From Bergeyella zoohelcum ATCC 43767 (GTDB lineage: Bacteria; Bacteroidota; Bacteroidia; Flavobacteriales; Weeksellaceae), in assembly GCF_000301075.1 (NCBI RefSeq), contig NZ_JH932293.1, positions 486,423-521,084 on the forward strand: 34,662 nucleotides of DNA, read 5' to 3'. Every line of letters starts with the position of its first letter. The stretch's first letter is position 1. The notes under the pieces are model-generated. The model saw only the letters and a list, made by a program, of their open reading frames with translations, had not been told where the DNA came from and did no database searches. A program made the translations under genes and the position numbers. Shown piece by piece: positions 1-34,662 of the stretch.

Positions 1-48
1 TAATCATTTAATAAAAAAAAATAAATCAACATTTTAAATTTAAAAACG

Positions 49-1284
49 ATGAACAAAACAACAATCAAGATCAGTGTGTTAGCGTTCTTAGGTTTTATGA
101 CTTATGGTTACGCACAGCAACAGCAGCAAGACCCTTACAAGGGTAAAGTAGGGGTAAACACCATAGCACCGAGTGCTACGATGGATGTACAGCCGAATAG
201 TGATAACGCCCGAGCAGAAGCAAAAACCAACGAAGGGATTATTGCCCCAAAGCTAAGCAAGACGAGAATTGCTAATATTGCTACCCCAGTAGAAGGTACT
301 TTGGTGTATGCTACGGATGAAACTACTTCTCCTATTTCTGCTTATACAGGAGGAGATACGAAAGTAGCGAAGATTACGGAAAAAGGGTACTATTATTACA
401 ACGGTACCGAGTGGGTGAAAGCGGGGAATAATTCACCGGCTGTAGATGGTTCTAAGTGGACCAATGATACAGCAAATAATGTGGTAAAATTAGCCAATTT
501 ATCTAATGGAACTACATCAAGAACGGATGATAAAAATGTTTTTATTAATAATGAAGGAAATATTGGAATAGGACAAGCTCAGCCTGTATATGCATTAGAC
601 ATCGAAAGATCTGGAACATTAGGTGGTAATACTGATTATGCATACGGTTCAATGCGACTTTTAAGGTATAGAGATAATGGAAGCATGGGGGTGGATTTTT
701 ATAGAGCAAGGGGAACAAAAGAAAATCCACTTGAAGTTCAAGATAGAGATGGATTGGGAACATTAGCATTCTACGGGTATGATGGTACGCAGTTTAGGAC
801 AGCTGGAAGTATGAGTTTTAATGTTGCTGGAACTCCTACAGGAGGGCTCGTTCCTGTTAAATTTAATATCTCTTTTAGAAATCAAGCAAGCGGAGGGAAT
901 ATGTCAAATGGATATAACTCTGTGTTTTCGATACTTCCCAATGGACATACCGGGATAGGAGTCTTTAACCCGACCGAAAGACTAGATGTAGCAGGGAAAA
1001 TAAAATCCTCTGCTTTATCAGGCACAGGAGACCGTGTAGTAGTAGCGGATCAAAATGGGGTGCTGAAAACCAGTCAATTTGTAATGAAAGCTACAGATAC
1101 ATCTAGTTCTTGTAGCCAAGAAAATGCAGGAGCTATTCACTATAAAGAAATAGATAAAGGAGGAAAAATGGTAGGTGTGTTTGGTTTCTGTACGCGTGAT
1201 ACACAAGGAAATTACAAGTGGGCATACAACATGGGAGGAGCGAATATGTTAGATGGTACGGGTGCTTTTGGTAGTGGATTATAG
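49..1284 (+). CDS. Secreted surface protein with GxxGIGxxxPxxxLDV repeats
   Basis: A 411-residue protein of unknown function. It has a Sec signal peptide (Lys-containing start, hydrophobic stretch about 7-20, then YAQ). Three copies of a short beta-type motif are visible: GKVGVNTIAPSATMDV (32-47), GNIGIGQAQPVYALDI (170-185) and GHTGIGVFNPTERLDV (299-314). Such motifs are common in flavobacterial adhesin-like proteins and resemble repeats in phage tail-fibre heads. The C-terminal 60 residues hold two cysteines (C355 and C381) around GAIHYKE, possibly a disulphide-closed tip. No T9SS sorting domain and no lipobox are seen, so how it is held at the surface is unclear. It ends against a strong terminator shared with the convergent glnN gene. 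Only 48 bases of upstream sequence are present, so promoter and neighbours cannot be judged. The start is the first ATG before the signal peptide. Confidence 0.8.
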   Translation: MNKTTIKISVLAFLGFMTYGYAQQQQQDPYKGKVGVNTIAPSATMDVQPNSDNARAEAKTNEGIIAPKLSKTRIANIATPVEGTLVYATDETTSPISAYTGGDTKVAKITEKGYYYYNGTEWVKAGNNSPAVDGSKWTNDTANNVVKLANLSNGTTSRTDDKNVFINNEGNIGIGQAQPVYALDIERSGTLGGNTDYAYGSMRLLRYRDNGSMGVDFYRARGTKENPLEVQDRDGLGTLAFYGYDGTQFRTAGSMSFNVAGTPTGGLVPVKFNISFRNQASGGNMSNGYNSVFSILPNGHTGIGVFNPTERLDVAGKIKSSALSGTGDRVVVADQNGVLKTSQFVMKATDTSSSCSQENAGAIHYKEIDKGGKMVGVFGFCTRDTQGNYKWAYNMGGANMLDGTGAFGSGL

Positions 1285-1316
1285 TTTAAAGTTTTTATAA
1301 AACCCCTTTAAAATGA

Positions 1317-1353
1317 AAAATCCCTTATACTTATCATAAGTATAAGGGATTTT
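1317..1353. terminator. Bidirectional terminator between surface-protein gene and glnN
   Basis: A perfect 17-bp inverted repeat (1317-1333 and 1337-1353) with a 3-base centre. The ends are A-rich on the left and T-rich on the right, so it can act as an intrinsic terminator on both strands. It lies between two convergent stop codons (1284 and 1374). Confidence 0.85.
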
Positions 1354-1373
1354 CTTATGGAAAATACGATTTT

Positions 1374-3572
1374 TTATTTGGTATATAAAAGTTCTCTGTA
1401 TTTGGTCATTGGCCAAAGCTCATCATCTACCAGCATTTCTAAAGCATCACTTGCTTCACGGATTTTTTCAAATCTCGGTTTTACATCGTTACAATATTTT
1501 TCAGCTTGTTCTTGTCCGTGTAGAGTTTTCGCTTCTCTTTTGGCTATCAAAAGTTCATCTACTCCTACTTTGATTTGAGCTACATTTTCAGAGATACTTC
1601 GTATTAAGTCCATCTGTTCTTTCGCTAAAGCTAAAAATTCTTCTTGCCCAAAGATTTCTTTCAGCCCTTTTACATTATCTATCAGTCTGTTTTGATAGTT
1701 CAGTGCCGCTGGAATAATATGATTTCTAGCAATGTCAGAAAGCACCTTGGCTTCTATATCTATATTTGTAGAATATTTTTCTAGCTTGATTTCATTTCTC
1801 GCCTCAAACTCTCTTTCATTATAGATACCTAGCTCCTGGAACAGCTGAATAAATTTCTCTTGGACAGCACCTTGGAGGGCTTCAGGTGTGGTTTTGAAAT
1901 TGCTTAGACCTCTTTTCTCCGCTTCGGCTTCCCATTCTTTAGAATAACCATCTCCCTCAAAGAGTATCGGTTTGATTTCTTTAATGTATTCTCTTAGAAT
2001 GTTGAAAATCGCTTCGTCTTTTTTAAGATTTTTAGCAGCAATGATGGCTTCTACTTCGTCCTTGAAATTCTTTAATTGTTTTGCCACCATGGCATTGAGT
2101 ACGGTCATTGGCTCGGCACAATTGGCAGAAGAACCTACAGCACGGAACTCAAATTTATTTCCCGTAAATGCAAATGGAGAGGTCCTGTTTCTATCTGTAT
2201 TATCCAGTAATATTTCAGGAATTTTCCCTACCACATTCAGCTTAAGGTCTGTTTTTTCTTCAGGCGAAAGTTTACCATCGGTTACTTTTTCTAGTTCTTC
2301 CAAAACGCTAGAAAGTTGGCTCCCGATGAAAGCGGAAACAATGGCAGGTGGAGCTTCATTGGCTCCTAATCGGTGGTCATTACTTGCAGATGCAATGCTG
2401 GCTCTTAATAAATCTCCATAGACATGAAGTGCTTTTAGGGTATTGATAAAGAAAGTGAGAAACTGTAGATTTTTCTTAGGATTTTTCCCAGGGCTTAGCA
2501 GATTCTCTCCAGTATCTGTTGCCAAAGACCAGTTATTATGTTTACCACTTCCATTTACTCCTTTAAAAGGTTTTTCGTGGAAGAGAATATGAAAATGATG
2601 TTTGTGAGCAATTCTCGCCATGATGTCCATGAGCAGGGAATTATGATCTACGGCTACATTGGTTTCCTCATACATCGGTGCAAGCTCAAACTGGTTAGGG
2701 GCTACCTCATTATGTCTTGTGGTAACGGGAATACCCAGCTTCATACACTCTATTTCTAGTTCCTTCATGAAATTAAGCACTCGGGTAGGAATAGCTCCGA
2801 AATAGTGGTCATCCAGTTGCTGTCCTTTTGCAGGAGAGTGTCCTAACAGTGTACGCCCTGTAAAGATGAGGTCAGGACGCGTTTTGTACAAAGCACTATC
2901 TACTAAGAAATACTCTTGCTCCCATCCCAGAGATGGCGTTACTTTGGTTACATTCTTATCAAAATATCTTTGGCAAATATCCGTTGCAGCTTTGTCAATG
3001 GCATGGATGGCTCTCAGTAAAGGTGTTTTATAGTCCAAAGATTCTCCAGTATAGGAAATGAAAATAGATGGAATACAAAGCGTAGTACCGATGATAAAAG
3101 CAGGAGACGAAGGATCCCATGCAGAATAGCCCCTTGCCTCAAAGGTGTTTCTGATGCCGCCATTCGGAAAAGAAGAAGCATCAGGCTCTTGCTGAATGAG
3201 CATACTGCCATTAAATCTTTCTATTGCTCTATCGCTTTCAAAGGGAGTAAAGAATGAATCGTGTTTTTCTGCGGTGGAGCCTGTCAAAGGCTGAAACCAG
3301 TGGGTGTAGTGCGTAGCACCTTTGGATAAAGCCCAGTCTTTCATGGCTACAGCAATCTGGTCGGCAATGTGTCTTTCTATATTGGTTCCCTTCTTTATGG
3401 TATCTGTGATAGAGGAAAAGGCTTCTTTGGTAAGATAAGAACGCATGGTTTCTTCTGAGAAGACATTTTCACAAAAGAGTTCTGATAATTTTTTAGGAAT
3501 TTCCACGGCATTATCTTTCCTATAATTTCTAAAAGGCAGTTCTGCCAATGCTTTTAGTCTTAATGTGGACAT
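1374..3572 (-). CDS. glnN: Glutamine synthetase type III
   Basis: ATP-dependent ligation of ammonia to glutamate to give glutamine, cytosolic. Length (732 aa) fits the GSIII family (about 700-730 aa), not GSI or GSII. Recognisable GSIII blocks: HWFQPLTG (91-98), the metal/substrate segment EQEYFLVD (218-225), NQFELAP (293-299), and the ATP/glutamate segment NGSGKHNNWS (340-349). The C-terminal region is the helical GSIII extension. GSIII is the usual ammonia-assimilating synthetase of Bacteroidetes. The gene stands alone: it converges with the surface-protein gene and has a non-coding gap upstream. A TAATTTTG -7 box lies 20 bases before the ATG, with a 12-bp palindrome just upstream that could be an operator. 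Confident call. Confidence 0.97.
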   Translation of the reverse strand: MSTLRLKALAELPFRNYRKDNAVEIPKKLSELFCENVFSEETMRSYLTKEAFSSITDTIKKGTNIERHIADQIAVAMKDWALSKGATHYTHWFQPLTGSTAEKHDSFFTPFESDRAIERFNGSMLIQQEPDASSFPNGGIRNTFEARGYSAWDPSSPAFIIGTTLCIPSIFISYTGESLDYKTPLLRAIHAIDKAATDICQRYFDKNVTKVTPSLGWEQEYFLVDSALYKTRPDLIFTGRTLLGHSPAKGQQLDDHYFGAIPTRVLNFMKELEIECMKLGIPVTTRHNEVAPNQFELAPMYEETNVAVDHNSLLMDIMARIAHKHHFHILFHEKPFKGVNGSGKHNNWSLATDTGENLLSPGKNPKKNLQFLTFFINTLKALHVYGDLLRASIASASNDHRLGANEAPPAIVSAFIGSQLSSVLEELEKVTDGKLSPEEKTDLKLNVVGKIPEILLDNTDRNRTSPFAFTGNKFEFRAVGSSANCAEPMTVLNAMVAKQLKNFKDEVEAIIAAKNLKKDEAIFNILREYIKEIKPILFEGDGYSKEWEAEAEKRGLSNFKTTPEALQGAVQEKFIQLFQELGIYNEREFEARNEIKLEKYSTNIDIEAKVLSDIARNHIIPAALNYQNRLIDNVKGLKEIFGQEEFLALAKEQMDLIRSISENVAQIKVGVDELLIAKREAKTLHGQEQAEKYCNDVKPRFEKIREASDALEMLVDDELWPMTKYRELLYTK

Positions 3573-3592
3573 GAGTATTGATTTTTATAGGG

Positions 3593-3600
3593 CAAAATTA
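3593..3600 (-). promoter_or_regulatory. Putative glnN -7 promoter box (TAATTTTG)
   Basis: On the minus strand this reads TAATTTTG, an exact match to the Bacteroidetes -7 consensus TAnnTTTG, 20 bases upstream of the glnN ATG. No TTG at the expected -33 spacing was found. The palindrome TCAATATATTGA (3610-3621) sits 9 bases further upstream. Confidence 0.4.
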
Positions 3601-3621
3601 GTAAAAATATCAATATATTGA

Positions 3622-3840
3622 GATGTACCCCTGGAAAAAGTAGGGTATTAAATGTATATGGAGGTTTTAAAGAGAAAAATTGTTTTTGTACAATGATTTT
3701 AGAAGTGGGAGATGAGGTGTTAGAGGTTAGAGATTGTACAATGTACTAAGTATAATGTACGATGACTTTAGAAATGAGAGATGAGGAACTATTCGCTATA
3801 CGCCAGAAGCTAAATGCCAATCACTAAAAACTTATCGTTT
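3622..3840. repeat. Decayed intergenic repeat tract
   Basis: Non-coding gap between glnN and the SOD gene. Two 31-base units at 3687-3717 and 3756-3786 match at 27 of 31 positions (TGTACAATGATTTTAGAA... against TGTACGATGACTTTAGAA..., both ending GAGATGAGG). A third TGTACAATG copy lies at 3735-3743 between them. No ORF or tRNA is seen. It looks like an eroded repeat element of the kind scattered between genes in this group. Confidence 0.55.
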
Positions 3841-3869
3841 ATAATAAAAAGTATAGTGTATATAAAAAA

Positions 3870-3892
3870 GCACCTCCTATTTTAGGAGGTGC
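3870..3892 (-). terminator. Terminator of the SOD gene
   Basis: Perfect 9-bp stem (3870-3878 with 3884-3892) and a 5-base loop. On the minus strand the stem is followed by TTTTTT. It lies about 20 bases beyond the SOD stop codon. Confidence 0.85.
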
Positions 3893-3912
3893 CATGGTTT
3901 ATCCGTGAAGTA

Positions 3913-4509
3913 TTATTTATTATAATTTTCTTCTACTTTATCCCAATTGATTATATCAAAGAAAACAGAAACATACTCAGGTCTTCTGTTCTGATAGTTA
4001 AGGTAGTAGGCGTGTTCCCATACATCTAATCCTAAAATAGGAGTTCCTTCGCATCCTACTCCTTCCATTAATGGATTATCTTGGTTAGGCGTAGAGCAAA
4101 CTTCTAAGCTACCATCTTCTTTTTTGCAGAGCCATGCCCATCCAGAACCGAATCTCGTCTTTGCTGCTTCTGAAAAATCTGTTTTGAACTTTTCAAAACC
4201 TCCATAAGCGTCTATTGCTTTTGCTACATTGCCCACAGGAGTTTTGCTTCCACCTGGTGTAAGGATGTCCCAAAATAATGAGTGGTTATAGTGCCCACCT
4301 CCGTTATTTCTAACGGCTGGTTTTTCAAATCCTTTTACACAGATTTCTTCGATGGAAAGGTTTTCTAAGTCCGTTCCTTTAATTGCATTATTTAAGTTGT
4401 CCACATACGCTTGGTGGTGTTTAGAGTGGTGGATTTCCATTGTTTTAGCATCAATGGTAGGTTCTAAAGCATCGTAAGCGTACGGTAATTTTGGTAATTC
4501 AAATGACAT
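3913..4509 (-). CDS. Superoxide dismutase, Fe/Mn family (Mn-type residues)
   Basis: Converts superoxide to oxygen and hydrogen peroxide. At 198 aa it is a typical single-domain Fe/Mn SOD with no signal peptide, so cytosolic. Metal ligands by alignment with E. coli SodA are H27, H76, D162 and H166 (in LDVWEHAYY). The sequence [11 protein letters not shown] (70-80) and Q143 in TPNQDNPL place the second-sphere glutamine where Mn-SODs carry it, whereas Fe-SODs carry it near the second histidine. That favours a manganese or cambialistic enzyme, but metal use cannot be fixed from sequence alone. It has its own terminator and a possible -7 box, so it is probably monocistronic. Rho lies upstream on the same strand, about 100 bases away. 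Confidence 0.96.
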
Positions 4510-4544
4510 ATTGTTATTTTTAAATGTTGAAAATATTTACAGAC

Positions 4545-4552
4545 CAAAAATA
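4545..4552 (-). promoter_or_regulatory. Putative SOD -7 promoter box (TATTTTTG)
   Basis: The minus strand reads TATTTTTG, fitting TAnnTTTG, 35 bases upstream of the SOD start codon. No TTG is present at the usual 17-23 base spacing, so the call rests on one box. Confidence 0.35.
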
Positions 4553-4610
4553 AGTCTTTTTCAGAAATGTGATTTATATTTTTGCAAGGAAATCTTATAT
4601 CATTATATGA

Positions 4611-6392
4611 TTATTTATTCATTGACATTAAGAATTCCTCATTGTTCATTGTAGATTTCAGACTTTTTTCTACAAACTCCATGGCTTCGGTGGAGTTCAT
4701 GTCAGAAAGGTATTTTCTGAAAATCCACATGCGTTGTCTGGTAAGTTCGTCATGGAGAAGGTCATCTCTTCGGGTAGATGATGCCACAAGGTCAATGGCA
4801 GGATATACTCTTTTATTGGCAATTTTTCTATCTAATACCAATTCCATATTCCCAGTTCCTTTAAACTCTTCAAAGATAACTTCGTCCATTTTAGAGCCAG
4901 TCTCTATCAGTGCCGTAGCAATGATGGTCAGAGAGCCGCCACCTTCTATATTCCTTGCGGAACCAAAGAATCTTTTGGGTTTATGGAGTGCATTGGCGTC
5001 TACTCCTCCGGAGAGAATTTTTCCAGATGCAGGCGTTACCGTATTGTAAGCTCTTGCCAATCGGGTAATGGAATCTAAAAGAATAACTACATCATGTCCA
5101 CATTCTACCATTCTTTGGGCTTTTGCTAGAACCAAATTGGCCACTTTTACATGTTTGTCCGCAGATTCATCAAAGGTAGAAGCGATGACTTCTGCATTCA
5201 CACTTCTTTCCATATCGGTTACCTCCTCCGGTCTTTCATCAATGAGGAGTACCATCATATAAGCTTCGGGGTGATTTGCTGAGATGGCATTAGCTATTTC
5301 TTTCAGTAGCATTGTTTTACCCGTTTTAGGGGGAGCCACTATCATTGCTCTTTGTCCTTTTCCTATCGGGGCAAAGAGATCTACTACTCGGGTGGAAAGG
5401 GTGGTAGATTTCTCTGTAAGGTTAAATTTTTCTTCCGGGAAGAGCGGTGTAAGGTGGTCAAAACTTACCCTGTCTTTAATAAAAGAAAGTTCTCTTCCAT
5501 TAACTTCGATAGGATTGAGTAATGAAAAATATTTTTCCCCTTCTTTTGGAAGTCTTACGATGCCCTTTACCGTATCTCCTGTTTTGAGTCCAAAATTTCG
5601 GATTTGAGCGGTAGAAACATACACATCATCTGGAGATGAAATATAGGAAAAATCGGATGAGCGGAGGAAACCATAGTTGTCAGGAAGAATTTCTAATACG
5701 CCCTCAATGGTTACTAAACCATCAAAATTAAATTCCTTTTTAGGCTCTACTTCTGGCTGAGGTTCTGCCTTTTTGGTAACAGCAGGGAGTAGATTGGGAT
5801 TATTCATAGGAGCCGAAGAGGTGTTTTGCTGTTGCCCTTGTTTAGGGGCATTGTTTTCATTTTTAGGCTCTTCGCTATTGTTTTTTTGTCTTTTTTTCTG
5901 ACGATTGTTTTGTTTAGCATTACCTTGCGGACGAGGTTTTGCCTGTGGATTTTGCTCTTCCACTTTTACTTCCTCTTTTGTTTCAGTGGCAGTAGTTTCC
6001 GCATTTGGGGTTTCTATTTTTTCAGAGGTGTTTTTATTTTTTCTCTTTCTGCTTTTAGCATTTTCAGAAGGTAGAGTGTTTTTTTCACTGGTTTCAGCCT
6101 CTGTAGAAGCGGTTTGTTCTACATTTTGAGTCTTAGCATTCTTCCTGCGAGTATTTCTTGCAGGCTTTTCTGTGGGGTGCTCTTGCGTGCTGGCTACCGC
6201 TTCTTCTGTGGGTTTCGGTGATTTTTCTTGAATATAATTCAGTACCGTATCTTTATTAGTAGCTTGAAAATCTAATATTTCAAAGACAATATCATTAGAT
6301 TTCGCTGTTCTTTGCATTTTGATTCCCAAGTCTTTAGCTATTTTTCTAAGCTCGGTCATCGGCTTTGCTTTTAGTACATCTAGCGTAAACAT
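4611..6392 (-). CDS. rho: Transcription termination factor Rho with long disordered insert
   Basis: Hexameric RNA-dependent ATPase that ends transcription. Its 593 aa exceed the E. coli protein (419). Order: Rho_N helical domain (1-45); a low-complexity Lys/Glu/Asn/Gln/Thr-rich insert of about 170 residues (about 55-220); the cold-shock-like RNA-binding domain (about 225-300); then the ATPase core. Core motifs: Walker A APPKTGKT (353-360), catalytic DERPEE (385-390), Walker B VVILLD (435-440), Q-loop [17 protein letters not shown] (461-477) and R-loop KGTGN (511-515). All catalytic residues are present. Large N-terminal inserts are known in Rho of Bacteroidetes and Actinobacteria and can add RNA binding. 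Divergently arranged with the DUF4293 gene. Confidence 0.97.
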
Positions 6393-6506
6393 TTAGTGTA
6401 TGTGTATATTTTTAAATAATTTTCAAATAAAAGTGAGAAATTAAAATGGGAAAAAAGAAGAAAATATTCCCTAAGTGTGGTGCAAATCTACATTATTTTT
6501 TGATAA

Positions 6507-6530
6507 TTGCAAAAATTATTGGTATTTTTG
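6507..6530 (+). promoter_or_regulatory. Promoter of the DUF4293 gene; decides its start codon
   Basis: The -7 box TATTTTTG (6523-6530) matches TAnnTTTG, and a TTG lies about 20 bases upstream, within the Bacteroidetes consensus spacing. Transcription should begin within a few bases of the ATG at 6539. This rules out an in-frame start at 6446 and suggests a very short or absent leader. Confidence 0.6.
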
Positions 6531-6538
6531 CATTCGAT

Positions 6539-6916
6539 ATGTTACAAAGAGTACAAAGTATTTGGATGTTCATTGCCTCATTATTTTCCTCTACGCTTTT
6601 TTTTGTGGGGGATGATGTGGACTATTCGGGGATTTTTTTTCTCTTCGGACTGGTAACAGGAGGCGTGTTTTTTAATATTTTCAATTTTAAGAAAAGAAAA
6701 AATCAGATTTTTATTAATCGGGTTTTGATTTTGATAAACGCTTTGTTGATCGGTTTATTGGTGTACTGGCTACTCAATTTATCTGGAGGAATTGATATTC
6801 CTGAGAAAGGTATTGAGCCAATATTCCCCATCTTAGCTATTGTGTGTTTAATCATTGCCAATACACACATCCGCCGAGATGAGCGGCTCGTAAAATCAGT
6901 AGATAGGCTTCGATAA
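6539..6916 (+). CDS. DUF4293 family membrane protein
   Basis: A 125-residue integral membrane protein of unknown function. From MLQRVQSIWMF it has four hydrophobic segments (about 8-24, 31-48, 62-79 and 94-109) and a basic C-terminus. The MxQRxQ start followed by four helices is the pattern of DUF4293, which I know as a Bacteroidetes family. The reading frame is open from 6446, but the residues before 6539 (MGKKKKIFPKCG...) do not fit the family, and a good promoter lies in that stretch, so I chose ATG 6539. Divergent from rho, a neighbourhood I believe recurs in flavobacteria. It is followed by its own terminator. Confidence 0.75.
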   Translation: MLQRVQSIWMFIASLFSSTLFFVGDDVDYSGIFFLFGLVTGGVFFNIFNFKKRKNQIFINRVLILINALLIGLLVYWLLNLSGGIDIPEKGIEPIFPILAIVCLIIANTHIRRDERLVKSVDRLR

Positions 6917-6941
6917 ACGCTTAACGATTTTTTTTGAGTGT

Positions 6942-6980
6942 AAACAGTCTCTGAAAAAGGGGCTGTTTTTCTTTTTTATT
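6942..6980 (+). terminator. Terminator after the DUF4293 gene
   Basis: A 10-bp stem including G-U pairs (6942-6951 with 6959-6968), a 7-base A-rich loop and a T-rich tail to about 6980. The tail runs directly into the -7 box of the next gene. Confidence 0.7.
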
Positions 6981-6982
6981 CT

Positions 6983-6990
6983 TATTTTTG
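6983..6990 (+). promoter_or_regulatory. Putative -7 box of the ABC exporter gene (TATTTTTG)
   Basis: TATTTTTG fits TAnnTTTG and lies 22 bases upstream of the ATG at 7013. The expected -33 position falls inside the preceding terminator and holds only T-rich sequence. Confidence 0.4.
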
Positions 6991-7012
6991 TTTTTTATTT
7001 ATTTTATTCAGC

Positions 7013-8854
7013 ATGAGTTATTACAGGCGAGCGATTTCCTACATTTTACCTTATAAAGGTTCGTTAGCAACGGGGATTTTTTTTAATATTCTGTACGCGG
7101 TTTTTAACATTACAGCCATCGCATTTTTTATTCCTGTGCTCAATATTCTTTTTGACCAAAAAACACCTAGAGTAGAAAGTAAGCCCGTTTTTTCGGGAAA
7201 TGTTTCAGAACTGATTACTTACTTGAAAGATAGTTTTAATTTTTATATCCAGACGGTAGAAGAAACCAAGGGTGCAGAATATGTACTGCTGATTACTTGC
7301 GTTTTCTTCATTGGTATGTTCTTGTTTAGGAATGTATTTAGTTATTTATCAGAATTTTATCTTACCTATTCTAGAACGGGAGTGAGCAGAGATTTTAGAG
7401 TTCAGCTGCACAATAAAATTCTAGACCTTCCTGTTTCATTTTTTTCAGATACTAGGAAAGGAGATATTTTTGCTAGAATTACCTCTGATGTGGGAGAAAT
7501 AGAGCATAATATTCTCAATTCACTGATAGATTTGATTCGTTCACCCATCGTCATTATTCTCACGATGAGCTATTTACTGTATTTGAATTTTGAACTCACT
7601 ATTTTTACCCTCATCGTTTTTCCTATTATGGGAACCATTATTTCTGTGATTGGTAAGAGCTTAAAGAAAAATACTGGAGAAGCACAAAATGAGTTGGGAA
7701 GAATGTACTCTTTTGTAGATGAAACACTTGTAGGGCTCAAAATCATTAAAATCTTTGGTGCATCGGAGCAGATTAAAGCCAGATTTGATGCGTCACTTAA
7801 CCGCTTGAGAAATTTGTCCCTAAAACTTTTTAAAAGACAAGCTATGGCATCTCCTACCAGTGAACTTTTGGGGGCACTCACCATCGGAATGATTGTGTAT
7901 TTCGGAGGGCGACTCTCATTACAGGGAAAAGGGCTTTCTGGTGCAGAGTTTTTAGCATACATCTCATTGTTTTATACTATACTAGACCCGCTAAAAAAAC
8001 TTTCTGGTTCCATTTCTAATTTCCAAAAAGGAGAAGTTTCTGCGAAGAGAATTTTTGATGTCCTAGATGCAGATTACCAAATCCGTGAGATAGAAAATGC
8101 CATAGAAGTGGAGGAGCTTAAGGAGAAAATAGAGTTTAAAAACATTACATTTGGTTATGAAGACCAAGTGATTCTCAAAGATTTTTCACTCACCATTCCA
8201 AAAGGGAAGATGGTGGCCCTTGTAGGGCAAAGTGGAAGTGGAAAGAGTACGATAGCCAATCTTATTACTCGGTTTTATGATGTTCAGGAAGGAGAGATTC
8301 TTATTGACGGCGTGAATATTAAAAACATCAAACTCTCATCTTACAGAAAACTCTTCGGATTGGTTACACAGGATAATATTTTGTTTAATGACAGCATTGC
8401 TAATAATATTTCTCTAGGACAGCCAGAAGCGTCATTGATCCAAATAGAAAATGCGGCCAAGGTAGCTAATGCACATCATTTCGTATCCGAGTTACCTCAT
8501 GCGTACAATACCAGCATAGGAGAAGCAGGAGGTAAGCTTTCGGGAGGACAAAAACAGAGAATTTCCATCGCTAGAGCGGTGCTGAAAAATCCTCCTATTA
8601 TGATTTTGGACGAAGCGACATCTGCTTTGGATACTGAGTCTGAAAAATTGGTACAAGAGGCATTGGAGAATATGATGGAGAACCGTACTTCTTTGGTCAT
8701 TGCTCATAGACTTTCTACCATTAAAAAAGCTGATCATATCGTGGTGATGGAAAAAGGTAAAATCATAGAACAAGGCAACCACCAAACGCTCTATGAGCAG
8801 GCTGGCGTCTATAAAAAGTTAGTGGATTTGCAGAACATTAACGGATTGTCATAA
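7013..8854 (+). CDS. MsbA-like ABC exporter (fused permease and ATPase)
   Basis: A 613-residue half-transporter that should dimerise in the inner membrane. Residues about 15-340 form the six-helix ABC exporter membrane domain; about 371-605 form the nucleotide-binding domain. Motifs: Walker A GQSGSGKST (405-413), Q-loop Q453, signature LSGGQKQR (509-516), Walker B IMILDE (529-534) and switch His565 in IAHRLS. All are intact, so it should be active. Family relatives move lipid A, lipids, drugs or peptides. With no peptidase domain and no partner genes, a lipid flippase or multidrug role is most likely, but the substrate is not defined. Convergent with the MeaB gene; no clear terminator is seen in the 77-base gap. 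Confidence 0.93.
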   Translation: MSYYRRAISYILPYKGSLATGIFFNILYAVFNITAIAFFIPVLNILFDQKTPRVESKPVFSGNVSELITYLKDSFNFYIQTVEETKGAEYVLLITCVFFIGMFLFRNVFSYLSEFYLTYSRTGVSRDFRVQLHNKILDLPVSFFSDTRKGDIFARITSDVGEIEHNILNSLIDLIRSPIVIILTMSYLLYLNFELTIFTLIVFPIMGTIISVIGKSLKKNTGEAQNELGRMYSFVDETLVGLKIIKIFGASEQIKARFDASLNRLRNLSLKLFKRQAMASPTSELLGALTIGMIVYFGGRLSLQGKGLSGAEFLAYISLFYTILDPLKKLSGSISNFQKGEVSAKRIFDVLDADYQIREIENAIEVEELKEKIEFKNITFGYEDQVILKDFSLTIPKGKMVALVGQSGSGKSTIANLITRFYDVQEGEILIDGVNIKNIKLSSYRKLFGLVTQDNILFNDSIANNISLGQPEASLIQIENAAKVANAHHFVSELPHAYNTSIGEAGGKLSGGQKQRISIARAVLKNPPIMILDEATSALDTESEKLVQEALENMMENRTSLVIAHRLSTIKKADHIVVMEKGKIIEQGNHQTLYEQAGVYKKLVDLQNINGLS

Positions 8855-8931
8855 GGATGCTATGAGAAGTTTCGTTTTCTTCCACTTTCAAGTACCTTTA
8901 TCTTTAAGAAAAGAAATTACAAAGTCAATCG

Positions 8932-9909
8932 CTAGCGAAATAATTCATCTACTAGTTTTTTGGCTTCGGAGCTAGGATTTCCTTTTCCATCTATGGCGTT
9001 TTGGAGGTGTTCAGCAAAGAGGGCACTGCCTTTTGTGCTTTCTTTGGCAAGCATGATGAGGTATTGCTGTACCCAAAACTCAAATCGTTTTTTGGACTGT
9101 TCTTGTCGAGTGGCTTCAAAAAGACCCGTATCTTTTTTCAATTGGATAAATTGTTCTACCGCTTCATATACCTTATCTATACCTTGGTTTTCTAAAGCAG
9201 AACCAAGAAGCACGGGTACCTTATAATTGGGAATAGGATGAGGCATAAACTGCATAGCTCTGTGTAGTTCTTGTTTGGTTTGTTTTGCCTTTTGGAGATT
9301 ATCTTCATGTACTTTGTTGATGAAAATAATATCTACCATTTCCATAATTCCTCTTTTGATCCCTTGGAGTTCGTCTCCTGCTCCTGTAATTTTCAAGAAG
9401 AGAAAAACATCTGATATTTCGGAGACCAATATTTCACTTTGCCCTACCCCTACGGTTTCTATCAGAATAGTATCATAGCCAGCAGCTTCACAGAGGAGCA
9501 TAGATTCATAAGTAGTATTGGCTACGCCACCTAAAAATCCAGAACTTGGGCTGGGGCGTATAAAGGCGTTTTCTGCGGTAGCAAGGGCTTCCATTCGGGT
9601 TTTATCGCCTAATATAGAGCCATTATTTTTAGAGGAACTTGGGTCAATGGCGAGTACGGCTACCTGATGGTTTTTTTGGATGGCATCAAGTCCAAAACTT
9701 TCTATAAATGTAGATTTTCCAGCACCTGGAACACCTGTAATGCCTATTCTTATAGAGTTTCCTGTATAGGGAAGAATTTTTTTTAGTAATTCATCGGCTT
9801 GTTGCCTATGTTCATTTTTTTTGCTTTCTATCAGCGTAATGGCCTTGGCGAGTAACCTTTTGTTACCCGCCCGTATACCATTAAAAAGTTCATCTGTAGA
9901 AAATCGCAT
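8932..9909 (-). CDS. meaB: MeaB/ArgK-type G3E P-loop GTPase
   Basis: A 325-residue GTPase of the MeaB/ArgK group, which protects and reloads the B12 enzyme methylmalonyl-CoA mutase. Walker A is GVPGAGKST (59-67); AIDPSSSKNNGSILGDKTRM, ETVGVGQSE and the base-recognition segment FINKVHEDN follow in family order. Length matches E. coli ArgK (331 aa). The frame opens further upstream, at 9969 inside the tryptophanase gene, but MRFSTDELF at 9909 fits the family start and leaves a 5-base gap to the tnaA stop, typical of an operon. No mutase gene is in the window, so its client must be encoded elsewhere. Confidence 0.92.
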   Translation of the reverse strand: MRFSTDELFNGIRAGNKRLLAKAITLIESKKNEHRQQADELLKKILPYTGNSIRIGITGVPGAGKSTFIESFGLDAIQKNHQVAVLAIDPSSSKNNGSILGDKTRMEALATAENAFIRPSPSSGFLGGVANTTYESMLLCEAAGYDTILIETVGVGQSEILVSEISDVFLFLKITGAGDELQGIKRGIMEMVDIIFINKVHEDNLQKAKQTKQELHRAMQFMPHPIPNYKVPVLLGSALENQGIDKVYEAVEQFIQLKKDTGLFEATRQEQSKKRFEFWVQQYLIMLAKESTKGSALFAEHLQNAIDGKGNPSSEAKKLVDELFR

Positions 9910-9914
9910 GGAAG

Positions 9915-11294
9915 TTATTCTGCTTTTTTCAGTTGGACAGTGAAGTGTCTCAAAATAGGAGACTCCCAAACGATGTCGTATCCAGAATTAATTTCATTTC
10001 TTTTTTCATAGACATTCTTTATTGCTGCGGCAATATAGTCCATGTGGTTATTGGTATAGGTTCTTCTTGGAATGGCTAATCGGACCATTTCTAATTTAGG
10101 ATACCTATTTTTTCTGGTTTGTGGATCTCTATCGGCTAAAAGCGTTCCAATTTCTACGGTTCGGATGCCTGCTTCTTTGTAGATTTCTAATGCCAAAGTC
10201 TGTGCTGGATATTGTTCTCTCGGTACATTCGGGAGAAATTTGAGTGCATCAATGAATACCGCATGTCCACCAATAGGAGCCTGAACAGGGATTCCGTACT
10301 CTTTTAGTTTCTCACCCAGATATTTTACTTGAGAGATTCTGCTGTGGAGAAAATCATATTCTGTAGATTCTTGGAGCCCTACGGCTAATGCAGCCATATC
10401 TCTCCCTGAAAGTCCACCATAGGTAATGTAGCCTTCATAAATAATGGTGAAATTAGATGCCTCGCGGTACAGTTCTTCATTATTTAAAGCGATAAATCCA
10501 CCAATGTTTACCAGTCCATCTTTTTTTGCAGACATGGTCATTCCATCTCCATGGGAGAATATTTCTTTACATATTTGTTTGATGGTCCAGTCTTTATAGG
10601 CTTCTTCTCTGGTTTTAATGAAATATGCGTTTTCTGCAAATCTCGCAGAATCAAAAAGCACGGGAATACCATATCGGTTAGAGAGGGCTCTTACTGCTTT
10701 GATGTTTTCCAAAGAAACAGGCTGCCCTCCAGCGGTATTATTGGTAATGGTTACGAGGCAGAATGGGATTTTTTCATTGCCATATTCTTTATATACTGCT
10801 TCTAATTTTTCTAAGTCAATATTTCCTTTGAAAGGATAAGGGTTTTCTGTATCAAAAGCCGCATCAATGGTACAATCTATGGCATGTGCTTTTCTGAACT
10901 CAATATGTCCTTTGGTGGTATCAAAATGTGAGTTTCCAGGGATGACCATTCCTTCTTTCACTAGTACAGAGAAGAGTACATTCTCTGCGGCTCTTCCTTG
11001 GTGGGTAGGCAGTAGATAAGGATATCCCGTGATGCTTTCTACGCTCTCTTGAAGTTCTTGGAAAGAACGTGCTCCGGCATAGCTTTCATCTCCCGTCATC
11101 AGGGCAGACCATTGTTTGTCACTCATGGAGCCAGTTCCTGAATCGGTCAAAAGATCAATGAAAACCTGGTTGGATTTTAGGCTAAAAAGATTATATTTAG
11201 CATCCTCTAGCCATTCTTCTCTTTGTTCACGCGTAGAAGGATAAATTTCTTCTACCATTTTTATTTTAAAAGGTTCTGCGTAGGGTAGTTTCAT
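9915..11294 (-). CDS. tnaA: Tryptophanase (L-tryptophan indole-lyase)
   Basis: PLP enzyme splitting L-tryptophan to indole, pyruvate and ammonia; 459 aa. The family also contains tyrosine phenol-lyase, and some of the sequence (SDKQW, YEGYITYGG) resembles that enzyme. The specificity residues say tryptophanase: D125 in HFDTTKGH where tyrosine phenol-lyase has Thr, I382 in VEIG where it has Arg, and H450 in LRHFT where it has Phe. The PLP lysine is K258 in SAKKDG, and DSARFAENAYF (215-225) is the cofactor region. Second gene of miaE-tnaA-meaB: 18 bases after miaE, 5 bases before meaB. No TnaC-like leader peptide was recognised, so E. coli-type control is unlikely. Predicts an indole-positive organism. 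Confidence 0.94.
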   Translation of the reverse strand: MKLPYAEPFKIKMVEEIYPSTREQREEWLEDAKYNLFSLKSNQVFIDLLTDSGTGSMSDKQWSALMTGDESYAGARSFQELQESVESITGYPYLLPTHQGRAAENVLFSVLVKEGMVIPGNSHFDTTKGHIEFRKAHAIDCTIDAAFDTENPYPFKGNIDLEKLEAVYKEYGNEKIPFCLVTITNNTAGGQPVSLENIKAVRALSNRYGIPVLFDSARFAENAYFIKTREEAYKDWTIKQICKEIFSHGDGMTMSAKKDGLVNIGGFIALNNEELYREASNFTIIYEGYITYGGLSGRDMAALAVGLQESTEYDFLHSRISQVKYLGEKLKEYGIPVQAPIGGHAVFIDALKFLPNVPREQYPAQTLALEIYKEAGIRTVEIGTLLADRDPQTRKNRYPKLEMVRLAIPRRTYTNNHMDYIAAAIKNVYEKRNEINSGYDIVWESPILRHFTVQLKKAE

Positions 11295-11312
11295 AGTTGT
11301 ATTAAGTTTTAG

Positions 11313-11891
11313 TTATCCGTGAATGGTTTCTTTTTTTCCGTAAGATTGAATGACTTTCGCTTCGTATTCTAGCCATTCCTCCCATCTTTTGTTTACTTTT
11401 TCAGGGTCTCCGAGTTGCCTAGCGAAGGTAATGAATGTGGTGTAATGATTGGCTTCAGAAATCATCAGTTCCTTGTAAAATACTTTCAGTTCCTCATCTT
11501 TAATATTTTCTGTGAGTACCTTAAATCTTTCGCAGCTTCTCGCCTCTATCATTGCAGCAAAAAGCATTCTATCGATAATATAATCTTTACGGCTGCCTTG
11601 TACGATGAATTTATACAAATCTCCTACATAGTCATCTTTTCTTTCTCTCCCCAGTTCGTAGCCTCTTTTTTTGATGATTTCGTGTACTTGCTGGAAATGC
11701 TGGAGTTCCTCTTGAGCGATTTCTAAAAGTTCGCTAACAATTTCAGGGTACTCTGGTAACATGGTAATTAGAGTGATAGAATTCGTGGCAGCTTTCTGTT
11801 CGCACCAAGCGTGGTCTGTAAGAATTTCTGAAATATTACTCTCGGCAATATTCGCCCATCTAGGGTCAGTAGGGAGTTTTAGCTTAAACAT
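11313..11891 (-). CDS. miaE: tRNA-(ms2io6A37) hydroxylase, MiaE-like diiron protein
   Basis: A 192-residue ferritin-like diiron protein of the MiaE family, which hydroxylates the isopentenyl group of 2-methylthio-N6-isopentenyladenosine at tRNA position 37 using O2. Ligand pattern: E31 in WCEQKA, E62-x-x-H65 in EELQH, E116 in MIEARSCERF, and E146-x-x-H149 in SEANH. The MIEARSCERF and SEANHYTTF blocks are characteristic. It is the first gene of an apparent operon with tryptophanase and MeaB. The 111-base gap to the acyltransferase gene shows no convincing promoter box, so joint transcription with that gene is possible. Confidence 0.93.
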   Translation of the reverse strand: MFKLKLPTDPRWANIAESNISEILTDHAWCEQKAATNSITLITMLPEYPEIVSELLEIAQEELQHFQQVHEIIKKRGYELGRERKDDYVGDLYKFIVQGSRKDYIIDRMLFAAMIEARSCERFKVLTENIKDEELKVFYKELMISEANHYTTFITFARQLGDPEKVNKRWEEWLEYEAKVIQSYGKKETIHG

Positions 11892-12002
11892 TATAGTTTT
11901 TTTTATTCTAAAATTAAATTCGATTCAATGATTAATAAAATTTTGACTTAAAGAAAATCGACTACTAATGTAGCAATATTCTAGTAGATACGAAAATACA
12001 GC

Positions 12003-13088
12003 TTAGCTTTTTGAGGTTTTTTGTCTTAAAAATTCTAATATCTTCCAGCCGATGGCGTCGTATTTTTTTAGAGCTATCGCAATGAGTATTGCAAGTAAAA
12101 CATTGGTAAGGAAAGCGATGGGTAATAATACGCTCCAGTGCATATTTTCTTTGAGTGCATCTACTAAAAAGTAAATCATCGTAGAGCTAATGCCTTGGGA
12201 GAAATAAAAGAAAATGGCATTATTCCCAATGAATGTAAAAATAGATTGGTTTTTGATTTTCCATCGGTTATATAATGAGAAAAGCAGTATTACCGAAAAT
12301 GAAATCCAGATGATGTATGGAAGTTTAGGAGGGAATTTATTTTTGTTAAGATGGTAGTTCAGTCCATAATGTTGGATGGCCCAAACAAGTGCAATTGTGG
12401 CTATGGTAAAAGCCATGCCAATAGTGATAGGCGAAAGTTTTTTTCCTTTTAATTGATTGCCCAAAAGAAAAACTCCCAGATAAATGCTCACATAGCCTAC
12501 ATGTCCTATAGGATAATAGGCTGGAAAGAAATAGAAGAAAAGAGTAAGCCCAAAACACAGTGCGATAAAGCAATGAACATGTTTAGGGAAAAATCTCAAT
12601 ATTAAAGCTCCCAAAATAGCAAGAATAAAATAGACCTTCAGGTACCAAAAACTTCCCATAATAACGGGAAATGAATCTGCTTTTACATAGTTATGTAGAT
12701 ACCAATTTCCTAAATTTTGCCATTGTGGATAGGTGGAAATACTTTGTGGAACATATTTTTCCCCGAAAATTTTGTAAAACTCTTTTAACTCATCGATGGT
12801 GTAAAAATTGAGCCCAATGACTTTGATGAAATAATCCAAAAAAAATATGAGCGTAACAAATAGCATATAGGTGATTTGCAATTTAATGAGTCGGTAGAAA
12901 GTTTTGTCTAAATTACCACCAGAAGTAATCCCACTGAGTGCGTAAAAAAGTACTACATCAAATAGGAGTGATAGTGAACGCACCTCCGAAGGTACATACA
13001 GCTGCCCGCTAAAAAAAGCAGAATGAATAAAAATAACGGAAATAGTGGCAAATCCTTTCGTAAAGTCAATGTATAAATCTCTCTTCAT
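12003..13088 (-). CDS. Acyltransferase 3 family membrane protein
   Basis: A 361-residue polytopic protein with about ten hydrophobic helices. The N-terminus MKRDLYIDFTKGFATISVIFIH has the features of acyltransferase-3 enzymes: a basic/Asp pair before the first helix and His22 at the end of it, thought to be catalytic. These enzymes transfer acetyl or other acyl groups to sugars of surface polysaccharides or lipids in the inner membrane. The closest variants are OpgC/Fuc4NAc-type stand-alone enzymes, and nothing nearby identifies the acceptor. A plausible promoter and a 15-base palindrome precede it. Confidence 0.82.
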   Translation of the reverse strand: MKRDLYIDFTKGFATISVIFIHSAFFSGQLYVPSEVRSLSLLFDVVLFYALSGITSGGNLDKTFYRLIKLQITYMLFVTLIFFLDYFIKVIGLNFYTIDELKEFYKIFGEKYVPQSISTYPQWQNLGNWYLHNYVKADSFPVIMGSFWYLKVYFILAILGALILRFFPKHVHCFIALCFGLTLFFYFFPAYYPIGHVGYVSIYLGVFLLGNQLKGKKLSPITIGMAFTIATIALVWAIQHYGLNYHLNKNKFPPKLPYIIWISFSVILLFSLYNRWKIKNQSIFTFIGNNAIFFYFSQGISSTMIYFLVDALKENMHWSVLLPIAFLTNVLLAILIAIALKKYDAIGWKILEFLRQKTSKS

Positions 13089-13132
13089 GGTATGGTTTTA
13101 AAAACCAAAAGAAAGAAATTTTTTGGGAATGT

Positions 13133-13163
13133 CAAAATAAAAAATGACTGAATGTACACTCAA
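13133..13163 (-). promoter_or_regulatory. Putative promoter of the acyltransferase gene
   Basis: On the minus strand: TTG, 20 bases, then TTATTTTG, one mismatch from TAnnTTTG, about 44 bases before the ATG. Between promoter and start lies a perfect palindromic TGGTTTT-A-AAAACCA (13093-13107), close enough to the start codon to affect translation. Confidence 0.4.
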
Positions 13164-13200
13164 TTTTTATAAACTTTTTTGATACAGTATTGTGAGCTAG

Positions 13201-13250
13201 ATGAAGCTATCTCAACTTATTGGCAAAGTGCTTTGGAATCGTCTCAAGAA
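13201..13250. repeat. Degenerate intergenic repeat, copy A
   Basis: Two blocks shared with other gaps. GAAGCTATCTCAACTTATTGG (13203-13223) matches 24551-24572 with two substitutions and one indel. AAAGTGCTTTGGAATCGT (13225-13242) matches 28745 onward and, in its last 13 bases (shared with one substitution at the first CTTTGG-side base), 24715-24727. No ORF is seen here. Confidence 0.5.
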
Positions 13251-13277
13251 AAGTCAATACCAGTTACACACAAAAAA

Positions 13278-13297
13278 AGCTCTGATAAATCAGAGCT
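13278..13297 (-). terminator. Terminator of the 90-residue membrane protein gene
   Basis: 8-bp stem AGCTCTGA/TCAGAGCT with a TAAA loop. On the minus strand the stem is followed by TTTTTTT. It lies about 65 bases beyond the stop at 13363. Confidence 0.8.
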
Positions 13298-13362
13298 GTA
13301 TATATTGTTTTGCTTGGATATTCCTTCCTTAGAATTCAGGTAAGGAAAGAATGTCACCCGAA

Positions 13363-13635
13363 TTAATGATGACCATGGTGTAGGAATGGTCCATCTCCTT
13401 TTGGGTTGCTGTATATCACTTCTAAACCTTGTTCTGGAAGTGTTTTAGAGCGGATTTCCTCTGGATCAAAAGGTTTTGTCTTTCCGAAGTATTCTTTAAG
13501 TCCAGAAGTAAGCCACATCGGGATTACTACGCCAAAGAACATGAAAATACACCAAAATCCAATTAAGAATTCTATAAGGAAAAATACGAACCAAAAAAAT
13601 TGGTATCCTGGCCAAAGGGATGAAAGTATTACCAT
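13363..13635 (-). CDS. Small membrane protein with His-rich tail
   Basis: A 90-residue protein of unknown function. Residues about 10-43 form a long aromatic-rich hydrophobic stretch (FFWFVFFLIEFLIGFW...), probably two close membrane helices, followed by a soluble tail that ends GPFLHHGHH. The four terminal histidines could bind a metal ion; this is inference. It is supported as a real gene by an exact TAATTTTG -7 box 17 bases upstream of the ATG, a good terminator downstream, and the hydrophobic/charged layout. It lies between fumarase and the acyltransferase on the same strand, but with its own signals. Confidence 0.65.
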   Translation of the reverse strand: MVILSSLWPGYQFFWFVFFLIEFLIGFWCIFMFFGVVIPMWLTSGLKEYFGKTKPFDPEEIRSKTLPEQGLEVIYSNPKGDGPFLHHGHH

Positions 13636-13652
13636 CTTTTGTTTATTTTGAG

Positions 13653-13660
13653 CAAAATTA
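13653..13660 (-). promoter_or_regulatory. Putative -7 box of the small membrane protein gene (TAATTTTG)
   Basis: The minus strand reads TAATTTTG, an exact TAnnTTTG match, 17 bases before the start codon. No -33 TTG at standard spacing was found. Confidence 0.4.
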
Positions 13661-13764
13661 ATTATTTTTCTTGAAATGAGAAATTTTTTCTCGAATTATT
13701 TTTTTTAATAGTGCTGATTAAATGAGAAATCCATAGGATATTCGTATTTAATCGGTAAATGTTA

Positions 13765-15372
13765 TTAGTGTGCTAAACTGGCAAAGAAATCATTGCCCTT
13801 GTCATCGGTGATGATGAAGGCAGGGAAATTTTTCACTTCTATTTTTCTTACTGCTTCCATGCCTAGCTCAGGGAAATCCACCACTTCCACGGAAAGGATG
13901 TTCTCTTTTGCCAAAATGGCTGCTGGTCCACCGATAGAGCCTAAATAGAAACCACCGTATTTATGGCAAGCATCGGTAACTTCTTTGCTTCTATTCCCTT
14001 TTGCAAGCATAATCATAGAGCCTCCTGCGGCTTGAAATTCATCTACATAAACATCCATTCTTCCTGCAGTGGTAGGTCCGAAACTTCCTGATGGCATGCC
14101 TTCTGGTGTTTTGGCAGGTCCTGCATAATATACAGGGTGATTTTTAAAATATTCAGGCATTGGCTTACCTTCATCTAGCATTTGTTTGATTTTCGCATGG
14201 GCAATATCTCTTGCTACGATGAGCGTACCATTTAGTGTTAATCTTGTCTTTATAGGGTATTTGGAAAGCTCAGCAAGGACTTCACTCATTGGACGATTAA
14301 GGTCAATGGCTATTGGTTCTTCTAAATGAGGTGGAGTAGCTGGAAGGTATTTCTGAGGTTCTGTTTCCAGTTGCTCTAGGAATATGCCTTCTTTGGTAAT
14401 TTTCGCTTTTATATTTCTATCTGCTGAGCAAGAAACGCCCATACCTACAGGGCAAGAAGCAGCATGACGAGGGAGGCGGATCACTCGCACATCATGTGTA
14501 AGATATTTCCCACCGAACTGTGCCCCAATGGCAGACTCTTGACATATTTTTTGGATTTTAGCTTCCCATTCTAAATCGCGGAAGGCTCTTCCTGTTTCAT
14601 CTCCTGTGGTAGGAAGATTATCATAATATTTTGCCGATGCCTTTTTCACTGCGGCCATGGTAGCTTCTGCAGAAGTTCCTCCGATGACGATGGCCAGGTG
14701 ATACGGTGGACATGCCGAGGTGCCTAGGTCTAAGATGCTTTTCTCTACCCATTCGGTCAGTGATTTCTCATTGAGGAGGGATTTTGTTTTTTGATAGAGG
14801 AAAGTTTTATTCGCAGAGCCTCCTCCCTTGGTAAGGAAAAGAAATTCATAGCTGTCTCCTTGTTTAGAATAAATATCTATTTGTGCTGGAAGGTTGGAGC
14901 CTGAATTTTTTTCATCAAACATTGTAAGGGGTACCACTTGGGAGTAGCGTAAGTTTCTCTTGTTAAATGTATTATATACACCTCTGCTAAGGAACTCAGC
15001 ATCATCTACTCCAGTATATACATTTTCTCCTTTTTTTGCCATTACTATCGCTGTTCCAGTATCTTGGCAAGAAGGTAATGCTCCTGCAACAGCCACGGCA
15101 GCATTTTCCAAAAGATTATAGGCTACGAATCGGTCATTATCTGTAGCTTCTGGGTCATCTATGATATTTCTAAGGCTTTGTAAGTGAGCAGAACGAAGCA
15201 TAAAAGAAACATCTGCCATGGCCGCCTCGGCCAGAAGTTCTAATCCTTTAGGGTCTACACGAAGGATTTCTCTATCGCCTACTTTTTCTACACTTACGAA
15301 GTCTTTTGTGAGTAATTTGTATTGAGTTTCATCTTTTTCAATCTGAAACATAGGTGCGTACTGAAAACTCAT
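13765..15372 (-). CDS. Fumarate hydratase, class I (iron-sulphur)
   Basis: Interconverts fumarate and malate in the TCA cycle. At 535 aa it is a class I enzyme like E. coli FumA/FumB, with both the N-terminal and C-terminal parts in one chain. The three 4Fe-4S cysteines are C102 (PSCQDTGTA), C221 (SACPPYH) and C315 (GVSCSADRN), each three positions below the E. coli numbering (105, 224, 318). [12 protein letters not shown] and LAKGNRSK lie in the C-terminal domain. The cluster makes it oxygen-sensitive. The neighbouring genes are unrelated, and no clear promoter box was found in the 360-base gap upstream. Confidence 0.96.
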
Positions 15373-15733
15373 GCGTTTTTAATTTAAAAAAATAAGGTAG
15401 TAAAATTACATAAAACCGATTTCCCCAAAAAATATTGAAGCCTGAGATTTGTAGGATTTTTTTTATTTAAAATGAGTTTAAATAATTCAGGGGTGCATTG
15501 TATTTGTTTAAAAGGAGTTATGGTGGATTTTAGTGCTATGCAATGGATTTAATTTAAGCAAAATCAAAAAGTCAAAATAAGTTCATATATTAATTTCGGA
15601 GAGTTGAAGTATAATATTTATGATATTTTTTTTCATTTTTTATTACACTTTTGTTTGGTGTGGCTTTTTTCAAGGTTGTTAAATTTTTCTTACTTTTACT
15701 TACTTTTTTACAAAGTGCAAATTTTTGACTAAA
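15373..15733. repeat. Intergenic gap with degenerate repeat, copy D
   Basis: Divergent gap between fumarase and the epimerase. The segment about 15550-15625 (AAAAAGTCAAAATAAGTTCATATAT, GGAGAG, then ATAATATTTATGAT) resembles 24740-24810, sharing GTTCATATAT (15581-15590 and 24766-24775) and the flanking order. The rest is AT-rich. A short minus-strand frame (15590-15778) runs into the epimerase gene and is not supported. No RNA gene is seen. Confidence 0.45.
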
Positions 15734-16765
15734 ATGAATTATCTTATTACGGGAGGGAGTGGTTTTATAGGCTCTCATTTAGTAGAATATTTATTAAAAA
15801 ATGGACATTCTGTCATCAATGTGGACAATTTTGATGACTTTTATGATTACAAAATAAAAATTAATAACACTTTAGAAAGCGTAGGGCTTCCTGTTGATTT
15901 TCAATTTTCTGAAAAAGAGGTAGATATAGAAGGTGTAAGCCATAAGCTAAAAGCCATAAGTGATTATCAGTTTCATTATACTGACATTCGCGATTTAGAA
16001 GGAATGAGGCAAATTTTTTCACAGCACAAGATAGATATGGTAGTGCATTTGGCGGCATTGGCGGGGGTGAGGCCATCTATAGAAAGACCGCTGGATTATG
16101 TGGATGTGAATATTCGTGGCACCATGAATCTTTGGGAGCTTTGTAAAGAATTCGGGATTAAGAAATTTATTTGCGCTTCATCTTCAAGTGTTTATGGAAA
16201 TAATGAGAAAGTTCCTTTTGCAGAAACAGATACGGTAGATAAACCGATTTCTCCCTACGCTGCTACTAAAAAATGTGGCGAAATTTTAGGACATACTTAT
16301 CATCATTTGTACCAAATAGACATGGTACAGTTGAGATTTTTCACTGTCTATGGTCCAAGGCAAAGGCCAGATTTAGCGATACATAAATTTACAAAACTGA
16401 TTGATAATCAAAAAGAAATTCCTTTTTATGGGGATGGAACTACCGCAAGAGATTATACTTTCGTGGAAGATATTATTGATGGAGTGGTAAAATCCATTAA
16501 ATATTTGGAACAGCATCAGGGCGTATATGAAATATTAAATTTAGGTGAATCAGAAGTGATTACTCTTAAAGAAATGGTGGAAACATTGGAAAAAACTTTG
16601 GAGGAAAAAGTAATACTGAACCGCCAACCCATGCAGCCTGGCGATGTGCAGAAAACCAATGCCGATATTACCAAAGCAAAAAATCTTATTGATTACGCAC
16701 CGAAAACCAACTTCCAAAATGGCATAAAAAAATTTGTGGAATGGTTTTTGGGAAGGAAGAATTAA
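15734..16765 (+). CDS. NAD-dependent nucleotide-sugar epimerase (UDP-glucuronate 4-epimerase-like)
   Basis: A 343-residue extended SDR enzyme. NAD-binding GGSGFIGSH is at 7-15 and the catalytic YxxxK is Y175-K179 in YAATK, with the conserved Ser cluster at 149-152 and LAALAGVRPS at 107-115. The DNFDDFYDYKIK segment (31-42) and RFFTVYGPRQRPD resemble UDP-glucuronate 4-epimerases, which make UDP-galacturonate for capsule or LPS. UDP-glucose 4-epimerase or a related activity is not excluded. ATG 15734 begins right at the Rossmann strand (MNYLITGG); a TTG 9 bases upstream is also in frame but less likely. It stands alone, with no glycan cluster around it. Confidence 0.88.
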   Translation: MNYLITGGSGFIGSHLVEYLLKNGHSVINVDNFDDFYDYKIKINNTLESVGLPVDFQFSEKEVDIEGVSHKLKAISDYQFHYTDIRDLEGMRQIFSQHKIDMVVHLAALAGVRPSIERPLDYVDVNIRGTMNLWELCKEFGIKKFICASSSSVYGNNEKVPFAETDTVDKPISPYAATKKCGEILGHTYHHLYQIDMVQLRFFTVYGPRQRPDLAIHKFTKLIDNQKEIPFYGDGTTARDYTFVEDIIDGVVKSIKYLEQHQGVYEILNLGESEVITLKEMVETLEKTLEEKVILNRQPMQPGDVQKTNADITKAKNLIDYAPKTNFQNGIKKFVEWFLGRKN

Positions 16766-16805
16766 TTTTTTAGATACAGAATCTTAAATATCAATGAGTG
16801 AAAAC

Positions 16806-16835
16806 TTTGTAGTATCACTCAAATTTTTAATTTTG
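16806..16835 (+). promoter_or_regulatory. Promoter of the DUF2795 gene
   Basis: TTTG (16806-16809), 18 bases, then TAATTTTG (16828-16835): a full match to the Bacteroidetes promoter consensus (-33 TTG, -7 TAnnTTTG). The ATG follows 19 bases later. This is the clearest promoter in the window. Confidence 0.7.
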
Positions 16836-16854
16836 CAAAAAATAATATAAAAAT

Positions 16855-17076
16855 ATGTATTGGACATTAGAATTAGCATCTTATCTCAGTGATGCCCCTT
16901 GGCCAATGACTAAGGCGGAATTGATAGACTATGCTATCCGTACCGGAGCACCTATGGAAGTGGTGGAGAACCTCCAAGCCATAGAAGATGAAGGAGAAAT
17001 TTACGAATCTATAGAGGAAGTGTGGAGTGATTATCCTACCGATGAAGACTTCCTTTGGAACGAAGACGAATACTAA
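16855..17076 (+). CDS. DUF2795 family small acidic protein
   Basis: A 73-residue, strongly acidic cytosolic protein of unknown function. It begins MYWTLELASYLSDAPWPMTKAELIDYAIRTGAPMEVVENLQ, the helical DUF2795 pattern, and ends in an Asp/Glu-rich tail (EDFLWNEDEY). The W-P-x-T-K-x-E-L-x-x-Y-A block suggests a small helix bundle; some DUF2795 proteins are thought to act in regulation, but nothing here proves it. A consensus promoter directly precedes it. It lies 106 bases upstream of secA on the same strand, and no hairpin terminator separates them, so read-through is possible. Confidence 0.85.
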   Translation: MYWTLELASYLSDAPWPMTKAELIDYAIRTGAPMEVVENLQAIEDEGEIYESIEEVWSDYPTDEDFLWNEDEY

Positions 17077-17182
17077 ATGGAGTAGGCTTTATGCAGTGTG
17101 CAATAAGCCTATTCGTTTTATTAACAATGTACAATAACAAAGCTCAAGGCACGGTGCTGCCGATGGCAAAAAGTAATATTAA

Positions 17183-20100
17183 ATGAGTTTTTTAAACAAG
17201 ATTCTGAAGGGTTTTTTAGGAGATAAAAATGCCAATGACCTTAAAGAAGTAAAAAAAGTAGTAAGCAAAGTAAAAGCTACAGAAGAGGCAATAGGGAAAC
17301 TATCTGATGAGGAGCTTCGTGGAAAAACCGCTCAATTTAAGGAAAAAATTAAAGCGAGTTCTGCAAAGATTACACAGAAAATACAAGAAATACAACAGAA
17401 AATTCAGTCTTCTCAAGATGTAGATGAGAAAGAAGCACTTTTCAATAAAATTACCGAACTGAATAAAGAAGCTTATCAGGCAGAGGAAAAAGTACTGAGT
17501 GACATCCTTCCTGAGGCTTTCGCTGTGGTAAAAGAAACTGCCAAAAGATGGGCTACCAATGGTGAAATTAGGGTGAAAGCCAATGATTGGGATAAGCAGC
17601 TGGCTGCTACCAAAGATTTCGTGGAAATCCAAGGAGAGGATGCCGTGTGGAAAAATGAATGGAATGCCTTCGGAACAGAAATCAAGTGGGACATGGTACA
17701 CTATGATGTACAGTTCATTGGTGGGGTAGTGCTTCATAGTGGTAAAATTGCAGAAATGCAGACAGGGGAAGGGAAAACCCTCGTAGGTACGCTTCCTATT
17801 TACCTTAATGCACTTACGGGAAGAGGAGTGCATGTGGTTACTGTAAATGATTATCTCGCGAAAAGAGACTCTGCATGGATGGGGCCTTTATATCAATTTC
17901 ATGGTCTCTCCATAGATTGTATTGATAAGCATCAGCCGAATTCTGACGGAAGAAGAAAAGCATACAACGCAGATATTACTTATGGTACCAATAATGAATT
18001 TGGTTTTGACTACCTTAGAGATAATATGGTAACCAATCCTGATGAACTGGTACAAAGAGAACTCAATTTTGCCATCGTGGATGAGGTAGACTCTGTTTTG
18101 GTAGATGATGCCAGAACGCCACTCATTATCTCAGGGCCAGTCCCAATGGGAGATAGACAAGAGTTTGATGTGCTCAAACCATCAGTGGATAGAATCGTAG
18201 CAGTACAGAAACAAACGATTTCTCAGATTTTTAATGAAGCGAAAAAACTCATCGGTCAAGGAAATACCAAAGAGGGAGGCTTTAAGTTACTTCAGGCGTA
18301 TAGAGGTTTGCCGAAGAATAAAAACCTAATTAAATTCCTTTCAGAAACAGGAAATAAAGCATTGCTTCAGAAAGTAGAAGCACAATACATGGCAGATAAT
18401 AACCGTGAAATGCCCAAAGTAGATAAAGACCTTTATTTCGTTATTGATGAGAAGAATAACCAAATAGACCTCACCGATAAAGGGGTGGAGTATATGTCTC
18501 AAGGCACAGATAAAGATTTTTTTGTGCTCCAAGATATTGCTACCGAAATTGCAGAACTTGAAGCAAAAAACCTTTCTAAAGAGGAGGAGTTTGCGGCTAA
18601 AGAAGAGCTTTTTAGAGACTTTGCGGTAAAATCCGAAAGAATCCACACCATGAATCAGCTTTTGAAAGCCTATACGCTTTTTGAAAAAGATGATGAATAT
18701 GTAGTGATGGACGGTCAGGTGAAAATCGTAGATGAACAGACAGGGCGTATCATGGAAGGTCGCCGTTATTCAGATGGGCTTCACCAAGCTATTGAAGCAA
18801 AGGAAAATGTGAAAATAGAAGCCGCTACACAGACTTTTGCTACCATTACACTCCAAAATTATTTCCGTATGTACAATAAACTTGCGGGAATGACGGGTAC
18901 TGCCGAAACGGAAGCAGGAGAGTTCTGGGAAATCTATAAGCTGGATGTGGTGGTAATTCCTACCAATAGACCTATCCAAAGACATGATAGACATGATTTG
19001 GTATTTAAAACCAACAGAGAAAAATACAATGCCGTCATTGAGGAAATAGAAAAGCTGACCGCAGCCGGAAGGCCGGTGCTTGTGGGAACTACTTCGGTAG
19101 AGATTTCACAATTGTTATCAAAAGCATTGCAATTGAGAAAAATTCCACATCAAGTACTTAATGCTAAGCTTCATGCTAAGGAAGCGGAGATTGTAGCAGA
19201 GGCAGGAAAAGCAGGGCAGGTAACCATCGCCACCAATATGGCGGGTAGAGGTACGGACATTAAACTTTCTAAAGAAGTAAAAGACGCAGGAGGTCTTGCC
19301 ATTATCGGTACTGAAAGACATGACTCTCGCCGTGTGGACAGACAGCTCAGAGGTAGAGCAGGGCGTCAGGGCGACCCAGGTAGTTCACAGTTTTATGTTT
19401 CTTTAGAGGATAATCTGATGAGACTTTTCGGCTCTGAAAGAATAGCGAAAATGATGGATAAATTGGGACACAAGGAAGGAGAAGTAATTCAGCACTCCAT
19501 GATTACCAAGTCCATTGAAAGAGCACAGAAAAAAGTGGAGCAGAATAACTTTGGTATCCGTAAGAGACTTTTGGAGTACGATGATGTGATGAATAAGCAG
19601 AGAGATGTTATCTATAAGCGTAGAAAAAATGCACTCTTTGGGGATCACTTAAAGTACGATATCAATAACATGATTTTTGATGTGGCACATTCGGTGGTAA
19701 ATCATGGAAAGGCTACGGGGAACTTCAAAGAATTCGAATACGAAGTGATTAAGAATTTCACTATGAATTCTCCTATTTCTGAGGATGAGTTTAAATCTAA
19801 GCAAGTTCAAGAATTAACCAATATCCTTTACAAAGCGGCAGAAGAAGACTACAGAAACCGTTTAGAACTGATCAAAGAGAAATCTTTCCCTGTGATTGAG
19901 AATGTATATCAGAATCAAGGCAATATGTTTAAGATGATTCAAGTGCCATTCTCTGATGGGCAAAGAACGCTTACCATCGTTACTGATCTTCAAAAGGCAT
20001 ACGAAACAAAGTGTCAAAGTTTAATGGATGATTTCGAGAAGAATATCACCCTTTCTATCATTGATGAAAACTGGAAACTTCACCTCAGAGAGATGGATGA

Positions 20101-20251
20101 TTTAAGACGCTCTTCTCAAGGTGCCGTGTATGAGCAGAAAGACCCATTGGTAATTTACAAGCAAGAATCTTTCTACTTATTCAGTGATATGGTGGATAAA
20201 ATCAATAAAGAAACCATTTCATTCCTTTACAAAGGCGAGATTCCAGTGTAA
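17183..20251 (+). CDS. secA: Preprotein translocase ATPase SecA
   Basis: Motor ATPase that drives unfolded preproteins through SecYEG. At 1022 aa it is longer than E. coli SecA (901), as usual in Bacteroidetes. An early charged helical insertion lies at about 55-105, and a longer insert after [11 protein letters not shown] at about 330-440. Walker A is MQTGEGKT (192-199), followed by [12 protein letters not shown], the [17 protein letters not shown]-type motif, GTTSVE and [10 protein letters not shown], and [14 protein letters not shown] in the second helicase domain. The C-terminus ends LYKGEIPV, without the Cys-rich SecB-binding zinc domain. It is followed by a strong terminator. It serves all the exported proteins in this window. 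Confidence 0.98.
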
Positions 20252-20267
20252 AGAAAAACCAAAAAGA

Positions 20268-20302
20268 AAAAAGAAGCTGTCCCCAAAGGGCAGCTTCTTT
20301 TG
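20268..20302 (+). terminator. Terminator of secA
   Basis: Stem AAAGAAGCTG...CCC against GGG-CAGCTTCTTT with a small bulge and a CAAA loop, then TTTT. It begins 17 bases after the stop codon. Confidence 0.8.
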
Positions 20303-20343
20303 TTCATTATCGTACAATCAATTGATTTCTGTCATGTATTTTA

Positions 20344-20377
20344 ATTTAGATTAAGTATAAATAATTTTATATATTTG
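20344..20377 (+). promoter_or_regulatory. Promoter and possible operator of the barrel-imelysin locus
   Basis: The -7 box TATATTTG (20370-20377) is an exact TAnnTTTG match, 20 bases before the ATG at 20398. Just upstream is an imperfect inverted repeat, ATTTAGATT/AAGTATAAAT (20344-20362), in the spacer position where a repressor would act. A Fur-type operator is an attractive reading given the gene content, but it is inference. Confidence 0.45.
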
Positions 20378-20397
20378 TAACATAAAAATTGGTTGCT

Positions 20398-21726
20398 ATG
20401 AAACTTTTTTATGTTTTTCCTTTGATGTTCAGTTCAATGATGGTGGTGGCACAAGGAATTTCAGAGCATGATGTTCCAGTTATTAAGAATGGAGAGAATG
20501 TTTCGCCATTAGAAAAATCTACGAGTAAATCGTTATTGAGTCCAGAAAGATTTTCACTTCGTGGATACGGAGCGGTAAATTACTATAACTATGGTCGGTA
20601 TGATACGGATTATTCCATTAAAAATAAAATGGATGCTGAAAGGTTAAATCTTTATTTAGAATACAAGTTCAATGACCAGTTGTCTTTTAAATCTGAAATA
20701 GAATTTGAACATGGTGGTACGGGAGTTACAATGGAGTTAGATCATCAGGAAGAAGCAGGAGAAATAGAAACGGAATTAGAAAAAGGAGGGGAAGTGAAAA
20801 TTGAACAGATTAATGTCAATTATGCGTTTTCTAAAGCTTTCAATATCCGTGCAGGAAGGCTGAAATTGTATTTTAATGCTGCACAGAATTTAGATTATCC
20901 TACTACCTATTTTACCACGCACAGACAGGAAATGGAAAATACTATTCTTCCTCTCGGTTGGTATGAGAACGGAATAGAGTTTCATGGAATAGTGAAGGAT
21001 AAGTGGAGGTATTATGCTACTGTAACCAATGGTTTAGATTCTTCTGGATTTTCGTCGGGACAATTTATTAAAAATGGTTACCAGCAGAAATTTGAGATGC
21101 AAAATGCTGAATCATTGGCGTATATGGCAAGGTTAGATTATCTTTTTGGTAGTCATAAGAATACTTTTGTAGGGGTAGCAGGATATTTTGGAAATACTAA
21201 TCCTAACCGCCCTAAAAAAGATATGAATGTAGATGGATATTTGAATTTGTTAACAGCCCATATTAATTATGATGAAAAGTATCTTCGTTTTTCGGGAGCT
21301 GTGTTATATGGTAATCTTCAGAATTCTGATAAAATAACGGTTGCAAATACCAAATTACCCAATGCTTTAGGAGCGAAAAGAACTCCCGTGGGGAAAAATG
21401 TATTGGGCATTTCTGCGGATATAGGTTATGAAATTTTGCACTTGTTTATTCCTTATGCTCAGCATAAACTTTACCCTTTTGTTCGTTATGATTTTTATGA
21501 CACGATGTACAAAACGGCTGGTTTGGTAATTAAGAAAGACCGTTGGGAGAGAAGTGTTTTTACAGGTGGAATTAATTATTTTATTCATCCACAGATTGTT
21601 TTAAAAGCACAATATTCTAATCGGGTTTTAGGTTCGGAACATGTGGATAGATATACCGTAGTGCCTACAGGTAAAAAGCAAAAGGAAAATTTCTTTTCTA
21701 TCGGGGTGGCATTCACTTTATTGTAA
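20398..21726 (+). CDS. Outer-membrane beta-barrel (porin-like) protein
   Basis: A 442-residue protein with a signal peptide (MKLFYVFPLMFSSMMVVAQ) followed by a periplasmic linker and, from about residue 50, alternating amphipathic strands (RFSLRGYGAVNYYNYG, RLNLYLEYKFNDQLSFKSEIEFEHGG and so on), ending FFSIGVAFTLL with a terminal hydrophobic strand. This is the layout of a Bacteroidetes phosphate-selective-porin-like or general barrel. An acidic insert (DHQEEAGEIETELEKGGE, about 115-133) could be a metal-binding loop. It lacks a TonB box and plug, so it is not a TonB receptor. The imelysin gene begins 29 bases after its stop, implying one operon. The start is ATG 20398; a TTG 9 bases upstream is in frame but less likely. 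Confidence 0.8.
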   Translation: MKLFYVFPLMFSSMMVVAQGISEHDVPVIKNGENVSPLEKSTSKSLLSPERFSLRGYGAVNYYNYGRYDTDYSIKNKMDAERLNLYLEYKFNDQLSFKSEIEFEHGGTGVTMELDHQEEAGEIETELEKGGEVKIEQINVNYAFSKAFNIRAGRLKLYFNAAQNLDYPTTYFTTHRQEMENTILPLGWYENGIEFHGIVKDKWRYYATVTNGLDSSGFSSGQFIKNGYQQKFEMQNAESLAYMARLDYLFGSHKNTFVGVAGYFGNTNPNRPKKDMNVDGYLNLLTAHINYDEKYLRFSGAVLYGNLQNSDKITVANTKLPNALGAKRTPVGKNVLGISADIGYEILHLFIPYAQHKLYPFVRYDFYDTMYKTAGLVIKKDRWERSVFTGGINYFIHPQIVLKAQYSNRVLGSEHVDRYTVVPTGKKQKENFFSIGVAFTLL

Positions 21727-21755
21727 ATTGATAATCAAAAAATAGTATAGTCAAA

Positions 21756-22841
21756 ATGAAACATTTAGAATTTGTTAAGAAAGCGACATTAGTTGCTGTT
21801 GCGAGTTTTGCTTTGGTAAGTTGTAGAGATACAGATAGTGTAGTGGGGGTAGAGGAACAAGGCGTTGTGCAAAAAGATGTTATTTCAAATATTACGAATA
21901 ATGTCATCATTAGCACTTATCAGGACTTGAACCAAAAAGCACTTCATCTTAAAAATAAAATTGATGAGATGACGGTGGGGAATGAACAGGCACTATTGGC
22001 GGCAAGACAAGCGTGGATAGAGGCTCGTTCACCATGGGAAAAATCAGAAGGTTTTCTCTATGGACCTGTAGATACAGAAGGTTTAGATCCAGCTTTGGAC
22101 ACTTGGCCAGTGGATGTTCAAGGGATGAATAATATCATTAATGGAAATCAGACCATTACGGCAGGTCTAATTGCTGCTAATAATGAAGTGCGAGGTTTTC
22201 ACCTTATAGAATATCTACTTTGGGGAGAAGATGGTAATAAACAGGCCCATCAATTTACTCCAAGAGAAATAGAATATCTAAAAGCAGCCGCCCAAGATTT
22301 ACAAAATAATACTCAGAAATTGCATTTGGGATGGATAACCTCTGGTGGAAACTTTGCACAGTATTTCCTTAATCCCAATCCGAATAGCCCCGCTTATAAA
22401 TCTGAAAAAGATGTTCTTGTAGAAATTACAGATGGAATTTTTACTATTTGTGATGAGGTGGCTAACACCAAAATAGCAGAACCTCTTACAGGAGATAATC
22501 AAGCTCCTGCACCAGAAAAGGAAGAGTCCAGATTTTCTCACAATTCCAAAAAAGACTTCTCTGATAATATCAGAAGTGTGAAAAATATTTATTTGGGCGT
22601 GTATGGAAATGGAGGGAATGGAAAAGGAATTTCTAATGTAGTAAAGGAAAAAAATGCGGCATTGGACAATGAAATAAGATTACAGATAGATGAAGCCATA
22701 ATGGCGATTGATGCTATTCCAGGAACATTTAGCAGTGCTATTTTTAATAATAGACCTGAGGTAATGTATGCCCAAGAAAAAGTAGCCAAACTAATGGATA
22801 CGATTGAGAAAAAACTGAAACCATTCATCAATAATTTATAA
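21756..22841 (+). CDS. Imelysin family (M75/IrpA-like) lipoprotein
   Basis: A 361-residue exported protein with a lipoprotein signal ending VSC (C23), so lipid-anchored, probably in the outer membrane or periplasm. It carries the imelysin hallmark GxHxxE as GFHLIEYLLWG (147-157; H149, E152). Imelysins are related to EfeO/IrpA proteins and are linked to iron uptake; the peptidase activity once proposed is doubtful. Residues WEKSEGFLYGPVDTEGLDPALDTWP (94-118) match the family N-half. A proline/glutamate-rich stretch follows at about 250. It sits directly between the barrel gene and the di-heme oxidoreductase, a partner combination seen with imelysins in other Gram-negative bacteria. Confidence 0.92.
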   Translation: MKHLEFVKKATLVAVASFALVSCRDTDSVVGVEEQGVVQKDVISNITNNVIISTYQDLNQKALHLKNKIDEMTVGNEQALLAARQAWIEARSPWEKSEGFLYGPVDTEGLDPALDTWPVDVQGMNNIINGNQTITAGLIAANNEVRGFHLIEYLLWGEDGNKQAHQFTPREIEYLKAAAQDLQNNTQKLHLGWITSGGNFAQYFLNPNPNSPAYKSEKDVLVEITDGIFTICDEVANTKIAEPLTGDNQAPAPEKEESRFSHNSKKDFSDNIRSVKNIYLGVYGNGGNGKGISNVVKEKNAALDNEIRLQIDEAIMAIDAIPGTFSSAIFNNRPEVMYAQEKVAKLMDTIEKKLKPFINNL

Positions 22842-22872
22842 CAATTTACAATCTTATGAATTCATTGAATGA

Positions 22873-22899
22873 GCAGCCCTGTATTTTTTATAGGGTTGC
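22873..22899 (+). terminator. Weak hairpin between imelysin and di-heme genes
   Basis: GCAGCCCT against AGGGTTGC (8 pairs, one G-U) with an 11-base loop, followed by TTGGTTTTTG. The T tract is poor, so it may attenuate rather than stop transcription into the next gene. Confidence 0.4.
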
Positions 22900-22992
22900 T
22901 TGGTTTTTGCTCCTGTTTAGAAAATGAGTAATTTCATATAAAATAGATAAGTGATTTAATTTCACAAGTTAATTTTTAAACCTAATTAAAAA

Positions 22993-24372
22993 ATGAAAAA
23001 CAACTATTGGATTATTGCACTCATTGTTTTTATTGTATTCTCTTGTAAGGATGAAGTGTTTACGCCTACCTATCAGCCTATTGAAGATCGTACTATGGCA
23101 GGAGGAGGAACCACTTATATGGAAGCTCATAGTAACTCATTTAGTAACCCAGCACCCAATCTTACCGCATCTGAACTTCAAGAGCATTTATTCGGAGATG
23201 CAGAGTTTGAAGCCTCATTCGTATCTGCTCCAGCAACTATCAATCCTGGTTTAGGACCTATCTTTAATCATACTTCGTGTATTAATTGTCATCCTAAAGA
23301 CGGGCGTTCCAAATTTCCAGATCATTTGGATTTGCCCAATGGCTTTTTTCTCCGAACCAGTATACCAGGAGTAGATGCTCATGGGGGACCAGTACCCACT
23401 CCAGGTTTTGGACTTCAGATTCAAAATCAAGCCATTATAGGTTATCAGCCTGAAGCCAAAATAAAAGTCGTTTTTCAGTATAAAACAGAAACACTCGCTG
23501 ATGGCACCGTGGTAGAATTAAGAAAGCCTATTTTCAGCCTAAAAAATCCTTATATCCCCGTTCCTTCTAATGCCATGTTTTCACCCAGAATGCCTATGCC
23601 TGTATTTGGATTAGGATTAATAGAAGCCATTCCTGAAAGCCGAATTCTAAGTCTTCAAGATGAAAATGATGCAGATGGAGATGGAATTTCTGGAAGAGCT
23701 AATTTTGTATGGAACCCTATTACCCAAAAAACTGAACTTGGAAGGTTTGGATGGAAAGCAAATACTGCTACGGTACTTCTCCAAACGGCGGGAGCTTATG
23801 TTCATGATATGGGAATCACTAATCCTGTTTTTCCTATAGAAACAGGATTTGGACAATCAAATGGTAGTGATGGACATTATGATGACCCTGAATTGGGAAC
23901 GCAAATTTTAAACGCAGTGGCTCAGTATTGTAGAACGCTTGCTGTACCTGCAGCGAGAAATGTTTTCAATGCTAATGTGAACAATGGATATAAAATCTTC
24001 GTCAATGAATTAGAATGTGCAAAATGTCATACACCAAGTCATGTTACAGGTAATAGTGATATTGCTGGGCTTTCCAACCAAAAAATATGGCCATTTTCTG
24101 ATTTTTTACTTCATGATATGGGAGCTGACTTGGCCGACCATAGACCTGATTTTCTTGCCAATGGCTATGAATGGAGAACGAGACCATTATGGGGATTAGG
24201 GTTAACCTTTAAGGTCAATGGGCATCAAAATTTTCTTCATGATGGCAGAGCTAGAAGCATTACCGAAGCCATACTTTGGCATGGGGGAGAAGCACAAAAA
24301 TCCAAAGAAAAATTTAAACAACTTCCTACCCAAAAGAGGAATGACTTATTGGCATTTTTAAACTCATTATAG
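22993..24372 (+). CDS. Di-heme c-type oxidoreductase (DUF1111/DHOR family) lipoprotein
   Basis: A 459-residue exported protein. The lipobox FSC gives a lipid anchor at C18. Two c-type heme sites are visible: CINCH (96-100) and CAKCH (342-346). Between them is a calcium-type loop DENDADGDGISG (223-234) and the family segments MPMPVFGLGLIEAIPE (200-215) and FGWKANTATVLLQTAGAY (252-269). DHOR proteins resemble MauG/CcpA di-heme peroxidases but their reaction is not settled; older annotations call them thiol oxidoreductases. Placed with an imelysin and a barrel, a role in redox handling of iron in the envelope is likely. It needs a cytochrome c maturation system encoded elsewhere. The 151-base gap upstream contains a weak hairpin. 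Confidence 0.93.
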   Translation: MKNNYWIIALIVFIVFSCKDEVFTPTYQPIEDRTMAGGGTTYMEAHSNSFSNPAPNLTASELQEHLFGDAEFEASFVSAPATINPGLGPIFNHTSCINCHPKDGRSKFPDHLDLPNGFFLRTSIPGVDAHGGPVPTPGFGLQIQNQAIIGYQPEAKIKVVFQYKTETLADGTVVELRKPIFSLKNPYIPVPSNAMFSPRMPMPVFGLGLIEAIPESRILSLQDENDADGDGISGRANFVWNPITQKTELGRFGWKANTATVLLQTAGAYVHDMGITNPVFPIETGFGQSNGSDGHYDDPELGTQILNAVAQYCRTLAVPAARNVFNANVNNGYKIFVNELECAKCHTPSHVTGNSDIAGLSNQKIWPFSDFLLHDMGADLADHRPDFLANGYEWRTRPLWGLGLTFKVNGHQNFLHDGRARSITEAILWHGGEAQKSKEKFKQLPTQKRNDLLAFLNSL

Positions 24373-24848
24373 ATATATCCTATACCATTACTATTTCTTC
24401 TCAAGGGAAATTATTTGTATTATTTAAATCTGTATAAAACTATTCAATGGAACATATTGAGAAGTGCATGCAGCGTTGGTTTTACTTAACCAGGGAAGTA
24501 TTAATAACGATTTAAGTAAATTATAGAATCGTTTGATAATCATAAGCATAGAAGCTGTCTCTACTTATTAGGATAAGAATAGTCATTAGGAAGTAAGGAA
24601 AATGAAGTTATAATATTCTTTTTCTTGTTATAAATCTATTAGATTTATCAAGAATGTTGAGTTTAATTTTAATGAATCTCATCTTTCCAGATTATTTGTA
24701 AAATACTAAAAGATACTTTGGAATCGTAAACTCAGGGAATTTAAATAAGATAAAAAGCAAGACGAGTTCATATATAGTAAGGAGAAGATAGAGCATAATT
24801 TATGATAAAAATCATTTATTTTAATTAATTCTAAATAAAAAATAAAAT
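24373..24848. repeat. Long intergenic gap with degenerate repeat, copy C
   Basis: About 500 non-coding bases between the di-heme gene and the first T9SS cargo gene. It carries blocks shared with other gaps: GAAGCTGTCTCTACTTATTAGG (24551-24572, as at 13203), ACTTTGGAATCGTAAACTCAGG (24715-24736, related to 13231 and 28751), and GTTCATATAT with flanks (24766-24775, as at 15581). It is the fullest copy of the family seen here. No ORF, tRNA or strong terminator is visible; the di-heme gene has no obvious hairpin after it. Confidence 0.5.
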
Positions 24849-24856
24849 TATCTTTG
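24849..24856 (+). promoter_or_regulatory. Putative -7 box of the T9SS cargo pair (TATCTTTG)
   Basis: Exact TAnnTTTG match, 21 bases before ATG 24878. The -33 region is only A/T-rich. Confidence 0.4.
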
Positions 24857-24877
24857 TAGTTATTAAACTTTATGCCT

Positions 24878-26095
24878 ATGAAAATAACAATACTATCTGT
24901 TTTGTTCAGTATGGGAGCTATGGCTCAGCAGCATCATTTCGTGTCTCCTCAAGGAAAATTAAAATTAATCCATCAGGATAAGGAATACAATCAAACACAA
25001 GGATATGCAGTAGAAGAAGCCCGAACCAACTATGTGTATGAACAATACGGTAACAGATTAAATGAGATTCTATATAATAAGGTCAGTAGTAATGGAACAC
25101 TGAGTGTTTCAGCAAAAAAGATGATGACTTATGATGCACATGATAGAATTATCAAAGTCTCCGAAGAAGAAGCAGATGACCAAGGCGTTTTGTATTTGTC
25201 CACAGAAATCGAATATGATTATAACACAATGCATCAGCCTACTGAAATTAGAAGAATAACGCATGACCCTTATGATAATACTTTTGAAATCGATAGAAAG
25301 TATGTGTTTACTTATCATAATGGAAAGGTAAGCCAGATTCAGTGGTATTGGGGGTCTTCACTTACTCACCTATTTAATGATTCTTTCACTTATAATGCTC
25401 AAGACCAACTGGTAGAATATATCAGAACCACAGCTTCAGGAGAAAATAGGGACAGAAAAACTTATCAGTATAATGCGGCTGGAAAGCAGATAGGGTTTGT
25501 GTGGGAAAAATTCTCTAATAATGCATGGAAAAACCACTATAAATTAGAGTATCAATATGATATGAATCATGAAAATATTATTCAGGAAACTTCTTATCTC
25601 TTTACCAATGGTGCGTGGAAAGAAAATGTAAAAGTAGAATATGAGTTTGATCTCAATATTTTAGGTTCAAATGCTTATCAGTATAAAGATTATTCATATT
25701 ATCTAGGGCAACATGAGTGGGTGAATAATAAAAATGTGGTTTCAGAAACCCGTTATTATTCTTATGACCTTCATCCTACTATCAATACTTGGAAATATAA
25801 TAGAAGTGTTACATCTAATTATTTGGATAGTAGCTCACTTTCTACTGCTGAATTGGTTAATGCTAATAATTTAACTAAAACTTTAGTTTTTCCAAACCCC
25901 ACTGCTGAGTTTTTTAGGATAGCAAATCCCAATAATATAAGAAAGGTACAGCTTATAGATGCTTCTGGTAAGATAGCAAGAGAGTATTCTGCTAATACAG
26001 ATGAATATTCAGTACAAGGACTAGCAAAGGGGGGGTATATCGTTATCATTACAGATGAAAAATCTACAAAATCTACTCAATTAATAATTAAATAA
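24878..26095 (+). CDS. T9SS cargo protein with YD-like and W-centred repeats
   Basis: A 405-residue exported protein of unknown function. Signal peptide: MKITILSVLFSMGAMAQ. The body has YD-like segments (TYDAHDRII, FTYNAQDQLVEY, YQYNAAGKQIGF) as in RHS-type or YD-repeat proteins, then three or four repeats of about 30 residues beginning with a tryptophan: NAWKNHYKLEYQYD, GAWKENVKVEYEFD, HEWVNNKNVV...YYSYD, NTWKYNRSV. The last 70 residues are a type A T9SS sorting domain (LVFPNP, VQLIDASGK, LAKGGYIVIIT, QLIIK). It should be secreted or surface-attached. An in-frame ATG lies 6 bases upstream; either may be used. The next gene starts 3 bases after the stop, so the two are co-transcribed. Confidence 0.82.
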   Translation: MKITILSVLFSMGAMAQQHHFVSPQGKLKLIHQDKEYNQTQGYAVEEARTNYVYEQYGNRLNEILYNKVSSNGTLSVSAKKMMTYDAHDRIIKVSEEEADDQGVLYLSTEIEYDYNTMHQPTEIRRITHDPYDNTFEIDRKYVFTYHNGKVSQIQWYWGSSLTHLFNDSFTYNAQDQLVEYIRTTASGENRDRKTYQYNAAGKQIGFVWEKFSNNAWKNHYKLEYQYDMNHENIIQETSYLFTNGAWKENVKVEYEFDLNILGSNAYQYKDYSYYLGQHEWVNNKNVVSETRYYSYDLHPTINTWKYNRSVTSNYLDSSSLSTAELVNANNLTKTLVFPNPTAEFFRIANPNNIRKVQLIDASGKIAREYSANTDEYSVQGLAKGGYIVIITDEKSTKSTQLIIK

Positions 26096-26098
26096 TTT

Positions 26099-26845
26099 AT
26101 GAAAAGAATTTTATTTTTTGCCCTACTTATCGGGGCTTTGGCACAGGCACAGCTGACCAGTATCAATGAAAATTTCGAATCTTTTGCTCTTGCTTCTCTG
26201 CCTCAAAATGGATGGCTGTGTGATAAGCCAGATCCTCACGGAGGAATATATAGAAATACCCGAACAGGAAATAAATATCTTGTAGCATATAGTTATGATA
26301 GTGCGGAGCCTGTTTATCTTATAATGCCAGAGCTAGTTTCTGTACATGGGACATTGGTATTCTATGCAGGAAGTGGAACTAGTCTCGGAGGTAGTCTTGA
26401 GATGGGATTGGTAGATGATCCTTCCAATATAGCAGGTTTTGAAAAAATATCAGACCACGCACTTGATAGAAGCTACATGTCAAGAATTCAGGTGAATATA
26501 CCCCAAAGTACTAAGAAATTTATTGTTTTCAAATTCATACCTGGAGGTTTGCATCAGGTAATGGGAGTGGATAATGTTACTTTTACCCCTACTCAATTAT
26601 CTGTGAATGAAAGCGAAAAATCAGTTGCTTTATCAGAGGTGATTTTTGATTCTAATACCCGAAAATTAATTTCTTTAAATCATCAATTGAAGAGTATCCA
26701 AATCATCAATGCTGCTGGGCAGAAAGTAGCAGAAATAAAATCACCTAAAAAGGAGGAAGATGTACACCTAGGGACTGGCGTGTATATCGTGATGTATGAA
26801 AATGCACAGGGAGAAAAGCGTACAACAAAAATTCGTGTAAACTAA
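26099..26845 (+). CDS. T9SS cargo protein with choice-of-anchor J-like domain
   Basis: A 248-residue exported protein with a signal peptide (MKRILFFALLIGALAQAQ). Residues about 22-165 begin INENFESFALASLPQNGW and end MGVDNVTF, the outline of the choice-of-anchor J/cleaved-adhesin jelly-roll domain found in flavobacterial surface proteins and gingipains. The tail from about 175 is a type A T9SS sorting domain (LKSIQIINAAGQKVAEI, LGTGVYIVMYENAQGEKRTTKIRVN), though without a clear PNP motif at its start. It follows the preceding cargo gene by 3 bases and is closed by a strong terminator, so the two form a two-gene unit. The ligand is unknown. Confidence 0.82.
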   Translation: MKRILFFALLIGALAQAQLTSINENFESFALASLPQNGWLCDKPDPHGGIYRNTRTGNKYLVAYSYDSAEPVYLIMPELVSVHGTLVFYAGSGTSLGGSLEMGLVDDPSNIAGFEKISDHALDRSYMSRIQVNIPQSTKKFIVFKFIPGGLHQVMGVDNVTFTPTQLSVNESEKSVALSEVIFDSNTRKLISLNHQLKSIQIINAAGQKVAEIKSPKKEEDVHLGTGVYIVMYENAQGEKRTTKIRVN

Positions 26846-26872
26846 TAACTTGTTTTCATAGCCATTGAATTT

Positions 26873-26911
26873 AAAAACACCACTCTAAAGAATTAATAGA
26901 GTGGTGTTTTT
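26873..26911. terminator. Bidirectional terminator after the T9SS pair
   Basis: Perfect 15-bp stem (26873-26887 with 26897-26911), 9-base loop, then further T residues. A-rich left end and T-rich right end allow termination on both strands, between convergent stops at 26845 and 26927. Confidence 0.9.
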
Positions 26912-26926
26912 TTTGATGCTAACATT

Positions 26927-27460
26927 TTATTTCGTTTCTGATTTCACTTCTGTAATATATCCAGAGTAGGAAATCGGAATTCTGTCATTCGCTTGTACGG
27001 AAAGATAAGCACTTCCGTTTTTAGAAATTTCAATAAAAATCTTCTGAACAGCCTTTGCATCTTTTGGCGTGATGGTAATGATATATCCTCCTTTCTTGGT
27101 GGTTTTTTTATCATATAGATAGTGATTTGAAGTAAAATTCAATCCATTATCATTTGGGTCCATCGTGGCTACAAATCTTCGTCCATAATAAGGTAAATAG
27201 ACCGTGATTTCTTTTTCCTTTACATCCATACCATAGGTTTCTGTATTGAGTTCATAAAGTCTTGCGGATGAATGTGTAGGGTGTGTATTCATTACTGCTC
27301 TTATATCTTGGTTAGTGGGATGTGCTCTTTGAGCTTTAAAAGAAAAATGTTTTTGTTCTGTGATTTTTTCAAGGGTATGTGGTAAAATATGAGTTTGCGA
27401 ACTACATGACCATATTGTAAGAAACATAAGGGAACTGGATAATGCGGCGTATGTTTTCAT
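26927..27460 (-). CDS. DUF4251 family lipoprotein
   Basis: A 177-residue exported protein of unknown function. The signal ends WSCSS with a lipobox cysteine at C19. The segment HFSFKAQRAHPTNQD (38-52), the repeated-strand region ITVYLPYYGRRF (84-95) and the end VQANDRIPISYSGYI (about 154-168) fit DUF4251, which I know as a Bacteroidetes lipoprotein family. It is largely beta-stranded. It converges with the T9SS pair and diverges from the M48 protease gene, about 100 bases away. No exact -7 box was found upstream. Confidence 0.8.
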   Translation of the reverse strand: MKTYAALSSSLMFLTIWSCSSQTHILPHTLEKITEQKHFSFKAQRAHPTNQDIRAVMNTHPTHSSARLYELNTETYGMDVKEKEITVYLPYYGRRFVATMDPNDNGLNFTSNHYLYDKKTTKKGGYIITITPKDAKAVQKIFIEISKNGSAYLSVQANDRIPISYSGYITEVKSETK

Positions 27461-27562
27461 TTTTCAAAGGTTTTTATATAATTGTAACTGGTTTTTATTT
27501 TTATGATATTTTACATCCACAATGGAATAAAAATTGATAAATCGTTATCTAAAATATAAGCA

Positions 27563-28366
27563 ATGAAAAATCTAAGCCAAATTATATCAGGATTAATAGG
27601 AGTAGTAATTTTGGGAGCTTGCTATACCAATCCAATGACGGGAAGACGCTCTTTACAAATGAAAGGCAATACAGATTTGTCTGCCATGGCGGCTACAGAA
27701 TATACCAAAACACTTGCTCAGTCAAAGGTAGTTACAGGAACTAAGGAAGCCAATATGGTGAAAAATGTAGGAATGAGAATAAAAAATGCGGCAGAAAGAT
27801 ACTATAAAAATATAGGAAGGGAGCAAGATTTAAGTGGTTATAGCTGGCAGTTTACCTTAATTCAAAATTCGCAATTGAACGCTTGGTGTATGCCAGGTGG
27901 TAAGGTGGCTGTATATACAGGAATTTTACCCGTTACTAAATCAGAAACGGGACTGGCCGTAGTGATGGGGCACGAAGTAGCTCATGCACTTGCAGGGCAT
28001 GGAAACGAGAGAATTACGCAGGCTACCATCGCTCAGTATGGAGGAGCCGTAATAGGAGGAAGTATTTCTAACCGAAATATAAGTGATATATTTAATAGAT
28101 TATACCCTATAGGTGCCAGTGTAGGACTGATGGCTTTCGGTAGAAATCAAGAGCTAGAAGCCGACCAAATGGGGCTATATCTTATGGCAATGGCAGGCTA
28201 TGACCCAAGAGAGGCAGTGCCTTTTTGGAATAGAATGGAAGCGGCAAGTAGTGGACAAGGAAGATTGCCCGCTTATCTTTCTACTCATCCGAGTCCTGAA
28301 AATAGAATAGCAAAAATCAATGCCAATATGCCACATGCATTGAATTATTATAATACTAAGAAATAA
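27563..28366 (+). CDS. M48 family zinc metallopeptidase lipoprotein
   Basis: A 267-residue periplasmic protease of the M48 group (relatives: BepA, LoiP/YcaL), used in envelope protein quality control. The lipobox is GAC with C20. The zinc site is HEVAH (137-141, ligands H137 and H141, catalytic E138), with the third ligand E199 in ELEADQMG. The segment LNAWCMPGGKVAVYTGIL precedes the zinc helix and STHPSPENRI follows, as in the family. There is no TPR domain, so it resembles LoiP more than BepA. The next gene, a small membrane protein, starts 7 bases after its stop, so they are probably co-transcribed. Confidence 0.93.
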   Translation: MKNLSQIISGLIGVVILGACYTNPMTGRRSLQMKGNTDLSAMAATEYTKTLAQSKVVTGTKEANMVKNVGMRIKNAAERYYKNIGREQDLSGYSWQFTLIQNSQLNAWCMPGGKVAVYTGILPVTKSETGLAVVMGHEVAHALAGHGNERITQATIAQYGGAVIGGSISNRNISDIFNRLYPIGASVGLMAFGRNQELEADQMGLYLMAMAGYDPREAVPFWNRMEAASSGQGRLPAYLSTHPSPENRIAKINANMPHALNYYNTKK

Positions 28367-28373
28367 AAAACAA

Positions 28374-28688
28374 ATGAAAAATCTTACTTTGATAGGAGCT
28401 GTTTTATTAGGTTTAGCAGCATTGTTGTATTTTTTACAGGAATCTATAACACTTAAAGATTTTTTTTCACCTCTTAATCTGATGGGGATTTTGGCAGGTG
28501 TAGGTATAGGACTTATTGTAGGGGGCATTGTGGGTTATGTAAGTAAAGGAAGTGCCATTAAAGAAAAGCAAAAGAAGGCCGCCTATCTTCAGCTTCAAAA
28601 AGAAAAGCAAGAGCTGGAAAAGCAAGCTGCAGAACTCGCGATGCAATCTCAGAAAGAAACCAACCACGAAATGGATAATAAAATATAG
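28374..28688 (+). CDS. Small membrane protein with C-terminal coiled coil
   Basis: A 104-residue protein of unknown function. Two hydrophobic helices (about 4-22 and 36-56, the second Gly-rich: GILAGVGIGLIVGGIVGYV) are followed by a charged Gln/Glu/Lys helix (about 60-96) likely to form a coiled coil. It starts 7 bases after the M48 protease stop, which supports it as a real gene and suggests it is an accessory or partner of that protease. No known domain was recognised. Confidence 0.7.
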   Translation: MKNLTLIGAVLLGLAALLYFLQESITLKDFFSPLNLMGILAGVGIGLIVGGIVGYVSKGSAIKEKQKKAAYLQLQKEKQELEKQAAELAMQSQKETNHEMDNKI

Positions 28689-28706
28689 AAAAACAAAAGT
28701 GTGCTA

Positions 28707-28737
28707 TTTTTCAGTACTTTGCCAAAGTACTGAAAAA
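28707..28737. terminator. Perfect 15-bp inverted repeat after the M48 pair
   Basis: TTTTTCAGTACTTTG (28707-28721), one base, then its exact reverse complement (28723-28737). It follows the stop at 28688. The right arm ends in A residues rather than T, so it is a weak intrinsic terminator at best on the plus strand. It adjoins repeat copy B. Confidence 0.5.
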
Positions 28738-28740
28738 TTT

Positions 28741-28775
28741 TGGTAAAGTGCTTTGAAAGCGTTTTAAAACTCAGG
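28741..28775. repeat. Degenerate intergenic repeat, copy B
   Basis: TGGTAAAGTGCTTTGAAAGCGT followed by AAAACTCAGG. The first part matches copy A (13221-13242) with a few substitutions; the AAACTCAGG end matches copy C (24728-24736). Confidence 0.5.
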
Positions 28776-28787
28776 CATCTACAATAC

Positions 28788-28819
28788 AAAAGCTCCACCC
28801 TGTGAAAGGTGGAGCTTTT
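28788..28819. terminator. Bidirectional terminator next to acnB
   Basis: Perfect 12-bp stem (28788-28799 with 28808-28819) with an 8-base loop, A-rich at the left and T-rich at the right. It lies 22 bases beyond the acnB stop and can also end the M48 operon. Confidence 0.88.
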
Positions 28820-28840
28820 TATTATAAATAGACCAATTCC

Positions 28841-31606
28841 TTATATCTTCGTCGAAATCGGTTGAAACTTAGTCAAGTTAATTCCTTCTACAGCTACTTT
28901 GTATTCTTCCATAGTTGGGATTCTTCCTAAGATAGCTGAAAGTACCACTACCGGTGTAGATGCTAAGAGCGATTCTCCTTTTTTGTCGGCACGGTCTTCT
29001 ACCACACGCCCTTGAAACAAACGCGTAGAAGTGGACATTACCGTATCTCCTTTTTCGGCTTTCTCTTGGTTACCCATACAAAGGTTGCACCCCGGACGCT
29101 CCAGATACATAATGTTCTCGTATTCTGTTCTTGCCGTTTGTTTAGGTAACGCATCGCTGAACTCAAAACCTGAATACTTTTGTAGATATTCCCAATCTCC
29201 TTCGGCTTTTAGCTCATCGATGATGTTGTAAGTAGGTGCGGCAACCACCAGCGGTGCATTGAATTTTACTTCGCCGTATTGTTTCTCCAAGTTTTTAAGC
29301 ATTTGCGAAACAATTTTCAAGTCGTCTTTATGCACCATACAAGACCCTACGAAACCTAAATCTACTTTTTTATTATCTCCGTAAAATGACAACGGACGAA
29401 TAGTATCGTGAGTATATCGTTTTGAAATATCCTCGTTGTTTACATCTGGATCGGCAATCATTGGTTCATCAATCAAGTCCAAATCAATGACCACTTCAGC
29501 ATAATATTTTGCATCAGCATCAGGTTGAAGAGCTGGTTTTTCACCCGAACGAATTTCCGCAATACGCTTGTCGGCTTTTGCTATCAGTCCTTTTAGTACT
29601 TGATTTTCGTTGTCCATACCTTTCTCTATCATGATTTGGATACGAGATTTAGCAATTTCCAACGATTCAATCAATGTATCATCTTGCGAAATACAAATTG
29701 ATGCTTTGGCTTTCATCTCGGCCGTCCAATCCGTGAAAGTAAAGGCTTGGTCTGCCAGTAAAGTTCCGATATGTACCTCGATGATTCTTCCTTGGAAGAC
29801 ATTTTCACCGTCAAATTGTTGTAGCATTTGCAATTGTGTAGCATGAACCACATCACGGAAATCCATGTGTTCTTTCATACTTCCTTTGAAGGTAACTTTC
29901 ACAGATTCAGGGATTGGCATAGAAGCCTCACCTGTTGCCAAGGCTAAGGCAACGGTACCCGAATCAGCACCAAAGGCCACCCCTTTAGACATACGCGTGT
30001 GCGAGTCTCCCCCAATGATGATTGCCCACTCATCCACTGTAATATCGTTCAATACTTTGTGGATAACATCCGTCATTGCATGGTATTCCCCTTTGGGGTC
30101 ACGAGCCGTAATGACACCAAAATCGTTCATGAACTTCATCAATTTCGGGATATTTGCCTGAGCTTTTTTGTCCCAAACCGATGCCGTATGACATCCCGAT
30201 TGGTAAGCTCCATCCACGATAGGAGAAATCACCGTAGCCGCCATAGCTTCTAACTCTTGAGCGGTCATCAGTCCTGTAGTATCTTGAGAACCAACGATAT
30301 TTACTTTTACACGAACATCTGAACCTGCATAAAGTGTTTTCCCTGGTGCTACCCCCACTGCATTTTTATTAAAGATTTTTTCTACAGCTGTTAATCCTAC
30401 TCCTTCTTTTACCACTTCTTTGGCAGGAGCGAAGACTTGAGGAGCTTGGATTCCCAAAGTTTGAGCGGCGAAAGTTTGGATTTTTTTACCGAAAACAATC
30501 GCGTACGAACCACCTGCTCTGATGAATTCTAATTTTTGCGGTGTGAAAGACTTAGAAATATCTTTTAATTCTTGGTCTCCGTTGTATAATTTTTTAGTTT
30601 TTGTATTGATGGTCAAAACAGTACCTGTTTCCACAGAGTACACTTGTTCCAGAATGATATCGCCTTTTTCATCACGCACCACATTGCCATCGGCATCGGT
30701 TTTCTTGACCCAGTTTTGTAGGTCAATTCCGATACCTCCCGTTACATCTACTGTAGTTAAGAAAATTGGTGAAATACCGTTCGTTCCGGCTACAATCGGA
30801 GCGATGTTTACAAATGGTACATACGGAGATGCCTGTTTTCCTGTCCAAAGAGCCACATTGTTTACCCCCGACATACGCGAAGACCCTACCCCCATTGTTC
30901 CTTTTTCAGCGATAAGCATCACTTGTTTATCAGGGTGTGCGGCTTTCATCGCCACGATTTCCGCTTGAGCTTCAGGGGAAATCATGGACTTTCCGTGCAA
31001 TTCACGGTCAGAACGAGAGTGGGCTTGGTTTCCTGGTGATAATAAATCCGTAGAAATATCTCCTTCGGCGGCAATATAAGTTACCACTTTAATTTCCTCT
31101 GGAACTTCTGGTAATTGGGTAAAAAATTCTGCTTTTGCGTAGCTTTTCAATATATCTTTTGCAATTGCATTTCCTGCTTTATACGCTTCCGCCAAACGAG
31201 CTGTATCGGCATCGTAAAGGAATACTTGTGTTTTGAGTACTTCAGCGGCTTTTTGAGCAATCGCTTCGTCGTTTCCAAGGGCTAAATCCAATAACACTTT
31301 AATGGATGGACCACCTTTCATGTGCGACAATAACTCAAAAGCGAAGTCGGTAGAAATTTCTGCAATATTTTCTTTTCCAAGGACGATGTCTTTCAAAAAC
31401 TGAGCTTTTACTCCTGCTGCAGAAGTAGTTCCTGGAAGGGTGTTGTAGATGAAATGGTGAATGGCATCTGCTCTATGCGAACTATTTTCATCTTTGATTT
31501 GCTCGATGATTTCGCTGAGCAATTCTGCCCCATCAATGGGTTTAGGGTGTAAGCCCTGTTGTTTTCTTTCTTCAATTTCTTGAATGTAATCGTTGTAAAG
31601 ATTCAT
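28841..31606 (-). CDS. acnB: Aconitate hydratase B (bifunctional aconitase/2-methylisocitrate dehydratase)
   Basis: Converts citrate to isocitrate; AcnB enzymes also act on 2-methylisocitrate. At 921 aa it is somewhat longer than E. coli AcnB (865). The N-terminal HEAT-like helical domain (about 1-160) is followed by the swivel domain and the catalytic domains. 4Fe-4S ligands: C756 (GSCMVHKDD) and C840/C843 (PGCNLCMGNQ). IIGGDSHTRMSKGVAFGADSG is the active-site block. I chose ATG 31606 (MNLYNDYIQEIEERK), where family members start; an in-frame ATG 21 bases upstream is less likely. Monocistronic. An imperfect hairpin lies in its leader. By eye its base composition is slightly richer in G+C than its neighbours. 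Confidence 0.96.
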   Translation of the reverse strand: MNLYNDYIQEIEERKQQGLHPKPIDGAELLSEIIEQIKDENSSHRADAIHHFIYNTLPGTTSAAGVKAQFLKDIVLGKENIAEISTDFAFELLSHMKGGPSIKVLLDLALGNDEAIAQKAAEVLKTQVFLYDADTARLAEAYKAGNAIAKDILKSYAKAEFFTQLPEVPEEIKVVTYIAAEGDISTDLLSPGNQAHSRSDRELHGKSMISPEAQAEIVAMKAAHPDKQVMLIAEKGTMGVGSSRMSGVNNVALWTGKQASPYVPFVNIAPIVAGTNGISPIFLTTVDVTGGIGIDLQNWVKKTDADGNVVRDEKGDIILEQVYSVETGTVLTINTKTKKLYNGDQELKDISKSFTPQKLEFIRAGGSYAIVFGKKIQTFAAQTLGIQAPQVFAPAKEVVKEGVGLTAVEKIFNKNAVGVAPGKTLYAGSDVRVKVNIVGSQDTTGLMTAQELEAMAATVISPIVDGAYQSGCHTASVWDKKAQANIPKLMKFMNDFGVITARDPKGEYHAMTDVIHKVLNDITVDEWAIIIGGDSHTRMSKGVAFGADSGTVALALATGEASMPIPESVKVTFKGSMKEHMDFRDVVHATQLQMLQQFDGENVFQGRIIEVHIGTLLADQAFTFTDWTAEMKAKASICISQDDTLIESLEIAKSRIQIMIEKGMDNENQVLKGLIAKADKRIAEIRSGEKPALQPDADAKYYAEVVIDLDLIDEPMIADPDVNNEDISKRYTHDTIRPLSFYGDNKKVDLGFVGSCMVHKDDLKIVSQMLKNLEKQYGEVKFNAPLVVAAPTYNIIDELKAEGDWEYLQKYSGFEFSDALPKQTARTEYENIMYLERPGCNLCMGNQEKAEKGDTVMSTSTRLFQGRVVEDRADKKGESLLASTPVVVLSAILGRIPTMEEYKVAVEGINLTKFQPISTKI

Positions 31607-31966
31607 AATAGACTTTAGTTTTATCAAAAATTGGAGCCAATTTCTTAGTGTATTAAAGAATTGGGCTAAAAAACATTGAACTGAGTCAATGGAAAATCAT
31701 TTTTGTAAGTCAGTGTATTTTCAAAGCAACACTATTCCACGCAAAAATACTAAAAGGGATTAATATTTTAATGAGATTGAGAAAGATTGAAAATGTAATA
31801 AATCTTATTTATAATCATTCTATTTAACAGTGGTCTTTTTATGAAGATAGCAAGTAAAGAACAATCAAATTGTAAAGTGAAAAGATGTAATTTATCATGT
31901 TTTATTTCAGAACATTGGTATAAACTTTGTGAATTATATACCTAGTAAATTTAAAATCATTATGAT
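31607..31966. other. Divergent intergenic gap between acnB and the PepSY-like gene
   Basis: About 360 bases, AT-rich, with no ORF or RNA gene recognised. The only structure seen is an imperfect inverted repeat, AGCCAATTTCTT (31635-31646) against AAAGAATTGGGCT (about 31655-31667), in the acnB leader. No exact TAnnTTTG box with good spacing was found for either gene. Confidence 0.4.
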
Positions 31967-32395
31967 ATGAAAAAAATACTAATCACAGCAATGACATTGT
32001 TTGTAGGGGTAATTTTTGGACAAGAAGGCCCTATAGGTTTTAATCAACTTCCCAAAAACGCTCAATCCTTTGTGAATAAATATTTCGGTAAGGGTGTGGT
32101 AAGTACTGTTATTAGAGACAAAGAAGTTTCTAAAATAGATTACAAAGTAATAATGAAAGATGGTACGAAAATAACATTCGATGGAAGAGGAAATTGGGAT
32201 GATGTAGAAACAAAGGGATATTCTGTTCCTGCAGCACTTATTCCTGTCTCTATTAGAAACTATGTAGCTCAAAATTATAAAGGGATCCAGATAGTAGGAA
32301 TTGATAAAGAGTCTTATAAATATAAGATAGAACTTTCTAATCGAATGGATTTAGAATTTAATAAACAAGGTAAGTTCATTAAGATAGGTGATTAA
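31967..32395 (+). CDS. PepSY-like (DUF2874) periplasmic protein
   Basis: A 142-residue exported protein with a signal peptide (MKKILITAMTLFVGVIFGQ). Two copies of the PepSY-like fold are visible: LPKNAQSFVNKYFGKGVVSTV with YKVIMKDGTKITFDGRGNW (28-76), then IPVSIRNYVAQNYKGIQIVGI with YKYKIELSNRMDLEFNKQGKF (about 91-138). This tandem arrangement is typical of the family in Bacteroidetes. Its function is unknown; related domains bind or inhibit peptidases. It has its own terminator and stands alone between acnB and a convergent lipoprotein gene. Confidence 0.87.
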   Translation: MKKILITAMTLFVGVIFGQEGPIGFNQLPKNAQSFVNKYFGKGVVSTVIRDKEVSKIDYKVIMKDGTKITFDGRGNWDDVETKGYSVPAALIPVSIRNYVAQNYKGIQIVGIDKESYKYKIELSNRMDLEFNKQGKFIKIGD

Positions 32396-32416
32396 TCCTT
32401 TTGAGTTAAGGTATAT

Positions 32417-32454
32417 AAAACAGTACAGATGAATGAAATTTGTACTGTTTTTTT
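32417..32454 (+). terminator. Terminator of the PepSY-like gene
   Basis: Perfect 11-bp stem AAAACAGTACA/TGTACTGTTTT with a 13-base loop, followed by a run of T, 21 bases after the stop. Confidence 0.85.
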
Positions 32455-32509
32455 ATACGCAGATAAACTGTTGGGTTACTTGATAACAGTGTGGTAATGA
32501 GGATGAAAA

Positions 32510-32539
32510 AATCCTTTTGTACCGCAGTAGAAAAGGATT
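32510..32539 (-). terminator. Terminator of the small lipoprotein gene
   Basis: 9-bp stem AATCCTTTT/AAAAGGATT with a 12-base loop. On the minus strand it is followed by TTTTTC. It lies 27 bases beyond the stop at 32567. Confidence 0.75.
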
Positions 32540-32566
32540 AAGATTTTATTTTTAAGGAGGGGAGCG

Positions 32567-32947
32567 TTATTTTTTTTCATCTTTGGTAGCTCTGGTAGCA
32601 CTGTAGATAATAGCGGCTACTCCTGCGATACCGATGCCTATCCCTGCTGTTCTTACTCCTGATTTTCTAAGGTCTTTAGAAGATTTTACATCACTTTTAG
32701 CTAAAAGAATTTGTTCCTTTTTTCCTCTGGTAGAATAGCCTACTATGCTATCATGAGTAAGATGAGAAAAAGTCATTCTGTGTTTTTCATTGTTTTCCAG
32801 AGTAAACTTATAACGCTTTCCAGAGTTCAGTTGGGAAAAATTTTTAGGTTGATTGGGAGTAGCGGTATATTTAGTAGTTACGCTACAAGATGATAAAGCT
32901 AAAGCAACTGAAAGGAAACCGCTAAAAATGGTATATTTTGTTTTCAT
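32567..32947 (-). CDS. Small lipoprotein with C-terminal Gly-rich hydrophobic segment
   Basis: A 126-residue exported protein of unknown function. The signal peptide ends LSSCS, a lipobox with C21. The middle (about 40-85) is a small beta domain (RYKFTLENNEKHRMTFSHLTHDSIVGY) like those in short bacterial lipoproteins that carry one RNA-binding-like or OB-like sheet; I do not recognise the family. Residues 98-117 (RTAGIGIGIAGVAAIIYSAT) form a Gly/Ala-rich hydrophobic segment, then a basic/acidic tail. An exact -7 box and a terminator support it as a transcribed gene. Confidence 0.72.
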   Translation of the reverse strand: MKTKYTIFSGFLSVALALSSCSVTTKYTATPNQPKNFSQLNSGKRYKFTLENNEKHRMTFSHLTHDSIVGYSTRGKKEQILLAKSDVKSSKDLRKSGVRTAGIGIGIAGVAAIIYSATRATKDEKK

Positions 32948-32963
32948 GTAATTTAATTTTTAC

Positions 32964-32971
32964 CAAAAGTA
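32964..32971 (-). promoter_or_regulatory. Putative -7 box of the small lipoprotein gene (TACTTTTG)
   Basis: The minus strand reads TACTTTTG, an exact TAnnTTTG match, 16 bases before the start codon. The -33 region has GTG rather than TTG. Confidence 0.45.
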
Positions 32972-33012
32972 CATATTTTCTTTAAATTCACACTTTTTTT
33001 CTGAAAAATTCC

Positions 33013-34521
33013 TTAGTGATTTAATTTGAATTTTTCAAGTTCGTTCGCGATGCTTCTATCATTTGCCAACCTTGGAAGTTTATTTTGTCCCCCTAATTTC
33101 CCTGTGGATTTAGCAAAATCTATGAAAGAATTGCTTTTTAAAATGGTAATTTTTAATCTTCTGAGGATGTTGCCCTCTCTTAAATCTTTGTAATAAATAT
33201 TTTTGGCACACATTTCAGCGTCTAATTGTTCTTCAAAAGCGAGGACATTTTCGGGAGCCGTATCAAATTCTATCAGCCATTCGTGGTAGGGAAGTCCCTC
33301 ATTAGGATTGACCTGCGGTGCGAGATGATATTCTCTTACCATGACTTCTGGAAAGGCTTTCAAAGTATTTTTCATAGAAGTTTCCGCCTCATGGCCAATG
33401 ACATGTTCTCCAAATGCTGAAGTAAAGTGTTTCGTTCTTCCAGTAACTAAAATTCGGTATGGATTTTTTGAAATAAACTGAACCACATCACCTATAGAAT
33501 ATGCCCAAAGCCCACTATTGGTGGTAATAATGAGTGCATAATCTTTGTAGAGTTCTATTTCAGAAAGAGTATATCTACGGGGATTTTCTTTTCCTATTTC
33601 TTCTAAAGGAACAAATTCATAGAAAATACCATGGTGGGTGAGTAGCTGTAGCCCCTCTTGGGTACAGTCATCTTGAAAGGCAAAAAATCCTTCACTGGCG
33701 GGGAAAGTTTGAATGACATCCACAGGTTTTCCTAATAGTTCATTCATTTTTTCGCGGTAGGGTTCATAGTTGACCCCACCTGTAACAATGATTTGTAGCC
33801 GAGGGAAAATTTCTTTGATGCTTTTACCGTGCTTGTCTCTTAGTTTTTCGAAATACATGATGAGCCAAGGTGGAATGCCCGAAATAAGGGTCATATTCTC
33901 ATGTTCTGTTTCTTGTATGATGGCATCTAGTTTGGTTTCCCAGTCTTCAATGGTATTGGTTTCCCATGAAGGTAGTCTGTTTTTTTGCAGGTACTGAGGA
34001 ATATGATGAGCAACGATTCCCGAAAGACGCCCCACTTTAATTCCGAAGAGGTCTTCTAAGGCAGGACTTCCTTGGAGAAAAATCATTTTACCGTTCACGA
34101 AATCGGCATTATTTTTTTGAGCGATATAGTGAAACAAGGCACTTTGGGCGGCTTTTACTTGGTCATCCATTCCTTCACTTGTCAGCGGAATATACTTCGC
34201 TCCCGAAGTGGTTCCTGAGGTTTTGGCAAAATAGGTTGGGGTATCAGGGTAGAGAATATGGGCTTGTCCTTTTTTTATGCGTTCTATATAGGGTCTTAGG
34301 TCTTCATAATCCGAAATGGGAACTTGCCTTTGAAAATCTTGTATAGATTGGATGCTTTCAAAATTTCTTTCTCTTCCGAAGAGGGTTTTATTGGCTTTGT
34401 TTACCAGTTCTAAAAGCAGTTTTTCTTGATCTTCAGCAGCATTTTGTTTATGTTGATATGATTTTTTTACATGATTTTTTGCCCAAATTTTGGCAATTGT
34501 TTTTTTGATGTATCCTATCAT
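33013..34521 (-). CDS. GH3 (auxin-responsive promoter) family adenylating enzyme
   Basis: A 502-residue member of the ANL acyl-adenylate superfamily. The ATP-binding motif is FAKTSGTTSGAKYIP (98-112). Further blocks are VTGGVNYEPYREKM, TFPASEGFFAFQDD and NSGLWAYSIGDVVQF, as in GH3 proteins. Plant GH3 enzymes join amino acids to hormone carboxylates; bacterial members, widespread in Bacteroidetes, have no settled substrate. The protein is cytosolic, with a basic N-terminus. The neighbouring lipoprotein gene has its own signals, so no partner is indicated. Upstream sequence runs to the end of the window with no exact promoter box. Confidence 0.9.
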   Translation of the reverse strand: MIGYIKKTIAKIWAKNHVKKSYQHKQNAAEDQEKLLLELVNKANKTLFGRERNFESIQSIQDFQRQVPISDYEDLRPYIERIKKGQAHILYPDTPTYFAKTSGTTSGAKYIPLTSEGMDDQVKAAQSALFHYIAQKNNADFVNGKMIFLQGSPALEDLFGIKVGRLSGIVAHHIPQYLQKNRLPSWETNTIEDWETKLDAIIQETEHENMTLISGIPPWLIMYFEKLRDKHGKSIKEIFPRLQIIVTGGVNYEPYREKMNELLGKPVDVIQTFPASEGFFAFQDDCTQEGLQLLTHHGIFYEFVPLEEIGKENPRRYTLSEIELYKDYALIITTNSGLWAYSIGDVVQFISKNPYRILVTGRTKHFTSAFGEHVIGHEAETSMKNTLKAFPEVMVREYHLAPQVNPNEGLPYHEWLIEFDTAPENVLAFEEQLDAEMCAKNIYYKDLREGNILRRLKITILKSNSFIDFAKSTGKLGGQNKLPRLANDRSIANELEKFKLNH

Positions 34522-34612
34522 AGTATTCGGGGTTATGATGAAGTGATTTAAGGCTGTGAATTTAGTGAAAATATTGAGATGATGCTTTGATTTTTGTTTT
34601 TCAAATCACATT

Positions 34613-34629
34613 TGACCCCGCTAGGGTCA
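34613..34629. other. Short inverted repeat TGACCC/GGGTCA
   Basis: Perfect 6-bp arms with a CGCTA centre, unusually G+C-rich for the surrounding sequence, about 90 bases upstream of the GH3 gene. Neither side has a T run, so it is not an obvious terminator; an operator or a repeat fragment are possible. Confidence 0.3.
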
Positions 34630-34662
34630 TAAAAATCTTTTTGCGTATTAGAAAACTTTATC

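Follow-up and report, generated by a model that had tools for sequence, protein, structure and literature searches.

A plugless outer-membrane porin as a very probable dedicated part of an imelysin–di-heme oxidoreductase iron-scavenging unit in Bergeyella zoohelcum

Three consecutive genes of Bergeyella zoohelcum ATCC 43767, encoding an outer-membrane barrel, an imelysin lipoprotein and a di-heme oxidoreductase (DHOR) lipoprotein, very probably constitute an iron-scavenging unit with the pore as a dedicated component, because their order is kept in very different bacteria and they lie behind a switch resembling that of an iron repressor. The pairing of imelysin with DHOR and its link to iron are already known; we found no description of a porin partner of this pair in the open-licence literature. 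A connection between imelysins and iron has long been recognised while its mechanism was missing, and the barrel is a candidate outer-membrane part for one of their branches. If iron passes through it, many Bacteroidota and some other phyla, gut species included, would possess a regulated way of bringing iron across the outer membrane independently of TonB.

Results

Layout and putative control of the locus

The window (the whole stretch of DNA analysed, 34,662 nucleotides) contains the following features around the three genes, whose order and coordinates in the first-pass annotation were exact.

20269..20301, + strand: terminator-like hairpin 3′ of secA, upstream border of the unit (hairpin scan)
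20344..20362, + strand: Fur-box-like palindrome ATTTAGATTAAGTATAAAT, top Fur-matrix score of the window
20370..20377, + strand: −7 promoter box TATATTTG, by direct reading, 8 bases after the Fur-like box
20389, + strand: alternative TTG start of the barrel gene
20398..21726, + strand: outer-membrane porin, predicted 16-stranded, type I with acidic loop L2 (AlphaFold2 model, structure matches, synteny)
20710..20790, + strand: codons of acidic loop L2, residues 105-131 of the barrel (alignment and model)
21756..22841, + strand: imelysin (PF09375) lipoprotein, IrpA/PIBO branch (Pfam, alignment, structure comparison)
22870..22902, + strand: terminator-like hairpin between the imelysin and DHOR genes (hairpin scan)
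22993..24372, + strand: DHOR, di-heme oxidoreductase (PF06537) lipoprotein (Pfam, alignment)

The exact −7 box and the imperfect inverted repeat that had been noticed before the first gene are both present. The former corresponds to TAnnTTTG, which we take to be the flavobacterial −7 motif; a sigma-70 promoter scan stayed at background (17 matches vs 20.1). The latter is the best match in the window to a Fur matrix built from 11 published Riemerella anatipestifer boxes, its score being reached in none of 200 simulated windows and thus above chance. Read on the reverse strand, this putative Fur box departs from the R. anatipestifer consensus at 3 positions. Since the second hairpin stands between the imelysin and DHOR genes, expression of the latter may be lower than that of the barrel and imelysin genes; the scan returned 5 terminator-like sites in the region, shuffled sequences giving 3.0 ± 1.7.

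Both Fur and FeoB are encoded in the genome, which holds 15 distinct box-like sites within 3 mismatches, the one described here included. Seven of the other 14 adjoin TonB-receptor, hmuY, sdh, hemA, ccoG-like or ferritin genes; beside the remaining seven, of which only L080 and L083 were scanned with Pfam, no iron gene was recognised. Among 18 sampled cassettes, the matrix reaches p≤0.01 5′ of the barrel gene in 10; six of the 18 show no box at that threshold, as do the Bacteroidales loci recognised by title; in the nearest sampled relative (G038/L072) the box is not significant alone (p=0.12). In the larger set of 80 loci introduced below, such matches concentrate upstream of the barrel (19/80), compared with 3/80 upstream of imelysin and 0/76 upstream of DHOR, and the E. 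coli Fur consensus at p≤0.01 gives 15/80, 0/80 and 2/76, respectively. Fourteen of these 15 E. coli-type boxes match at 16-18 of 19 bases. An E. coli-like Fur-type box precedes the barrel gene even in Poribacteria, whose loci are related MAGs, seven of them with one identical box sequence, so that the box counts are not independent events.

The barrel is a predicted 16-stranded porin without a plug

The window barrel has no match in Pfam or NCBIfam and is therefore without a TonB plug; the cut-offs of BBP2 and Porin_O_P are not reached either, while for the BBP2 profile one relative (L042) is above the cut-off (28.9 vs 26.2) and another (L072) below. The plug domain PF07715 is likewise absent from four of four cassette barrels and from the three other family barrels scanned. 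The AlphaFold2 model (pLDDT 80.9) has 16 strands and is plugless, so that the absence of a plug claimed by the first-pass annotation is borne out by both lines of evidence, and the identity of the barrel as a TonB receptor was rejected. This predicted model superposes on solved 16-stranded porins. Its best VIA-align matches are OprO and OprP of Pseudomonas (Z 25.3-25.2, rmsd 4.4-4.5, 328-332 residues aligned), which share the 16-stranded fold at 11-12% identity. A special kinship to OprO/OprP is not supported, because further 16-stranded porins score Z 24 to 21. By sequence, a profile of the barrel gave nothing significant among proteins of solved structure (best E 0.15). An arginine ladder makes OprP specific for phosphate, whereas the window barrel has a Glu-rich loop.

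This acidic loop, which had also been pointed out from the sequence, is real and comprises the Glu-rich residues 105-131; most of it (residues 106-129) has a pLDDT <50 and is unstructured in the model. Eight Glu in and beside it are invariant in all 14 close cassette barrels of an alignment (A4) whose members were found without loop patterns. The 80 loci, in contrast, were retrieved with two peptide patterns taken from the loop itself, so that loop conservation among them is partly selected.

Two lipoproteins with conserved metal and heme motifs

The second gene encodes an imelysin (PF09375, E=2.9e-63, 214.6 bits, cut-off 23.5) whose lipobox ends at C23. The expected GxHxxE motif occurs as GFHLIE (residues 147-152), with G147, H149 and E152 invariant in 17 of 17 aligned sequences. 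The closest structures, 3n8u and 4ecg, place the protein in the IrpA/PIBO branch. The sections consulted of PMC9174327 describe an acidic second metal site in 4ECG formed by E111, E114, D131 and E299; the residues E95, E98, D115 and E257 of the window imelysin fall in the matching alignment columns with one constant numbering offset, are invariant in 17/17 and form a putative second site. Metal binding has been demonstrated only for imelysin relatives, and since the metals in print, as far as those sections go, include Zn, Cu and Ca (PMC9174327), iron is not the sole candidate.

The third protein matches PF06537 (E=5.2e-117, 391.8 bits, cut-off 22). It was read as a lipid-anchored di-heme DHOR, and it does carry CINCH (96-100) and CAKCH (342-346) together with a lipobox cysteine, C18; both CxxCH motifs are invariant in 16/16 aligned sequences. 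Its model (pLDDT 77) gave weak structure matches only, to a hydrazine synthase chain (E 6e-4) and to CcpA (E 0.04).

The barrel is kept beside imelysin in distant bacteria

Comparison of gene order had been proposed as a check on the barrel, and imelysin is the next gene in 80/80 loci found by the barrel alone, these being the best 80 of at least 364 relatives, counted without matched neighbourhoods around unrelated porins. Chance neighbourhood is ruled out by this synteny, and the outcome that would have spoken against the first-pass reading, a barrel not kept beside imelysin in relatives, did not occur. DHOR follows imelysin in 76 of the 80, in two of them (L125, L147) after about 1.1 kb. 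Seventeen of the 395 phylum genomes sampled, our own genome counted, have the order barrel-imelysin-DHOR, as does G038 from the search for relatives; some of the phylum-sample genomes seemingly recur among the 80 loci, and L115 and L042 share their box. The reverse dependence fails: in 14 of 18 further loci DHOR comes after imelysin without any homologue of the barrel (phmmer E≤1e-3). Within the L043 cassette, Pfam identifies a heme oxygenase between imelysin and DHOR, with a homologue in the sister cassette L045.

The cassette is dispensable. It is missing in 73 of 90 imelysin-bearing sampled genomes, and in its own family imelysin was found in 4/35 sampled genomes, all scoring far lower; the barrel is absent in the 8 genomes of that family without a match that were examined. 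The window barrel groups with flavobacterial loci (clade support 1.0), which makes loss in relatives the simpler explanation, and horizontal acquisition from outside the order was dropped. A mobile element was also considered and dropped; 16 records of a plasmid collection contain a homologue, in each case <60% identical. Among five of these records examined, those of P. distasonis and Pseudoalteromonas have barrel-imelysin-DHOR by annotation, and the Manganitrophus record has no imelysin or DHOR annotated beside the homologue. Two of the five carry little or no annotation.

Sister barrels lie beside other genes

The imelysin-linked barrels form a single clade with the Glu-rich loop, and sister barrels have partner genes of the FMN-binding/ApbE, Rieske, FeoB or Nramp kind. 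At 43 non-imelysin barrel loci, an FMN-binding protein adjoins in 33 (in one of these, one gene off), an ApbE protein occurs in 13 and a Rieske protein in 4 (Pfam on representatives); FeoB is directly adjacent in 3, a solute-binding protein in 3, and Nramp with an iron-dependent repressor in 1.

Discussion

How might such a trio work? The first-pass annotation suspected an iron system, and conserved synteny, Fur-type boxes, iron genes beside some other family barrels and RNA-seq from an apparently corresponding Bacteroides locus support this well, the barrel being truly one of its components. We consider it rather probable that the trio is a Fur-repressed outer-membrane iron-acquisition unit working in the order pore, imelysin, DHOR; iron passage, the redox step and the substrate are what we infer. 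To judge from the position of the box, iron shortage would cause Fur to leave its site, which precedes the −7 element directly, and expression of the genes would follow. The barrel would be a passive 16-stranded pore, as modelled, and its Glu-rich L2, extracellular by strand count, may draw Fe2+, or else a weak complex of iron, to the mouth of the pore. Imelysin, with its two invariant acidic/histidine candidate metal sites, would then take over the metal, and DHOR may oxidise or reduce the iron, leading to trapping on imelysin and to release to the FeoB of this genome. The role of the loop is weakened by four cassettes with a Rieske-type gene which are without it and yet retain imelysin and DHOR.

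Known systems resemble the locus in part. According to the portions consulted of Xu et al. 2011 (PMC3143127), P. aeruginosa PA4370-PA4373 is a Fur-regulated imelysin-DHOR operon, proposed as an outer-membrane cluster without EfeU, and it has in common with the window an imelysin lipoprotein, a DUF1111/DHOR di-heme protein and Fur control (in the window, a box only). The window differs in its single imelysin and in the porin gene that opens the unit, a term (‘porin’) absent from the text of that paper; the second, GxxxxE imelysin beside DHOR that marks PA4370-PA4373 is absent here, with one PF09375 gene detected in the genome. The ferrous iron transporter EfeUOB/EfeM also combines an M75 domain carrying an HxxE metal site with a partner heme peroxidase, but membership in it was rejected, as no FTR1/EfeU permease (PF03239) was found in the genome; the window imelysin scores 22.3 bits against the EfeO model (cut-off 270). 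In R. anatipestifer, RAYM_09779-09794 is likewise flavobacterial, Fur-regulated and equipped with an imelysin lipoprotein, but, as far as the consulted part of PMC5609570 describes it, it counts among its genes one for a TonB-dependent receptor and one for a vitamin K-dependent gamma-carboxylase-like protein, whereas the locus in the window has a plugless porin. The apparently corresponding B. thetaiotaomicron locus BT2473-BT2482 also unites a porin, a thiol oxidoreductase and a peptidase M75, within a larger set that includes CcsA, a fimbrillin and a regulator, the correspondence being judged by annotation and gene order. The consulted parts of PMC10434189, which offer no mechanism, report its strong induction without iron and in colitis; upon iron depletion, RNA-seq gave 146x for the BT2477 porin, 133x for the BT2478 thiol oxidoreductase, 230x for the BT2479 peptidase M75 and 284x for the BT2480 hypothetical protein. 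By analogy with the P. distasonis gene order, BT2480 is likely the type I barrel and BT2477 a second, Porin_O_P-type porin.

The same genes can be read in other ways. The barrel could be a membrane anchor or display platform for imelysin and DHOR as surface lipoproteins, with iron entering elsewhere through TonB receptors, which we think unlikely. BtuB-BtuG-like pairs of barrel and lipoprotein are the model for such an arrangement. The Bacteroidota lipoprotein export signal is, in the consulted part of PMC5080379, K-(D/E)2, SDDFE or SDDDD, with position +3 optimal, and the mature DHOR begins CKDEV, those of relatives CQKDDQ, CSKDDK and CKEDVA, and the imelysins of relatives CSDDD, CSDN and similar. 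At least two acidic residues occupy +2 to +6 in 41/62 imelysins and 32/45 DHORs with a lipobox, assigned among 80 imelysins and 77 DHORs by a crude pattern that yields a few plainly false cases and has no control set of periplasmic lipoproteins. Against this, the DHOR lysine sits at +2 and not at the optimal +3, CRDTDS of the window imelysin fits only loosely, and a definition of the signal is lacking for the phyla of many of the loci. That the barrel is a general solute porin which merely happens to be present is unlikely too, because one clade keeps one partner.

Three further readings change the task of the unit. Peroxide defence under iron starvation, with DHOR as a peroxidase guarding the envelope, imelysin sequestering iron against Fenton chemistry and the barrel supplying small solutes, appears quite unlikely. 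The name of DHOR and its weak fold matches do place it in the neighbourhood of di-heme peroxidases and MauG, and the consulted part of PMC7567364 records that Leptospira imelysin genes, listed among the iron-limitation genes as well, rise with peroxide together with a neighbouring thiol peroxidase/oxidoreductase gene; the Fur boxes, the large response to iron depletion and the iron importers beside some family barrels nevertheless speak for acquisition of iron over defence. A porin-redox electron conduit, in which the barrel family would serve to reduce metals or to transfer electrons extracellularly, with interchangeable heme, flavin and Rieske carriers, accords with the FMN-binding, ApbE and Rieske genes at the non-imelysin loci, but two hemes would be too few to span the membrane, no multiheme cytochrome was noticed among the proteins examined, and Fur-type control points to acquisition, making it distinctly improbable. 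Heme instead of free iron, with a pore admitting heme or a heme fragment and lipoproteins that bind and degrade it, strikes us as very unlikely: the heme oxygenase in L043 and its homologue in L045 favour it, as does the hmuY-type gene that shares the Fur-like box in the genome, yet this insertion occurs in 2 of 18 sampled cassettes, from sister genomes, and is lacking in the other 16.

Beyond the iron-acquisition unit that we prefer, it is possible, and we put this forward tentatively, that plugless iron porins of the outer membrane form a family, founded by this barrel, that works with interchangeable envelope redox proteins and would allow TonB-independent import driven by redox trapping, either periplasmic or on the cell surface. 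Nothing was found in the open-licence literature on FMN-binding/ApbE/porin sets linked to iron in Bacteroidetes. We propose to distinguish type I, with imelysin, di-heme DHOR and a dedicated Glu-rich loop that would collect iron; type II, with an FMN-binding protein and ApbE, to which FeoB or a solute-binding protein is sometimes added; and type III, with Rieske and a short DHOR, in one case joined by Nramp and an iron-dependent repressor. At locus L161, a flavodoxin gene lies one ORF from the barrel gene.

The cassette and its conservation

The three genes lie downstream of secA, with a terminator-like hairpin (20269-20301) in between:

20398-21726, + strand, barrel protein of 442 residues with a signal peptide recognised by eye
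21756-22841, + strand, imelysin with a lipobox and a GxHxxE motif
22993-24372, + strand, DHOR protein with a lipobox and two CxxCH motifs

The first-pass annotation had described them as a plugless porin-like barrel, an imelysin and a DHOR protein, which was right wherever we checked it (ORFs, Pfam, lipoboxes, motifs and a model without plug). Pfam and NCBIfam profile scans returned no match for the barrel. Its AlphaFold2 model, built from an 18-row alignment, shows 16 strands and no plug (pLDDT 80.9, pTM 0.80), residues 106-129 falling below a pLDDT of 50. Porins of many kinds occupied the top Foldseek ranks; on realignment the best were OprO and OprP (Z 25.3-25.2 across 328-332 residues), although their lead over other 16-stranded porins was slight.

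The three genes form a genuine unit. In a phylum sample of 395 genomes, this one counted, a barrel homologue was present in 56, an imelysin in 90 and a DHOR in 59, and the order barrel, imelysin, DHOR on one strand occurred in 17 sampled genomes and in one more (G038) from the relatives search. The top 12 barrel matches beyond the window were all within such cassettes, whose flanking gene clusters were shared by at most three loci, the sister pair L043/L045 aside. These two sister genomes have a heme oxygenase between imelysin and DHOR (L043 8429-9025, by Pfam; L045 10303-10932, by similarity), and four cassettes have a small Rieske-type protein between barrel and imelysin (one by Pfam, the others by cluster).

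We also compared gene order, as the annotation had proposed, by scanning one-genome-per-species contigs with the barrel alone and taking the best 80 of at least 364 relatives. The adjacency held: in all 80 loci the barrel is followed, no more than 200 bases on and on its own strand, by imelysin, and DHOR comes next in 76, although some 1.1 kb separates it from imelysin in L125 and L147. As for the rest, DHOR precedes the barrel in L141, the contig ends right behind imelysin in L112 and L119, and DHOR is absent across 3.8 kb in L134. Going by their labels, these loci include Flavobacteriia, Saprospiraceae, Bacteroidales, Ignavibacteria and Salinivenus/Aliifodinibius-type genomes, as well as MAGs named as Poribacteria, Latescibacterota, Gemmatimonadetes, Myxococcales, Methylococcales and Halothiobacillaceae; in Pseudoalteromonas donghaensis HJ51 the cassette is on an 843-kb replicon. 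In six of the 80 (L138, L155, L162, L163, L165, L169) a circularly permuted imelysin, built like the solved PIBO of Bacteroides ovatus (an excerpt of PMC3143127), stands directly behind a type I barrel.

An acidic loop marks the cassette barrels

The acidic loop noted in the first pass (residues 105-131) marks type I, the barrels found with imelysin and DHOR. Alignment of the 14 cassette barrels whose loci lack a Rieske gene, collected independently of the loop, showed E102, E104, E113, E119, E124, E128, E132 and E136 invariant in all 14, together with G107, G121, G130 and G131. Median loop content in type I is 8 acidic and 1 basic residues (94 barrels, 80 of them chosen by loop patterns). The loop is short in types II (n = 33), III (n = 4) and IV (n = 4), with median acidic counts of 1, 1 and 2. 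In a FastTree phylogeny the 94 type I barrels form one clade (support 0.78), where the window barrel groups with Myroides, Flavobacterium, Moheibacter and similar genera. From the strand count of the model we infer an extracellular position for the loop.

A Fur-type box before the barrel gene

The imperfect inverted repeat reported before the first gene is present at 20344-20362 and can be read further: by sequence it is a Fur-type box. For the flavobacterium R. anatipestifer, whose Fur protein shifted four tested promoters, a Fur box of 19 bases has been published together with 11 sites (sections of PMC5609570). With a symmetrised matrix built from these 11 sites, 20344-20362 was the maximum of the whole window, its score being reached in 0 of 200 simulated windows and in 1 of 20,000 simulated regions with the length and composition of the upstream region. 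Across the genome, at most three mismatches gave 15 distinct box sites (21 strand-wise matches versus 3 for a reversed control pattern). Seven of the 14 other sites adjoin TonB-receptor plug, hmuY, succinate dehydrogenase, hemA, ccoG-like or ferritin genes; no iron gene was recognised at the other seven, among which a Pfam scan covered L080, a Mla-type ABC operon, and L083, the window's T9SS gene.

Next in rank within the window come three more matrix sites. The second-ranked (15465-15483) lies 93 bases before a fumarase gene (13765-15372, - strand) and the fourth (31807-31825) about 180 bases upstream of an aconitase ORF (28841-31627, - strand), both Pfam-checked; the R. anatipestifer iron-responsive list, in the same sections of PMC5609570, includes a fumarate hydratase and an aconitase gene. 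The third (24818-24836) is just upstream of a T9SS-sorted protein gene (24872-26095); this protein and the neighbouring one are therefore candidate iron-regulated surface proteins.

Control sequences in relatives

Against simulated upstream regions, the R. anatipestifer matrix reached p≤0.01 before the barrel in 10 of 18 sampled cassettes with hand-checked starts, some in GC-rich genomes; L055 (p = 0.036) and L072 (p = 0.12) did not reach this level, and six gave nothing with this matrix. Among the 80 loci found by barrel, we scored the same matrix and the E. coli Fur consensus.

Loci with a box at p≤0.01
Gene downstream; R. anatipestifer matrix; E. coli consensus
Barrel; 19/80; 15/80
Imelysin; 3/80; 0/80
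DHOR; 0/76; 2/76

Poribacteria MAGs account for 14 of the 15 E. coli-type boxes and a Halothiobacillus MAG for the other; 16-18 of 19 bases match in 14 of the 15. Together both types cover 32 of 80 loci, with two in common. The operon thus carries Fur-type boxes of two distinct kinds that vary with the lineage but share one position, before the barrel gene.

Loci labelled Bacteroidales reached p≤0.01 with neither. 'Thiol oxidoreductase' is a common database name for DHOR proteins. A Bacteroides locus that apparently corresponds to the cassette responds to iron in a published experiment (part of PMC10434189): in B. thetaiotaomicron, iron depletion raised BT2477 (porin) 146-fold, BT2478 (thiol oxidoreductase) 133-fold, BT2479 (peptidase M75) 230-fold and BT2480 (hypothetical) 284-fold. 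The P. distasonis order (type I barrel, imelysin, DHOR, second porin of the Porin_O_P family, 237-residue ORF) suggests that BT2480 corresponds to the type I barrel and BT2477 to the second porin. In Bacteroides sp. 51 (L161), the cassette is preceded by a flavodoxin gene and one 137-residue ORF (together 3785-4712) and followed directly by a gene for cytochrome c assembly of the ResB/CcsA type (9093-11179); in a B. xylanisolvens plasmid record (L220, 11278-14285) a DUF2023 gene precedes the barrel homologue by about 1.6 kb.

A possible iron route

The cassette probably serves a route from Fur release to FeoB. Iron shortage would lift Fur; the barrel would provide a dedicated path, the loop would concentrate metal, the imelysin would take it up, DHOR would shift its redox state and FeoB would carry it inward. 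The DHOR reaction could run in either direction, oxidation trapping iron on the imelysin or reduction feeding FeoB. A single Fur-family gene is present in the genome, as is a gene for FeoB; no FTR1 was found in it. The imelysin HxxE site and a second acidic site, the metal sites set out in PMC9174327, are invariant in 17 of 17 cassette imelysins. Export-signal-like starts, seen in imelysins and DHORs, are no more than a lead that the lipoproteins may even lie outside the cell.

That imelysin and DUF1111/DHOR occur together is known, as are their Fur regulation in several bacteria and their presumed part in iron uptake (excerpt of PMC3143127); the iron response of the Bacteroides locus is likewise known. 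In the open-licence literature searched we found no description of what appears new here: a fixed porin partner of one imelysin branch, the acidic loop as mark of one barrel clade, the conserved box before the barrel gene, and the sister systems in which flavin and Rieske proteins accompany the barrel.

Related barrels and imelysins

We labelled 43 homologous barrel loci without imelysin by Pfam on representatives and, for the others, by similarity to these seeds. The barrel has an FMN-binding protein as neighbour in 33 loci (in one of these at a distance of one gene) and ApbE in 13; directly upstream of it lies FeoB in three loci and a bacterial solute-binding protein in three. DHOR occurs in four: a Rieske protein accompanies it in three of them, and in one an Nramp transporter and an iron-dependent repressor lie downstream. 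A plugless barrel together with an envelope redox protein is the family theme, to which a minority of loci add an iron importer; this is a pattern and not a test. A second widespread system (L177, L197, L201, L199, L200, L178, L183-L190 and others) consists of barrel, FMN-binding protein and a small ORF with no Pfam match, joined in some loci by ApbE, or by FeoB or the solute-binding protein upstream. L172 (2818-8503) has in one row DHOR, Rieske, barrel, Nramp (Usp domain) and iron-dependent repressor (FeoA domain).

The cassette is absent from 73 of the 90 sampled genomes with imelysin, and in 14 of 18 further loci imelysin is followed by DHOR without a barrel homologue (phmmer E≤1e-3); several of these also carry a second imelysin, an arrangement known from P. 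aeruginosa. Imelysin-DHOR pairs are thus often barrel-less, and the porin belongs to one branch of these systems. In L063, L066, L067, L068 and L071, different imelysins adjoin HTTM and TonB-receptor genes, in three also DUF4856, which is a TonB-linked imelysin arrangement.
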